NCBI GenBank assembly: GCA_020832405.1
Contig: JAFIET010000015.1
Coordinates: 1 to 60,658 of the forward strand
Source of the DNA: Balneolales bacterium
Lineage (GTDB): Bacteria; Bacteroidota; Rhodothermia; Balneolales; Cyclonatronaceae
Direction: 5' to 3'
Length of the DNA stretch: 60,658 nt
Shown here: positions 1-60,658 of the stretch, one piece after another
Layout of the letters: the number at the start of each line of letters is the position of its first letter
Position numbering within the stretch: position 1 is the first letter of the stretch
Notes under the pieces: generated by a model
The model's input: only the letters and a program-made list of their open reading frames with translations
Databases searched by the model: none
What the model was told of the DNA's origin: nothing
Program-made: the position numbers and the translations under genes

Positions 1-122
1 CACTTCCACCAAGTCCCAAAACCCTGACTCCCGGGCGGCCTTAAATATACTCAGATAGAATCCTTCACCGCAACTATTTTCTTGATTAGTTATCAACAGC
101 CCGAAACTGCCCCGGAGGTTCC

Positions 123-1256
123 TCAGGGTTCTACGCGCATCACCCTTAAATCATCATCAAGATAAATGACAGCCATTCCTATTCCGATAAAATCATCCTG
201 ATCAGGCATTACATAGCGGAGGTCTCTTATAAAAACCTGCCAGCCTTCCGGTGTGCTGCGGGTTTCGTAGTGGGGAAAGCGAATCCAGTTCAGTATGCCC
301 TGCACGCCTGCTGTCTGAAGTGCGACTGTTGCAATTTCGTCTGGCGGGGAAAAGGGTACAGGTTCACGGGTTAGTCTGAATGTTTCCGGCCGCAGCCAGT
401 TGAGGTGGAAAAGATAATAGTGGGTATCAGATACCGCGACTCCCGTTCTTGTAAATATCAGAGCCGGTATCGGGTTTGCCATCACTTCTGAAATTTCAGA
501 ACCAGACTCAGTGAGGATTGTTTTTGCGTGATGCATGGTTAGTCTGGCACCGGCATACATCAGCAGGCTGTAAGTTATAGCGCCTGTAAGAAACAGGAAG
601 GCCATTTTGGGTAAATTTCTTCGGAAAAATCCGGTGTACCGCATGATTACAATTAGTGCTACCCCTATGCTCCATCCAATTTTGGCCGTGAGGGGCACAA
701 TTTCAGCAGTTGTGATAAGCGCCGTAACGGCGGTACCGAGCACAACCCATGCGGCAATGCTCAGGCGGGAACCCGAGCGGGCCAGCACAACACCAGCAGC
801 GGTAAGCAGCCATAACCAGGGATCGATTATAAACAGGGTATCACCGTAAAACCAGGTTTCGTTGAAGGGCATCAGCACGCGCACACCATAGGTATTCAGC
901 CAGTCGAGCAGCGGGTGGCTCCATACGCCGAGAAATGCAACGCCCAGCAGCCAGCCCTTATGCAGCGGCGGACCGGTCCGCGCTTTGCCCTTCCGCTCGT
1001 GCCATCGTTCAGAAATACGGTTTAGCCCCAGCATCACCGCTGTAAGGAAGAACGGCCAGAATATCAGGGCTAAAATGCCGTGCGTCCAGCCTCTGCGCAC
1101 CAGCAGGGCATAATCGGCGCTCACGAACATGGCGACTGCATCCACATCGGGGATGTTGGCCCCGATAATGAGCGTTGCAGTTGCGAAAGCAGTTTTGCGG
1201 CGCAGGCCGGCTTCTGCCATTGATGCGCCAAAAAGGGTATGTGCGAGCGGATCCAT
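123..1256 (-). CDS. YdjM/DUF457-like membrane-bound metal-dependent hydrolase
   Basis: A 377-residue integral membrane protein. The N-terminus DPLAHTLFG, followed by IPDVD (about residues 35-40), RRGWTHG (about 55-60) and HPLLDWLNTYG (about 113-123), gives the spaced His/Asp pattern of the YdjM/YbcI (DUF457) family of predicted inner-membrane hydrolases. Several hydrophobic segments follow in the middle, then a soluble C-terminal half of about 120 residues that is longer than in short YdjM proteins. The substrate is unknown for the family. It ends 269 bases before the large secreted protein and shows no operon partner. The ATG start fits because the family signature begins at residue 2. Family assignment is good; the biochemical role is only inferred. 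Confidence 0.85.
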   Translation of the reverse strand: MDPLAHTLFGASMAEAGLRRKTAFATATLIIGANIPDVDAVAMFVSADYALLVRRGWTHGILALIFWPFFLTAVMLGLNRISERWHERKGKARTGPPLHKGWLLGVAFLGVWSHPLLDWLNTYGVRVLMPFNETWFYGDTLFIIDPWLWLLTAAGVVLARSGSRLSIAAWVVLGTAVTALITTAEIVPLTAKIGWSIGVALIVIMRYTGFFRRNLPKMAFLFLTGAITYSLLMYAGARLTMHHAKTILTESGSEISEVMANPIPALIFTRTGVAVSDTHYYLFHLNWLRPETFRLTREPVPFSPPDEIATVALQTAGVQGILNWIRFPHYETRSTPEGWQVFIRDLRYVMPDQDDFIGIGMAVIYLDDDLRVMRVEP

Positions 1257-1467
1257 TTCTTGTAATCAGGTTCTTGGTAGGTTGGCCGGCAGATCATAAA
1301 CAGCCTAAGATTCTGCATCCAAACAGATTGACCAACATATCGGTTCCGTCTCCGATTCCCAAACCTGCTCAGTCAGTCACAAAACTGTTGTTTTTTGATT
1401 CTTTTGTACCGGAAGTTTCCGCCTGTGATAACGGAGTCCTGCATGATCACACATCACTAAAATAAAC

Positions 1468-1497
1468 AGTGCCCGGCAGGGTCGCCTGCCGGGCACT
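1468..1497 (-). terminator. Strong hairpin after the T9SS-sorted secreted protein
   Basis: A perfect 13-bp inverted repeat (1468-1480 with 1485-1497) closes a 4-base loop. It lies 29 bases past the stop of the minus-strand secreted-protein gene. Read on the minus strand, the stem is followed by GTTTATTTTAG, a moderately U-rich tail, so it most likely terminates that gene. The opposite side also carries a short T run, so it could work in both directions. Confidence 0.8.
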
Positions 1498-1525
1498 TTG
1501 TTATCAATCAATCAACCAAATTTAG

Positions 1526-4500
1526 TTATTTCACGAGCATCATTTTTCGGGTGAAGCTTTCTGAGCCTGTGGTCATGCGTACCAGGTAAACCCCGCTGTT
1601 GAGGCGGCCCGCGTCGAATACACGCACGTGGCTTCCCGCACTGAGGTCTTCCCGGTTTGCCAGCACAGCAACCCGCTGACCCAGAATATTTACCACTTCT
1701 ATGGTGACCGCTGCTGGTTCGCTCAGGTCGAAAGAAATGTTGGTAGTCGGGTTAAAGGGGTTGGGGTAGTTTTGGTGAAGCTGCGTGAACGCCGGCAGCT
1801 CGGTACCATCAGAGGCCGATGAGCCGGTCTGCACTTCAATATCGAGCACGATAGTTTCAAAGTTTTCGATCGAAGCGGCCTCGCTCACATAAGCTACGCG
1901 CTGAACAAAAAACGCTGCACCGGCTGAAATCGGCTGAATTACATCGATTTCGATACTGAACAGCTCTGTTGCCGCTTCAGCTTGTGTTTGTCCGCGGTGT
2001 ACACGAGCACCTGAAAGGGTGCCTTCACGAACAGTATCAAACTCGATCAGCCTGCCTGTACCCTGCCATACCTCGCCCCAGCTGCCAATCTCGTAACTGC
2101 TCACCATGTAATTTTCGGGCGCTGCACCATCCACGCCAAAGGCATAGGAAAGACCCTGAATCAGGGTTTCAGAAGGTGCGCTGAGGGTGATCAGCACGCG
2201 GTCGCCGGGCTGAAGGGCCGGCAGGATTTGTTCGGCAATCGGGCCGGACTCCGAAGCTGCACCACCGTGCGTGTTCCCGAAATTCAGACCTACGGCCAGG
2301 AGGTCGGTTTGGTTTACCAGGCCGCTTCCGTCTGTGTCGGCAAAGGTCGCCTCAAGGGGTTCCCAGACCACTGCCGGCTGCCCTGCCCACTCTGTACTTG
2401 CATTCTCACGGGCCGGGCCGGTTAAGTTCCAGTAGATGCCAAGGGGCAGTACATCCTGCTCGTTCACGACACCGTCATTGTTGGTATCGCCGGGCCATAC
2501 GATTACGATTTCGGGTTCAACCGGCTCTTCGTCGCCGAAGAAGACCTGCGGCAGTATCTGAGGCTCAGCATCCGGGCCAAGTTCAAATACGCGGTTGATG
2601 GTCGGGCTGTCGCCGATCTGCTCGAAACCACCAAACGGAAGCTCGCGGCCGTCGCCGGCGGTAATGAAGAATTTGTACTCAACCGGGCTGCCTTCGTCGC
2701 CTTCCACATCAATTCCGACAGAATAGACGCCGTCAGCGACGAACGTCATCTGATTGACCGGCTCGAAATCGTTAAATGTTGCGCCTACCCAAACCGCATC
2801 ACCAACTCCCGGCTGATAGAAACCGGAGGCCTGCTGCACGCTCATATCCACCAGGAAGGTGACGCTGCGCACTTCGGGTTCCGGAACCACCTCGCCTTCA
2901 TCATCGCTGAAGAAAACGACATCGAGCACTACGGGGATGTTTTCGGGGCCGAGCAGGAGTTCACGGTTCTGCAGCGGATCGTCGCCGATTTGCTCGAAAC
3001 CGCCGAACGGAAGCTCGCGGCCGTCGCCGGCGGTAATGAAGAATTTGTAGCCGAGAACGGCTCCTTCATCCCCTTCCACATCAAGCGAAGCTGCATAAAC
3101 GCCATCGAAAGCCGGGTTCATGAAATCAACAGCCTGGAAGCCGTTGAAGTCGCCGCCTACCCAGACGGTATCTCCGGCTGCCGGGTTGTAGAAGCCGCTT
3201 TCGAGCTGCACGCTCATATCCACGAAGAAGGTGACGTTGCGGAACTGAGGCTCGGGAACAACTTCGCCCTCGTCATCGCTGAAGAACACCTGCGGCAGTA
3301 TCTGAGGCTCGCCGTCAGGGCCAAGATCGAACACACGGTTGAGGGTCGGGCTGTCGCCGATCTGCTCGAAACCGCCGAACGGAAGCTCGCGACCGTCTCC
3401 CGCGGTAATGAAGAATTTGTACTCGACGGGGAAGCCTTCGTCGCCTTCCGCATCAATTCCGACAGAATAGACGCCGTCAGTAACGAGCGTCAGCTGATTG
3501 ACCGGCTCGAAATCGTTAAAAGTTGCGCCTACCCAAACCGCATCGCCAACTTCCGGCTGATAGAAACCGGAGGCCTGCTGCACGCTCATGTTCACAGAGA
3601 AGGTGACGGGGCGAACAGGCTCGGGTTCGGGCATCTGATCGTTGTCGTCATAGAAAACGACTGGCAATACCTGCTGTACATCCGGCGGACCAAGGGTGAA
3701 GCTCCTGTTATCCAAACCCTCGAGCTCGAAGTCGTTATTAAGCACGAATTTGTAGAATTCCGAAGCACCCTCCTGCCCTTCCAGACTCAGGGTGATTGAA
3801 TAGATGCCCTCCACACCGGATTCGCTCAGTGCGACTGCGCTCCAGTCGTTGAAGGAGCCTGCCAGTGCGATAACATCATCGCTGCCGGGGGTGAAGTTTC
3901 CGAGAGCGGTCTGCACGCTCATATCAACACTAAAAACGACTTCACGAACCTCGGGCTGCGGCACTTCCTCCAGGTCGTCAAAGAAAACGACGGGCAGTTC
4001 CTGCGGCTCAAAAGCTTCACCAAGCATAAAAGAGCGGTCCGGGATTACTTCCCATCCGCCGTTGGGCAAATCACGGTTATCACCGGCCTGAATGAAGAAC
4101 TTGTACAGAATTTCTTCTCCTTCATTCCCGAAAATATCGGGCATAGCGGTGTAAACACTATTGTTGGTGAGCAACATGGGCACAAGTTCCCCAAAATCAC
4201 TATTGTTGAAAGAGCCAAGCACAAAAACTTCATCGCCCGATTCGGGCTGGAAAATTCCAAGCTGCTCCTGCACGCTCATATCCACAAAAAAGCTTACCGG
4301 GCGGAAAGGCTGCGGCTCGGGCGGCATCATATCGTTAAAGAAGAACATCCCCAAATCCTGGGTTTGGCCGGCCGGACCGAGCTCAAAGCTGCGGTTCAGG
4401 TCGGGGTCATCATTCAAAAGCTCCCAGCCGTCGTTGGGGAAAGGAAAGTCATCCTCAAATTCTTCAGGAACAAAAACGAAGAATTTGAATTCGGGGGAAT

Positions 4501-5536
4501 CCCCTTCGTTACCGGGTACCATAACCGTGAGTTCATAAACCGCATCGTCGATTACTTCCATCTGATCGGCGAGGCCAAAGTTATTGAAAGTACCCCGCAC
4601 ATAAACATCCATGAAAGACGGGTTAAAGAGATCAATCTCCGGGTCGATGTAGTACTGTAGGTTTACGCGGAAAACGACCGGGCGCAATTCCGGCTGCTGA
4701 TCAGGCAGTTCATTGCTGAAGAATACCTTATCAAGCACCTGCATAACATCGGGTTCGCCTAATGTGAAGGTGCGGTTCCCGTCAAAGTTTTCCCAACCAG
4801 TATTCGTCAATTCACGCCCGTCACCGGCCTGGATGAAAAACTTATACTCAACATTCTGCCCCTGCGGTCCGCTGACTTCCACTTCAGCTTCGTAAATATC
4901 ATTTTCAATGAGGGTCATGGGGTTATCGAGGCTCCAGCCGTTAAAGGCACCGCGCGCATACACGACATCATTCAGACCAGTATCAAAGTTACCGTTTTGG
5001 CGCTGAACGCTCATGTCCACCTGAAATACAACTGTGCGTGTATCCTCCGATTCGGGCTGCACATTTAGCGTAAAGCCTGAGGGAACAATAACGGCAACAG
5101 GGTTCCCGGCTCCGTTACGAACATCCGGGTTTTGAACGGTAAAGCTGAGCGGACCGGTTGCAGCGCTTTCAGAGATATTGAAGAGAAGCGTTACAACTTC
5201 ACCGTCGCCTTCACCGGTGCCACTGGTACGGACTACACTTGCACCAATGGTTGTTTCATTGAGATTATCGGCAATGCTGAGCGGGTTACTGCCCATCAGC
5301 GGGCCCGGCTGAATGCCGGCGAATTCGACCTGAGCCGGTTCGTACCCGACTTCAAGTCCGTAGTAAAACAGATTGGCTGCGTTTTCCGCGATAAAACTGA
5401 TTTCAACCTGCTCCCCTGGCTGAGGGTTGGGGTTACTGAACTCAATATTAAACTGCATGTTCTGAGCAAAGACTTTGCCCAAACCGATGCTTAGCAGAAA
5501 AATAACAGCGAACAGGATTTTAGCTGCTTTAATCAT
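1526..5536 (-). CDS. Secreted multi-modular protein: cohesin-like domain, seven CBM-like repeats, dockerin pair, T9SS tail
   Basis: The open frame reaches 5614, but the ATG at 5536 is preferred because MIKAAKILFAVIFLLS then begins a clean signal peptide ending near VFAQ (1336 residues). Order of parts: a cohesin/CBM-like beta domain of about 140 residues; seven tandem modules of about 110-125 residues, each opening with V(T/V)FxVDMSVQ, carrying a G-x-FN-x-W/F core and YKFFI..GDGREL, and closing with LGP...FF.D; two calcium-loop dockerin motifs (DTNNDGVVNEQD and DTDGSGLVNQTD); a second beta domain; and a C-terminal sorting domain with NYPNPFNPTT and a GxYLVRM ending. The modules resemble starch- or glycogen-binding domains. 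It is probably a surface-anchored or secreted carbohydrate-binding or adhesive protein with no visible catalytic domain. Confidence 0.85.
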   Translation of the reverse strand: MIKAAKILFAVIFLLSIGLGKVFAQNMQFNIEFSNPNPQPGEQVEISFIAENAANLFYYGLEVGYEPAQVEFAGIQPGPLMGSNPLSIADNLNETTIGASVVRTSGTGEGDGEVVTLLFNISESAATGPLSFTVQNPDVRNGAGNPVAVIVPSGFTLNVQPESEDTRTVVFQVDMSVQRQNGNFDTGLNDVVYARGAFNGWSLDNPMTLIENDIYEAEVEVSGPQGQNVEYKFFIQAGDGRELTNTGWENFDGNRTFTLGEPDVMQVLDKVFFSNELPDQQPELRPVVFRVNLQYYIDPEIDLFNPSFMDVYVRGTFNNFGLADQMEVIDDAVYELTVMVPGNEGDSPEFKFFVFVPEEFEDDFPFPNDGWELLNDDPDLNRSFELGPAGQTQDLGMFFFNDMMPPEPQPFRPVSFFVDMSVQEQLGIFQPESGDEVFVLGSFNNSDFGELVPMLLTNNSVYTAMPDIFGNEGEEILYKFFIQAGDNRDLPNGGWEVIPDRSFMLGEAFEPQELPVVFFDDLEEVPQPEVREVVFSVDMSVQTALGNFTPGSDDVIALAGSFNDWSAVALSESGVEGIYSITLSLEGQEGASEFYKFVLNNDFELEGLDNRSFTLGPPDVQQVLPVVFYDDNDQMPEPEPVRPVTFSVNMSVQQASGFYQPEVGDAVWVGATFNDFEPVNQLTLVTDGVYSVGIDAEGDEGFPVEYKFFITAGDGRELPFGGFEQIGDSPTLNRVFDLGPDGEPQILPQVFFSDDEGEVVPEPQFRNVTFFVDMSVQLESGFYNPAAGDTVWVGGDFNGFQAVDFMNPAFDGVYAASLDVEGDEGAVLGYKFFITAGDGRELPFGGFEQIGDDPLQNRELLLGPENIPVVLDVVFFSDDEGEVVPEPEVRSVTFLVDMSVQQASGFYQPGVGDAVWVGATFNDFEPVNQMTFVADGVYSVGIDVEGDEGSPVEYKFFITAGDGRELPFGGFEQIGDSPTINRVFELGPDAEPQILPQVFFGDEEPVEPEIVIVWPGDTNNDGVVNEQDVLPLGIYWNLTGPARENASTEWAGQPAVVWEPLEATFADTDGSGLVNQTDLLAVGLNFGNTHGGAASESGPIAEQILPALQPGDRVLITLSAPSETLIQGLSYAFGVDGAAPENYMVSSYEIGSWGEVWQGTGRLIEFDTVREGTLSGARVHRGQTQAEAATELFSIEIDVIQPISAGAAFFVQRVAYVSEAASIENFETIVLDIEVQTGSSASDGTELPAFTQLHQNYPNPFNPTTNISFDLSEPAAVTIEVVNILGQRVAVLANREDLSAGSHVRVFDAGRLNSGVYLVRMTTGSESFTRKMMLVK
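2520..5040 (-). repeat. Seven tandem modules of about 330-370 bp in the secreted protein gene
   Basis: Seven in-frame modules can be aligned from the translation. Modules 5 and 7 (about 3283-3613 and 2533-2868) are near-identical over long stretches of both protein and DNA, and module 6 (about 2900-3240) shares the central GDGRELPFGGFEQIGD block. Modules 1-4 are more diverged. The pattern indicates recent duplication or gene conversion at the C-terminal end of the array. Confidence 0.9.
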
Positions 5537-5619
5537 TACAACGAATCTAAATGTTTTGGTTAATCCGCCTGTAAATACATAGGAGGGTAATGTGAGCAAG
5601 ACGCTTGAGAACACAGAAA

Positions 5620-5633
5620 TGAAAGCGCTTACA
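5620..5633. promoter_or_regulatory. cre-like / LacI-family operator
   Basis: The 14-mer TGAAAGCGCTTACA matches the catabolite-responsive-element consensus TGWNANCGNTNWCA at every defined position and has the AAGCGCTT palindrome at its centre. It lies 84-97 bases upstream of the preferred start of the large carbohydrate-binding-like secreted protein. LacI/GalR regulators use such sites to control carbohydrate genes. The match is seen directly; the regulator is not in this window, so function is inferred. Confidence 0.55.
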
Positions 5634-5772
5634 TAAAATGTAATATACCTATTTTATTTCAAATTCTCTCACCTTAGTTAAGCACGAACCACTTTTCACA
5701 AACCCCTAAATAACAGATTATTATGCGCTATTTTTAGATACAATAAGTCTTTCAATCATTTTTTTTATACCG

Positions 5773-5789
5773 TTAAAAGCGCTTTTTTA
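5773..5789. promoter_or_regulatory. Second AAAAGCGCTTTT palindrome
   Basis: A 12-base perfect palindrome (5775-5786) with the same GCGC core as the cre-like site sits inside an A/T-rich flank, 37 bases past the end of the acyltransferase gene and about 150 bases from the cre-like site. A third copy, AAAGCGCTTT (5825-5834), lies in the last codons of that gene. It could be an auxiliary operator or chance in A/T-rich DNA; the flanks fit the cre consensus poorly. Confidence 0.3.
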
Positions 5790-5822
5790 TGACTGGAGTA
5801 TTTCCAGACAAAAACATCTTTT

Positions 5823-7136
5823 TTAAAGCGCTTTCGTTTTCTCTGTTTCAAACATTTCGACGAAATATTGCGTCACTTTTTCAGGCTGCGGCAACCTGTT
5901 TGCATCGGATGCCACACCGATACTCACCCCGCCATTGTAGCTGATCAGGCTGATGCCAACCCCAAGCATCCCCGATTTGGGAACCCAAAACATAATCTCT
6001 TCGATTTTAGCACCGGCAAGGTATAAAGGGCGCCTTGGTCCCGGCACATTGGTAACAACTGCGGAGCACTTACTACTCAGGAAATTCACAATAAATTGTT
6101 CAACTATCAGCGGCATTTTGCCCAATAAACTGAGCACACCGTAGGCAACCCAGGCCTCACCGGAGGCTTTGATTTCGTTCATTCTGCGCTGCACGATCCT
6201 CAGCCGTTCCTGCCCGTTTTCTATTCCAACAGGCAGCTCCAAAAAAACAAGTCCGAACTGATTTCCGGTCATAAGGGTATCTGTGTCGCCGCGCAGATTC
6301 ACAGGAATGCTAACGCGGAAAGAAGATGCCGTTTCGGGCTTTTCGCCGGCTTCTGTTAAATAACGGCGCAGGGCACCACATGCAAGCCAGAGCAGAATGT
6401 CGTTGATGGTCGCTTTGTATTTAGCAGCAAGAAATTTAACCTCAACTAATGGCACCGAAGCAGACCATGCGGCTTTTTTCAGAGGCTGAAGGGCGCCTTT
6501 AACGTGCGTAGCAGTATCAGCCGGCATACTCACGAATTTGTAGAGGGCTTTTGTGATACGCCTGATTCCATCACCGGCAGAGTTAAACAGGCCCGAGTGC
6601 CTCTGCCCTGTTCGCCTTACGGGCTTGTATTCACGGTGCGGCTCAAAAAAGGCCCCACCTGGCGCAACTGTAGTAAGGGAAAGCAAAATGCGAACAAGCG
6701 CAATTCCATCAGCGATACAGTGGTGCAGCTTTGCAACCAGGGTTGTTCCGCCGGCGGTTTCAACCAGATGTAATTCCCATAACGGCCGGTCAAAATCAAG
6801 CGGTATGCTCAGCAGTTTCTCGATATAAGCGTGCAGTGTTAGTTCCGTTGAGCTTTTCCGCAAATCGACCTGCCTTAAATGGTAATCAAGATCGATATTT
6901 TCGTCGGGTACCCACAGTGGGATGGTTTCCCGGTTAATAACCCGCTGCCGAAACCTTGCAAAAATAAGCAGCCGCTGTCGGATAAGTTCTCTGAACGCCT
7001 GCCAGCCGGGTCTGTTGCTGAGCTGCAGCATGCCCGTGATCACCATCTGGTTTTCGGGCTGTTCCATCCGCAGCCATGCCGAATCGGCACCGGAAAGTAC
7101 TTCAGCGCGGAGTATTTGGGCGGATACTTGTGACAC
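5823..7136 (-). CDS. Wax ester synthase / diacylglycerol acyltransferase (WS/DGAT)
   Basis: A 437-residue protein with the catalytic HHxxxDG motif as HHCIADG at residues 138-144. The C-terminal half fits the DUF1298-type domain, including SIPVNLR, NQFGLVFLELP and the conserved SNVPGP-type segment, here TNVPGPRRPLYLAG. The family transfers fatty acyl groups from acyl-CoA to fatty alcohols or diacylglycerol to form storage wax esters or triacylglycerol at the membrane. The length is slightly below the usual 450-480 residues, but all core motifs are present. No fatty-acyl-CoA reductase or lipid-body protein is adjacent, so the physiological product cannot be decided from context. Confidence 0.92.
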   Translation of the reverse strand: MSQVSAQILRAEVLSGADSAWLRMEQPENQMVITGMLQLSNRPGWQAFRELIRQRLLIFARFRQRVINRETIPLWVPDENIDLDYHLRQVDLRKSSTELTLHAYIEKLLSIPLDFDRPLWELHLVETAGGTTLVAKLHHCIADGIALVRILLSLTTVAPGGAFFEPHREYKPVRRTGQRHSGLFNSAGDGIRRITKALYKFVSMPADTATHVKGALQPLKKAAWSASVPLVEVKFLAAKYKATINDILLWLACGALRRYLTEAGEKPETASSFRVSIPVNLRGDTDTLMTGNQFGLVFLELPVGIENGQERLRIVQRRMNEIKASGEAWVAYGVLSLLGKMPLIVEQFIVNFLSSKCSAVVTNVPGPRRPLYLAGAKIEEIMFWVPKSGMLGVGISLISYNGGVSIGVASDANRLPQPEKVTQYFVEMFETEKTKAL

Positions 7137-7248
7137 GAATCAAACAGTTTAGTTTAAAAACAGTTATGCCGGGCATATCTGACAATCGTGGATTCGGAGG
7201 CCTTATTTTCACCGAGTTTGAGCGCTGCATACCGCCATTGAGCTGCTC

Positions 7249-8430
7249 TCAGGCAATATCCCGTTTTACAAAAAGAAGCGTAGCATCATCACGCATAACT
7301 GAAACCCCTGCTTTTGATAGCAGTTCTTTTACGATTAAAGCAGCGCTCAGCTCTTTTTCTGCAAAGAGTTCTGCCAGGCATTCTTTAACCATGCGGAAGC
7401 CGCGGGCCTGATCTTCTGACATAAACAGTTCGGAAAGGCCATCGGTGAATGCTATAATTACATCTCCGGGTTCAAGCCGAACGGTGAGTTCGTCGAAATC
7501 AGCTTCGGGTCTGATACCCAAAACCGTTGTTGACTTAGGCTGTACTTCCGCAACAACGCGGTCAGATGCACGGCAGTGAAGAAGCGGGTACTGCATCACA
7601 TTACTTACCCGAACATCCCCCGTATCCGGATTAAGCATAAGCAGTGTGAGTGCCAGGGTTGATTCATTGACCTGGTCGTCGCGAAACAGAACCCGGTTTA
7701 AACGGTTAAGGATTCGGGAAGGGCCGGCATTGTCGCTGTCGTCACCTGAGGTCATAACGCGAAGTGAAGAGCGAACATATGCGGCGTAAGCATGTGCGAA
7801 AACCCATGCCTTCCAGCGTTTCCCCATCACATCCCCCAAAACACACAACAAGTTGTTTTTAACAACGGTGTAATCGATAAAATCGCCGCCGGGTATGCCT
7901 TCATGAGATTCATGAAAATGTTCAATGGTGTAGCCCGAAACCAGCGGCGGATCAGGAGCGTCGAGCAGTACGCCCGTTGCATGCGAGGCCGCCTGCATCT
8001 CCCCTACAAGCTTACTGCGAATGCGCTCCCGTTTACGGATTACGTTTTTGAGTTTCGAAACAACAACGTTGCTGCCGTCGGTTTTAGAGATAAAATCATC
8101 GGCATCGAGATCTATGCCTTTTATGATGTTTTCTTCCGTGTTGAAGGCACTGAGGTAGAGAAAAGGAATTTCATACAGCTCAGGGCTCATCTTCAGAATG
8201 TTTCGCAGCTCAAAGCCATCCATTTCCGGCATCATGATATCACAAACGATGGCATCGGGTATGGTTTCACTAAGCACATCGAGGGCTTCCCGCCCGTTTG
8301 AAGCCGATACCACATGGAAGCCGCCTTTGCGCAAAGCGAATCCAAAAAGCTTCTGCATTGCTATCTCATCATCAACGAGCAGTACCTTTTTGGGAGATTC
8401 ATCTTCCGTAAGAGGAGTTTTGTCTGTCAT
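7249..8430 (-). CDS. Receiver-PP2C (RsbU/SpoIIE-type) phosphatase
   Basis: A 393-residue protein. Residues 15-130 form a CheY-like receiver with the acidic pair in LLVDDE, phosphoacceptor Asp64 in CDIMMPEMDG and a Lys in the FISK segment. A linker helix leads to a PPM-type serine phosphatase domain with GGDFIDY, LGDVMGK, FTDGLSEL and the closing RDDATLLF metal-binding motif. Phosphorylation of the receiver would be expected to control dephosphorylation of an anti-sigma antagonist. It lies 25 bases downstream of a STAS protein gene on the same strand, so the two probably form a partner-switching pair. No RsbW-type kinase or sigma factor gene is adjacent. Confidence 0.93.
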   Translation of the reverse strand: MTDKTPLTEDESPKKVLLVDDEIAMQKLFGFALRKGGFHVVSASNGREALDVLSETIPDAIVCDIMMPEMDGFELRNILKMSPELYEIPFLYLSAFNTEENIIKGIDLDADDFISKTDGSNVVVSKLKNVIRKRERIRSKLVGEMQAASHATGVLLDAPDPPLVSGYTIEHFHESHEGIPGGDFIDYTVVKNNLLCVLGDVMGKRWKAWVFAHAYAAYVRSSLRVMTSGDDSDNAGPSRILNRLNRVLFRDDQVNESTLALTLLMLNPDTGDVRVSNVMQYPLLHCRASDRVVAEVQPKSTTVLGIRPEADFDELTVRLEPGDVIIAFTDGLSELFMSEDQARGFRMVKECLAELFAEKELSAALIVKELLSKAGVSVMRDDATLLFVKRDIA

Positions 8431-8455
8431 TTTAAGCTGCGGCAGCTTCTAAAAT

Positions 8456-8800
8456 TTATAGGGTTTCCTCTGCATGCTGTTCCGATGCATGAACCTGAAA
8501 TATATTATGAAGCTTAGTAAGCTCAAACATCGACCTTACAGGCGGCTGAAGGTCTGTAAGAATCAATTCACAGCCTGCTTTAAGGGAAGCTTTCAAGCCT
8601 TTCACAAGGCCTCCGAGAAAGTTACTATCCATGAAAGTGACGCTTCCAAGGTTAATAATAATCGCAGCAGGGTTATCTTCAGAGATAACTTTCTGGATAC
8701 ATAGCATTAGCGGGCCGGCTTCTCTTTCAGTACCTTCCGTGTAATCGGGCCGAATTATTGCAATTTTCTTATTTTGAACGGTCTTTGATATATAATCCAT
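8456..8800 (-). CDS. STAS-domain anti-sigma factor antagonist
   Basis: A 114-residue single-domain protein. IIINLGSVTFMDSNFLGGLVKGL is a SpoIIAA/RsbV signature split over residues 47-69, with Ser59 at the position that is phosphorylated in this family. Such proteins release a sigma factor by binding its anti-sigma kinase when unphosphorylated. The gene directly precedes the receiver-PP2C phosphatase, which is the likely enzyme that reactivates it. The rest of the switch must be encoded elsewhere. Confidence 0.88.
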   Translation of the reverse strand: MDYISKTVQNKKIAIIRPDYTEGTEREAGPLMLCIQKVISEDNPAAIIINLGSVTFMDSNFLGGLVKGLKASLKAGCELILTDLQPPVRSMFELTKLHNIFQVHASEQHAEETL

Positions 8801-9051
8801 ACGAATTGATTCTGTTTACGAACCTTACACCTGGCACGAAATAAGCTTAATGAAGTGTGAGCTGTTTGCAGGAACGGAGTTGCTTAAATGCCTTTCATTT
8901 GAGGTTTTTAGGCAACACATAAATTGTTGGCAAAACCTATCGAATAAATTAAACAAATAAACGGTAAGTACCATATCTGAATTATTTTAAACGGCTACTT
9001 TTCCAATAGCACAATTATCATTCAATCCTATTTTCCCTAACCAAAGTACTT

Positions 9052-10614
9052 ATGAGCAGCCCATTCAGCACAGAAGTGCAACTACAGATTAAACAGCGAG
9101 GTTTAACTACTGAAGAAGCCGAGCGGCAGCTTTCTCTTTTCCGCGCGGGAATCCCGCCGCTCCGGCTTCACAGGGCCGCAACCATTGGTGACGGCATTTT
9201 AAAGCTCAGTGAAGCGGAACAACAGGCGCTCGCCCTTTCCTTCGAGCAGGCTCTTGAGGATGCTGACCTCAAAATTATGAAGTTTGTTCCTGCATCAGGA
9301 GCTGCCTCTCGTATGTTTAAAAACCTTGAATACATGGTAAATACCTATCCGGAAGTTACCCCTGAGGTTTTGGCAGCAGATGATGCAAACTGCCGCTTTG
9401 CGAAAACTTTTATCGATAACCTAAGTCGTTTTGCTTTCAAAGACGCTTTGTTTCAGTCTATGAAGGATGAGGGCCTTGAGCCCGAAGCCCTGCTTGCTGC
9501 AGGAAGCTTCCGCCCTTTCATTGCATTCACCCTTGGTAAACCGGGCCTCGGTTATTCCAACATCCCGAAAGCACTGATTCAGTTTCACCGTAATTCAGAA
9601 ACCGGTGAAGTGAGAACTTCTCTCGAGGAGCATTTTTCGGAGGGCGCACAGTATGCTGCCGGATCTGATTGTAAGGTAAACCTTCACTTTACGGTTTCAC
9701 CGGAATTTGAACAGGCTTTACTTACAGAAGCCGAAGCCATAAAAAAACGGTTTGGGAAAAGCGGGTTTTCATTTGAAGTTTCCCTTTCGAATCAGATGCC
9801 TTCAACCGATACACTGGCTGTTGATGAAGACAATGCCCCTTTTACCGATGAAAACGGTAACATTCTGTTCCGGCCCGGCGGGCACGGGGCGCTGCTTGAA
9901 AACCTCAACCGACTCGATGCCGATATCGTTTTCATCAAAAACATAGACAATGTTGTGCCCGACACGCTCAAACCGGACACCATTTTGTGGAAGAAGGTTC
10001 TTGGCGGCCTGCTGATCGGGTTGCGCACCAAAGTTTTCGAAGCGGTTGCCGCCCTTGAATCCGATGCACACGTGCAGGCGCACGACTCGGCCGCCTCACT
10101 TTGTACGGATACCCTGAACCTGAGCCTACCGGATGATTTTGCCGGGTTGGGTGCTGAAGACAAACGTGACACCCTGCTAAGCCTGCTGAACCGGCCTGTT
10201 CGCGTATGCGGAATGGTAAAAAATGAAGGCGAACCGGGAGGAGGACCTTTTTGGATTGATAAGAAATCAGCCGTAAACAAACTTCAGATCGTTGAATCCT
10301 CACAGATGGATACATCTGACTCTCAGCAGATGGAGCTTGTACAGCAGGCAACGCATTTCAACCCGGTTGATCTCGTTTGCAGCCTTACAGATGCAAATGG
10401 CAGCTCTTTTAACCTTGATTCGTTCACAGATCCGGAAACAGCATTCATTGCGTCCAAATCCTACGACGGCCGCGCCCTTAAAGCGCTTGAGCGGCCCGGC
10501 CTTTGGAACGGAGCCATGGCTGAGTGGATCACCTTGTTCGTTGAAGTACCCGTAAGCACCTTCAACCCCGTGAAAACCGTGAACGACCTGCTCCGCCCTA
10601 CCCATCAGGATTAA
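9052..10614 (+). CDS. DUF4301 family protein, nucleotidyltransferase-like signatures
   Basis: A 520-residue soluble protein with no signal peptide. I recognise it as DUF4301, a family common in Bacteroidota-related bacteria. Residues about 80-93 read FVPASGAASRMFK, which resembles the nucleotide-binding GxG..R(M) loop of sugar-nucleotide pyrophosphorylases. About residues 272-300, FRPGGHGALLENL and FIKNIDNVVPD resemble the G-G/N-GD-G and VDN blocks of UDP-sugar pyrophosphorylases. This suggests a GT-A-like nucleotidyltransferase fold. That inference comes from motif reading alone; the reaction is unknown. The gene stands alone, divergent from the STAS/PP2C pair. Confidence 0.8.
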   Translation: MSSPFSTEVQLQIKQRGLTTEEAERQLSLFRAGIPPLRLHRAATIGDGILKLSEAEQQALALSFEQALEDADLKIMKFVPASGAASRMFKNLEYMVNTYPEVTPEVLAADDANCRFAKTFIDNLSRFAFKDALFQSMKDEGLEPEALLAAGSFRPFIAFTLGKPGLGYSNIPKALIQFHRNSETGEVRTSLEEHFSEGAQYAAGSDCKVNLHFTVSPEFEQALLTEAEAIKKRFGKSGFSFEVSLSNQMPSTDTLAVDEDNAPFTDENGNILFRPGGHGALLENLNRLDADIVFIKNIDNVVPDTLKPDTILWKKVLGGLLIGLRTKVFEAVAALESDAHVQAHDSAASLCTDTLNLSLPDDFAGLGAEDKRDTLLSLLNRPVRVCGMVKNEGEPGGGPFWIDKKSAVNKLQIVESSQMDTSDSQQMELVQQATHFNPVDLVCSLTDANGSSFNLDSFTDPETAFIASKSYDGRALKALERPGLWNGAMAEWITLFVEVPVSTFNPVKTVNDLLRPTHQD

Positions 10615-10648
10615 CACAGGCCCTGATTAAGGCTAAATGCTTGCAGGA

Positions 10649-10685
10649 GGGGGGAATACTCCGTTTTTTTCGGGATGTGCCCCCC
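10649..10685. terminator. G/C-run hairpin between convergent genes
   Basis: A GGGGGG run and a CCCCCC run flank a CCG-T7-CGG core between the converging DUF4301 and 157-residue-protein genes. Read on the plus strand, a short GGAG/CTCC stem followed by seven T residues also looks like a simple terminator for DUF4301. The exact pairing is uncertain. Confidence 0.4.
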
Positions 10686-10692
10686 GTTTTAC

Positions 10693-11166
10693 TTACAAGC
10701 GTTCTTCACATTCCCCTTTCAGGGTATAGGGATTCACGGCACCGGTAATTCTGCTGTTGACTGTGAGATGGCCAATCACCCTTCCATTTTTGATAATTCG
10801 GGGTGGTTTCAGGGCATTGGGATTCATTGCGGAGTAAGCTGAAAAGCGGCTGCCAAAAGTGCCGTTAGAATTCCAGACCGATTCTCTTGAAAACCGGCTC
10901 CCGTGCCTGCCGCTGCTGTTAAATATCGAATCAGTTCGAAAACGATTTGTGATGCGGCCAAGCGTAGTTTCTGCATCATCCTGCCCTGTAACTTCGCTGC
11001 CGTTGAGCTGCAAGCAAAAGAATTGGGCCTGTACCGGATTAACCGGGGCTGACAATAACAGAGATACGGTTAGCATAAGTGCCGGCACCCGTAGCAGGCC
11101 ACTCAAATTATTCCTGAATTCAAATCGTGCAAAAGCAAAAACCTTTATTATAAAAGTGCCGGACAT
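10693..11166 (-). CDS. Secreted small protein with three DSxFN...GSRFS-type repeats
   Basis: A 157-residue protein of unknown function. Two hydrophobic stretches near residues 20-47 end at PVQAQ and suggest a signal peptide; a shorter product starting at the internal ATG near residue 31 is possible. The mature part holds three tandem units of about 15 residues: DSIFN..GRHGSRFS, ESVWN..GTFGSRFS and YSAMNPNALKPPRI. A short beta-like tail, NGRVIGHLTVN, follows. This layout recalls small periplasmic or secreted proteins of unassigned role. The gene converges on DUF4301, and the following gene on the same strand starts independently. Confidence 0.65.
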   Translation of the reverse strand: MSGTFIIKVFAFARFEFRNNLSGLLRVPALMLTVSLLLSAPVNPVQAQFFCLQLNGSEVTGQDDAETTLGRITNRFRTDSIFNSSGRHGSRFSRESVWNSNGTFGSRFSAYSAMNPNALKPPRIIKNGRVIGHLTVNSRITGAVNPYTLKGECEERL

Positions 11167-11205
11167 AAAAGAAATGGTTTGCTAATTAAAAAAACCGGGC
11201 GGGCC

Positions 11206-11730
11206 CTATTTAAAGCGAAGCTCCCGAAAAGCAAGCAGCATAAAAAATGTAGCCAACCCGATTAGCAAAACTGCAATTACATCCCCCTGGGTAATACCGT
11301 CAAACTGATTAAAGTAATAAAGGGTAGGTCCTTTCAGCCAGGCAGGGGGGTCAAAAACAATCATCGCTGAAGCCAGGCCAATAAACGCGATACCAAGAAA
11401 GATCAGAAGCCATGCGTGCAGGGTGCGTCGTTTGCGTTTTACGCGCTGTGCATCATCAGAATTCAGCCGGGCATTTTCGAGCAAAAACAGCACTTCATCC
11501 AAAACCTCTTCGCGACCGCCTTTGTTTTTTTGCTCCTGAACCTTACGGCTAATGGTTTTAAAGTGCTTATCTGAATTATCGCGGGCTTTTTCGACTTCCT
11601 TTTGGGCATCGTCGCTGGTGAAATAAGTCGATTCCAGCAATCGCAGGGCATCGTCAACCGATTTTTCGCGGCTCGACGTATCATTGAGCTTTAAACGGAA
11701 GGCATCAAAAGATTTTTTCGGATCTGGCAT
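11206..11730 (-). CDS. Uncharacterised protein with duplicated LLExxxxxSDDAQ motif and two C-terminal TM helices
   Basis: A 174-residue protein that I cannot assign to a named family. The N-terminal 100 residues are charged and helical and contain two copies of one motif, LLESTYFTSDDAQ (about residues 31-43) and LLENARLNSDDAQ (about 83-95). Two membrane segments follow (about 108-126 and 150-168), separated by a short loop with aromatic residues, and a basic C-terminus. It would sit in the inner membrane with a cytoplasmic helical head. The repeat suggests two equivalent helical hairpins that might bind a partner. It is 39 bases upstream of the 157-residue secreted protein on the same strand. 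Confidence 0.6.
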   Translation of the reverse strand: MPDPKKSFDAFRLKLNDTSSREKSVDDALRLLESTYFTSDDAQKEVEKARDNSDKHFKTISRKVQEQKNKGGREEVLDEVLFLLENARLNSDDAQRVKRKRRTLHAWLLIFLGIAFIGLASAMIVFDPPAWLKGPTLYYFNQFDGITQGDVIAVLLIGLATFFMLLAFRELRFK

Positions 11731-12058
11731 CAGGAGGTAACACTATTGAACGGAATCTGCAAAACAACTGTCAGATAAGCCTGGTGTGTATTGCCGGAAC
11801 AAATTAAATACCCAATTACAAAAACCGGCAAATTTATTTTTTTAAGATTTAATCTAACATCAGAATTAATGTAAGGCTTTTTTTTATAATCGGGAAGGTT
11901 GAGCCGGTTTGTTCATCGTTTTTGAGGGCCGATTAAACGAATAGTTATTCGGAAAGGATTACTTCGTTGATGTTGCCATTGTTTTTTATAAATTAAATAA
12001 CGCTTCATTCTGAAACAGGCTCCGCCCTCACCCACCTTACTAAGCTTACGCCCCTGTT
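11731..12058. other. Divergent intergenic region, 328 bp
   Basis: An A/T-rich stretch between a minus-strand membrane protein and the plus-strand glycosyltransferase. It must hold both promoters. It contains a T8 run near 11878-11886 and A/T-rich blocks near 11830-11850 and 11980-12000, but I could not settle on any -33/-7 pair. I found no RNA gene or repeat. Confidence 0.6.
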
Positions 12059-13288
12059 ATGTCCGATTCTCTGCCTCTGAATGCTCAGATTCCTGTAGTA
12101 ATGATCAGCATGAGCCGGTGGGATGGTGATTTTTCATCCGCGGCATGGTCAATTGCCCGCACATTCGCGGCAAAACAGCCGGTAATTTATGTGGATTACC
12201 CCTACACCTTCACCGATTACCTGCGTGAGCGAAGTAAGCCATCGGTTCAGAATCGTAAAAATGCGCTGCTGTTCGGGCGCGGCGGTCTGAAAAAGCTGGA
12301 TCAGTTTGCCCCTCATTTGTACGCCCTCACCCCTCCCCTTATGGCACCCTGCAACAGTTTCGACGAAGGCTGGCTGTACAACAGGCTTCAGACCCGCAAC
12401 AATGAGGTGCTGGCACGGAGTATTCTTAAAGCGCTTAAAGAGCTGGGGCATAAAGAATTTGTGTTTTATAACTCTTTCAATCCGCTTTACCTCACCACGC
12501 TTCCGGCCTGGTTTAAGCCTGTAGCCGTGCTGTATCAGTCGCGTGATAACATCCGGGCCCTTGAGCCTTACCTGCGCAAGCACGGGGCAGCCGGCGAAAT
12601 TACGGCCATCCAAAACGCGGATGTGAGCTTTGCTACTTCGCGGCAGCTGCAGCGCGATCTCACGGAGCTTTCGGGGGATGAGGTCGAGTACCTGCCGAAC
12701 GCGGCAAGCTTCGGCACCTTTCGGAAGGCTTTTGAGGATGAGCTGCCCGTGCCGGCTGATATCGCGCACATCGCGCGGCCGATTATCGGCTACACCGGCA
12801 ACATCTGTCACCGGCAGAATTATGAGATCATCAAACGGGTGTGCGAGGTTCACTCCGACAAAAACGTGGTGCTTGTAGGGCCGAGAAACCACGCCGGTCA
12901 TACCGATATCGACCTTGATGCCATCCCCAACCTGCACTTCCCCGGTTCTAAAAAAATCGACGAGCTGCCGGCCTACCTCGCGCACTTCGACGCGCTCATC
13001 CTGCCGTTTATCTGCAACGAGGTAACCAAGAGCATTTACCCCCTAAAAATTAACGAGTACCTGGCTTCGGGCAAGCCCGTAATTGCAACGCCTTTTTCCG
13101 AGGACATCGAATCATTCGGGGATGTGATCTCGCTCGCCGAAGGCCCCGATGCTTTCGCAGATGCCATAACGGAAGCACTCGAAACCAACACCCCGGAAAA
13201 AGCCAGAAAACGTTACGAAAGGGCCTCCCAAAACACCTGGGAAGACCGCGTAGCACGGATTCGGGAGTGGATGGGGGAAGTGATGTAA
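12059..13288 (+). CDS. GT4-like glycosyltransferase
   Basis: A 409-residue cytoplasmic protein with a two-lobed GT-B layout. The N-terminal lobe has VVMISMSRWDGDF and IYVDYPY. A mid-chain IIGYTGNICHRQNY starts the nucleotide-sugar-binding lobe. The C-terminal signature has LPFICNE followed by KINEYLASGKPVIATPF, the conserved Glu-containing donor-binding segment of GT4 enzymes. It would transfer a sugar during surface polysaccharide assembly. It is transcribed divergently from the rest of the exopolysaccharide locus, whose last gene converges on it. The donor and acceptor sugars cannot be deduced. Confidence 0.88.
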   Translation: MSDSLPLNAQIPVVMISMSRWDGDFSSAAWSIARTFAAKQPVIYVDYPYTFTDYLRERSKPSVQNRKNALLFGRGGLKKLDQFAPHLYALTPPLMAPCNSFDEGWLYNRLQTRNNEVLARSILKALKELGHKEFVFYNSFNPLYLTTLPAWFKPVAVLYQSRDNIRALEPYLRKHGAAGEITAIQNADVSFATSRQLQRDLTELSGDEVEYLPNAASFGTFRKAFEDELPVPADIAHIARPIIGYTGNICHRQNYEIIKRVCEVHSDKNVVLVGPRNHAGHTDIDLDAIPNLHFPGSKKIDELPAYLAHFDALILPFICNEVTKSIYPLKINEYLASGKPVIATPFSEDIESFGDVISLAEGPDAFADAITEALETNTPEKARKRYERASQNTWEDRVARIREWMGEVM

Positions 13289-13533
13289 GAAACCGGAAAA
13301 TAGGGTCCTCAAAAACGTGGCATAGATAACCATATTTTTGGGTTCCCGAATTACAATTATATCTAAAACCATAAGGCCGGGAAACCTGCCACTTAGCCCT
13401 ACTACTCAAATAATCTTTCAGATATTCTGAAAGAGTGGCGTAAATGCTGTCTCAATTGATATATAAGTACAAGCTTTATTTTCTGTCAGTTTAGTCTTAT
13501 CTAACCCGATTATCTATCCGGCAAGAAGAAAAA

Positions 13534-14415
13534 TCAACCTTCATTGACAATACGCTCCCGCATATATTGGGCAACTTTCTCTTCCTTACAAAAAGCCTCA
13601 TAGTAGTTCAGCGTAGCCAAATGTAGTGCATTTAACTTTACCGGGTCACGCAAAAGCTTTCCGACCCTGAATGGCAAAGTGAGCCAGTTTACGCTTTTCA
13701 GACCGGGAAAATCAGCGTAAAACCAGTAATTATAAAGCGGTGCCGTCAGTACAATATTCCCGTACTTGCATGCTTCAAAAAAACGGTAGGTATTATTTGA
13801 CTGATGCCCTTCGGGCACAAGAGCAATTTTGGCATCCATCAGGCTTTTTGAATATTCATCTGGGCTAAGGTCGCCGGTAAATCGCCGCACAAGTTTAAAA
13901 TTAGTTTTCACCTTATTTCTTAAAAAAAGGCGGGTCCACAGCTCATAAAATTTTACCCCTGCTGCGAAAACCAAACGACGCCTGTGTACATTACCGGAGA
14001 AGAAAACGTCAACAGGTCTGTCTTCAATGGAAACAATGGCCTGTTCAATTAATGAGCCGTTGTACCCCAAGGGAATCGCAAAGCAGTTTTCAGGAGCATT
14101 ATCCGGCAGGTAGGGAGTAAAGACAGCTTTTGCCTCACAAATTTCAGCAGGTATCAGATGATTTTCATTAGACAAATAAATCACAATATCCTGTCCTCCG
14201 AATGTATACGCATACGGCTTTGACGCGCTAATTACGTACCAGTTATACGTATAAAAATCATCCCACAGTACCAGCTGCTCAAATATGTTGGAAAGATAAA
14301 CCTGTTCGAAAGGGTGAACCTTGCCGGCAGGCAGAGGTTTGTAGTTCATCTTTACTTTTAAATCTTTTTCCAGCCGGGTGTACCGGTCCAGATAGGAAAC
14401 ATTGTAATCCGTCAT
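13534..14415 (-). CDS. Exostosin-like / GT family glycosyltransferase
   Basis: A 293-residue protein with exostosin-like features: AIPLGYNGSL, PVDVFFSGNVHRRR, then KSLMDAKIALVPEGHQSNNTYR and FFEACKYGNIVL, the usual donor-site segment in which a Ser/Asn-rich loop precedes a Glu on a helix. No membrane segment is present. It is the last gene of the minus-strand exopolysaccharide run, 122 bases after the pyruvyl transferase. It probably adds a sugar to the repeat unit in the cytoplasm. The family call rests on motifs and is less sure than for the other glycosyltransferases. Confidence 0.7.
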   Translation of the reverse strand: MTDYNVSYLDRYTRLEKDLKVKMNYKPLPAGKVHPFEQVYLSNIFEQLVLWDDFYTYNWYVISASKPYAYTFGGQDIVIYLSNENHLIPAEICEAKAVFTPYLPDNAPENCFAIPLGYNGSLIEQAIVSIEDRPVDVFFSGNVHRRRLVFAAGVKFYELWTRLFLRNKVKTNFKLVRRFTGDLSPDEYSKSLMDAKIALVPEGHQSNNTYRFFEACKYGNIVLTAPLYNYWFYADFPGLKSVNWLTLPFRVGKLLRDPVKLNALHLATLNYYEAFCKEEKVAQYMRERIVNEG

Positions 14416-14537
14416 ATCCGATTTCTTTGAATTAATTAGGTGCGTTGCGAACTGCTTTCAATATTTGGCTACAGTCAGGATTCCGGGCCTACATTCATCA
14501 GATGTTGTGAAAACCCGGCAGATCATTGAGTCGGGCA

Positions 14538-15758
14538 TCACAAAAAATCAAATACCCCTGCATTTTTTGCTTTTAGCTCGGGCAGGGTTTTATTGATTTT
14601 TGCTTCGATTTCATTTTTGCTGCTTTCAAGCTCGCCAAACAGCTGCAGCACATACTGCGCGTTCATGTCTTTGTGTTCAACAACAAAATGCTCGAGCTCG
14701 AAGAGGGCGAAGAGCTCACGGTATTTATGGCTCCAGCTGATGGCCATACAGGCAATGCCGAGGCTCAGGGCAAAAATAAGGCTGTGGAAACGGGACGCAA
14801 TCAGCAGATCAGTTTCCCGGATTACGGCCTTAATTTCTTCTGCTGAGCGATACCCGCTTATCAGGGTGATGTTCTCCTGACCCGAAATAGCGTCGTAAAG
14901 TGTTTTGCACAGGTAGGCGTCGTCCCGATCTGCAGAGCCTTCCGGACGGATTTCGTTGGGGATGAGCACGATGTGGTAGCTGTTTTTCAGGCTTTCGATT
15001 ACATCGAGCAACAGCTTCAGGTACTCGTTTTCACGACCGCGCTCCGGGTATTTTTCGTAGATGCGCATATTGGGCGAAATGCCCAGCACCGGCCGGTCGA
15101 GCGGATTTTCGTAACCGCAGCTTTTCAGAATTTCTTTACCGTCGAGGGTAGGGATCGGAAAATGGAAAGCAATGTCAGGCAGCAGGTAAACCTCTTTGGC
15201 AGGTTTCAGCAGCAGGTTGGCCAGGTAGGTACGGCTCACCTCATCGCGGGCGAAAAAAGTATCGGTGCGGGTGAGCATTTTCCGACAGTTTTCAGCCACC
15301 TGATGGTCTTTAAAGCTGCCCCAGGCCTGTGGCATAAAAATATAGGGGGCATCAACCATTTCGCAATAATCCATCACTTTCATGGTCTCAAGCGGCTGAA
15401 TGTACCCGCCTTTATCGCCGTAGGCAAAGCCGCTTGCATCAATTGCCGTTTTCAGGTTTTTGATTTGGCTGAGCTTTTCAACCGGGGTATAATCGGCGTA
15501 AGGCTTAGACTTTAGCCGAAATATTTTCCTCAGTTTGCCGGCTACTTTCCCCAAAAAAACAGACAGGGAGGAACGGTCAACATACAGGGGTACAATGCCC
15601 TGAGTGCTGGCAAGTTCAGCTTCGTTTTCGTGGCAAATGGCATAGATTACAGCATTATCATAGCGCTGTAAGATCTGATGCTGCACGGTTTTAAGCATTG
15701 CTTCAGCGCCTTTGTTTGTGAAATTGGCACCTACAATCAGAAATGATGGCTTACTCAT
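14538..15758 (-). CDS. Polysaccharide pyruvyl transferase family protein
   Basis: A 406-residue protein starting SFLIVGANFTNKGAEAML, the typical nucleotide-like N-terminal motif of the polysaccharide pyruvyl transferase (CsaB/WcaK) family. Further signatures are DASGFAYGDKGGY, FMPQAWGSF, LGISPNMRIYEK and a C-terminal ASRFHSLIFALSLGIACMAIS. These enzymes move pyruvate from phosphoenolpyruvate onto a sugar as a ketal, adding negative charge to the polymer. The start overlaps the flippase stop by 4 bases (ATGA), which indicates translational coupling. The product polymer is therefore likely anionic. Confidence 0.92.
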   Translation of the reverse strand: MSKPSFLIVGANFTNKGAEAMLKTVQHQILQRYDNAVIYAICHENEAELASTQGIVPLYVDRSSLSVFLGKVAGKLRKIFRLKSKPYADYTPVEKLSQIKNLKTAIDASGFAYGDKGGYIQPLETMKVMDYCEMVDAPYIFMPQAWGSFKDHQVAENCRKMLTRTDTFFARDEVSRTYLANLLLKPAKEVYLLPDIAFHFPIPTLDGKEILKSCGYENPLDRPVLGISPNMRIYEKYPERGRENEYLKLLLDVIESLKNSYHIVLIPNEIRPEGSADRDDAYLCKTLYDAISGQENITLISGYRSAEEIKAVIRETDLLIASRFHSLIFALSLGIACMAISWSHKYRELFALFELEHFVVEHKDMNAQYVLQLFGELESSKNEIEAKINKTLPELKAKNAGVFDFL

Positions 15759-17272
15759 AGTTTTTTGTTTAACAGTGATTTAACAAGATCAACAATTCCC
15801 AGAATCCGCGTTCGCTGCGCCTGCATCGGAAACCAAAGTCCGAAATACAGCAGGCCGTAAAATACAGCATACAGCATAATTCCGGCGAACAGATTAAGCT
15901 GGAGGTTTAGTGACACCAGCCAGTACAAGCCGGCTGCTGAAAGTATTGAAATTACAGCAGGTGCCGCAATGGTTTGGAAAAAATCAATAACCCTCACAGG
16001 CGTGTCTTTGAAACAGTACATCAAAGAGGGCACGAGAATGACATAATTTACGATGGCATAGCCAATTACAAGGCCGTTCAGGCCGCCATAATAGATCCCG
16101 ACTACGAAAGCGATGGTAACGAAAACCGCATTCCAAAGGCCCCAGAAGAAAAAGCGTGTGGAGAGGCCGCAGGAAATCATCACCATGCCGCGGGTACTGG
16201 CCGTCGGCTGAATAAAGGCCGTGATGGCCAGCAATTTAAATATGATGGCGGCCTCAACCCAGTTAGGGCCCAGCAGGAAAAGGATGATGTCATCAGCTGT
16301 GATGAACAGGAACGCCACTATCGGCATGGAAAAGAATGCAAGCAGAAAAAGATACTGCTCGTAATAATGGCGGTATTTTCCCGGCTGAGTATGAAGCGAG
16401 CTCAGGGCCGGGGTCGCAACGGCGTTAAGCGGATCACGGAGCTGCGTGATGGGCAGCATCAGCAGCTGATAGGCTTTGGCATACAAGCCAAGCGCATCCG
16501 AACCGATGTGCCGGCCAATCAGGATGTTATCCAGATTCCGGGAGAAATAGTTGATCATGTTGAAGCCCGAAATGCCTGCGCCAAAGCCGATAAAATCTTT
16601 GATTGAGCGGTCAATACCAGTCCAGTTTGGGCGCCAGTCGCAGCGGAACCATAGCAGCACGGCAGCAATGCCGGGGTTCAGCACGTTTATGGCAACGAGG
16701 GCCCAGTATCCGTAGCCGGCGTAGGCCATCCACAGAGCAGGCATAAGGCTGAAAAATGAGGCTGCAATGGTAATTTCTGACAACTCCTTGAATTTCATCT
16801 GCCGGCTGAGCAGCGCCTGATGCTGCGTGGAGAGGCCACCAAAAATGGCCGCGAGCGAGTAGTAAAACGTGATGCCAAGCAGCAGCGGCTCATCATAGAA
16901 CCAAACCAGCAGCGGCCCCATCGCAACTATGGCAACGGCAAGCAGAATACTAACAAAGAAATTGAACCAGAATACCATGCTCACCAGGCGCTGATTCAGC
17001 CCGTCCATCTGTATAATGGCCTGCGCCATCCCCAGGTCTTTGAACATGAGGATGAAGCCGGTGAAGGAGGTCACCATGGCAACAAGGCCGTAATCAGCCG
17101 GCAGGAGCAGCCGGGCCAGAAAAATGGTCGTTACGATGTTGATGGTAAATGAAAACAGCTGCGCCCCGACCGTTCGCAGGCCTCCTTTTACGGACTTCCC
17201 CTTCAGGTCCTCACCGAGATGGTCCCGGTCGAACCATTTTTGCATCGGGTCAGGCGCCGGCGGATGCGTCAC
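15755..17272 (-). CDS. Wzx/WzxC-type polysaccharide flippase
   Basis: A 505-residue polytopic protein with about 12-14 membrane helices. GGLRTVGAQLFSF near residue 32 and FLARLLLPADYGLVAM are typical of the WzxC/PST polysaccharide transporter family, as is RNLDNILIGRHIGSDALGLY in the middle. It would flip lipid-linked oligosaccharide repeat units from the cytoplasmic to the periplasmic face of the inner membrane, supplying the Wzy-like polymerase encoded upstream. Its start lies 23 bases inside the end of the nitroreductase gene and its stop overlaps the pyruvyl transferase start, so the three genes are tightly coupled. Confidence 0.93.
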   Translation of the reverse strand: MTHPPAPDPMQKWFDRDHLGEDLKGKSVKGGLRTVGAQLFSFTINIVTTIFLARLLLPADYGLVAMVTSFTGFILMFKDLGMAQAIIQMDGLNQRLVSMVFWFNFFVSILLAVAIVAMGPLLVWFYDEPLLLGITFYYSLAAIFGGLSTQHQALLSRQMKFKELSEITIAASFFSLMPALWMAYAGYGYWALVAINVLNPGIAAVLLWFRCDWRPNWTGIDRSIKDFIGFGAGISGFNMINYFSRNLDNILIGRHIGSDALGLYAKAYQLLMLPITQLRDPLNAVATPALSSLHTQPGKYRHYYEQYLFLLAFFSMPIVAFLFITADDIILFLLGPNWVEAAIIFKLLAITAFIQPTASTRGMVMISCGLSTRFFFWGLWNAVFVTIAFVVGIYYGGLNGLVIGYAIVNYVILVPSLMYCFKDTPVRVIDFFQTIAAPAVISILSAAGLYWLVSLNLQLNLFAGIMLYAVFYGLLYFGLWFPMQAQRTRILGIVDLVKSLLNKKL

Positions 17273-18323
17273 GAATAATGTTCCGTTTTAGTAATTGATC
17301 CGGAGTTTTTTTCTGTGAGAACGGAATGCCGCCTTCAGAATCGGCGTAGCCAACACCGATGCACATCAGCACGCGCTCATCATCGGCAACACCGATCAGG
17401 TTTTCCATTTTTTGCTCCAGGTATTCGATATCGGGCCAGTTGATGGTAACCGAGCTGAGCCCCAGGGTTTCGAGGGCCAGAACGAAACTCATGGAAAAAA
17501 GGCCGCCATCGAGGTAAATCACGTGCCGGTCGCGTTCGCTGAGGTAAGCACTAAGCTTGCCGACCAGCAGAATCATTACGGGGATATTTTCATAAAACGG
17601 GCGGATACCCATAGGGATGGAGCCGACCATGTTTTTCATCTGTTCATCGGTGAAAATGCGGAATTCGAACGGCTGCCGGTTACAGGCCGAAGGCGAATAT
17701 GTTGCCGCCCGTACCGCTTTTTCGATCAGCTCGTAGGGAACTTCTTTTTGCTCAAAATATCGAACGGAACGGCGCTGCTGCGTAAGTTTGAGGAATTGCT
17801 CATACGTCACACCGCTCTTAACGCCCTGTGCCCGCTTATAAGGCACATAGTCAACTTTTTTAGGGTCGAAGTCGATTTTGTGCTGAATAGACAGAAACTG
17901 CTCATAGGCCGGTTTAATTTCTGCATGTTCTGTATCAACCGCATCAAAATAAGCCTGCAGCACATTGGAAGCCCACTTAAGCAGCTCGGTATCGATATCC
18001 CCGCCGGCTGTTACATGATTTGAAAGCACTTCGTAATTTTTCACCGTATCCCCGATGTAATCCCTTGCGAAAACGTTTCGGCGGTTTTTCATAATGAGAC
18101 CTTTCTCGATGCGGTGAACCTGACGGCGCAGGTGAAAGGCATTCGGCTTCTTTTCCTTCAGGGCCTGCAGGTGCATGTATTTACCCTTCAGCACTTTTTG
18201 GTGCTCACGGGAAAAATCACTTGAAAACAGGAAATAATAAAGATCGGCAAGCTTGGGGTGTTTGTGTACAATCGGCAGAAGCCAGTTGTTCTGTACATGA
18301 ATTTTGATATCGTATAGTGCCAT
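17250..18323 (-). CDS. Nitroreductase family protein with extra N-terminal domain
   Basis: A 357-residue protein. The C-terminal part from about residue 180 is a nitroreductase fold: QQRRSVRYF at the FMN-phosphate site, AATYSPSACNRQPFEF, and LGLSSVTINWPD near the flavin. Residues 1-175 are a largely helical extension with FHLRRQVHRIEKGLIMKNRR that I do not recognise by name. Nitroreductases use FMN and NAD(P)H, but several members of this fold do other redox chemistry. The gene is embedded in the exopolysaccharide operon and overlaps the flippase gene, which suggests a role in modifying or regulating the polymer, not in xenobiotic reduction. Confidence 0.85.
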   Translation of the reverse strand: MALYDIKIHVQNNWLLPIVHKHPKLADLYYFLFSSDFSREHQKVLKGKYMHLQALKEKKPNAFHLRRQVHRIEKGLIMKNRRNVFARDYIGDTVKNYEVLSNHVTAGGDIDTELLKWASNVLQAYFDAVDTEHAEIKPAYEQFLSIQHKIDFDPKKVDYVPYKRAQGVKSGVTYEQFLKLTQQRRSVRYFEQKEVPYELIEKAVRAATYSPSACNRQPFEFRIFTDEQMKNMVGSIPMGIRPFYENIPVMILLVGKLSAYLSERDRHVIYLDGGLFSMSFVLALETLGLSSVTINWPDIEYLEQKMENLIGVADDERVLMCIGVGYADSEGGIPFSQKKTPDQLLKRNIIRDASAGA

Positions 18324-18359
18324 AGAACTGTATCTCTAAGAAATAATAAGGATAGAAAT

Positions 18360-19334
18360 CTAAAATTTGCGGATGCGCTCACCCGATACGTTGGTCACCG
18401 CGGCGTTGCCCGAAGCATCGGTTACCAGCTGCGGATTTTCTTTAACATGCCGGCGGCCCAGGTGCCAGAATACGCCCTGCCAGTAGGCTTTAAGCAGGCG
18501 GAACTCGCGCTGCATCAACAGTACAAGGGTATTCTTAGGGAAAGCAGCAATCATAAAAAACAGCAGGCTCGACAGAAACTCAAGCCCTTTGGTGTTCCGG
18601 CGCATATAGAGCAGGCGGCCGCGCACCATATAGAAAGATTTGATGACCGAATTTTTGCCGACGGTAAGCGACTCTTTGTGGTAAATTTTGGAAGTACCTA
18701 CATATTTTGCCTTGTAGCCGTGCCGTTTGGTCATTTCGCACCAGTCATGCTCTTCATAGTACAAAAAGAAGATATCGGGCATGAGGCCTACTTTTTCGGC
18801 TACTTCCCGCGATACCATCATGGCGGCACCGTGCACGAGCTCGGTATCGCGCACCACATCGTGCTGTCCGTTGTCTTCCTCGCCGTGACCGCTGTGCCCT
18901 TCCCGCATGGTAAACTTATTAATGCCCGGCGTGCCTGCAAACTGAATGATGCGGCGGCGGCCCTCCTCATCAAAGATAATTTTCGGGGAGGCCATACCAA
19001 GCTTCGGATCTTTTTGAAACTCAGCCACGAGCGGACCAATAAACCCGGGGTGAACTTCGGTATCGTTGTTCAGGAAGATGAAGTATTCGCCCTTTGCGGC
19101 CGCAACGCCGAGATTGTTGGCGCCGGCAAATCCCAGGTTTTCGGAGCTGCGGATGAGTTTCACCTCCGGAAAGCGGCTCTCAATTTCAGCCGGATCCTGC
19201 TTCGAGGCATTGTCAACCACGATGATTTCGACATTGGGCCAGCTCACCTGCTTCACCGATTCAATCATCTGAAGGGTATAAGCCAGCCCGTTGAAATTCA
19301 CGGAAATGATGGATACAAGTGGGTAATCGCTCAT
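18360..19334 (-). CDS. GT2 family glycosyltransferase (rhamnosyltransferase-like)
   Basis: A 324-residue GT-A enzyme. It opens with VSIISVNFNGLAYTLQMIES, then has IIVVDNAS, NLGFAGANNLGVA and FLNNDTEVHPG, where NND stands at the DxD metal site. A second acidic segment reads FFLYYEEHDWCEMTKRHGY. This layout is typical of WcaA/rhamnosyltransferase-like GT2 proteins that build the repeat unit on the cytoplasmic face. Short hydrophobic stretches near the C-terminus could attach it to the membrane. It sits between the polymerase and the nitroreductase with short gaps, in the same transcript. Confidence 0.9.
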   Translation of the reverse strand: MSDYPLVSIISVNFNGLAYTLQMIESVKQVSWPNVEIIVVDNASKQDPAEIESRFPEVKLIRSSENLGFAGANNLGVAAAKGEYFIFLNNDTEVHPGFIGPLVAEFQKDPKLGMASPKIIFDEEGRRRIIQFAGTPGINKFTMREGHSGHGEEDNGQHDVVRDTELVHGAAMMVSREVAEKVGLMPDIFFLYYEEHDWCEMTKRHGYKAKYVGTSKIYHKESLTVGKNSVIKSFYMVRGRLLYMRRNTKGLEFLSSLLFFMIAAFPKNTLVLLMQREFRLLKAYWQGVFWHLGRRHVKENPQLVTDASGNAAVTNVSGERIRKF

Positions 19335-19373
19335 TATTTTATTTAATAACTAAGCCTGTTAGAGGCTCGCCGT

Positions 19374-20981
19374 TCAGGGTCTGTTGGGGTTTTTCAAATT
19401 GAGGAATTCAAACAAAGACGGCCGCTCGATCAGATGGGGTTCTTCTTCTACCTCTTCTCCGAGATCACGCCTGCGCTGCCGGTCTAATGCAAGCTTATTA
19501 TCAATTTTCAGGATATTGGTAACTCCCGCGGCACAAAGAAAGAAGATAGCATTAATGGGCGGCGAACCAATGGTTTCCTGCGGATAATTGGTAAGCATTA
19601 AGCCGTATAAAACAGCAATCAGCATCAATTGCATGATTTTAAGATCGGGATCTCTGATCTTAAAGTAATTTTTGATGCCCTCATAACCAATCAAAAATAA
19701 AAGGGAATTAAAAATGAGCAGGCCAACCCACCCGGCTTCAACAGCCGTACGAACATAACCACTATCGGGCGGAAACTGTGAAAGGGGGGAGTTTGGGGAG
19801 AACCGCTGCCCCCACACACCGGTACTGCCCAAACCACCACCAATCGGGTGTGAACGGATAAATGGTTTGATGAATGCCTGATTCATTTGCCTCACTTCAA
19901 AAGACGAATCATCACCTGGTTTAAAGGCACTCTGGAACTGCCTGATTCGGTCATTACTGAAAGGTATGTTGATGAAGCTCATAAAAAGAAACCCACCTAC
20001 AGCCGAAGCAACCAAAATTCTCTTATCTCCTTTAAAAATCACAAAGGTTACAATCGCAATAATCGGTACCACATAGGCAGCTCTGGTTCCTGATACAATC
20101 ATGCCGTAAAGCATGATAAATGCAGCAAAGACAAAAGCAATCTTAAGCCCGAGGCGTTTCACAGTTCCTGCCATATAAATAGTTGCAACCGCGCTCAGCG
20201 ACATCAGCACCCCAAACACCATCGGCCCGGAAAAATACGACCAGACCCTCACATTCCCGAACTGATAATACCTTCTGAAACGAACCGGATCTGCTGTAAG
20301 CCAGGCCCATTCAAAAGCCATGAGGCCGAAAATATCCTGATAAATACCATAGAGCGCACCAACAAATGCAAGCCCAAGCCACAAATAGATGAGTAATTTG
20401 AGGAACGCAATCGAATCGATTGTGTAGAGCAATATGTAGTACAGAATCATTATCGCCGCGATACTGCGGATCGTGTACACCCAGGCAAGCCGGGACTGCG
20501 CCCAGGGGTTGGCTACGAGCGCAAGGTTGTACAGAATCCAGATCAATACCAAAATACCGATCGGGTGCCATGCAAAAGACCAGTCGCGTTCGGTTGCCTG
20601 TTTTACAATAAGCCCGTAAAGCAGGCCTACAGTAATTGCATCAAATGAAATACCGAAAGGAACTCCCGGAATGAGGCGGGTAACACCAAGCACTGTAAAG
20701 AGAAGCACATACAGGAGTATAACCCCGAATTTCAGATTAAAAATAACCCCAAGCCCTACAGGAATACCGATAGCTGCTCCGGCTATTAAAACCATAGGCA
20801 CCACACCCAGCTTACCGGCAACAACACCCATAAACACAGCTGCCAGAGAAAAGAAAATCAGACCCGCCGTATTTTGAAGCTTTTCGCGAATAATAACTTT
20901 ATAAAGCCACCATTTGAGAAAGGCAGGCTTGTCTTTATGTTCCGGGGCTTCTTTTCTGGTATCCAGAATAAAATCAGGCAT
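19374..20981 (-). CDS. O-antigen ligase/polymerase family protein (Wzy-like)
   Basis: The frame opens at 20993 with MVSIMPDFILD; the second ATG at 20981 gives MPDFILD and is slightly preferred, though the longer form cannot be excluded. A polytopic protein of about 535 residues with some 10-12 membrane helices. It has the large periplasmic loop of the Wzy_C/O-antigen ligase domain between helices, containing FIRSHPIGGGLGSTGVWG and PDSGYVRTAVEAGWVGLL. In this context it most likely polymerises flipped repeat units. A soluble, basic and acidic C-terminal tail of about 40 residues follows the last helix. Confidence 0.87.
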   Translation of the reverse strand: MPDFILDTRKEAPEHKDKPAFLKWWLYKVIIREKLQNTAGLIFFSLAAVFMGVVAGKLGVVPMVLIAGAAIGIPVGLGVIFNLKFGVILLYVLLFTVLGVTRLIPGVPFGISFDAITVGLLYGLIVKQATERDWSFAWHPIGILVLIWILYNLALVANPWAQSRLAWVYTIRSIAAIMILYYILLYTIDSIAFLKLLIYLWLGLAFVGALYGIYQDIFGLMAFEWAWLTADPVRFRRYYQFGNVRVWSYFSGPMVFGVLMSLSAVATIYMAGTVKRLGLKIAFVFAAFIMLYGMIVSGTRAAYVVPIIAIVTFVIFKGDKRILVASAVGGFLFMSFINIPFSNDRIRQFQSAFKPGDDSSFEVRQMNQAFIKPFIRSHPIGGGLGSTGVWGQRFSPNSPLSQFPPDSGYVRTAVEAGWVGLLIFNSLLFLIGYEGIKNYFKIRDPDLKIMQLMLIAVLYGLMLTNYPQETIGSPPINAIFFLCAAGVTNILKIDNKLALDRQRRRDLGEEVEEEPHLIERPSLFEFLNLKNPNRP

Positions 20982-21123
20982 GATGCTTACCAACCCGGTT
21001 TAGGGTGAAAACCAAGCGGCACAGCACCAAATCTCCAAAACACAGATCTTCCGGAGGCAGGCAGCATAACAACTGATGCCTGACCGGATTAAGACTAAAT
21101 ATTTCGGATGCCTTACGCATCAA

Positions 21124-21285
21124 TCAAAAAACAACTTTAAAGAAGAATCCTAACGAAAGGGCCGCCGACAGCCCTATTGCTGCAAGCATTCGCAGCCTGT
21201 CAATAGCGTCTATTTCCGGCACATTGGTTTTGCTGCCGTCAGTATCTTCTCGTTCGCTTTCTTGTTTAAAGGGTCTGATAATCAT
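21124..21285 (-). CDS. Small membrane protein in the exopolysaccharide operon (53 aa)
   Basis: A 53-residue reading frame that fills most of the gap between the GT2 gene and the polymerase gene. The ATG at 21285 is preceded by AGAGGTAG at a spacing of about 7 bases, a better ribosome-binding site than most neighbours have. The product opens MIIRPFKQESERED, is hydrophilic to about residue 32, then has one hydrophobic helix (LAAIGLSAALSLGFFF) running to the C-terminus. It starts 15 bases after the GT2 stop. The position, ribosome site and tail-anchored layout make it a likely real protein. No family is recognised; a small partner of the polymerase or synthase is one possibility. Confidence 0.6.
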   Translation of the reverse strand: MIIRPFKQESEREDTDGSKTNVPEIDAIDRLRMLAAIGLSAALSLGFFFKVVF

Positions 21286-21300
21286 GATAAACTACCTCTG

Positions 21301-22575
21301 TCAGCTTTTTACTCTTTTGAATACACCAATATCAGCCATTACTTCCTCAATAGTAAGTCTTTTTTCATGCGTTGTTTCCATAAATGAGGTATTGGCTTTC
21401 TTAATATTCAGCATAGCCAGCAACTGTCGGGAAATGAAAAGCGGTACTGAAAACAGGGCTTTCCAGATTCGGCGGTCAGCCTGTGCCATGTACAGCGACA
21501 GCATAAAGGTGAGGCCGAATACGATTACGGAAGCGCTCATGTAGGGTGCAAAGGCAGGAGTGAGGAACCAGCTCAGTAACGCAAGAAAAGCACCGGCCAG
21601 CAGCAGCAGAAATAGCGGGGGAGTTGAAATCATTAGGCCGAAGAGCAGGGCGTTAGATGAAAGTTTCTTCACCCCGAATACCGCAAGGGCAAGAGCTTCC
21701 TTAAAGTATCCGAACCAGGAATTAATCCAGCGGGTGCGCTGTCGCTGCACCTGAGCAGCCGAGACAACTTTCTCATCATAAAGAATTGCGTTGGGCGCAT
21801 AGGCAATGATAAAATTCATCATAACCAGGTGATTCTGAAGAATTTTATCCTCAGCTACAATTACCTCGCCTTCAGCAAAGCTTTGCTGGGTTTCATCGAG
21901 CAGGCGGCTGTACAGGCTGGTTTCGATGGCCATGCCTGAGCCTGCAATGGTAGCCGAACTACCCAGCCTGAAAGGCGCAAGCCGCTGGGTGATGTGGTAA
22001 TAGTGTTCACCGGCTGCATCGATACAGGCCATGTTAGTGTTCAGGTTTTTGGCGGTCCGACGGGTCTGAACGGCCTTATAGCCTTTAAGAAGCGCTGCAT
22101 TAAGTTCCGCCAGATATTCAGGATGTGCAAGATTATCAGGATCAAAAACAAGCGTGTACGGCAGCTTATCGGCATCAATTTGCGACATAGCCATCCGAAG
22201 TGAACTCACTTTAGAATCGAGGGGCTTCTCCGGATAAATGATGCTTAGTTTATCATTGAAGGTGTCATTTTCTTCGGCTTCACAACGATCGGCTACCAGA
22301 AAAATACGATAATTACTGTAGCTCTGCTTTAGCAGGGAATCAACCAGCAAAAAAGCGAATTCTTTTTCCTTATAAGCCGTGATTACGCAGGCAATGCCTG
22401 TTTCACCTGAACTGCTGCCCGGTGTTTCAGAAGGAACAGCGCCTGAAGCAAGCGCGGCATCTTCACTGCTAACCGGCATGAGAGAAGAGGTTAAAACAAA
22501 TAAGAAAGGCAGCAGCAGATAAAAGCAGATACCAATCTGTACAGCCAGAAAAGCATATAGGATTAATTCGAGCAT
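21301..22575 (-). CDS. Membrane GT2 glycosyltransferase (processive-type, QxxRW)
   Basis: A 424-residue protein: an N-terminal membrane helix, a GT-A domain with CVITAYKEKE, LVADRC, VFDPDNLAHPEYL (DPDN at the metal site) and VAEDKIL, then QRQRTRW, which contains the QxxRW motif of cellulose-synthase-like GT2 enzymes. Three or four membrane helices follow, with an amphipathic C-terminal segment. A low-complexity Ser/Gly/Ala stretch (about residues 37-58) separates the first helix from the catalytic domain. It could be a repeat-unit transferase at the membrane; a true synthase role is possible but the Wzx/Wzy genes around it favour the former. Confidence 0.85.
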   Translation of the reverse strand: MLELILYAFLAVQIGICFYLLLPFLFVLTSSLMPVSSEDAALASGAVPSETPGSSSGETGIACVITAYKEKEFAFLLVDSLLKQSYSNYRIFLVADRCEAEENDTFNDKLSIIYPEKPLDSKVSSLRMAMSQIDADKLPYTLVFDPDNLAHPEYLAELNAALLKGYKAVQTRRTAKNLNTNMACIDAAGEHYYHITQRLAPFRLGSSATIAGSGMAIETSLYSRLLDETQQSFAEGEVIVAEDKILQNHLVMMNFIIAYAPNAILYDEKVVSAAQVQRQRTRWINSWFGYFKEALALAVFGVKKLSSNALLFGLMISTPPLFLLLLAGAFLALLSWFLTPAFAPYMSASVIVFGLTFMLSLYMAQADRRIWKALFSVPLFISRQLLAMLNIKKANTSFMETTHEKRLTIEEVMADIGVFKRVKS

Positions 22576-22641
22576 GAGCGTTTCTGTCTTAAATTAAAAG
22601 GATGACCGCCTGAACCAGGTTTCCGGAGAGCCGGCTTAAAC

Positions 22642-24951
22642 TCAGTCAATTTTATCAGCGGGCTGATTTAACCGGAAAGCACCTTTGATGTTGCCACGAA
22701 TGATCTGTTTGAACACACGCCTCGGATAGCTGCGTTTTTTATTTAATTCGCCGTAAACATCTTCAATCTGATTAAGATCAACTGTATTGAGAATACAGCC
22801 TTCAAAAGAAATAGGCGCATCGTTGAGTTCAACCACAAGCTCGCGGTCGAGGCCGTTTACCACTTCACCGGCCGCGAAAGAAAGAATGATACTATCGGCA
22901 AAAGGCAGCAGCTCACGGGTATTGTTGTGTTTTACCAGCATGGTTGAATCAATTATAACACTGTCGAAACCATCAATTAGGCGTTCAAAGGCAACTTCGA
23001 GCTGTGCTTTTGGCGCTATTTCATTGATGGTCAGGTTTGAAATATCACAACCGAGTACGTATATATTTTCATGCGAAGTCGGGCTTATGGCTTGTTCAAG
23101 ATTTACCTCTCCCCTTAGATACCGCTCGAACATAGGCTCACTCTGGAAGGTTTGTGTAAGTTTATTGCTGAGCATATTGGCATCAACAATCAGAACTTTA
23201 CGGCTTGTCTGTGCCAGGGCGTAACTGAGCAGAATGGAAAGAAAGGTTTTGCCTGTTTTAGGCTGCGTGCTTGATATAATTAGCCGCCGGCCTTCAGCAT
23301 AAGGCAGAATATTGCTTCGAAGATGCCTTACCAGCGACAAGGTTGCCTTTATCGTAAGGTTTGAGCTTGATTGCGCAAACATGCCGGGTATATCAAGTTC
23401 GTCGTCTTCAAGTACCGGTATGATGCCGAAAACAGGTTTTTCAAGTGCATTAGCCAGCTGCCGTGCGGTTTTAATTGTGAGATCGAAGTACTCAATGATG
23501 AATACAGACACAAGGGCAAACCCAAAGCTTCCGGCACCTGCTACCAGAATTATGAGAATTTTTTTCGACGGTAGCGGATTGCGCGGAGGCATGGCACGCT
23601 CAATCTGCTCCACCTGAGCCCCGCTGTTCAGGGTTTGCTGCTGGGTGAGGCGGAACTGGTTGAGGCGGTCGAGCATAGAAAGATAGTCGCGCTCAGCGAG
23701 GTCAATTTCGCGCACATAAGTATCCTGAATGGCCTCGAGCCGGGCAAACTCCCGGGTGAGGTTAGCCAGCCGGGTGAGTTCAAGCTGGATATTTTCGAGG
23801 GCAACTCTGGCCTGCTCTTTATCCAGAGAAAGCAGCATGCGCTGTGTGATGAGCTGTTCCCTTGCTACTCTGGGGTCGGCAATTGCCTGGTTATTCAGGT
23901 TAGCAACCGAAACATACTGAAGGTCACGAAGTTCACTTACTTCCTGTTCAAGCTGTTCAGCAAGCCCTGTCTCACCACGAATTACAGCATTCACACGGCG
24001 GCGGTTAAGCTCCGACATCTGCCGGCGGGCTGCTGCTATCTGAGCGTTGAGGGCTGCCTGTCTTCCTTCCGTGAAATCACGGCCGGAATTATCACGCAAA
24101 ACTACGTCAAGACTATCGATTAGGCTTTGGGCACCCCGGAATGTTCGGGTTTCCATTTGCCGCAGGTATTCAAAGTCAGAAATCTGAACGGCAATAGCTT
24201 TGGTTTGCTCATACAGGTTAGTAATACTATTGGCAACTTTGAAATTCTGGAGCCGCCTTGAGCGCTCATCGAGCTGAATCTCACGAAGCCTTACCTGTTC
24301 AAGGTAGAAATCGATATTAACACCGAGCAACTGATTTTGTTTGTACCGGTAGTATTTGATGAACAAATCAGCCAGTTCATTTGCAATAAAAGCAGACAGG
24401 CGCGGATTTTCTGTTTCAACCAGTATTTGTATGTAATCACTTTGGCCAAGCCGCTGAATCCTGCTGCGGTCAGAGATGGTGCCCGGATCGTAACCTTTAG
24501 CCGAAAGCAGTTCAAAAACGGTTTGCCCATAGCCCTGCGTGAGATCGAGCGGCTCTGCGGTTTCAATATAGTAAGTGAGCGAATCTATCAGGGCGGCTCT
24601 TCTTTCCGGTGATATGGCGTTAAACTCGTCGGAATCCGGCCTGAAACCGCGCCCGGGGTTTCGCAGATCATGCCGCAGCAGTGAAAAAGAAACAAGGCTG
24701 ATAACCGGCCGAGAGTTTATAAGCTCCATGAAGTTTGCATAGCGAAACGCAATCTGATCCCGGTTGATGCGTGAATCTGTACCCGGCCCGCTCTGACTCT
24801 CGATAATGCCACTTGAGATTACCGCTCTTGCACGGTACTCCCCTTCCATATTGCGCACAAAAACATACGTGATCAGCACTGTTACAATTGGTAACAATAT
24901 GAGCAGCGGCAAATACCGGTAAAGCGTTCTTAAAAATTGAATTACATCCAT
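22642..24951 (-). CDS. Wzc-like polysaccharide co-polymerase with variant tyrosine-kinase domain
   Basis: A 769-residue protein. It has an N-terminal Wzz-type membrane helix (about residues 12-32), a long periplasmic coiled-coil region rich in Arg/Glu/Gln, PPRNPLPSKK before a second helix (about 472-495), and a cytoplasmic CpsD/BY-kinase-like ATPase domain. In that domain the Walker A segment reads TQPKTGKTF in place of PGEGKST-type, Walker A' reads IVDANM in place of DxDxR, and Walker B reads VIIDST. The C-terminal tail lacks the usual tyrosine cluster. It is probably the chain-length regulator of the exopolysaccharide system. Its start lies 3 bases past the stop of the TolC-like gene. Confidence 0.88.
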   Translation of the reverse strand: MDVIQFLRTLYRYLPLLILLPIVTVLITYVFVRNMEGEYRARAVISSGIIESQSGPGTDSRINRDQIAFRYANFMELINSRPVISLVSFSLLRHDLRNPGRGFRPDSDEFNAISPERRAALIDSLTYYIETAEPLDLTQGYGQTVFELLSAKGYDPGTISDRSRIQRLGQSDYIQILVETENPRLSAFIANELADLFIKYYRYKQNQLLGVNIDFYLEQVRLREIQLDERSRRLQNFKVANSITNLYEQTKAIAVQISDFEYLRQMETRTFRGAQSLIDSLDVVLRDNSGRDFTEGRQAALNAQIAAARRQMSELNRRRVNAVIRGETGLAEQLEQEVSELRDLQYVSVANLNNQAIADPRVAREQLITQRMLLSLDKEQARVALENIQLELTRLANLTREFARLEAIQDTYVREIDLAERDYLSMLDRLNQFRLTQQQTLNSGAQVEQIERAMPPRNPLPSKKILIILVAGAGSFGFALVSVFIIEYFDLTIKTARQLANALEKPVFGIIPVLEDDELDIPGMFAQSSSNLTIKATLSLVRHLRSNILPYAEGRRLIISSTQPKTGKTFLSILLSYALAQTSRKVLIVDANMLSNKLTQTFQSEPMFERYLRGEVNLEQAISPTSHENIYVLGCDISNLTINEIAPKAQLEVAFERLIDGFDSVIIDSTMLVKHNNTRELLPFADSIILSFAAGEVVNGLDRELVVELNDAPISFEGCILNTVDLNQIEDVYGELNKKRSYPRRVFKQIIRGNIKGAFRLNQPADKID

Positions 24952-24954
24952 TTT

Positions 24955-25800
24955 CTATTCCTCATCCTCTTCATCGTGTTGTTCTTCGCTGCCATCCGTC
25001 TCATTACCGGGCTGAGCACCATCCTGCCCGTTCGTATTGCTCTCAATCAGATCGTCACCAAACACTTCTTCAAAAACCGATGCTATAGGCACACCAATTA
25101 GTTCTTCAACAGCAAACCTTGCTTTAAAAAAGTCTGTTCTTGCTGTAATCAGCCTCTGCCGGTCAAGAATAAGATACTCTTCGCCTCGCTGAAGCTGCTC
25201 AATATTCAGATCTCCCATCTCAAACCTTTCCCGCACCTGATTTACAACTGCTTGTGAGTTTTCCACTGCTTCCAGAAACAGCTGGTATAATTCAGCACTT
25301 AGCAGAAAAAAAGAATAGCGCTGAATAATTTCATTATTCATACGCTTGCGTTGTACCTCCAGCTCATACCGGTACACATCACGCTCTGATATTGCCATTC
25401 TTATACGTCCCGGAGTTCTTGCGAGCCGGCCAAGATTTATATTAAAGGCAATACCTGCCCGGTTAAAAAGATCAGGGCCGCCCTGATCCTGAAGCTGTTC
25501 GGGATAAAAGTTATAGGTAAATGTGAAGGCATCGAGCCATTCGAGCCTGGCATTACGCACCCCATAACTTGAACGTACAACAAGAGCTTCGGCAACTCTG
25601 TTGGATTCATGATTTTCCCAAGCAAGCTGTTGCAAACGTGCCACAAGTCTGGGATCATCCCCCCGTTCAACTTCCGTGCGAACATTGAGCGCCTGCCCGT
25701 GTGTTTGCATCGGTTGCAGACATACAATAAGTGCACCCATCAGAAATAGCAAGGCAAAAGAACTTACCATTGCATTGCGGGCACTAACAGGGAAAATCAT
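24955..25800 (-). CDS. Half-length TolC-family outer membrane protein
   Basis: A 281-residue protein with a signal peptide ending near HGQA. The mature part carries one copy of the TolC-like pattern: a strand segment FTFTYNFYP and FNINLGRLARTPGRI, then long helices with RRERFEMGD-like spacing (VRERFEMGDLNIEQLQRGEEY) and RTDFFKARFAVEELIGVPI. Full TolC proteins have two such halves (about 430-490 residues). The last 30 residues are highly acidic (Asp/Glu/Gln/Gly). It is directly coupled to the Wzc-like gene, and the cluster has no Wza-type exporter, so a role in polymer export is a reasonable inference. It could also be a periplasmic partner and not a channel. Confidence 0.75.
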   Translation of the reverse strand: MIFPVSARNAMVSSFALLFLMGALIVCLQPMQTHGQALNVRTEVERGDDPRLVARLQQLAWENHESNRVAEALVVRSSYGVRNARLEWLDAFTFTYNFYPEQLQDQGGPDLFNRAGIAFNINLGRLARTPGRIRMAISERDVYRYELEVQRKRMNNEIIQRYSFFLLSAELYQLFLEAVENSQAVVNQVRERFEMGDLNIEQLQRGEEYLILDRQRLITARTDFFKARFAVEELIGVPIASVFEEVFGDDLIESNTNGQDGAQPGNETDGSEEQHDEEDEE

Positions 25801-25831
25801 TTTAATCTTAATTTTATATGTAGAAAATAGC

Positions 25832-26968
25832 TTATAGCGACAATACCTGACGATACAGCCCTAAAGTACCAAGGGCTGTCTGTTTCCATGAAAAGCGGCC
25901 TGCATTTTCTTTTCCGTCAGCTATGAGCTGAAGCCTCAGCTTCTGATCGCGAAGTACTCTAATCGCATTATCGGCAATTTCATTAAAATTGCGGGGGTCA
26001 ACAAGCAATGCTTTTGGCCCGGCAACTTCCGGCATGGAAGAAGTATTCGATGTAATTAAAGCAGCACCGCAAGCCTGAGCTTCGATAATAGGTATTCCGA
26101 AGCTTTCTCTGAGTGAAGGGTACAAAAACAACGCGGAAGATGTGTAAATAGCTGGCAGGTCCGTATTTTTAATATAGCCGGGCAGCACAAATCTTGATTC
26201 GAGTTCGGTGGCATTTTGCTCCTTCAGCATGGTCTTGAGCCGCACGAGATCGTAATCAGCAATTACCATGTAAAGGTTTTCGGGCCCCTCCCTTAATATC
26301 CTCAGAGATGCTTTGAGTACGTTAGGGAGATTTTTTTTAGGATCCGTATTTCCGAGAAAGAAAACGAAGTTGTCCGGAAGGTTGTATAATTCTTTAACCC
26401 GCCGGATTTCTGCTGCATCACTTTCCTGAAAAAAACGGTCAGAAATGCCGTTATAAACAACATTGACCTTTGTATCGGGGCCAAAATGCTGAAGGATTCG
26501 TTTTTTTTCAAACTCTGAAACTGTGATTAGTGCACTCGCTTTCGGTACAACACGGGGAACATTCCACTTTCTGTAAAGTGTACCGAGTTTCTGATACCAG
26601 GTAGCCCCTTTTACGCCCCCCTTCTCAAGATAAATGATATCATGGAGGGTTATAATCAGAGGTACTGCCGGGCTAACGGGTGCAGTATTACTTGTGGTAT
26701 GCAGCAGATCAATCTTGTATTTGTTTAAAGCAGCGGGCAGGGCAACCTGTTCCCAATAGGGATAGGTTGTAGCCGGAAGTTCAATAATGTTCACGCAACC
26801 CTTCGAAGCCACACAAACATCACGATCAGGCTTTACAAAAACGAAAAACTCAAAGCCGTGTGGCTGCATTTCTATCAGCTGCCTCACAGTTTCAAGCGCA
26901 ACCATATCCATGCCATGTTTTTTTGGCCTAAAAATACGTTGTGCTTCAATGGCGATTCGTTTTGTCAT
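25832..26968 (-). CDS. GT4 family glycosyltransferase
   Basis: A 378-residue GT-B enzyme without membrane segments. Landmarks are LLHTTSNTAPVSPAVPLIITLHDI in the acceptor lobe (first half), ALITVSEFEKKRI, VVYNGISDRF, FFLGNTDPKKNLPNVLKA opening the donor lobe, and SLRESFGIPIIEAQACGAALIT, which holds the EX7E-type donor motif (E...E) of GT4 enzymes. This resembles mannosyl- or rhamnosyl-transferases of capsule clusters. It lies 31 bases from the TolC-like gene and 41 bases from the initiating sugar transferase and is probably the second enzyme of repeat-unit assembly. Confidence 0.93.
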   Translation of the reverse strand: MTKRIAIEAQRIFRPKKHGMDMVALETVRQLIEMQPHGFEFFVFVKPDRDVCVASKGCVNIIELPATTYPYWEQVALPAALNKYKIDLLHTTSNTAPVSPAVPLIITLHDIIYLEKGGVKGATWYQKLGTLYRKWNVPRVVPKASALITVSEFEKKRILQHFGPDTKVNVVYNGISDRFFQESDAAEIRRVKELYNLPDNFVFFLGNTDPKKNLPNVLKASLRILREGPENLYMVIADYDLVRLKTMLKEQNATELESRFVLPGYIKNTDLPAIYTSSALFLYPSLRESFGIPIIEAQACGAALITSNTSSMPEVAGPKALLVDPRNFNEIADNAIRVLRDQKLRLQLIADGKENAGRFSWKQTALGTLGLYRQVLSL

Positions 26969-27009
26969 TTTAACTGCTCCGGATTGTAAGATTTCAGACT
27001 TAAACTGTA

Positions 27010-27786
27010 CTATACATTTTCACTTTGTAACAAAGCGGGAATCGTCATAAGCATGATTTTAATGTCAAACCAAAAACTAAATTCCTCTGCGTATTTTACA
27101 TCAAGTGCTATGCGCTCTTCCTCCGTCATATCACCTTTGCCGCGCTTGGTTACCTGCCATAAACCTGTGAGTCCGGCAGGTGCGAGAAAACGTTTAGAAG
27201 CAAAATCAGTTGTAAGTTTTTCTGCCTCATAAAGCGGCAGAGGCCGGTTGCCTACAATTGACATATCACCTTTTAAAACATTCCAAAGCTGCGGTAGCTC
27301 GTCTATGCTGGTATTCCGGATAAAAGCACCGAGTTTGGTGATTCGCGGGTCGTTACCGATTTTTTTGAACGCAGCTCCGTCTTTGGTAGCCTTTTCAATA
27401 AGATAGTCGGATTCATCCACCACCTTGTCATCCATATAGAGGATAATTTTATCCTGATTTTCCTTGAGGTTTTCGCCTCCTTCTGCATCCTGCTTCCTCA
27501 TTTTCTGCTTCATTTTCTCCGCCACCTTATCGCTGCTATACATATTCAAATCTTTGAGCATATCCATTTGTTTATCAGCGTCAGGCACCATACTTCTGAA
27601 CTTATACAGATCAAAAATATGATAATTCGATCCCACTCTTTGTGAAATATAAATAGCAGGTGCTTTTGATTCCTTTTTGAGTAAAAGGTAAACAATCAGC
27701 AAAAGAGGAGAAAGCAGAATAAGTAATATACCTGCTACAAGTACATCAAAGACTCTTTTTATCAATAAATTGATTTTCCGATTCAT
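27010..27786 (-). CDS. Initiating sugar-1-phosphate transferase (WcaJ/PglC family) with insertion
   Basis: A 258-residue bacterial sugar transferase. Residues 1-38 carry a single membrane or re-entrant helix with [29 protein letters not shown] follows at about 57-66. The catalytic Asp-Glu pair is in [11 protein letters not shown] (about D162-E163), then [12 protein letters not shown] and GLTGLWQV. It moves a sugar phosphate from a nucleotide sugar to undecaprenyl phosphate, the first step of the locus. About 70 residues (72-143), Lys/Asp/Glu-rich, are inserted between FRSM and DPRITKLG. The large N-terminal CoA-binding domain of WcaJ/WbaP is absent, so this is the short PglC-like form. Confidence 0.93.
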
Positions 27787-27809
27787 GCAGGCAGACTATA
27801 ATTTAAAAT

Positions 27810-28196
27810 CTAAATGTTATTGACACGCTTCATTTTATTGAAGATTCTGTAATATAGTTCTTCGGGATTGAAGGGTTTAATTACATAATCATCGGCACCA
27901 GCCTTAAAACAACGAATCCGATCGGAGCTGCTTTCATTTGCTGACAAAATCATGAGGGGTATTCCGTCATATTTATCGTTGGTACGCAAGTACTCCATAA
28001 GCGCGTATCCGTCCATTTCAGGCATATTCAGATCAGCCACAATTACAGTTGGCAGGTTACCTTCCTCAAGCCAGTCTTTTGCTTCTTTACCATTATTTTT
28101 GGTGATAACAGTAAAATGTTTTTTTAGATAGAATTCAAGTAGTTTTCTGATACTTATTTCGTCGTCAATGATAAGAACTTTAATATGCTCGAACAT
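27810..28196 (-). CDS. Single-domain response regulator (CheY-like)
   Basis: A 128-residue receiver with no output domain. LIIDDE gives the acidic pair, Asp55 in ADLNMPEMDG is the phosphoacceptor, LSANES gives the conserved Ser/Thr position, and DDYVIKPF holds the conserved Lys. The gene lies 23 bases before the initiating sugar transferase and 26 bases after a hybrid histidine kinase, all on one strand. It probably relays signals from that kinase to the exopolysaccharide machinery by protein contact, since it cannot bind DNA itself. Confidence 0.92.
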   Translation of the reverse strand: MFEHIKVLIIDDEISIRKLLEFYLKKHFTVITKNNGKEAKDWLEEGNLPTVIVADLNMPEMDGYALMEYLRTNDKYDGIPLMILSANESSSDRIRCFKAGADDYVIKPFNPEELYYRIFNKMKRVNNI

Positions 28197-28222
28197 AATA
28201 ATTAAATATAATTAGGATAAAT

Positions 28223-30277
28223 TTATGATTGTTCTAAATACCGCTTCAGTTCGCTGTTTGCCTTATTGATAAGGGCCTCGAGTTCGTCGATTAACTTTTC
28301 GATAACTTCAATATCGCCATGGCTTTTCGAAACCGTCTCAATTTGTTTGATACCCGACTTTTCAAGATCAATACCAACGTAGCCAAGTACCGGTTTCATT
28401 TTGTGTGCTGCTGCCGAAACGGCAACATAATCAGCATTTTGAACACCTTCACGCAGGGAACTGATGTGCCCTTCAGACTGATCTATAAACAGATTCACCA
28501 TTTCATCTACAAACTCTTTGTTTCCGTCTGAAATATCGCGCAGGTAAGCCAGGTCTGTTACAGTTTCATTTTCATGGTCAGACATATCGCTGTATTCTTT
28601 TGGTTGTTCATTATTACGGCTGTTGAGCCATTGCTTCAGGTTGTCGGGAAAGAAAGGTTTACGAATGATACCGTTCATGCCAACTTCCAGACAATGTTTT
28701 TCATCTTCCTTTAAAATTGAGGCAGTGAGAGCGAGTATAGTAACTTCGTTGCCACGCAATTCACGTATTTTTAGTGTTGCATCATAACCGTCCATTACAG
28801 GCATTTGAATATCCATGAGTATGATATCAAAATTTTGCTTTGTTGCTATTTCTACAGCTTCCTGCCCGTTACATGCTATCGCATACTGCGCATTCCATTT
28901 ATCGAGGATAGTGGTAACCACTTTCCTGTTAATCGGATGATCATCAACTACTAAAATACGCATATTTTCAAGAGACTCATAGCTTACCTTTTTGGGCTCC
29001 TTCCGCTGTACCGGTTTAACGGGCAGACGTATTTCAAAAAGGCAGCCTTTTCCGGCTTCGCTTTCAAGGCTGATTTGGCCGTTGAGCATATTCACCGTGT
29101 TCTTTACGATACTTAAGCCAAGGCCAATACCGCTGTACGTACGCGTAAAGCCCTGTTCTATCTGAGCATATTTTTCAAAAACATATTCCTGCTTGTCTTT
29201 GGAAATCCCGATTCCGGTATCTTTTATGCGGATGATGAGCCAGTGATGATCACCTGCGGTTTCAGAATCAAGGTTGGTTGTTACCTGCCCGTGTGAAGTA
29301 AATTTAATCGCATTATCAGTGAGGTTTTTGATGATGTTGCGCATTTTCACAAAATCTGATTCTATCAAATCAGGTACTCTGTCACTGATGTTTACCTCAT
29401 ATCGCAGGCCTTTATCCATGGCTTTTTCCCGAAAAAGTTCCATAACTGCCCGAATGTCTTCGCGAACATCAATGGTATCGGTCGCCAGCTGACTCACTTC
29501 TGTTTCTGAACTTGAAAAATCAGCAATATCAGACAGTACTTCCATCAGGTTCGCAGCAGAAAGCTTAATTGACTCCAGAAAAGATCTTTTACTGATATCA
29601 TTTTCAAGGTCTTCAAGCTGCTCTGCAAGGCCTACGATACCGTTCATTGGTGTTCGTATTTCGTGGCTCAGGTTGGCAAGAATCTGATTCTTTGAATCCA
29701 GTTGTGCACTGTAGGAATGGTTTGTGATTTCCAGTTTGTGGATCTGTCTGCGTGATTTAATGATATTAAAAAGCCAGCGGCCGATTAACCTGAACTCATC
29801 CTGATGAAAACTTGCAGCACGTAATTCGTCGTTTTTATCACGCGTGCGCTCAAATGCAGCGAAACCCTCGAGCTGATTATCGTGTAGGTAAGGCACTATT
29901 ACCACATATTTGATCCCCATTGCTTCCAGAACTTCAGCCTCAACATCCGGAAATGAATCAGGGGGGCCGTAAAGTACTTTATTCTCCGAAAGAAGCTTTG
30001 CCCACCGCTCAAAGTAGGGGTTCACAGGTATTTCGGATGCATCAAGGTTACCCTCTTCAATTTGACCACTCTCCTGCCATTGCAGCATTTGAGAAAAAAA
30101 GGCTGAGTCTTCAGCCTTTTCCGAGCGCTCATGCGTGATATCATAAAGCGTGATCCGGTCGAAATCCACTTCTTCAGCTATGCCAGAAAGCTTTTGACTA
30201 AGTTCGTTTAGAAAAGTCTGATGACCAGCCGCTATATTAAGCGAAGATATAAGCTGATCAATAAGTTGGTAACGCAT
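28223..30277 (-). CDS. Hybrid histidine kinase (GAF-like - HisKA - HATPase - receiver - HPt)
   Basis: A 684-residue cytoplasmic protein without membrane helices. Residues 1-180 form a GAF-like sensor. The H-box NLSHEIRTPMNG has His205. The ATPase domain has NLTDNAIKFTSHG, DTGIGI and GIGLGLSIVK. The receiver (about 440-555) has LVVDDHPINRK and MDIQMPVMDG. A C-terminal HPt domain contains AAHKMKPVLGYVG. This is a complete phosphorelay in one chain. It starts the minus-strand run containing a lone receiver and the exopolysaccharide genes, with short gaps, so it likely controls production of the polymer. The sensed signal is unknown and would be intracellular. Confidence 0.93.
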   Translation of the reverse strand: MRYQLIDQLISSLNIAAGHQTFLNELSQKLSGIAEEVDFDRITLYDITHERSEKAEDSAFFSQMLQWQESGQIEEGNLDASEIPVNPYFERWAKLLSENKVLYGPPDSFPDVEAEVLEAMGIKYVVIVPYLHDNQLEGFAAFERTRDKNDELRAASFHQDEFRLIGRWLFNIIKSRRQIHKLEITNHSYSAQLDSKNQILANLSHEIRTPMNGIVGLAEQLEDLENDISKRSFLESIKLSAANLMEVLSDIADFSSSETEVSQLATDTIDVREDIRAVMELFREKAMDKGLRYEVNISDRVPDLIESDFVKMRNIIKNLTDNAIKFTSHGQVTTNLDSETAGDHHWLIIRIKDTGIGISKDKQEYVFEKYAQIEQGFTRTYSGIGLGLSIVKNTVNMLNGQISLESEAGKGCLFEIRLPVKPVQRKEPKKVSYESLENMRILVVDDHPINRKVVTTILDKWNAQYAIACNGQEAVEIATKQNFDIILMDIQMPVMDGYDATLKIRELRGNEVTILALTASILKEDEKHCLEVGMNGIIRKPFFPDNLKQWLNSRNNEQPKEYSDMSDHENETVTDLAYLRDISDGNKEFVDEMVNLFIDQSEGHISSLREGVQNADYVAVSAAAHKMKPVLGYVGIDLEKSGIKQIETVSKSHGDIEVIEKLIDELEALINKANSELKRYLEQS

Positions 30278-30469
30278 GCTCTGTTACTACTTGGTTAAGG
30301 GGCAAAATTTCCGGAATTCGGTTGCTCATCGGTAAAAACCTTTATGTGAATCATCGAAACGCCTGCGAACAGGCTACACAAAAAATGTTGTCATGTACAT
30401 TGTAAAAATGTTTCTTGCCTATTTTGCGATTAAGAGATGTGATGTACCGCGTAACCTGATTTTTAAACA

Positions 30470-30509
30470 GCAAATGAACAGTGCGAACATTTCGCACTGC
30501 TCATTTTGC
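30470..30509 (-). terminator. Long hairpin downstream of the LruC lipoprotein gene
   Basis: GCAAATGA-A-CAGTGCGAA pairs with TTCGCACTG-C-TCATTTTGC around a CAT loop: 17 paired bases with one A-C mismatch and one bulge. It lies 49 bases past the LruC stop, in the gap before the hybrid kinase gene. On the minus strand it is followed by TGTTTAAAAATC, a poor U tract, so it may be a terminator or an RNA-stabilising hairpin. Confidence 0.5.
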
Positions 30510-30557
30510 TGCCTGATTCTTTAAGTTAAAAACCGGTTGCGAACTGACGGAGAAAGT

Positions 30558-32783
30558 TTACTCATTTCTAATATACAACAAGCTTTCTTCGCGGTTGCCG
30601 ATCAGATCCAGGTACCAGTCTATACTCGATTCACCACCCGACTCTGCCCAGTTGCGGAAGTTCAGATAAGCATTGGTCAAATCGACACCTTCAAGCGGGT
30701 AAGGGATGCTTTCAGATACGTGAATCGCCCAGTTCAGGTTTTCATGGCTCTTGTAAAAGCGACCAGCTGCAACGTTTGTGTTATCATCGTTTGTGCCAAA
30801 CAATTCAGCATCAGCAAGGTCAGTAGGGGGCATACCGGGAAGGTGAACTTCTCTGCCGCGTTCAAGCACACGGAAGGAAAAGATATTGAACGGAGATGTT
30901 CCCAGAACAGATCGGTCAACTGCATTTTCGAAGGTAATAGTCACCGTAAATTCATGATACGGAACATGGCGGTCAGGATTCACCGTGTTCTGATAACGGC
31001 CAAGCGTACGGGTTGCATCGTCAGCAAAGATGATCACAGCATTCGATTGCCCGGCTTCAGTACCGTTAGGGTTCAGTGTTACGATACCGCTTCCAATTTC
31101 CTGACCTGTTACCGACTGTACAGCAGATGGGGGCACGGGCAGCATCACACCAACACCACTGCTCACCGATGCTCCGGTAGCACGAACCCGGATATCAAAG
31201 ATCATATCTTTTACCTCGTTGGCCGCATTGGTAACTTCGTTCAGCTTGTAATCGATTACAAGGTCGTTCATGTCGTAGTCGCCAAGGCCGGGCCAGAGGT
31301 CTTCAAAGGCCATGGTGGCATAGGTGTTTGCAGCAGGGAAGTAATTATTAAACGCACGGAGCGGATCATCGGGATAGGCATCTTCATCGTCGGGTACACC
31401 ATCACCATCAGAATCTACAACACCCGCCGTACCCGCACCCGGGTTACAAGACGACTCCGGAATAAAGGCATCACAAAAAGTAACCGAACTCGCGATTGTT
31501 CCGAAATTGGTTATGCCGTTGCCGGATTCAACACACAGGTCAATGAGATTCTGAATATTACCGCCGCTGTTAACCGTTGCGGAATTTGCAATATTGAGGC
31601 GGGCATAGGCCGAAGATGGTCCGGCAAGGGGGCTGTTTGCCGTAAAATACTGCGCAACAACAAGGGCTCCCGGGCCCATTTCATTAAAAATGCCGCTGCC
31701 GGAGTTGAGCACAAAGGGGCCGTTAATATTCAGGAAATCATTATTCACGAACTGTGCATTTTGCTGGAAGTTCTGACCGACTTCAAACGAACACGAGTTT
31801 GTGGTTAATGCAGTTGAGTTATTCGAGAAAGTGTTGTTAACCGTAATAAACCCTTCATTGGTGAGATTGCTGCCGTTATTATTCAAGTTGCCGCTCACTG
31901 TCAGGAAGCCTTCATTATTGAATGTGCCTCCATTATTGATTTCAAGATTTTCGGCATTAAATATTCCGTAATTATTGATGAGATAGCTAAAACCCAGCGT
32001 AGTTTGAGTCAGATTGACGGTACCAAAGTTGTCAAACTTAGATTGGGCGTTATTGATAGCAAAATTACCGGAGTTCAGAACACCGGCAGTTCCAATTTCA
32101 AAATTTGGGCGTGCCCCTCCCCATGCTTCAACTGCGGTAACATTAAGCTCACCGCAAACGCGCAGTTCAGCATCAGTTCCTCCACCTATGAAGCGAACAT
32201 TTCCGCTGAAGGATGAACCCTCAGCCATACATACAATCTGGTTACTTTCAACTATGAGGGTTGTTGACCATCCTTCATCACTTGCTATTGCACCGGTTAA
32301 TACCCGGTCGCATCCTGCATCGCAGCCATTAGGCACGCTGGCAAGCCCGGCATCACCAATACCACGTTGTTGCGTTTCGGCTCCTGCTGCTACAGTAAAG
32401 GTACCCCCTCTGCCAATTTCCAGCTTCTGGAATGTGGTGAGCTCGCCTGGCGATTTGGTTGCAACCCAAACGGAGTTCAGATGAGCCGGTATGCTCATAG
32501 TAAACTGCCGGCTGTTGCCATTATTAATTGCAGCGCGCTGAAGGATACGCCCGTTATCGGCTGGGTGAGCTGAAAGGATCGTTGCGATTATATCACCCTG
32601 TATTCCGCCGCGCTCCACATTTATGGTAATCTCGTTCGTTGTATTAAAAGTGAAGCCCGCCGGGATACGCATACTTCTGAAACCATCTTTATCGGAATCC
32701 TTTGGATCCGATATACTGTGCGAACAGGCCGTTCCCAGCAGCAGCGCAATAAACACTATCAGGTATATTTTAAAAACTTTCAT
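30558..32783 (-). CDS. LruC-domain surface lipoprotein
   Basis: A 741-residue protein with a lipoprotein signal; the lipobox LGTAC gives Cys20 as the acylated residue. The N-terminal domain is followed by a long Asn/Gly-rich stretch (about residues 210-420) with many N-x-G-x-F/L turns that looks like a right-handed beta-helix. A calcium-type loop, DSDGDGVPDDEDAYPDDP, comes next. The C-terminal 260 residues begin FNNYFPAANTYATMAFEDLWP and DYDMNDLVIDY and fit the LruC (DUF4842-related) domain seen in outer-membrane and biofilm-type proteins of Bacteroidota and Leptospira. A surface or matrix role is likely. It is downstream of a LytTR regulator on the same strand. Confidence 0.85.
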   Translation of the reverse strand: MKVFKIYLIVFIALLLGTACSHSISDPKDSDKDGFRSMRIPAGFTFNTTNEITINVERGGIQGDIIATILSAHPADNGRILQRAAINNGNSRQFTMSIPAHLNSVWVATKSPGELTTFQKLEIGRGGTFTVAAGAETQQRGIGDAGLASVPNGCDAGCDRVLTGAIASDEGWSTTLIVESNQIVCMAEGSSFSGNVRFIGGGTDAELRVCGELNVTAVEAWGGARPNFEIGTAGVLNSGNFAINNAQSKFDNFGTVNLTQTTLGFSYLINNYGIFNAENLEINNGGTFNNEGFLTVSGNLNNNGSNLTNEGFITVNNTFSNNSTALTTNSCSFEVGQNFQQNAQFVNNDFLNINGPFVLNSGSGIFNEMGPGALVVAQYFTANSPLAGPSSAYARLNIANSATVNSGGNIQNLIDLCVESGNGITNFGTIASSVTFCDAFIPESSCNPGAGTAGVVDSDGDGVPDDEDAYPDDPLRAFNNYFPAANTYATMAFEDLWPGLGDYDMNDLVIDYKLNEVTNAANEVKDMIFDIRVRATGASVSSGVGVMLPVPPSAVQSVTGQEIGSGIVTLNPNGTEAGQSNAVIIFADDATRTLGRYQNTVNPDRHVPYHEFTVTITFENAVDRSVLGTSPFNIFSFRVLERGREVHLPGMPPTDLADAELFGTNDDNTNVAAGRFYKSHENLNWAIHVSESIPYPLEGVDLTNAYLNFRNWAESGGESSIDWYLDLIGNREESLLYIRNE

Positions 32784-33032
32784 TGTACTACCTCAGAAAA
32801 AATTTAAATAAAATTGATTTGAGCGGCTTGTAGCCTCCTTCCTCAAACCATCATTCATACTCAAATTACCAACTAATACTGAGATTGTGCGTTTAATTCG
32901 ACAAACCCGCATTTATCTTCGACGAAAGACTTATACAGCTATTTCTGTTGTGGGGTAGAACAGGGTATCAATGCCGTTACAAGGGTAAATCTTCGAGCCG
33001 GTACGTACGTATATTCACAAACGGGGAAGGGG

Positions 33033-33719
33033 TTAAAGCAGGTTAAGCTTTTTAAACAGTACTTCACGATAAGAGCCGCCAACAGGGATTGCCTTTTTCC
33101 TGATTACAATGGTGTTGTCTTCAACTGCTTCAATTTTATCAAAACGAACGGTATAGGTTCGGTGAACGCGAATAAACTGATTCGACGGGAGCCTGTCGTT
33201 AAGTGCTTTCATGGTAATATGCACAATGAAACGGTCCTGCTCGGTATAGATAATCATGTAATCTGCTGCGGCTTCAATGTAGAGAATATCAGAGAACCTG
33301 ATCTTAACAAGCTGATTATCTTTCTTAACGAAGAGGTTATTCATACCCTCCTGAACGGTCTGCCGGCTTTCAAAAATATCGCGGGCTTTATTAACAGCTT
33401 TGAGAAAACGCGGAAAATCAAGGGGTTTTACCAGATAATCTACAGCTTCGTGCTCAAAAGCCTTTACAGCGTATTCCTCTTTAGAGGTCACAAAAATAAC
33501 GAGGGGTTTATTTTTGATAGTGTTGAGAAACTCAATTCCGCTGATTTCCGGCATTTCCACATCCAGAAAAATCAGGTCAACAGCCTTCTCTGACATCATG
33601 TCGATAGCTGACAAAGCACTTTCGCAACTCGCGGCAAGCTTGAGCTGTGGTACCCGACTAATAAGTTTTTTCAGGATATCCCTGGATACCTGCTCATCAT
33701 CCAAAATCAAACAATTCAT
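33033..33719 (-). CDS. LytTR-family response regulator
   Basis: A 228-residue protein with an N-terminal receiver (LILDDEQ, phosphoacceptor Asp53 in FLDVEMPEISG, Lys in YLVKPLDF) and a C-terminal LytTR DNA-binding domain (from about residue 125, with DILYIEAAADYMIIYT, MKALNDRLP and FIRVHRTYTV). Such regulators in Bacteroidota usually pair with a LytS-like membrane histidine kinase, but none is adjacent. It lies 249 bases upstream of the LruC lipoprotein and could control it; it is transcribed after a GT2 gene with a 44-base gap. Confidence 0.93.
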   Translation of the reverse strand: MNCLILDDEQVSRDILKKLISRVPQLKLAASCESALSAIDMMSEKAVDLIFLDVEMPEISGIEFLNTIKNKPLVIFVTSKEEYAVKAFEHEAVDYLVKPLDFPRFLKAVNKARDIFESRQTVQEGMNNLFVKKDNQLVKIRFSDILYIEAAADYMIIYTEQDRFIVHITMKALNDRLPSNQFIRVHRTYTVRFDKIEAVEDNTIVIRKKAIPVGGSYREVLFKKLNLL

Positions 33720-33763
33720 ACAAAACGGTTCCGTTTTTTAGAAGTACTTCTACGCAAATAGTC

Positions 33764-34930
33764 TCAAGTCGCACGTTTGGCTCTTGCCCAGTTAACTGAC
33801 TGCTGACCTCTTATATATCTCAAAAAACCAAGATACACACTCACATTCATCATTGAAAAGTAAAAAGGCACAAACAGAACTTTAAGCTTAATCTTTTTCT
33901 TTTCAAGCAGATACCCTAAAATACTTGCTGCATAGAATGCAAGCTGAAGTGCAAGGAGTGCCACATAAAAAATATCGCCTTCAACAGCCAGCCCGATATT
34001 GGCAAGTAGTATCACAGGCAGCATTAAAGGAGCAAGGGTCCAGCGAAGCACCCTGTGTGAAATATACTGAAACCACAGCTTAAATCGCCCGAAAGGATTT
34101 AGCAGGTAGCGAAGCCTTACAATTGACTGAATGCCTCCGGCAGAGATTCTTACTTTACGTGTCATTTCAGCTTCTGTATCAGCAGATGGCCGCTCACTTG
34201 CGTAGGCATCAGGGGCATATGCAACCCTGAAGCCTTTTCCTGCTACCCTTAAAGAAATAATAAAATCGTCGAGAAGGGTATCCGGTTCCACATTTTCGAA
34301 CAGGTCGCGGCGTACTGAAAACAACTCACCGGCCGCCCCTACTACCGAGTGAAACGCGTAATCCCGGTCTTTCAGGTAACTTTCATACTTCCAGTAAATT
34401 CCTTCCCCTGCACCACTGGCGGCTTCCTCTTGCTCCATAATTATGCGTTTTTCCCCGGCAACACCCCCAATATTTGCATCTGCATAGTGCTTCACAATAT
34501 TCCGCACCACTTCTTTATTCAGGATTGTATTTGCATCAGAAAATATCAGGATGGGGTTTTTTGCAAATGTAACTCCCCGTTCCATTGCGGCTATTTTGCC
34601 GGAACGGCCCGGTTTGTGATAGGTCTCAAATTGTGGGAATTCATTTTTCAGGATATCAGGGGTATCATCATCTGAACCATCAGTCATAAAGATAACCTGA
34701 ATTTTATCAGCCGGATAGTCAATTTCCTGCGTATTACGCGCCTTTTGGCGAATCCAGTCAGCTTCATTCCATGCCGAAATTATCAGGCTTACCGAAGGCT
34801 CGAACCCCTCTGCTTCTGCCCGGGCCTGATAACCTTTTTTACCAAGTGTAAGCACCGTAATTAATACCGGATACCCGAGGTACGTATAAACTACTACTAC
34901 AACTCCAAACCAAAATAAAAACTCAGCCAT
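33764..34930 (-). CDS. Membrane GT2 glycosyltransferase
   Basis: A 388-residue protein. One N-terminal membrane helix precedes a GT-A domain with VSLIISAWNEADW, FMTDGSDDDT, GRSGKIAAMERG and FSDANT (DAN at the metal site). It continues with LLDDFIISLRVAGKG (catalytic Asp region) and FQYISHRVLRW, matching the Q..H..LRW block of this subfamily. Three membrane helices follow. These features resemble poly-GlcNAc or cell-surface glycan GT2 enzymes, but the substrate is unknown. It is separate from the main exopolysaccharide run and precedes the LytTR regulator on the same strand. Confidence 0.9.
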   Translation of the reverse strand: MAEFLFWFGVVVVVYTYLGYPVLITVLTLGKKGYQARAEAEGFEPSVSLIISAWNEADWIRQKARNTQEIDYPADKIQVIFMTDGSDDDTPDILKNEFPQFETYHKPGRSGKIAAMERGVTFAKNPILIFSDANTILNKEVVRNIVKHYADANIGGVAGEKRIIMEQEEAASGAGEGIYWKYESYLKDRDYAFHSVVGAAGELFSVRRDLFENVEPDTLLDDFIISLRVAGKGFRVAYAPDAYASERPSADTEAEMTRKVRISAGGIQSIVRLRYLLNPFGRFKLWFQYISHRVLRWTLAPLMLPVILLANIGLAVEGDIFYVALLALQLAFYAASILGYLLEKKKIKLKVLFVPFYFSMMNVSVYLGFLRYIRGQQSVNWARAKRAT

Positions 34931-35266
34931 CTGATATTAACATGTTGTGTGAGAGATACATTAGCAAGCTGAAATTTCTCAGATACATACTTAGTCATTA
35001 ATATGCCCTGATTATGATGACAGGTTCTTTTCGCCTTTAGATAAGTCTGTTATATATGCTTAACCTGCCCCACCGTATTCTCAAGTAAAAATACAAAAAT
35101 AAACCACTATTGCAGGAAACATTTGACCTCTCCTAAAAATAAATACCTTTCATTTTTAGGGGATGGCAAATTCTTCACAAATTCCACCCATGCGGCTTTC
35201 CCTGAACGTTTACACCGTGATTACAGGTTTAGGCAGATTCACTTTCCTTTCCAAAAAAAATTCTAT
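34931..35266. other. Divergent intergenic region, 336 bp
   Basis: An A/T-rich stretch between the minus-strand GT2 gene and the plus-strand desaturase, counting from the corrected desaturase start. It should carry both promoters. The plus-strand frame is open from 35123, but the peptide before 35267 shows no resemblance to the enzyme family. I found no clear RNA, repeat or operator here. Confidence 0.5.
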
Positions 35267-36751
35267 ATGAGCAAGAAGGTATTGATTATTGGCACCGGTT
35301 TTGGCGCATTAGGCGCAGCTGTACGGCTTCTCTCTCGGGGGTTCGATGTTGAGATGTTTGAGAAGCGTGATAAGCCCGGCGGCCGTGCTTATGTTTATGA
35401 GGTAAATGGCTTCAAATTCGACGGCGGCCCGACCGTTATCACCGCTCCTTTTATGTTTGATGACATCTTCGCAGCTGCCGGCCGCAAACGCGAAGATTAC
35501 ATCAATTTCGTGCCCTGTCAGCCGTTCTACCGCATTTTTGACCATCAGGGCGAGTTTTTCGATTACAACAGCGAAGAAGAATTCACCCTGAAAGAAATCG
35601 AAAAACGCAACCCTGCCGACAAGCAGGGGTATCTCGATTTCCTGGCCACAACCAAGGCCATTTTCGATAAGGGCTTTACCGAACTTGCTGATGTACCCTT
35701 CCTGAAATTTACCGACATGCTCAAGGTCGCGCCTGACCTCATCAAGCTGCAGTCGTATAAGAGCGTGTATAAGTACGTTTCGCAGTTTATTCAGGATGAT
35801 TTCCTCCGCCGCTGCTTCTCTTTCCATCCCCTGCTTGTTGGCGGCAATCCGTTCGATACCACCTCCATCTACGCCATGATTCACTACCTCGAGCGGGAAT
35901 GGGGCGTGCACTATGCCATGGGCGGCACCGGCGCCATCGTAAAAGCACTTACCGACCTGATTGAAGACCTTGGCGGCAAAATCCATCTCAGCACCGAAGT
36001 AGATGAAATCGTGATCGAAAACCGCATCACCAAGGGGCTGAAGCTCAAAGACGGCAGCTTCCACCCTGCCGATGCCGTCGTTTCAAACGCGGATGTGCCC
36101 TTCACCTACCGTCACCTCATTAAAGAGGAAAACCGGCGCAAGTACACCAACCGCAAGCTCGACCGCATGCACTACAGCATGTCGCTGTTTGTGATTTACT
36201 TCGGCACCAAAAAACGCTACCTCGATACCAAACTGAAGCATCACAACATTATTCTGGGTGAGCGTTACAAAGGCCTGCTCAAAGATATTTTCCACGAGAA
36301 AACCCTCTCCGAAGATTTCTCGCTGTATCTGCACATGCCCACGATCACCGACCCGACAATCGCGCCCGACGGCTGCGAGTCGTTTTACGTGCTCTCACCG
36401 GTGCCGCACCTGGATTCCGGCACCGACTGGACCAAAGCCGCCAAGCCGTACCGCGACGCCATCATGCAGTTCCTCGAGGATAATTACCTGCCCGACCTTC
36501 AGGAAAACATCATCGCTGAGCACTACATCGATCCGATTCACTTCGAGCGCGACCTCAACAGTTTCCGCGGCTCAGCTTTTTCGGTCGAGCCCCTGCTCAC
36601 GCAATCGGCCTGGTTCCGGCCGCACAACCGCAGCGAGGAGTCGCCTAACCTGTATTTCGTGGGCGCAGGCACACACCCCGGTGCAGGCCTTCCCGGCGTG
36701 CTTTCCTCCTCCAAAATTGCGGAAAAGCTGCTCACCGGCGAAATCGGCTGA
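35267..36751 (+). CDS. CrtI-type phytoene/carotenoid desaturase
   Basis: A 494-residue FAD enzyme from the ATG at 35267, chosen because the dinucleotide-binding fold begins right after it: [19 protein letters not shown] with GxGxxG, then [15 protein letters not shown] and [11 protein letters not shown]. The C-terminus has [16 protein letters not shown], the hallmark of the CrtI/CrtN desaturase group. The open frame extends 48 codons upstream, but that part is not family-like. It would introduce double bases into a carotenoid backbone at the membrane, using FAD. Neither phytoene synthase (crtB) nor a cyclase is adjacent, so phytoene versus a later carotenoid is not settled. Confidence 0.88.
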
Positions 36752-36824
36752 TCTAAAACGGTACAACAGTAGCTTTTTTTAAAGGGTGATGGATACGCTC
36801 ATCGCCCTAAAAAATCATCAAACC

Positions 36825-36863
36825 AAAAAAGCCCGTCTTCCTGTAAAGGTAACGGGCTTTTTT
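36825..36863. terminator. Bidirectional terminator between crtI-like and aldolase genes
   Basis: AAAAAAGCCCGT pairs with ACGGGCTTTTTT between the convergent desaturase and aldolase genes. The G/C stem and flanking A/T runs give a U tract on either strand. A second stem, AGGGTGATG/CATCGCCCT (36783-36808), lies just before it. Confidence 0.8.
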
Positions 36864-36906
36864 GATTTTGATGCAGGATGAAGAGGAAGCCCTTCACCCT
36901 AAAAAA

Positions 36907-37563
36907 TTACTTAAGGGAAGCCTGAAGCTTATCCCAGTCGGCAAGGAATTTTTCCAGGCCACTGTCGGTGAGCGGGTGTTTCAGCAGGCCTTCCATCACA
37001 CTGAGGGGCATGGTTGCCACATCAGCGCCCATGCGCGCGCACTCAACTACGTGCATCGGGTGGCGGATGCTCGCCGCAAGCACTTCGGTCTGAAAGCTGT
37101 AGTTGGTGTAAATGGTCACAATATCTTCGATCAGGGCGAGGCCGTCGTGCGAGATGTCGTCGAGGCGGCCGAGGAAGGGCGAGATGTAGGTCGCACCGGC
37201 TTTGGCGGCAATCAGCGCCTGCGTAGATGAGAAACAGAGGGTGCAGTTGGTGCGGATGCCTTCCTCCGAAAAGGTTTTGATAGCCTTAATGCCGTCTTTG
37301 ATAAGCGGGATTTTGACAACCACATTATCGGCAATCGTTGCGAGGCGGCGGCCTTCTTCCAGCATTTCAGCGTAGGTGGTCGAAACAACTTCCGCAGAGA
37401 CATCTCCAGCTACCATTTCGCAGATTTTGGCTACATGCCCTTCAAAATCACGGACGCCAACCTTGGCACAAAGTGACGGGTTTGTGGTAACCCCGTCAAG
37501 AACGCCCATGGCTTCGGCTTCTTTAATTTCGCTGAGGTCTGCGCTGTCAATAAAAAATTTCAT
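36907..37563 (-). CDS. Transaldolase / fructose-6-phosphate aldolase family protein
   Basis: A 218-residue protein of the short transaldolase (subfamily 3B, MipB/TalC-like) class. It begins [13 protein letters not shown], has GVTTNPSL, and the Schiff-base lysine is Lys84 in [29 protein letters not shown] and [11 protein letters not shown] complete the active site. Members act as transaldolases in the pentose phosphate pathway or cleave fructose 6-phosphate to dihydroxyacetone and glyceraldehyde 3-phosphate; sequence alone does not separate them, but GRLDD with the preceding Phe is more often seen in transaldolases. It stands alone, converging on the desaturase gene. Confidence 0.92.
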
Positions 37564-37998
37564 GGGTAAAGTTTTCCTGAATTAATCTCCGGTTTGGCCG
37601 GCACACGGGCCGGATTTCTGATACGGCAAAGGTACGGATTTTTAACGGCATTCATGCGCTGCGCTGCCATGGATTTAACCGCGGGCAGCTGCAAAGAGCT
37701 TATTTTTCCTGCACTGCAACGAATAGCAGATTTACAGGGTTAATTTACCCACTATGTTCATGTCATTGATACGCTTACACTTTCATGCCCGGCTGTTTAG
37801 CTCTCTAAACCGGTTTTTTACAGCCTTTTCTTTTTTACATAAAAATCCGCTACAGTCGTCATTAAAAGCCCAAGTGTTAAATAATATGAATCAGCCGAAT
37901 TTACGCGAACGGGTGAAGCATCCGTTCGTCCAATCGCTTTATTATCCCGCTGTATTTTCAACTTCTCAAACAACAATCATCACAACTCTATTTTTATC
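37564..37998. other. Divergent intergenic region, 435 bp
   Basis: The longest gene-free stretch apart from the corrected start areas. It separates the aldolase (minus) from the RND adaptor (plus). G/C-rich inverted CCGG repeats lie near 37590-37615 just upstream of the aldolase. A small plus-strand frame (37754-38002) has no family features or ribosome site and overlaps the adaptor start. It probably carries promoters for both sides; I see no RNA gene. Confidence 0.5.
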
Positions 37999-39204
37999 GT
38001 GATTCGTCTCCTTTTTTCAGCACTCCTTATTATCGCATTGGCCTCCTGCTCAGGCCGTTCATCAGGGGATCAGCAGCGCCCGGGTGGTTTTGACCCCAGC
38101 GCCTTTCAGCGCGGCACCAGCGTACAGGTCGCCGAAATTTCAAGAAGCAGCATATCCGAAATTGTTCGGGGGTTTGGCAACATTCAGGCACAGGATCAGG
38201 TGCGGGTTTCGCCTCAGGTTTCCGAGCGTGTAAGCAGCATCCATGCTGATCTGGGCGATACTGTTCGTGTGGGCACCGTTCTGGCACGGCTGCGCGATGT
38301 CACGATTTTGGATCAGGTACGGCGTGATGAGCGTCAGGTTGAGCAGGCCCGCAGCGCCGTAAGCCGCGACAGCCTTGAGTTCACCCGCGCACAAACCCTG
38401 TTTGACCGCAACCTGATCAGCAGCTCAGAGATTGAATCAGCGCGGGTTTCTTATCTCAATTCGCAGGCGCAGTACGAAGCCGCGCGGGCTTCGCTCACGC
38501 AGAGCCGGGAAAGCCTGGCCTTTACCGAAGTGCGCTCGCCGGTAAACGGCGTTGTTACCCGGCGCAGCATCAGCCCGGGCGACCTTGCCTCGGTGGGCAG
38601 CGTGATTTATGAAATCTCAAACCTGGCCGGCTACGAAATCCGGCTGTTCCTTCCGCTTCAGGACCGCCGCCGGGTGCGGCTCAATCAGACGGTTGATATC
38701 CGCCTCACCGGCGAAGCCCATCACTCGGCCCGCGGCGTGGTTTCGCGCATCAGCCCGGGCCTTGATCCGGTAACCGGTCTGGCCGAGGTGGTTATCAGCC
38801 TCACCGATATGCGCGATGTCATTTTGCCCGGCAGCCTTGCCGAAGCTTCTATCGTAGTGCAAACCAACCCGGAGAGCATCGTAATACCCCGGAACGCGCT
38901 GGTCGAAAACGTGCAGACCATTCTGGATCCCGAAACCAACACCATCCGCATTAACCGGGCTTTCAACGCTTTTGTGGCACAGGGCGATACCGTTGCTGTG
39001 CTTCGTGAGCTTGAGCTCGGCCTGCAGCAGGGCGACCGCATTGAGGTTGTTTCCGGCCTTCGTGACGGCGACCGACTGATCGTTACCGGGCAGGGCGGCC
39101 TGGAAAACAACTCCCGCATCCGCGTAGCCGGCAGCCGTGCCCCGCGGCCTGCGCGCGAAATTCCCATTTCGACTGAATCAGATACGACTGCTGCCAGCGA
39201 GTAA
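37999..39204 (+). CDS. RND efflux periplasmic adaptor (membrane fusion lipoprotein)
   Basis: A 401-residue AcrA/HlyD-type adaptor. The start is GTG at 37999; LLIIALASCSGRSS is a lipoprotein signal with the lipidated Cys at residue 17. A barrel-sandwich (lipoyl-like) part with VSPQVSERVSSIHADLGDTVRVG is followed by an alpha-hairpin (about residues 110-180), the return half with FTEVRSPVNGVVTRRSISPGDLAS, a beta-barrel, and a C-terminal Gly/Asp-rich domain with GLRDGDRLIVTGQGGLE. It links the inner-membrane permeases encoded downstream to an outer-membrane channel. The next gene begins 61 bases later. No TolC gene lies in this operon. Confidence 0.93.
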   Translation: MIRLLFSALLIIALASCSGRSSGDQQRPGGFDPSAFQRGTSVQVAEISRSSISEIVRGFGNIQAQDQVRVSPQVSERVSSIHADLGDTVRVGTVLARLRDVTILDQVRRDERQVEQARSAVSRDSLEFTRAQTLFDRNLISSSEIESARVSYLNSQAQYEAARASLTQSRESLAFTEVRSPVNGVVTRRSISPGDLASVGSVIYEISNLAGYEIRLFLPLQDRRRVRLNQTVDIRLTGEAHHSARGVVSRISPGLDPVTGLAEVVISLTDMRDVILPGSLAEASIVVQTNPESIVIPRNALVENVQTILDPETNTIRINRAFNAFVAQGDTVAVLRELELGLQQGDRIEVVSGLRDGDRLIVTGQGGLENNSRIRVAGSRAPRPAREIPISTESDTTAASE

Positions 39205-39265
39205 GCGGTACATCAAACATCACTTCCGTTCTGAAACCGATTACCCGCACGCCTGAAATTTTCTT

Positions 39266-42200
39266 ATGAAGCAGCTTCCAAAAATAGCCGTCGCCCGCCC
39301 CGTCACCTTCATCATGCTCGCGCTGGTGGTGATCGGTTTCGGTATGTTCGGCCTCTCCCGCCTCAATCTGAACCTCTACCCCGATGTCTCCTTCCCCACC
39401 ATCACCATCTACACCACCTACGACGGTGTAGCCCCGGAAGACATCGAAACCCTCATCAGCCGCCCTCTTGAAGAACTTGTAGGCGGCATCAGCGGCCTGC
39501 GCCGTGTGCGCTCGCTGTCGAGTCAGGGCTCCTCGGTTATCAAACTCTACTTCAACTGGGGCACCGATTTGTTTGTGGCACAGAATGATGTGCGGAAACA
39601 GGTCGATTTTGCCCGGCGCATCATCCCCGATGATGCCGATCAGCCCATCATTTTTGCCTACGACCCCAATCAGGAGCCGGTGATGGTGTTCACGCTCAGC
39701 TCCAACACCCGGAGTCCGGTGGAGCTGCGCACCTATTCCACGCAGCAGCTTGAGCAGCGCTTTGAGCGCATCCCCGGGGTTGCCTCCGCCGAAACGAGCG
39801 GCGGACTCGAACGGCAGATTAATATCTGGATGAACACCGATCAGATTCTGGCCTACAACCTCGATATCGGCTCGGTAGCACAGCGGCTGCGTCAGGAAAA
39901 CGTGCAGGTGCCCGCCGGTGAACTGGTAGAAGGCCGCCTCGTTTACTCGCTGCGCACAACCGGCGAGTTTCAGAACATCGAAGAAATCCGCGATGCCATC
40001 GTGGCCATTCGCGACGGCGAGCCGGTGCGCCTGCGCGACATCGCCGAAGTGGAAGACGGCGTGCGGCAGCCGATCGGAAACGTGCGGGTACAGGGTGAGG
40101 AAGGCGTGATCATAAATCTGTACCGGCAAAGCGACGTCAACATCGTTTCGACCGCTCAGAATGTGCGCACCGAGCTCGATAACATCCGCCGCACCCTCCC
40201 CGCCGGCGTTTCGCTGGAAGTGCTCACCGACCGCTCCGAGTTTATCGAGCTTTCCATCCGCAACATTTACATCACCGCCCTGATCGCAATCGGGCTCGTG
40301 GTAACCATCCTGCTGCTGTTCCTGAGGAGCTTCCGCACGGCCATTATTGTGGCGATCTCCATTCCGGTATCCATCATCGCGACCTTCAGCATCATGGATT
40401 TCGGAAACGTTACCCTGAACGTGATTTCGCTCTCCGGCCTCACGCTTGCCGTGGGCCTTGTGGTGGATAATGCCGTGGTGGTGCTCGAAAACATCTTCCG
40501 GTTCAGGGAAGACAAATACAAGGGTGATGAAGCCTCGGTGAAGGGCGCACAGGAAGTAGCCGGGCCCATCATCGTTTCAACCCTCACAACTGTTGTGGTT
40601 TTTCTGCCCGTGCTTTTTGTGCCAGGCATTGCAGGCTTTCTGTTCCGCGACCTCGCCCTCACCATTTCCTTCGCCCTCGGGGTTTCAACGGTTGTGGCCC
40701 TGACCCTCATCCCGCTTATGACCTCGAGGTTGTTTAAAGGGAAAACGAAAAAGGTGAGTGATAATACGGCAGCGGCATCCGGACCGGATCAGGAAGATGA
40801 AGGATTTCAGGAAAAGAGAAATCCGTTTTTTGAGCGTCTCAGCACGGCATACGCCAGCACTCTGGAAAAACTGCTGGGCAAGAGCGGATTTGTGGTTGGT
40901 ATCGCCATTCTGTTCCTGATACTGACAACACCCCTGATCTTCAATCTTGGCGGGGAGTTTTTCCCGCAGGTGGATGAAAACGCCTTCGTGATTGAGCTCA
41001 CCCGTGAGCCCGGCGTGAATTTGTTTGAGCTGGAAGAGTCGTTCAAACATGCGGAGCGCATCATTCAGGAAACCATACCCGAAGCCCGCCTGATTGTTTC
41101 CGATTACGGGGATAAGCGCGGGGTTGAAGGGGCCGAGTTTCCGGGCGGCTTCCGCGGCATCATCCGGGTGGAGCTGGTTTCCTCGCGGGAGCGCAGCCGG
41201 GGTCAGCTGGCCATTGTGGCACAGCTGCTCGACGACCTCCGCGAAGTGCCCGGCGCAACGACCCGCGAACTGCGGCAGAATCCGCTCAACCCCGACGGCG
41301 ACGACGGCCTGATCGTGAATATTTTCGGTTTTGATCTGGAAACCAAGCGTGAGCTTTCCGACGGGGTGATGGCTGCCATGCTCGAAATTGACGGCATTGT
41401 GGCGGCCTCCTCCTCAGCCGACGAAGGCCGCCCGGAGCTTCGCGTGATAATGGACCGCGAGCGCATCAGCCGCAACGGCCTCACAACCGCGCAGGTTGCC
41501 AACGCCATCAGCGATGCCATCCGCGGCAACACGGCAACGACTTTCATCGATCAGGGGCTGCAGTTCGATATAAACGTGCAGCTTGCCGCCGCCGAAACCG
41601 TGAACTCGGCTGACCTCGAGCGCATCCAAATCCGCACCGATGCCGGCACATGGATGCCCCTGTCGAACCTCGCGCGGGTTGAGCGCTACACCGGCCCGTC
41701 GAACATCCTGCGCATCAATCAGGAACGCGTAACCGAAATTCAGGCGGATCTGGGCAACATTGATCTTCAGACCGCAACCAACCTGGTAACGCAGCGGCTC
41801 AATCAGATTCAGTGGCCCGACCGCTACCGCTTCGAAATCGGCGGTACAGCCGACGAGCAGCGGCAGTCGTTCATCTTCCTGCTCATCGCATTCATTGTAG
41901 CAGCAACGCTGGCTTATATGGTGATGGCCTCACAGTTCGAAAGCCTGCTCGAGCCCTTCATCATCATTTTTACCATTCCACTCGCACTTTCGGGCGTATT
42001 CGCGGCTTTGGCCATCTCCGGCACACCGGTGAGTGTAACCGCGCTCATAGGCCTCATTCTGCTCTCCGGTATTGTGGTGAACAACGGCATCGTGATGATC
42101 GACTACATCAAGATTCTGCAGGCGCGCGGCCTCAGCCGGGAGAAGGCCATCATCACCGGAGCAAGCCGCAGGCTACGGCCCATCATCATGACGGCCGCAA

Positions 42201-42409
42201 CAACTATTCTGTGTATGATTCCCCTGGCTTTTGAGCTGGGTGAAGGCGCCGAAACCTGGAGCCCGATGGCACGCACGGTAATCGGCGGGCTAACCGCATC
42301 CACCATCCTGATGCTGTTTTTCGTGCCCTGCCTGTACTACCTGTTCAACCGCATGCTCGAGAAACTCGGATTCAGCACCAACACCAAATCAGATCCGCTG
42401 GCTGAATAG
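39266..42409 (+). CDS. RND efflux permease A (HAE1/AcrB-like)
   Basis: A 1047-residue proton-driven pump subunit with 12 predicted membrane helices in two halves. ARPVTFIMLALVVIGFGMF forms helix 1, two large periplasmic loops follow, and GLTLAVGLVVDNAVVVLEN marks helix 4, where the usual Asp-Asp proton site of AcrB reads Asp-Asn. FEIGGTADEQRQSF begins the second half and LILLSGIVVNNGIVMIDYI marks helix 10. A charged, low-complexity cytoplasmic loop (about residues 495-515) joins the halves. It probably exports hydrophobic compounds or lipids using the adaptor encoded upstream and partners with permease B, whose gene begins 48 bases later. Confidence 0.95.
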   Translation: MKQLPKIAVARPVTFIMLALVVIGFGMFGLSRLNLNLYPDVSFPTITIYTTYDGVAPEDIETLISRPLEELVGGISGLRRVRSLSSQGSSVIKLYFNWGTDLFVAQNDVRKQVDFARRIIPDDADQPIIFAYDPNQEPVMVFTLSSNTRSPVELRTYSTQQLEQRFERIPGVASAETSGGLERQINIWMNTDQILAYNLDIGSVAQRLRQENVQVPAGELVEGRLVYSLRTTGEFQNIEEIRDAIVAIRDGEPVRLRDIAEVEDGVRQPIGNVRVQGEEGVIINLYRQSDVNIVSTAQNVRTELDNIRRTLPAGVSLEVLTDRSEFIELSIRNIYITALIAIGLVVTILLLFLRSFRTAIIVAISIPVSIIATFSIMDFGNVTLNVISLSGLTLAVGLVVDNAVVVLENIFRFREDKYKGDEASVKGAQEVAGPIIVSTLTTVVVFLPVLFVPGIAGFLFRDLALTISFALGVSTVVALTLIPLMTSRLFKGKTKKVSDNTAAASGPDQEDEGFQEKRNPFFERLSTAYASTLEKLLGKSGFVVGIAILFLILTTPLIFNLGGEFFPQVDENAFVIELTREPGVNLFELEESFKHAERIIQETIPEARLIVSDYGDKRGVEGAEFPGGFRGIIRVELVSSRERSRGQLAIVAQLLDDLREVPGATTRELRQNPLNPDGDDGLIVNIFGFDLETKRELSDGVMAAMLEIDGIVAASSSADEGRPELRVIMDRERISRNGLTTAQVANAISDAIRGNTATTFIDQGLQFDINVQLAAAETVNSADLERIQIRTDAGTWMPLSNLARVERYTGPSNILRINQERVTEIQADLGNIDLQTATNLVTQRLNQIQWPDRYRFEIGGTADEQRQSFIFLLIAFIVAATLAYMVMASQFESLLEPFIIIFTIPLALSGVFAALAISGTPVSVTALIGLILLSGIVVNNGIVMIDYIKILQARGLSREKAIITGASRRLRPIIMTAATTILCMIPLAFELGEGAETWSPMARTVIGGLTASTILMLFFVPCLYYLFNRMLEKLGFSTNTKSDPLAE

Positions 42410-42456
42410 CAAGCCGCTCCCCCCATCTCCCCTCCGCAACACGCAACACATCTCTT

Positions 42457-45400
42457 ATGAATACAAAAGGCATCATTTACAAACTCCTGCGGCGGCCGGT
42501 TACGGTGCTGATGGTGACCCTGCTCACCATCGGATTCGGGCTGTTTGCCCTGGCCAACCTCAAAATTACGCTGCTGCCCAACATCGATATTCCGGTGGTG
42601 GCCATTTCAGCGAATTACCGTGATGTTGCCCCGGAAGACATCAAACGAATCCTCGCCATCCCCATCGAAAACGCGGTAGCCTCGATCGACGGCGTTGAGA
42701 GCATCGAAACGACGGTGCGCAAGGGAGGGATGTTTCTGGTGATGCGCCTAAAAGGCGGAACCAACGCACAGCGGGTGGAAATGGATGCGCGGGAAGCCAT
42801 CGACCGCATCCGGGCAACCATACCGCGTGAGGCGGGTCAGCCGCTGATTTTTCAGTTCGACCCCGAGCGCCGCCCGATTATGAGCCTGAGCGTGTCGGCT
42901 GCCAACCGCGGCCTCGATGAACTCCGCCTGCTGAGCGAAACCATGATTGAGCCCATGTTCGAGCGCATTCAGGGCGTAGCCTCCGCCGAAACGCAGGGCG
43001 GGCTTCAGCGGGCCATCTATGTGAACCTGAGCCCCGAACGCATGGCGCAGCACCGGGTCGTAACCGGAGATGTTGAGCGGGCGCTTTCCGGCAACAATGT
43101 GCAGATCCCCATCGGCAACCTGGTGAGCGACCGGCAAAGCTACAGCATACGCGCAGAAGCCATTTACCGCTCGATCGAAGAAATAAACGACACCATCATC
43201 CGGTTTACCGAAAACGGCGTACCCGTGCGGCTTTCGGATGTGGGGGAAGCGATTGATACCTTTGTGGACATCACGGCGCTCGTGGAAGTAAACGGCCTGA
43301 ACAGCGTAACGCTTGACATTCAGAAACAATCCGACGCCAACACGCTTGACGTTGCGATGGATGTAATTGCGGCTATTCCCTCAATTGAAGCCATCATGCC
43401 GCCGGGGGTAAACCTGCAGGTACTCAACAATGAGGGAGAGTTTATTGAGAACTCCATCCGCAACCTCACCCAATCGGCCCTCGTGGCTTTGGCGCTCGTA
43501 GCGCTCATTTTGTTTATTTTTATGGGAAGCTACCGCGCCGCGACCATCGTAGCTTTCAGCATCCCGATTTCGATGACGGCTACCTTTGCGGCCATGTATT
43601 TCAGCGGGGTAACGCTCAACATTATCTCCATCACCGGTCTTGCTTTGGCGGTCGGGCTTCTGGTGGATAATTCGATTGTGGTGCTCGATAACATCATCGC
43701 CAAAATCGAAAAGGGAGAGGCCATTTTTGAGGCGGTCCTCAACGGAACCAACGAAATGAAGGAAGCGCTGCTGGGCTCAACGCTTACGACCCTGGCGGTT
43801 TTCATCCCGATCTTTTTCCTCAGCGGCTTTACCGGGCAGATTGCCAAAGATCTGGCGCTCACCATTTCCTATGCCATTTCGCTTTCGTTCATCGCTTCAA
43901 TTGTGCTGCTGCCGGTTTTTGCTTCGAAGTTTTTGCGGCCTGACAGCGTGAACACGAACAGCTTTATGTTTCGCTTCATCGAAAAAACGCAGGGGCGTTA
44001 CGAGCGGATTCTCCGCTGGCAGCTGCTGCACAAGCGTTACACCGTACTGCTTATTCTCGGCGTACTGTTTGGTATTGGCTGGCTTTTCACACAGGTTGAA
44101 GGAGAGTTTTTCCCCGATAACGACACCGGCGACCTTGTGGTGGATGTTTCCCTCGTTAGCGGCGCGCAGCTTACCCAAACCGCAGAAACCCTGCGGGATA
44201 TTACCGGCAGGCTGCTCGACGATGAGCGGGTTCAGACAACCGTAACGACCATCGGCCGGAGCGGCTGGCGCAGGGAAAGCAACGTGGGCCGGATTACGGT
44301 TTCGCTCGTTCCCTCCCGCGAGCGCACCCAAACTACCGATGAAGTTGCGATGGAGCTTCGCCGGTCACTCATTTACGACGACACTACCATCCGGGTATTT
44401 GGTCAGCAGGGCTTTGGTCCCGGCGGCGGAGGCGGAGGCGGTTTCGGACAGGGCATGGGGAATATTACCGTGAGCCTGATCGGCCCCGATGTGAGCATCC
44501 TTCAGGGACTTACCGACCGCATCGAAACCGTAATGCTGCAGGACAGCACCGTTATTGCCGTTGACAACCCGCGCGTTGGCACCCTGCCTGAAGTGGTTTA
44601 TCAGCTCGACCGCTTTGCCCTGGGCCGCATGGGCAGCTCATTTAACGAAGCTGCCAACAGTTTCAAAACCCAGACCCGCGGCACACAGGTCGGGCAATTC
44701 CGCATCGACGGGCGGGAGTTCCCGATTGAAGTACGCCTGGAAGACCACTATCGCAGAGGCCTTGAAAGCCTGAACCGGCTGCAGGTTGCACGGGTTGGCG
44801 AGCAGGGAATTCCGGTGCAGGCCGTGGGCTTTTTTGAAGAATTTGAAGGCTTCAACACCATCCGGCGAACGAACCGCGAAACCCGGCTTGATGTGAACAT
44901 CAGGGTTCAGGGCAGCGCAGCAGTGCACCGTGACCGCCTCATAGCCTTTTTCGAAGAAGAAATTGTACTGCCTGACGGATACCGCTACGAATTTACCGGT
45001 GCCATTCAGGATCAGCAGAGCAGTCAGCGGGAGCTGTTTCTGGCCCTGCTTGCAGCAATTGTGCTCACCTTTATGGTGATGGCTGCCAAATTTGAGAGCA
45101 TCCGCGACCCCTTCGTGATTCTGTTCACCATACCGCTGGCTTTCTTTGGTGCCTATCTGATGCTGTACGCAACCGGCACACCGTTCAGCGTGCCCGCCGG
45201 CATCGGTATGCTCATCCTCGTTGGGATTGTGGTGAACAACGGCATCGTGCTTGTTGACTACATCAACCAGAACACCCGTACCGATATGAGCCCTGAGGAG
45301 TACCTTGAACGCTTTCTGAGCGCAGCCGGCAGAAGGCTCCGCCCGGTACTGCTCACCATGCTCACAACCATATTCTCCATGATTCCGCTTGCTTTGGCCA

Positions 45401-45591
45401 TAGGTGATGGCTCCGAGACCTGGAGTCCGCTGGCACGGGCGGTAATCGGGGGTCTGTTCTTTGCCTCTGTGTTCACACTATTTGTGGTACCGGTAATTTA
45501 TGCCGGTATTTCCCGCACAAAATACCGGTTGCTCAAAGCCGTTAAAGTGAGCGAGAAACAGGCACGGCAGCAGATTTCAGCTGCTGAATAA
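42457..45591 (+). CDS. RND efflux permease B (HAE1/AcrB-like)
   Basis: A 1044-residue second permease, clearly related to permease A but diverged throughout: RRPVTVLMVTLLTIGFGLF, GLALAVGLLVDNSIVVLDN (again Asp-Asn at the helix 4 site) and LILVGIVVNNGIVLVDYI. A Gly-rich segment of about 16 residues (GPGGGGGGGFGQGMG) sits before the second periplasmic half and has no equivalent in permease A. Two different permeases behind one adaptor resemble MdtABC, in which MdtB and MdtC form mixed trimers. The substrate is unknown. Confidence 0.95.
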   Translation: MNTKGIIYKLLRRPVTVLMVTLLTIGFGLFALANLKITLLPNIDIPVVAISANYRDVAPEDIKRILAIPIENAVASIDGVESIETTVRKGGMFLVMRLKGGTNAQRVEMDAREAIDRIRATIPREAGQPLIFQFDPERRPIMSLSVSAANRGLDELRLLSETMIEPMFERIQGVASAETQGGLQRAIYVNLSPERMAQHRVVTGDVERALSGNNVQIPIGNLVSDRQSYSIRAEAIYRSIEEINDTIIRFTENGVPVRLSDVGEAIDTFVDITALVEVNGLNSVTLDIQKQSDANTLDVAMDVIAAIPSIEAIMPPGVNLQVLNNEGEFIENSIRNLTQSALVALALVALILFIFMGSYRAATIVAFSIPISMTATFAAMYFSGVTLNIISITGLALAVGLLVDNSIVVLDNIIAKIEKGEAIFEAVLNGTNEMKEALLGSTLTTLAVFIPIFFLSGFTGQIAKDLALTISYAISLSFIASIVLLPVFASKFLRPDSVNTNSFMFRFIEKTQGRYERILRWQLLHKRYTVLLILGVLFGIGWLFTQVEGEFFPDNDTGDLVVDVSLVSGAQLTQTAETLRDITGRLLDDERVQTTVTTIGRSGWRRESNVGRITVSLVPSRERTQTTDEVAMELRRSLIYDDTTIRVFGQQGFGPGGGGGGGFGQGMGNITVSLIGPDVSILQGLTDRIETVMLQDSTVIAVDNPRVGTLPEVVYQLDRFALGRMGSSFNEAANSFKTQTRGTQVGQFRIDGREFPIEVRLEDHYRRGLESLNRLQVARVGEQGIPVQAVGFFEEFEGFNTIRRTNRETRLDVNIRVQGSAAVHRDRLIAFFEEEIVLPDGYRYEFTGAIQDQQSSQRELFLALLAAIVLTFMVMAAKFESIRDPFVILFTIPLAFFGAYLMLYATGTPFSVPAGIGMLILVGIVVNNGIVLVDYINQNTRTDMSPEEYLERFLSAAGRRLRPVLLTMLTTIFSMIPLALAIGDGSETWSPLARAVIGGLFFASVFTLFVVPVIYAGISRTKYRLLKAVKVSEKQARQQISAAE

Positions 45592-45717
45592 AAGCTGATG
45601 CTATAGCTTCAGAACGAAATCAAAGCAGCGGAATGCTTAAACTGCATGACAATGACTTATTTTTTGCTTATATATACTACAATTGAAACAGCTCACTAAA
45701 CCCGATTACACACTATC

Positions 45718-46020
45718 ATGGCAAATTTTTCAAGAGGTTTTGGATTCGGTTTACTAACCGGGGCAGTTCTCGGATCCGTTACAGCAGTATTGCTCGCGCC
45801 CGATAAAGGCAGTAATACCCGGAGCCGGCTCAGCTATCAGATACAGACCTACATTGATGAACTTAAAGGTCTGATTGATGAACTTAAAGATGAAAATTTT
45901 TCTGTTAACACAGCCAAAGCGCAGAGCGACGAAGTGGTTCAGGATGCAAAAAAGAAAGCAGAAGATTTACTGCGCGAAGCTGAAGACCTGCTGTCAAACA
46001 TAAGCCGCGAGAAAATTTAA
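45718..46020 (+). CDS. YtxH-domain membrane-anchored protein
   Basis: A 100-residue protein. A glycine-zipper-like N-terminal helix with GFGFGLLTGAVLGSVTAVLLAPDKGSNTR split over residues 6-34 is the hallmark of YtxH proteins (small membrane anchor followed by LLAP..G..TR). A charged coiled coil of about 65 residues rich in Asp, Glu and Lys follows. The family is often stress-related, but its role is not established. It follows the RND operon after 126 bases and is closed by a strong hairpin, so it may have its own promoter. Confidence 0.85.
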   Translation: MANFSRGFGFGLLTGAVLGSVTAVLLAPDKGSNTRSRLSYQIQTYIDELKGLIDELKDENFSVNTAKAQSDEVVQDAKKKAEDLLREAEDLLSNISREKI

Positions 46021-46056
46021 CACGCGGAATTCGGAATTACTTAAAAAAGTACTTTG

Positions 46057-46090
46057 AGGGCGTTCAGATTCAGTTCTGATCGCCCTTTTC
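46057..46090 (+). terminator. Terminator after the YtxH gene
   Basis: AGGGCG-T-TCAGA pairs with TCTGA-T-CGCCCT around a short loop (46057-46086) and is followed by TTTTC on the plus strand. The hairpin contains the stop codon of the convergent hybrid kinase (46070-46072), so the two transcripts end within the same structure. Confidence 0.75.
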
Positions 46091-49009
46091 TGTAACGCTA
46101 AAGTTTGTGTCTTCAAGCTTATTACGAAGCCTTGTAAACTCATTCTTCAGTCTTTCAATCCGTTTGGGGATAATTGCATCCTGCCTGCGCTCAATGGAAG
46201 CTGAAAGTTTTTGAGCAGCACTAAATAAGCGCTCTGCGTCAATATTTGCGGATGCACCTTTGATACTGTGCACGAGGTCGAACAATTTGTGATAACTGCG
46301 TTCATCCCACTGCGGGTCTATTTGCGGAATTTGTTTCTCCGTTTCTTCTACAAAGCGCCGAAGAATTCTGCTGCACAGTTCTGTATCATTGCCGAACCGT
46401 TGTTTATAAAGATCATAATTGATGACTTTAAGGGCACGAAATTCTTCGCCATGCAAAACGGCAGAGGTCGGTTTTCTGCCATAAATGGCTGCCTGCAGAT
46501 CTTTCACGCTGTAAGGCTTAGAAATGTAACCGTTCATTCCTGCTGCTTCGCACTTTTGCTGATAGCCAGACATTACATGAGCAGTTACAGCAATGATCGG
46601 AATTTTTTTCTTTACAGGATCTTTAAGAGCACGAATATTTCTGGTTGCATCAAAACCATCCATTTCCGGCATCTGGCAATCCATCAATACAATATCATAA
46701 TCGTTTTCCTGTACGGCTTCAACTGCTTCAAATCCGTTTTCAACAATATGAAAGGCCGCATTTAACTCCTGCATGATTACCGAAATCAGCTCCTGATTCA
46801 CCTTATTGTCTTCGGCAATCAGCACTTTGGGTTTCCCCCCTTTTTCTGGCTTTGAATCTCTGTCAGCTCCGCTGCTCTTTTTCAGCGTTTTATCGCTGTG
46901 TGTACTGGTACCGGCTGTTCCGGTACGGCCCGTTTTACCAACAGGCAAATCAGCAAAAATGACCTGACTAAGGCTTTCCGTTGTTACCGGACGCTTTAAA
47001 ATGTAATGGATGTCGTGTTCATCAAGCCAGTTGTTACTTGTATCATCATTGGGATTTGCGATCAAAATGACTTTTCGGTTCATATGTCTGAAATCATTTT
47101 TGAGCTCATCCGTTAGAACAAGAGCATCCCGGCCAACGGTACTAAAATCCATAAAAATGTACTCCGGCCCCCCTCTTCCTACCTCATCTAAAAACTTTTT
47201 CGCTTCATTAATATCCCTAACTGCGTTGGTTCTCAGCTGTAGAACTTCAAATTCCCGAAGAAGGCTGCGTACACTACCGGCGGGAAAAGCAACAAGCAAT
47301 GCATCTATACCAAGCGGTCGTTCTTTTTCAGTAAAACCTGGTATTTTAGCAGCTTCTGCTTCTGTTACCTGTTCAAAAAACACATAAAACCAAAACGTTG
47401 TGCGGATTCCCGGGGTGCTTTCGACTCCTATCTTTCCGCCCATGTTTTCAACCAGCGTTTTACTTATATGCAAACCTAAGCCGGTACCGCCGTATTTACG
47501 GCTTGTACTTGGATCAATTTGCGAAAAAGGCTTAAACAGCTTTCCAAAATCTTTTTTCTCTATACCGATCCCGGTATCAGTAATACGGCACAAAACTTTT
47601 ATTTTTCCGGGAGTTTCATCACTTTGTGAGGCTGTACATTCAATTCTTACCCCGCCTTTACTCGTAAATTTAATTGCGTTGCTTACAAGGTTGATCAGAA
47701 TTTGTTTGAATCTCAGTTTAGCACCGCGAAAAATAAAGCCGGTTGTGCCTTCATGAATCTCAATATCACAGGCAAGTTTTTTCTCCATGGCATCAACTTT
47801 CATGAGTTCAGTGACTTCAGTAATCACATCACCCAGCCTGAATACCGAGCGGTCGAGCAAGAGCTTTTCACCGCCCAGCTTATTCATGTCCAGCAAATCA
47901 TTGATGATGTACTGCAGGCTTTCGCCACTTGTTGTAAGTACATTAACATACTTTCGCTGACGTTCATCCAGCTTTGTGCCTGAAAGTAAGCCTGCCATCC
48001 CCAGCATTCCATTTAGAGGCGTTCGGATTTCATGGCTCATGTTCGCCAAAAACTGTGATTTTGCTTCATTTGCTGACTCAGCTTCATTTCGTGCTGCAAT
48101 CAGCCTGTTTTCATAAGACCTTCGAACTTCAACGTTGGTTATGAGCTCGGCAAGTACCTTCAGCAGCCGGGCTTCAATTTCAGAGATATACCTTTTCTCG
48201 CTAATGGTGAAAAATGCTACTACACCTACAGGCTGCCCGTTTTGAAGTAAAGGAGTTGTAATTACGGATTTCACTCCCATGCTTCCCAGCTTGCTTCTCA
48301 TCTTGTTGGTTTCCGGAAGCTTCCCGAGATCTTCGATAAACCGCGTTTCCAGCTTTCTCTCCTTAATCAGCTCTTCAAAAGCCGCAAAGACACTGCTGCA
48401 TTGTTTAAGCTGATCGTCAACGTTTTTGTGTTCGGTCCAATAAAATCGTTTTTTTATTTCACCTGAACTGTTTCTGAAGTTGACAAAAGCGAACTCCATT
48501 TGTGTATAAATTCCGATGATTGACAAGACATCATCCATAGCGGCATCAAACTCAGCCACAGGCAGGTTCACGAGCCTTATGGCAAGATCAGCAAGAATAG
48601 CCTGAAACCGGTTTCTGTGCTCTATTTCAAGCTCGAGTAGTTTTTTATCTGTAATATCCCGACCCAGTGAGATAAAGTATTTAAGGTCTCCCTGCTCGTC
48701 AAAAATTGCACGGTCGTACCATTGCTGCCATTTTTCGGTACCGTCTTTCAGAATCACTTTATGTTCGTAGGTTCGTTCGGGCGATTTAAGGGTAAGAGCC
48801 TTCAGATGAGAAATAACTTCTTCGTGCTCATCTTCCGGGATCAGATCGATAAACTTTCTGCCAATAAGTTCCTCAGCAGTTGAATTTAAAGCCTGCGCAT
48901 AAGCATCATTTACAACGATCAGACGTGTATCAGCATCAAACTTGCACGCCATTTCATTACGAAACACAAACAGTTCGTTGTACAAATCCTGTAACTCATT
49001 TTGAAACAT
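46070..49009 (-). CDS. Hybrid histidine kinase (PAS-GAF-HisKA-HATPase-pseudoreceiver-receiver-HPt)
   Basis: A 979-residue cytoplasmic sensor kinase. Residues about 10-125 form a PAS domain (ending FISLGRDITDKK). A GAF domain follows, then the H-box ANMSHEIRTPLNGMLG (His near 325) and the ATPase domain with NLVSNAIKFTSKGG, DTGIGI and GTGLGLHISK. The next 115 residues look like a receiver fold but lack the acidic pair. A true receiver has IAEDNKVNQELI and MDCQMPEMDGFD, and a C-terminal HPt domain has DLVHSIKGASANI. There is no membrane helix. It is a complete phosphorelay whose output regulator is not adjacent. Confidence 0.93.
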   Translation of the reverse strand: MFQNELQDLYNELFVFRNEMACKFDADTRLIVVNDAYAQALNSTAEELIGRKFIDLIPEDEHEEVISHLKALTLKSPERTYEHKVILKDGTEKWQQWYDRAIFDEQGDLKYFISLGRDITDKKLLELEIEHRNRFQAILADLAIRLVNLPVAEFDAAMDDVLSIIGIYTQMEFAFVNFRNSSGEIKKRFYWTEHKNVDDQLKQCSSVFAAFEELIKERKLETRFIEDLGKLPETNKMRSKLGSMGVKSVITTPLLQNGQPVGVVAFFTISEKRYISEIEARLLKVLAELITNVEVRRSYENRLIAARNEAESANEAKSQFLANMSHEIRTPLNGMLGMAGLLSGTKLDERQRKYVNVLTTSGESLQYIINDLLDMNKLGGEKLLLDRSVFRLGDVITEVTELMKVDAMEKKLACDIEIHEGTTGFIFRGAKLRFKQILINLVSNAIKFTSKGGVRIECTASQSDETPGKIKVLCRITDTGIGIEKKDFGKLFKPFSQIDPSTSRKYGGTGLGLHISKTLVENMGGKIGVESTPGIRTTFWFYVFFEQVTEAEAAKIPGFTEKERPLGIDALLVAFPAGSVRSLLREFEVLQLRTNAVRDINEAKKFLDEVGRGGPEYIFMDFSTVGRDALVLTDELKNDFRHMNRKVILIANPNDDTSNNWLDEHDIHYILKRPVTTESLSQVIFADLPVGKTGRTGTAGTSTHSDKTLKKSSGADRDSKPEKGGKPKVLIAEDNKVNQELISVIMQELNAAFHIVENGFEAVEAVQENDYDIVLMDCQMPEMDGFDATRNIRALKDPVKKKIPIIAVTAHVMSGYQQKCEAAGMNGYISKPYSVKDLQAAIYGRKPTSAVLHGEEFRALKVINYDLYKQRFGNDTELCSRILRRFVEETEKQIPQIDPQWDERSYHKLFDLVHSIKGASANIDAERLFSAAQKLSASIERRQDAIIPKRIERLKNEFTRLRNKLEDTNFSVTEKGDQN

Positions 49010-49134
49010 AGAAAAAACTCAGTTAATATGGTTACTGTAGGAGTTGAAACACCCCAAAGCGGATGATCTGATTCATTTCTGACGTATGTGCGGGATGTTA
49101 GGCTTCATGTTTATGCGCGAAATAAATATACTAA

Positions 49135-49169
49135 CAAAAAGCCCTGACACTCCAAAGAGTATCAGGGCT
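49135..49169 (-). terminator. Intrinsic terminator of the rpoBC operon
   Basis: AGCCCTGA-C-ACTC / GAGT-A-TCAGGGCT (49140-49169) around CAAA, 12 paired bases with one mismatch. On the minus strand it is followed by TTTTTG, a classic U tract, about 35 bases past the rpoC stop. Confidence 0.9.
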
Positions 49170-49203
49170 AAATTGATGTTTTTCAGTAAGACGGAAAAGA
49201 CGT

Positions 49204-52200
49204 TTAGTCTTCCGAACGGAGAATATCAGCAATAGACTTGCTGCGCTCCTCTGCATCATTTGCGGGCTGCTGCTGCATTGGTCCCACGATAAGATTTTGG
49301 TAGGTACGCATACCTGTACCGGCAGGTACACGATGGCCGACCACAACATTTTCTTTGAGACCAAGCAGGAAGTCAGATTTACCTTCAACCGCAGCCGAAG
49401 TAAGCACTTTGGTTGTTTCCTGGAAGGAAGCAGCCGAAAGCCAGCTATCAGTAGAAAGAGCGGCCCGGGTAATACCCAACAGTATCGGTCGGGAAATTGC
49501 AGATTCGGCTTCGCGAACCTCCATTTCAGGCTTGTCTTCTTTGATGAGCTGAGAGTTTATTTCCCGAACTTCACGGCGTGTGAGCAGTGTTCCAAGCGAC
49601 AGGTCCGATCCGCCGGCATCAGTAACCACAAACTTGCCTATGAGGCTGTCGTTTGTTCGTGCTACTTCAAAGCGGTCAACTTTATCGCCTTCAAGGTACA
49701 TGGTATCACCGGGTTCAGTGATTTCTACCTTTTGCATCATGGTGCGCACGATTACTTCAATGTGCTTATCGTTGATTTTCACACCCTGAAGCCGGTAAAC
49801 TTCCTGAATCTCATTCACGATATAAGATTGTACTGCAAACGGACCGAGGATGTTGAGGATATCCTGTGGAAGGATAGCTCCTTCAGACATCGCCTGACCG
49901 GCCGTTACAAAGTCGTTTTCCTGAATGAGGATGTGCTTGGACAGCGGAATAAGGTACGTACGCTGATCTACACCGTCTTTGCTGGTAACGATGATTTCCT
50001 GCGAACCACGCTTCCGGTTGCCAAACTTCACAATACCGTCTATTTCAGAAACGGTAGCCGGGTCGTTTGGCGGACGCGCCTCAAACAGCTCGGTTACACG
50101 CGGCAAACCAGCGGTAATATCTTTCGATTTAGCTGCTTTTCGCGGAATTTTGGCAATTACCTGCCCTGCGGCAACGCTTGCACCGTCTTCAACAACGATG
50201 TGCGTACGCACCGGCAGCGGAATTTCCTTGTCACGGGTACCATCGTTAATAATAAGGGTCGGTACGAGCGAACGGTCTTTACTGTCGATAATCACTTTCT
50301 CTTTGAAACCGGTCTGTGCATCACTTTCGTCAGCACAGGTAACATCATCGATGATATCTTTGAAGGTCACGGTTCCGTTCATTTCAGAGTAGATACGGGC
50401 GTTGTAAGGGTCCCACTTACAGAGGGGCTGTCCTTTCATCACCATATCGCCGTCTTCCACAAGCATTTCTGCACCGTAAGGTACAGTATGTGTGTTAAGT
50501 ACCTTTCCGGTATCATCAACAACCTTAATTTCGCTTCCCCGGCTGAGTACGACGCTCACTTCTTCTTCGCCGTCGTTGTAGTTTACTACACGAAGGTTAT
50601 CGAATTCAAGCTTGCCGTTGAATTTAGCTTTATGCTGCGATTCGGCTTCAAGACGGGCAGCGGTACCCCCAACGTGGAAAGTACGAAGGGTAAGCTGCGT
50701 TCCCGGTTCACCAATTGACTGAGCCGCGATTACCCCTACCGCTTCACCAACCTGAACGAGTTTGCCACGGGTAAGGTCACGACCGTAGCACATAGAACAT
50801 ACACCGCGTGCTGATTCACAGGTAAGTACCGAGCGGATTTCAACCTCTTCAATCGAGGTTTGCGCAATGTTACGGGCAATCTGCTCACTGATAAGCTGAT
50901 TAGAACGCACCAGCAATTCATCCGTTAGCGGATCGTACACATCATGCATTGAAGTTCGGCCAACAATACGATCTTCCAAGCTTTCTACGATATCTTCGTT
51001 ATCCTTAAGTGCAGAAATACGAATCCCGCGAAGGGTTCCGCAGTCATGCTCGGTAACGACTACATCCTGCGATACATCCACAAGCCGGCGTGTAAGGTAA
51101 CCGGCGTCGGCTGTTTTAAGAGCGGTATCGGCAAGGCCCTTACGCGCACCGTGTGTTGAGATAAAGTACTCAAGTACCGTAAGGCCTTCCTTGAAAGAAG
51201 AAAGAATCGGAGTTTCAATAACTTCACTGCCTGACGATTCAAGGGAACTTTTTTGCGGTTTAGCCATCAGACCCCGCATACCGCCAAGCTGACGAATCTG
51301 CTCTTTGGAACCACGGGCGCCGGAATCGGCCATCATATAAACCGAGTTGAATCCCTCTTTATCGTTGGCAAGTGCGTTAAACAGGGTTTCAGAAACCCTG
51401 TTTGTTGTGCTCGTCCATTTATCGATAACCTGATTATATCGTTCGTTATCGGTAATGAAACCATTATCGTAACGATCCTGAATAAGACGAACCTCATTTT
51501 GAGCTTTTTCGATGAGTTCAGCTTTTGTATCCGGGATCACGATGTCTTCCAAACTGAATGACAAACCGCCACGGGTTGCATTTTCAAACCCGAGATACTT
51601 CATATCATCCAAAAACTGAGCTGTACGGGCAGTTCCTACGGCTGTGAAAACTTCACCGATTAGATTACGCAGCTCTTTCTTTCCGAAAGTGAGGTTTTTG
51701 AAGCCAATATCGTTCGGAATGATTTCATTAAAAAGAACTCTTCCTGATGTTGTTGGTACTATTTCATCAGCATCAACACCATCAATACCTGCGCGCAGTC
51801 TTACCTTAATTCTGTTATGAAGAGTGAGTTTTCCCTGATCGAAAGCGATGATTACTTCATCAGGTGAAGCGAAAACTTTCTCGTCTGTTTCAGAACTCGG
51901 GCCTACTTTGGTCATGTAGTACAGACCCAGAATCATATCCTGAGAAGGTACCGTAATAGGGCCACCACTTGCGGGATTAAGAATGTTGTGGGCACCGAGC
52001 ATCAGAACCGACGCCTCAAGAATGGCATCGTTGCTAAGCGGAAGGTGAACAGCCATCTGATCCCCGTCAAAGTCAGCGTTAAACGCTGTACATGCAAGCG
52101 GGTGAAGCTGAATAGCTTTATGTTCGATTAGTACAGGCTGAAATGCCTGAATACCAAGACGGTGAAGTGTTGGTGCACGGTTGAGCAGAACGGGGTGCCC

Positions 52201-53490
52201 GCTAATCACATTTTCAAGCACATCCCATATGACCTCATCGCGACGGTCCACCATTTTCTTTGCGCTTTTTACGGTTTTCACGTAACCGCGCTCGATAAGG
52301 TGACGAATTACAAATGGCTTATAAAGCTCAATAGCCATTTCTTTAGGCAGACCGCACTGATGCATTTTAAGCTCCGGGCCTACTACAATTACTGAACGGC
52401 CGGAGTAATCGACACGCTTGCCAAGCAGGTTCTGACGGAAACGACCGCCTTTCCCCTTCAACATATCGCTAAGTGATTTCAGCGGACGGTTGTTATTACG
52501 TACAGCGTTGGTTTTACGTGAGTTATCGAAAAGGGAATCAACTGCTTCCTGAAGCATACGCTTTTCGTTGCGCAGGATTACATCAGGAGCCTTAATATCA
52601 ATAAGACGCTTAAGGCGGTTGTTGCGGATAATTACCCGGCGGTACAGATCATTGAGGTCTGAGGTCGCAAAGCGGCCGCCTTCCAAAGGTACAAGCGGGC
52701 GTAATTCCGGTGGTATAACCGGTACAACGCGCATAACCATCCATTCGGGGCGGTTTTCGACTGATTTATTAGCCGTACGAAATGCTTCGAGAACCTGAAG
52801 ACGCTTCAGTGTTTTCTTCTTGCGAAGCATTGATGTCTCATTTTTGACCTGTTCGCGATACTTATAAATATCTTTTTCGAGGTCAATTTTGGCAAGCATT
52901 GCTTCGATAGCTTCCGCGCCCATTTTGGCTGAAAACTTATCTGAATCGTCGTCGTCGAGCTCGCTGTGTTCTTCGGGCAGCTGACGCATGATATCGAAAT
53001 ATTCTTCTTCGGTAATCATATCGCCATACTTATACCCAAGATCTCGGGCCATTCCCGGATTGATTACTACAAAATTCTCGTAATAAACAATTTTATCCAG
53101 GTTTTTGGACGACAGACCCAGCAGGTAGGCCACCTTATTAGGAAGCGACTTGAAGTACCAGATATGTACAATAGGTACGCAAAGGCTCAGATGGCCCATA
53201 CGCTCACGGCGTACGGCTTTTCTGGTAACTTCCACGCCACAACGGTCGCAGATGATTCCTTTATAGCGAATGCGCTTGTATTTACCGCAATGGCATTCCC
53301 AATCCTTTACAGGGCCGAAAATTTTCTCACAAAACAAGCCGTTCATCTCCGGCTTGAAAGTGCGGTAATTGATGGTTTCGGGTGTTAGCACCTCACCCCT
53401 TGAGCGCGACAGAATTGCTTCTGCCGACGCAAGGGAGATTTTAATTGACTTGAAATCTTTGGAAACGGTGTCGCTTACAGTATGTGACAA
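49204..53490 (-). CDS. rpoC: DNA-directed RNA polymerase subunit beta'
   Basis: A 1428-residue subunit of RNA polymerase, close to the usual length in Bacteroidota. The N-terminal zinc site is [20 protein letters not shown] (about residues 65-85). [13 protein letters not shown] holds the three catalytic aspartates that bind magnesium. The second zinc cluster (CGTL...[13 protein letters not shown]) is present, as is the trigger-loop region ([21 protein letters not shown]). The start follows rpoB by 69 bases and an internal terminator is not visible in that gap. A strong terminator lies just downstream, so the operon ends here. Confidence 0.99.
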
Positions 53491-53559
53491 AGTTCCACCT
53501 CCGTTTTGAATTAATCGTTAAACTCGGTAGGATGATATCCTTTTCTAAGCTTTGCGGGC

Positions 53560-56500
53560 CTATTGCTCAATTGTTACTTCAAGGCCGAGACCCTGCAGTT
53601 CTTTAAGCAACACGTTGAAAGACTCCGGCGTGTTACCGTCCGGAAGGTTTTCGCCCTTCACAATAGCCTCATATACTTTGGAGCGTCCTTTCACATCGTC
53701 GCTCTTCACAGTAAGCATTTCCTTAAGGATATTGGCGGCACCATAGGCATAAAGTGCCCATACCTCCATTTCTCCAAGCCTTTGGCCACCAAACTGTGCC
53801 TTACCACCCAGCGGCTGCTGTGTAATAAGTGAGTACGGGCCAATTGAGCGGGAGTGCATTTTATCCTGAACAAGGTGGTTAAGCTTCATGATGTACATAA
53901 CGCCAACCGTTGTTTTCTGTGCGAACCGCTCGCCTGACCGGCCATCGTAAAGGAATGTTCGGCCATCAGCAGGCAAGCCTGCTTCCCGCAACCAATGCTG
54001 AACGTCGTCGTACTTGGCACCGTCGAAAATTGGGGTTGCAAAAGTAACGCCGAGTTTTTTGCCGGCCCATCCAAGAATCGTTTCATAGATCTGCCCCAGG
54101 TTCATCCTTGATGGTACACCCAAAGGATTCAGTACGATATCAACAGGGGAGCCGTCTTCAAGAAACGGCATATCCTCAACAGGTACAACCTTAGCCACAA
54201 CACCTTTGTTTCCGTGGCGGCCGGCCATTTTATCACCTACCTGAAGCTTACGCTTTTTGGCAACATAAACTTTGGCTTTCTTAACGATACCTGCCGGAAG
54301 CTCATCACCAACCTGAATCTGGTATTTATTGCGCTTTGCTTCAGATTCGTAACGCCGGCGGATTTCGGTATAATTATCGAAAAGAACGGCTACCAAACGG
54401 TTAACTTCATCGTCGGTGCACCAGGGCTGGCGTGCTTTAACAGACAGAGGTTCAGCGATATCATCAAACATCTGCTTGCGGTATTTATCACCCTTCGGCA
54501 GAATTTCGATACCCAGAACATCAACGATGCCAGGCGAGGTTTTATCCTTGAGAAGGCGATACATTCGGGCAGCCCACTCGGCATTAAGCTTCGCTATTTT
54601 TTCAGCTAAACGCTGATTTTCTCGCTCAACAAGCTCTTTTTCTTCTTTTCTTGAAAGCTGCTCATCTTTTTTACGGCTGAACATTTTCGTACCTATAACC
54701 ACACCTGAAACGCCCGGGGGGGTTTTGAGGGAAGCATCTTTCACATCACCGGCTTTATCGCCAAAAATAGCACGAAGCAGTTTCTCTTCCGGAGTCGGGT
54801 CGCTTTCGCCTTTAGGCGTAATTTTACCAACAATAATGTCACCCGGTTTGATCTTCGCACCAACACGAATAACCCCGTTTTCATCCAGATTACGGGTAGC
54901 TTCATCGCTCACATTTGGGATTTCACTTGTAAGCTCTTCTTCTCCGCGCTTGGTATCACGTACTTGCTGTTCGAACTCGGAAATGTGAATTGAAGTGTAA
55001 ATATCTTCAGATACCACACGCTCACTCACCACAATCGCATCCTCGAAGTTATAACCGCGCCAGGGCATAAAGGCTACAAGCAGGTTACGCCCGAGGGCGA
55101 GCTCGCCATCGTTTGTGGCGCAACCATCTGCAATCGGGCTTCCCTGAGTAACAGTATCGCCTACTTTCACAATAGGCCGCTGATTTGCGCAGGTATCCTG
55201 ATTGGTTCGCTCAAACTTGCGAAGTTTGTAACTAACAACGCCATCATCAAAATAGGCGTAGTTTTCCTGTTCGGTTCGGTTGTAGCGAATGCGGATTTCA
55301 GTTGCAGAAACATAAACAACCTCTCCGTCGCCTTCTGCGCATACAATAGCACGTGAATCTTTTGCAGCACGATACTCCATACCGGTTCCGACAATTGGTT
55401 TCTCCGGCCGAAGAAGGGGAACACCCTGCCGTTGCATGTTCGAACCCATGAGTGCACGGTTAGCATCATCATGCTCAATAAACGGAATCATTGAGGCCGC
55501 AACTGATGTAATCTGATTCGGTGCAACATCCATATACTCCACTTCATCCGGGCTTGCCAAACCAACATTACTGTCTCTGAAGCGTGAGAAAATTTCATTA
55601 TATGCAAAAGTTGACTCTTCAGTCAGTGTTGCATTTGCCTGTGCAATGATGGTTTCATCTTCTTGCTCGGCTGCAAGGTATTCTACTTTATCAGTAACAA
55701 CTCCGTCTGTTACTTTACGGTATGGCGTTTCAATAAAACCGAAATCATTCACTTTTGCGTGAACACAAAGTGAGGAAATCAGACCAATATTCGGGCCTTC
55801 AGGTGTTTCAATAGGACACAACCGACCATAATGGGTATAGTGAACATCACGAACCTCAAATCCGGCACGTTCGCGTGTTAAACCGCCCGGGCCAAGGGCC
55901 GACATACGCCGTTTGTGGGTGAGCTCAGCAAGCGGATTCGTTTGATCCATAAACTGAGACAGCTGATTTGTACCGAAGAAAGTATTAATTACGCTGGAAA
56001 TCGTACGCGCATTAACAAGATCCTGCGGTGTAAATTGCTCCGCATCCCGGGAGTTCATGCGTTCGCGAATAGTTCTTGCCATCCGAGCAAGACCAAGCCC
56101 GAACTGTTGTGCAAGTTGCTCACCTACAGTACGAACACGCCTGTTACTTAAGTGATCGATATCATCTACGACTGACTTCATGTTTTTAAGACGAATCAGT
56201 TCTTTGATAATGCAGATAATATCATTGATTGTGAGGACACGCACATCAAGAGACTCATCGATACGAAGCCTTTTGTTTAGCCTGTAGCGACCTACTTCAC
56301 CAAGATCGTATTTTTTATCACTGAAGAAAAGACGTTCGATAACAGCCTTACCAGTCTCAATGTCAGGCATTTCGCCTGTTCTGATTTGACGGTAAACTTC
56401 AGCGAGTGCACTTTCCTGATCCGTTGAGGTATCCTTGCGAAGTGTGTTAATCACTACGGACCGATCGGCATCTTCCTGCGAAATTTTTAGGATATGAACC

Positions 56501-57390
56501 GATTTGATATCAAGTTCTTTGAGAATTTCGTAATCCGAATCCTCAAGCTCTTTTTCACGGGCAAGCCTTACTTCCCGCGTAACAGCTTCAGTAACTTCAC
56601 CGGTTTCATCATCTACGACTTCCTGCACAACTTCTTCATAGATATCGGTAGCGAGTCGTTTTCCTACAACACTTCCGAAAGCCTTACGGGACTTAACACT
56701 TACTTCTTCAGAGAGATCAAAAAGATTCAGGATTTCAAAATCACTTGAAAAACCTAAAGCACGAAGCAGGGTAGTGAGGGGGAGCTTCTTCTTACGGTCG
56801 ATATAAGCCCACAATACGTCCCGGATATCGGTAGTGAACTCGATCCAGGACCCTTTAAAAGGGATAATCCGTGCGGAGTACAAGTGTGTACCGTTAGGGT
56901 GCATAGACATGCCAAAAAACACACCCGGGGAGCGGTGCAGCTGACTAACAATAACGCGTTCAGCGCCGTTAATCACAAAAGTACCGCGATTTGTCATCCA
57001 GGGGAGTTCGCCGAGAAACACATCCTGTTCAATGGTTTCGGAGGCTTCATCGCTTTGATCTATGGAAGAAAGCCGTAATTTAGCCTTTAACGGTACGGAG
57101 TAGGTAAGGCCTCGGTCTACACATTCCTCAATAGTGTATTTTGGAGTGTCAATGGAATAAAACAGAAACTCCAGTATGTTTTGCTCTCTGGAATTTGTTA
57201 TTGGAAAATGTTCGTTAAAAATACGCTGCAGACCTGCCTCTTCTCTGTCATCCGGTGCAATATTCCATTGGGTAAACCTGTGGAATGAAGCAATTTGGAT
57301 ATCCAGAAAATCGGGGTAATCGAGCACCTTTTTTGTTTTCGCGAACGTAATGCGGTTCGTAAACGGAAGAATGTTGGTCTCTTTACTCAA
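53560..57390 (-). CDS. rpoB: DNA-directed RNA polymerase subunit beta
   Basis: The open frame reaches an ATG at 57441, but the first 17 residues (MCIFAFILYPST...) are not polymerase-like. The preferred start is TTG at 57390: it is preceded by GAGG at a spacing of 5 bases and gives a protein beginning with SKETNILPF after the initiator. This yields 1276 residues. The rifampicin pocket reads QLSQFMDQTNPLAELTHKR with GPGGL following, matching the sensitive wild-type pattern. GRLCPIETPEGPNIGL and the C-terminal GGKAQFGGQRLGEMEVWALYAYGAA blocks are intact. It lies in the rplL-rpoB-rpoC run. Confidence 0.97.
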   Translation of the reverse strand: MSKETNILPFTNRITFAKTKKVLDYPDFLDIQIASFHRFTQWNIAPDDREEAGLQRIFNEHFPITNSREQNILEFLFYSIDTPKYTIEECVDRGLTYSVPLKAKLRLSSIDQSDEASETIEQDVFLGELPWMTNRGTFVINGAERVIVSQLHRSPGVFFGMSMHPNGTHLYSARIIPFKGSWIEFTTDIRDVLWAYIDRKKKLPLTTLLRALGFSSDFEILNLFDLSEEVSVKSRKAFGSVVGKRLATDIYEEVVQEVVDDETGEVTEAVTREVRLAREKELEDSDYEILKELDIKSVHILKISQEDADRSVVINTLRKDTSTDQESALAEVYRQIRTGEMPDIETGKAVIERLFFSDKKYDLGEVGRYRLNKRLRIDESLDVRVLTINDIICIIKELIRLKNMKSVVDDIDHLSNRRVRTVGEQLAQQFGLGLARMARTIRERMNSRDAEQFTPQDLVNARTISSVINTFFGTNQLSQFMDQTNPLAELTHKRRMSALGPGGLTRERAGFEVRDVHYTHYGRLCPIETPEGPNIGLISSLCVHAKVNDFGFIETPYRKVTDGVVTDKVEYLAAEQEDETIIAQANATLTEESTFAYNEIFSRFRDSNVGLASPDEVEYMDVAPNQITSVAASMIPFIEHDDANRALMGSNMQRQGVPLLRPEKPIVGTGMEYRAAKDSRAIVCAEGDGEVVYVSATEIRIRYNRTEQENYAYFDDGVVSYKLRKFERTNQDTCANQRPIVKVGDTVTQGSPIADGCATNDGELALGRNLLVAFMPWRGYNFEDAIVVSERVVSEDIYTSIHISEFEQQVRDTKRGEEELTSEIPNVSDEATRNLDENGVIRVGAKIKPGDIIVGKITPKGESDPTPEEKLLRAIFGDKAGDVKDASLKTPPGVSGVVIGTKMFSRKKDEQLSRKEEKELVERENQRLAEKIAKLNAEWAARMYRLLKDKTSPGIVDVLGIEILPKGDKYRKQMFDDIAEPLSVKARQPWCTDDEVNRLVAVLFDNYTEIRRRYESEAKRNKYQIQVGDELPAGIVKKAKVYVAKKRKLQVGDKMAGRHGNKGVVAKVVPVEDMPFLEDGSPVDIVLNPLGVPSRMNLGQIYETILGWAGKKLGVTFATPIFDGAKYDDVQHWLREAGLPADGRTFLYDGRSGERFAQKTTVGVMYIMKLNHLVQDKMHSRSIGPYSLITQQPLGGKAQFGGQRLGEMEVWALYAYGAANILKEMLTVKSDDVKGRSKVYEAIVKGENLPDGNTPESFNVLLKELQGLGLEVTIEQ

Positions 57391-57487
57391 GGATACCTCA
57401 CGATTTGTTGATGGGTATAAAATAAACGCAAAAATACACACATGTTGCGATGCAGGTTAGCCACAACAAGCATGTATTAATCAGACA

Positions 57488-57522
57488 CCAATAGCCAATA
57501 CCCTTACGGGCTTGGCTATTGG
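57488..57522 (-). promoter_or_regulatory. Hairpin in the rplL-rpoB intergenic region
   Basis: An 11-bp perfect stem (CCAATAGCCAA with TTGGCTATTGG) is extended by GCCC/GGGT pairing around GTAA. It lies between rplL and rpoB, where other bacteria have a partial terminator or RNase III site. The minus-strand tail is TGTCTGATTAA, not a U tract, so an attenuator or processing site is more likely than a full terminator. Confidence 0.55.
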
Positions 57523-57548
57523 GTAAAAAAGAACGCTATGTAGATTAA

Positions 57549-57926
57549 TTATTTTAATTCTACAGTAGCACCAGCCTCTTCGAGTTTAGCCTTGAGTTGC
57601 TCAGCTTCATCTTTGCTGACACCTTCTTTAACGGTGCTTGGTGCACCGTCAACAAGATCTTTGGCTTCTTTGAGGCCGAGACCTGTTACAGCTCTAACTT
57701 CTTTGATAACGCCGATTTTCTTAGCACCGGCTTCTTTAAGGATAACCGTAAATTCGGTTTGCTCTTCTTCAGCAGGGGCATCGCCACCAGCTGCAGGACC
57801 GGCAACAGCTACTGCAGCAGCAGCAGGCTTAATACCGTACTCTTCTTCAAGAACCTGAGCCAATTCGTTGGCTTCCTTGATGGTGAGGTTAACTAATTGT
57901 TCTGCTAATGATTTAACGTCAGCCAT
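57549..57926 (-). CDS. rplL: 50S ribosomal protein L7/L12
   Basis: A 125-residue stalk protein. The N-terminal dimerisation part ([20 protein letters not shown]) leads to the Ala/Gly-rich hinge ([18 protein letters not shown]) and the conserved C-terminal domain with [36 protein letters not shown] and [12 protein letters not shown]. It forms the mobile stalk that recruits elongation factors to the ribosome. It follows rplJ by 39 bases and is separated from rpoB by a hairpin. Confidence 0.99.
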
Positions 57927-57965
57927 TGTATAACTCCGATTGTTGTATTTATTAAGTAACGTGAT

Positions 57966-58490
57966 TTAATTTTCTTCTTTTTCGGCGATTGTTTTCAATG
58001 CGCCAACAATGTTTGAACCCTGTGCCTGAAGTGCGCCAACTACGTTGGTAATTGGTGACAGAAGCAAACCAATGATATCTCCAATGACTTCCTCTTTGGT
58101 CTTCATTGTTGACAGCGCATCAAGCTCAGTTTCGCCGTAAACTACACCATCAATGTAGGCAGCTTTGAATAAGGGTTTCTTGTTTGACTTAAGGTACTCC
58201 TTAAGAATCTTGGCAGGTTTAGCAGGATCTCCAGACGCAAACATAAACGCTGTCTGATTTTCCAGATAGGGATAAACATCCTCATATCCGCCAACTTCAT
58301 CCATCGCACGCTTTACAAGAGTATTTTTAAAAACCTTATAGGTAATACCATCTTTACGAAACTCACGACGAAGATTACTAACTTCTGCAACTGTCATGCC
58401 GGTGTATTCAGCAAGATACACTGCATCAGACTGCTTGAGTACCTCCAAAATTTCTTCGGCAGATGCTTTTTTTTGCTCTAATGTTGCCAT
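57966..58490 (-). CDS. rplJ: 50S ribosomal protein L10
   Basis: A 174-residue stalk base protein. VYLAEYTGMTVAEVSNLRREFR and YKVFKNTLVKRAMDE are the standard L10 N-terminal signatures, and the C-terminal helix that binds L7/L12 dimers follows. Only 21 bases separate it from rplA, so the long L10 leader that mediates autoregulation in enterobacteria cannot fit in the gap and any feedback site would be inside rplA or absent. Confidence 0.99.
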   Translation of the reverse strand: MATLEQKKASAEEILEVLKQSDAVYLAEYTGMTVAEVSNLRREFRKDGITYKVFKNTLVKRAMDEVGGYEDVYPYLENQTAFMFASGDPAKPAKILKEYLKSNKKPLFKAAYIDGVVYGETELDALSTMKTKEEVIGDIIGLLLSPITNVVGALQAQGSNIVGALKTIAEKEEN

Positions 58491-58511
58491 GTTAAGCTTA
58501 TTTTTGGATGA

Positions 58512-59207
58512 TTACTTTAAAGCAACCGTTCGGTTAACAGTTATACTTGGCCCCATTGTGGTACTCAAATAAATACTCTTTACATAAGTACCTTTTGCTG
58601 ATGCCGGGCGAAGCTTTACAACTGTGTTAATGAATGCTTTCGCGTTATCGACAAGCTTATCTGCACTGAAGCTGGCTTTGCCAATCGAAGTGTGAAGGAT
58701 ACCGTATTTATCAACACGGAAGTCTATTTTACCAGCCTTTACTTCCTTGATTGCATTAGCCGGATCCATCGTGACAGTACCACTTTTGGGGTTAGGCATC
58801 AGACCTCTGGGGCCCAGGAAACGTCCGAGTTTACCAAGCTTACCCATTACATCAGGTGTTGCTACAATAACGTCGATATCGGCCCAGCCGGATTCGAGTT
58901 TTTCGATGTAGTCGTCGAGGCCAACATGATCTGCACCAGCATCACGGGCTTCCTGCTGTTTGGCAGGGTTTACCAATGCGAGTACACGTACTTCTTTTCC
59001 GATACCATGAGGAAGAGAAACATTACCTCTTACCATCTGGTCGGCCTGACGAGGATCAACACCCAGGCGTACGTCAATATCTACGGAAGCATCAAAGTTA
59101 ACCTTTGAAGTTGCGCCAATTAACTCAGCAGCTTCTTCAAGGCTGTACTCTTTGCCTGCTTCGATCAAAGAGGCAGCTTCTTTGTATTTTTTTCCTTTTT
59201 TCGACAT
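58512..59207 (-). CDS. rplA: 50S ribosomal protein L1
   Basis: A 231-residue protein with [29 protein letters not shown] and [19 protein letters not shown], all typical of L1. It binds 23S rRNA at the L1 stalk and in many bacteria represses its own operon. It follows rplK by 24 bases, in the standard K-A-J-L order. Confidence 0.99.
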
Positions 59208-59231
59208 TACTTCTGAGCTTGAATGTTAGAA

Positions 59232-59663
59232 TTACTTACTGCGGTCTACACGTAGACCCATGCTGCGTGCTGTACCGGCAATCATCTCGGCAGCTGATTC
59301 AACGTCATATGCGTTTAAATCAGGAAGCTTCTGCTCAGCGATTTCCCGGCATTGGGAGAAGGTTACTGTTGCCACTTTTACCCGGTTTGGTTCGCCTGAA
59401 CCACTTTGGATATTTGCAGCTTTTTTAAGAAGTACAGGAGCAGGAGGTGTCTTGGTTACGAAAGTAAATGATTTATCGGAGTAAACTGAGATTACTACCG
59501 GTGTAACCGTACCCATCTTGTCCTGCGTTCTTGCATTAAAGGCCTTACAAAACTCCATGATGTTCACCCCGGCCTGACCAAGTGCAGGTCCTACAGGTGG
59601 GGCCGGAGTAGCTTGACCGGCTTTAATCTGGAGTTTGATTATTTTATCAATTTTCTTCGCCAT
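59232..59663 (-). CDS. rplK: 50S ribosomal protein L11
   Basis: A 143-residue protein: [20 protein letters not shown] with [19 protein letters not shown], and the C-terminal RNA-binding part with [16 protein letters not shown]-type ending ([17 protein letters not shown]). It sits at the GTPase-associated centre and is needed for RelA activation and factor binding. It is 82 bases downstream of nusG. Confidence 0.99.
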
Positions 59664-59745
59664 AATAGGATGATGCTTTTATTTTAATTCTTGACCTTAT
59701 AATTCGTATGTCAGCTGGTACGGTTCTGCTTTCTAAACCCGTTTC

Positions 59746-60309
59746 TTAATCGGGCTCAACCTGATTAACGTCTACCTCTACGGGGGTTTTACGCCCGAAG
59801 ATACTCACATGAACAATTAGCTTCATGCGATCCGGGTAAACCTCTTCAACTGTTCCGTCATAATTCACAAAAGGACCATCCGTAATTTTTATCAGATCGC
59901 CTTTTCTAAAGGGGATTTCAACCAATCCTCCGCTGGCTACTACTTCTTTATCCTTGAGTACTTTGCCCAGAATACGGTTTACTTCACTTTCCTGGAGTGG
60001 CGTTGGCCTTTCCTGAGTTTTACCCCCTTTAAGAAAACCGATAACCGAAGCTGTGCCGGACACAATGTCATTTATAGATTCATCATAGATTCCCTGGTAC
60101 ATGATGTACCCTGGGAAAAAGTTTTTCTCGCGCTGGCGTTTTTTTCCGCTTCTTATTTCAATTACAGTTTCAGTAGGAATAAGTACCTGTTCGACTTTGT
60201 CGATTGCACCTTCTTCACGAAACCGTTCAAGAAGTGCTTCTTTTACCTTTTTTTCATGACCGGAAAAGCACCTGATGACGTACCATTGTATGTCGTTTTG
60301 TTCTGTCAT
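59746..60309 (-). CDS. nusG: Transcription termination/antitermination factor NusG
   Basis: A 187-residue protein with an NGN domain (WYVIRCFSGHEKKVKEAL, FFPGYIMYQ) and a C-terminal KOW domain (FRKGDLIKITDGPFVNYDG). It binds RNA polymerase and couples transcription to translation or Rho. Its start overlaps the secE stop by 4 bases (ATGA), as in many bacteria. The linker between domains is a little longer than in E. coli NusG, as is common in Bacteroidota. Confidence 0.98.
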   Translation of the reverse strand: MTEQNDIQWYVIRCFSGHEKKVKEALLERFREEGAIDKVEQVLIPTETVIEIRSGKKRQREKNFFPGYIMYQGIYDESINDIVSGTASVIGFLKGGKTQERPTPLQESEVNRILGKVLKDKEVVASGGLVEIPFRKGDLIKITDGPFVNYDGTVEEVYPDRMKLIVHVSIFGRKTPVEVDVNQVEPD

Positions 60310-60488
60310 CCAAAAATGAATTCAAGAGCTTTGGTGTATATCTGATCAATAAAAAAGATAAACAGTGACAGAATAATAGAAAACAACACCACGATTGCGG
60401 TGTTGTCCTGTAATTCTTTTTGCGTTGGCCAGGAAATTTTATTCCACTCTTTCCTTACGCCTTCAGAGAAATTTTTAATTTTACTCAT
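60306..60488 (-). CDS. secE: Preprotein translocase subunit SecE
   Basis: A 60-residue protein of the short single-helix type. EGVRKEWNKISWPTQKELQ is the conserved amphipathic cytoplasmic segment, followed by one membrane helix (TAIVVLFSIILSLFIFFID). It stabilises SecY in the translocon. The gene sits between tRNA-Trp and nusG in the conserved order. Confidence 0.97.
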   Translation of the reverse strand: MSKIKNFSEGVRKEWNKISWPTQKELQDNTAIVVLFSIILSLFIFFIDQIYTKALEFIFG

Positions 60489-60510
60489 AGTAAATTATTA
60501 CTGGAATTAG

Positions 60511-60583
60511 CACGGGTGGAGGGACTCGAACCCCCAACCACCGGTTTTGGAGACCGACACTCTGCCAATTGAGCTACACCCGT
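60511..60583 (-). tRNA. tRNA-Trp (CCA anticodon)
   Basis: A full cloverleaf can be drawn on the minus strand: acceptor ACGGGTG/CACCCGT, D arm with AGCTCAATTGGCAGAG, anticodon loop CTCCAAA giving anticodon CCA, and T arm with GGTTCGAGTCC. The discriminator is G, as expected for bacterial tRNA-Trp, and the 3' CCA is not encoded. It lies between tuf and secE, a position conserved in many bacteria. Confidence 0.97.
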
Positions 60584-60604
60584 ACACGAATACCTCTGAG
60601 GTGA

Positions 60605-60658
60605 TTAGTCAAGAATTTTTGCTACAACACCTGCACCTACGGTGCGGCCGCCTTCACG
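60605..60658 (-). CDS. tuf: Elongation factor Tu, C-terminal end (partial)
   Basis: The last 17 codons and stop of a minus-strand gene that runs off the window edge. They encode REGGRTVGAGVVAKILD, the conserved C-terminus of EF-Tu. The stop lies 21 bases before the tRNA-Trp gene, completing the tuf-trnW-secE-nusG arrangement. Confidence 0.95.
   Translation of the reverse strand, partial: REGGRTVGAGVVAKILD

Follow-up and report, generated by a model that had tools for sequence, protein, structure and literature searches.

Gene content of the locus

The window analysed in this study was a single stretch of DNA of 60,658 nt. Pfam analysis of the operon on its reverse strand revealed genes for an initiating phosphoglycosyl transferase (PGT), a single-domain response regulator and a hybrid kinase, together with several glycosyltransferases, a Wzy polymerase, a Wzx flippase and a pyruvyl transferase. 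Because the PGT, glycosyltransferases, Wzy, Wzx and pyruvyl transferase occurred together in the operon, it was read from its domain content as a Wzx/Wzy exopolysaccharide locus. The features were as follows, with a TolC-type protein here called half-TolC.

14538-15758, reverse strand: polysaccharide pyruvyl transferase (Pfam)
15755-17272, reverse strand: Wzx-type flippase (Polysacc_synt_3, Pfam E 1.3e-84)
17250-18323, reverse strand: nitroreductase-domain protein inside the polysaccharide operon (Pfam)
18360-19334, reverse strand: family-2 glycosyltransferase (Pfam)
19374-20993, reverse strand: Wzy-type polymerase, a recurrent partner of half-TolC (Wzy_C, Pfam E 2.3e-10)
21301-22575, reverse strand: family-2 glycosyltransferase that recurs in half-TolC loci (Pfam and locus comparison)
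22642-24951, reverse strand: Wzc-like polysaccharide co-polymerase, 769 aa, without a tyrosine tail and with an altered Walker A' (HMM, Foldseek, motif tables)
24955-25800, reverse strand: half-TolC, 281 aa, with a signal peptide, one OEP repeat and an acidic tail (Pfam OEP, AlphaFold, Foldseek)
24958-25065, reverse strand: acidic C-terminal tail of half-TolC, lineage-specific and outside the conserved family (alignment A1)
25096-25641, reverse strand: lone OEP/TolC repeat of half-TolC (Pfam, AlphaFold)
25832-26968, reverse strand: group-1 glycosyltransferase (Pfam)
27010-27786, reverse strand: PGT (Bac_transf, Pfam E 5.1e-60)
27810-28196, reverse strand: single-domain response regulator adjoining the PGT (Pfam Response_reg)
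28223-30277, reverse strand: hybrid histidine kinase with an Hpt domain (Pfam)

The half-TolC gene was separated by 3 nt from the Wzc-like gene, which lay downstream. The first-pass annotation had described a single-repeat TolC-like protein at this distance from a Wzc-like gene, in a locus without a Poly_export/SLBB (Wza-type) gene. Both descriptions were borne out, since the two open reading frames were present with one Pfam OEP repeat in half-TolC, and no match to Poly_export or SLBB genes was found anywhere in the window.

The nitroreductase-domain gene at 17250-18323 was also kept in two genomes of the same genus, and the adjacency of the PGT and the response regulator (27010-28196) recurred in most half-TolC loci. 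A single-domain receiver gene is likewise found in the PGT locus of the EpsW/EpsZ control system of Myxococcus (PMC12802240), which belongs to a different phylum; here the two genes directly adjoined each other, and the likeness is one of gene arrangement alone. An LruC/DUF4842 protein and an adjoining LytTR regulator were located at 30558-32783, and LruC-domain genes recurred beside half-TolC loci of other families (L037, L119, L121 and L124). At 37999-45591, an HlyD-type adaptor gene was followed by two AcrB-type pump genes, with no OEP gene alongside.

Half-TolC has a single TolC-type repeat

The OEP repeat of half-TolC (residues 54-235) matched positions 3-187 of the 187-position Pfam profile with an E-value of 1.8e-16, between a signal peptide at approximately residues 1-36 and an acidic tail at approximately residues 246-281. 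Poly_export (PF02563) and SLBB domains were absent from the protein in the Pfam analysis. The homologous repeat, the helix-strand-strand-helix order, the signal peptide and the conserved turn ending the long helices are shared with the TolC/OprM family (PF02321). However, TolC-type outer-membrane factors carry two repeats per chain, whereas half-TolC carries one. In the source genome, two OEP repeats were found in each of the six other OEP channel proteins and one only in half-TolC.

The AlphaFold model of half-TolC (pLDDT 85.3) showed the order helix, helix, strand, strand, long helix, helix, with predicted helices at residues 50-63, 65-91, 123-194 and 200-235 and predicted strands at residues 92-98 and 115-121. 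These strands were short, with 7 residues each. The best 38 Foldseek matches of the model were all TolC-family channels with a probability of 1.00, in agreement with the TolC similarity proposed in the first-pass annotation. A profile of the half-TolC family matched the solved structures of OprJ (1.6e-7) and TolC (8.6e-6), and OprM was also matched. Comparison of half-TolC with OprM gave a VIA Z of about 11 over 186 residues, a value that unrelated helical proteins such as F-BAR also reach; because VIA Z is weak for helical proteins, the fold assignment rests on Foldseek and sequence homology. By these two measures, the half-TolC repeat is homologous to the TolC family and has a TolC-like predicted fold.

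Among the best conserved stretches was FEkGE.tf..YN (residues 193-204), located at the turn joining the two long helices. In TolC, efflux adaptors dock at the corresponding periplasmic end of the long helices. The acidic tail, to which attention had been drawn earlier, was present in the window protein but was not a conserved feature of the family. It occurred in only 2 of 22 aligned homologues, from the source genome and one same-genus genome (alignment A1), and was ruled out as the functional core on account of this lineage specificity.

About 100 homologues from at least 14 families had the same single-repeat length (roughly 220-300 aa) and the conserved motifs. When full-size TolC proteins of other genomes were searched with the half-TolC HMM, two matches were found in 19/20. 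An unrooted tree of repeats placed half-TolC in one clade (support 0.93), with both the N- and the C-halves of full-size TolC outside it.

The half-TolC and wzc genes are paired across the phylum

Among 394 genomes of the same phylum, 23 close half-size homologues of half-TolC were found, and 16 more distant ones were taken forward from a profile search. The resulting set of 38 loci chosen by half-TolC (22 + 16) contained Wzc in 34 loci, Wzy in most and an OPX protein (Wza-type) in none. For the reverse test, 80 named loci were picked by Wzc alone from Mucilaginibacter, Pedobacter, Chitinophagaceae, Cyclobacteriaceae, Ignavibacteria and others. Half-TolC was found in 75 of them, and two longer or FKBP-fused versions brought the count to 77/80. 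In 62 loci, half-TolC lay -1 to +5 nt upstream of wzc, so the adjacency noted in the first-pass annotation did prove to be conserved elsewhere; in several loci it was placed after wzy and not beside wzc. Three Wzc-chosen loci were without half-TolC, two of them on short contigs, and it was absent from the 20-kb Wzc locus L204. In one locus (L197, 11177-12316), an FKBP peptidyl-prolyl isomerase domain was fused to the C-terminus of half-TolC.

By the OPX HMMs, all 118 half-TolC or Wzc-chosen loci were free of OPX proteins (0/80 for the latter). Among 27 control loci chosen by OPX, half-TolC was found in none and Wzc in 15, and Wzc was found in none of 20 control loci chosen by full-size TolC. 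These comparisons of gene content indicate that half-TolC and Wzc have stayed paired in 14 or more families of the Bacteroidota-type phylum and that the sampled half-TolC and OPX loci do not overlap.

A tblastn search of plasmids with half-TolC as the query returned nothing. With Wzc as the query, two plasmid copies of the system were found, both within Bacteroidota/Rhodothermota, in Salinibacter ruber M8 (pSR84) and a Flammeovirgaceae strain, and in both half-TolC was annotated as "TolC family protein". In the pSR84 copy (L261, 6716-11067), the Wzc had no Pfam kinase-domain match. Three inspected plasmid matches from other phyla had no TolC-annotated gene near Wzc, and one of them had an OPX gene.

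The partner Wzc belongs to a separate clade

The window Wzc contained an AAA_31 kinase-type domain (Pfam E 8.9e-9), and an HMM of its relatives matched solved Wzc with an E-value of 9.7e-41. In its predicted model (pLDDT 84.7), a transmembrane segment, a periplasmic helical domain, a second transmembrane segment and a P-loop domain followed one another in one chain, as in Wzc/PCP-2 proteins, and the top Foldseek matches were Wzc, including Wza-Wzc complexes. The kinase motifs were altered. The Walker A' read D-A-N-M-L and departed from the DxDxR of BY-kinases. The tyrosine-rich C-terminal tail typical of Wzc/PCP-2 was absent, with 2 tyrosines in the last 40 residues versus 13 in the second Wzc of the same genome.

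These features extended to its relatives. A tree of 75 Wzc proteins split them without exception (support 1.0) into 15 encoded in OPX or SLBB loci and 60 encoded in half-TolC or matching loci. The position of the second Walker A' Asp was occupied by D in 15/15 OPX-linked proteins and by N in 42/60 half-TolC-linked ones, the Arg of DxDxR was R in 14/15 OPX-linked proteins, and the median number of tail tyrosines was 9 in the OPX-linked versus 1 in the half-TolC-linked group. The P-loop Lys was retained in 59/60 half-TolC-linked proteins. By tree and motif, half-TolC-linked Wzc thus forms a clade of its own, in which the kinase signatures are altered.

The Wzc of E. coli is an octamer, is regulated through its tyrosine tail and docks on the Wza octamer (PMC11986026, PMC12881504). 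Judged from their sequences, half-TolC-linked Wzc proteins cannot use a regulatory tyrosine tail in this way. The tail was lost and DxDxR usually lost; therefore, regulation by tail phosphorylation is improbable, and these proteins probably stand outside the phosphorylation cycle known for Wzc and would have lost kinase cycling. A non-canonical BY-kinase-type protein also occurs in an exopolysaccharide pathway of Myxococcus, the tyrosine pseudokinase EcpK (PMC12004946); that pathway has an OPX/β-barrel exit, whereas the altered kinase domain described here lies in the Wzc of a half-TolC system.

Proposed export route

We consider it likely that the outer-membrane exit of this Wzx/Wzy exopolysaccharide pathway is a ring of half-TolC that replaces Wza and docks on the non-canonical Wzc. 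A different exit had been suggested in the first-pass annotation, and the suggestion gained support from the fold, the homology, the conserved pairing, the non-overlap with OPX loci and the separate Wzc clade. The short predicted strands, the loci with half-TolC after wzy and the L204 locus without half-TolC count against this reading. The PGT would start the repeat unit and the glycosyltransferases would lengthen it; Wzx would then flip the unit and Wzy polymerise it, with the Wzc-like co-polymerase, which retains an ATP-binding P-loop, organising the process. Each half-TolC subunit would insert two β-strands into an outer-membrane barrel and contribute its long helices to a periplasmic α-barrel, and the periplasmic end of the latter would dock on the Wzc octamer at its long helical hairpin to form a continuous duct through which the polymer could pass. 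Since each half-TolC has one repeat, more copies per ring would be needed than in TolC. Six copies would restore the 12-strand barrel of TolC, and eight copies, with 16 strands, would match the Wzc octamer.

The E. coli Wza-Wzc machine (PMC12881504, PMC8285477) shares with this locus the Wzx/Wzy pathway, the Wzc architecture and a gene for an outer-membrane partner near wzc. It differs in that the half-TolC locus has no Poly_export/SLBB protein and its Wzc lacks the tyrosine tail and, in the family, usually DxDxR. The OPX/β-barrel translocon (EpsY/EpsX, VpsN/VpsM), described as a third export type, retains an OPX protein (PMC9601211). This composite translocon is likewise a non-Wza answer to the outer-membrane step of Wzx/Wzy export, but it combines a short OPX protein with an 18-strand barrel, whereas no OPX was found in half-TolC loci with the OPX HMMs.

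OPX genes elsewhere and alternative explanations

The source genome (3.96 Mb, 188 contigs) did not lack OPX proteins. The genome-wide search for Wza called for by the first-pass annotation found one Poly_export/SLBB protein on contig C116 (618 aa). On contig C48 (L008, 5503-8597), the second Wzc, with complete kinase motifs and a tyrosine tail, was followed by an SLBB-only protein of 231 aa that had no Pfam match to Poly_export. One or more OPX genes were present somewhere in 24/24 genomes tested, and the absence of Wza from the genome was accordingly dropped as an argument. On C116 (L002, 2845-5404), the OPX gene adjoined a gene for a 186-aa predicted β-barrel protein and lay between housekeeping genes, those for NAD kinase and PriA.

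The main alternative is that the polymer leaves through the C116 OPX protein, with half-TolC stabilising Wzc as an accessory factor in the periplasm or outer membrane. The OPX genes in the source genome and in all genomes tested are in keeping with it. Nevertheless, the C116 gene lies outside any polysaccharide locus, and the 118 half-TolC or matching Wzc loci are free of OPX. Many OPX genes elsewhere in these genomes adjoin their own canonical-clade Wzc. In addition, the same-genus genome G100 has a related OPX of about 580 aa, with neither Wzc nor half-TolC near it and no half-TolC match in the genome, which implies that this OPX does not track the half-TolC system. Because of the canonical Wzc partners and the G100 OPX, we regard exit through an OPX protein in trans as unlikely.

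A somewhat less probable alternative is that an extra, unrecognised β-barrel protein of each locus forms the pore and half-TolC only bridges it to Wzc, a division of labour between pore and bridge that does exist in the composite OPX/β-barrel system (PMC9601211). The operon genes between 14.5 and 30.3 kb, except half-TolC, fall in cytoplasmic or inner-membrane families, and a TolC-type strand pair is predicted in half-TolC itself, both of which speak against this explanation. The window also contains one gene, at 13534-14415, without a confident family assignment.

Half-TolC might instead serve as the outer-membrane partner of a nearby efflux pump such as the RND pump at 37999-45591. It belongs to the OEP family, whose TolC/OprM members work with RND, ABC or MFS pumps and an HlyD-type adaptor, and at a distance of 12 kb the window encodes the adaptor and two AcrB-type pumps with no OEP gene beside them. 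However, the partner of half-TolC is Wzc, which its relatives accompany in 77/80 loci chosen regardless of half-TolC; the genome has full-size OEP proteins available, and Wzc is absent from full-size OEP loci. This conserved pairing led us to reject a role with the RND pump as very improbable. Half the normal length could also suggest a truncated, decaying and functionless TolC gene, an idea with almost no probability left that is refuted by the conservation of motifs in about 100 same-length homologues from at least 14 families and by the clade that these repeats form apart from the halves of full-size TolC. An outer-membrane ring of half-TolC docked on Wzc is retained as the preferred explanation.

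Implications

The Wzx/Wzy export systems known so far rely on OPX proteins, with or without a β-barrel, and surveys have searched for the OPX domain. The survey that described composite translocons started from PF02563 (PMC9601211), so loci without OPX were invisible to it, and the main texts of PMC9601211 and PMC9603273 do not mention TolC. No description of a half-TolC/Wzc system was found in the open-access literature searched. Since the pairing recurs in at least 14 families, it probably represents a different and so far undescribed route of polysaccharide exit. More tentatively, half-TolC and its tail-less Wzc may constitute a fourth class of outer-membrane polysaccharide exit, built on a homo-oligomeric ring of single-repeat subunits, possibly an octamer matching the Wzc octamer, and half-TolC may preserve the state of TolC before its duplication.

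If the proposed route is true, the way in which many Bacteroidota export polysaccharide has escaped notice or been mistaken for drug efflux, because the gene was called only "TolC family protein" where its annotation was read. It would also mean that a channel of the TolC type is able to conduct a polymer and that tyrosine-tail cycling is probably dispensable for Wzc function. A natural single-repeat TolC would, moreover, offer a means to test the evolution of these channels by duplication.
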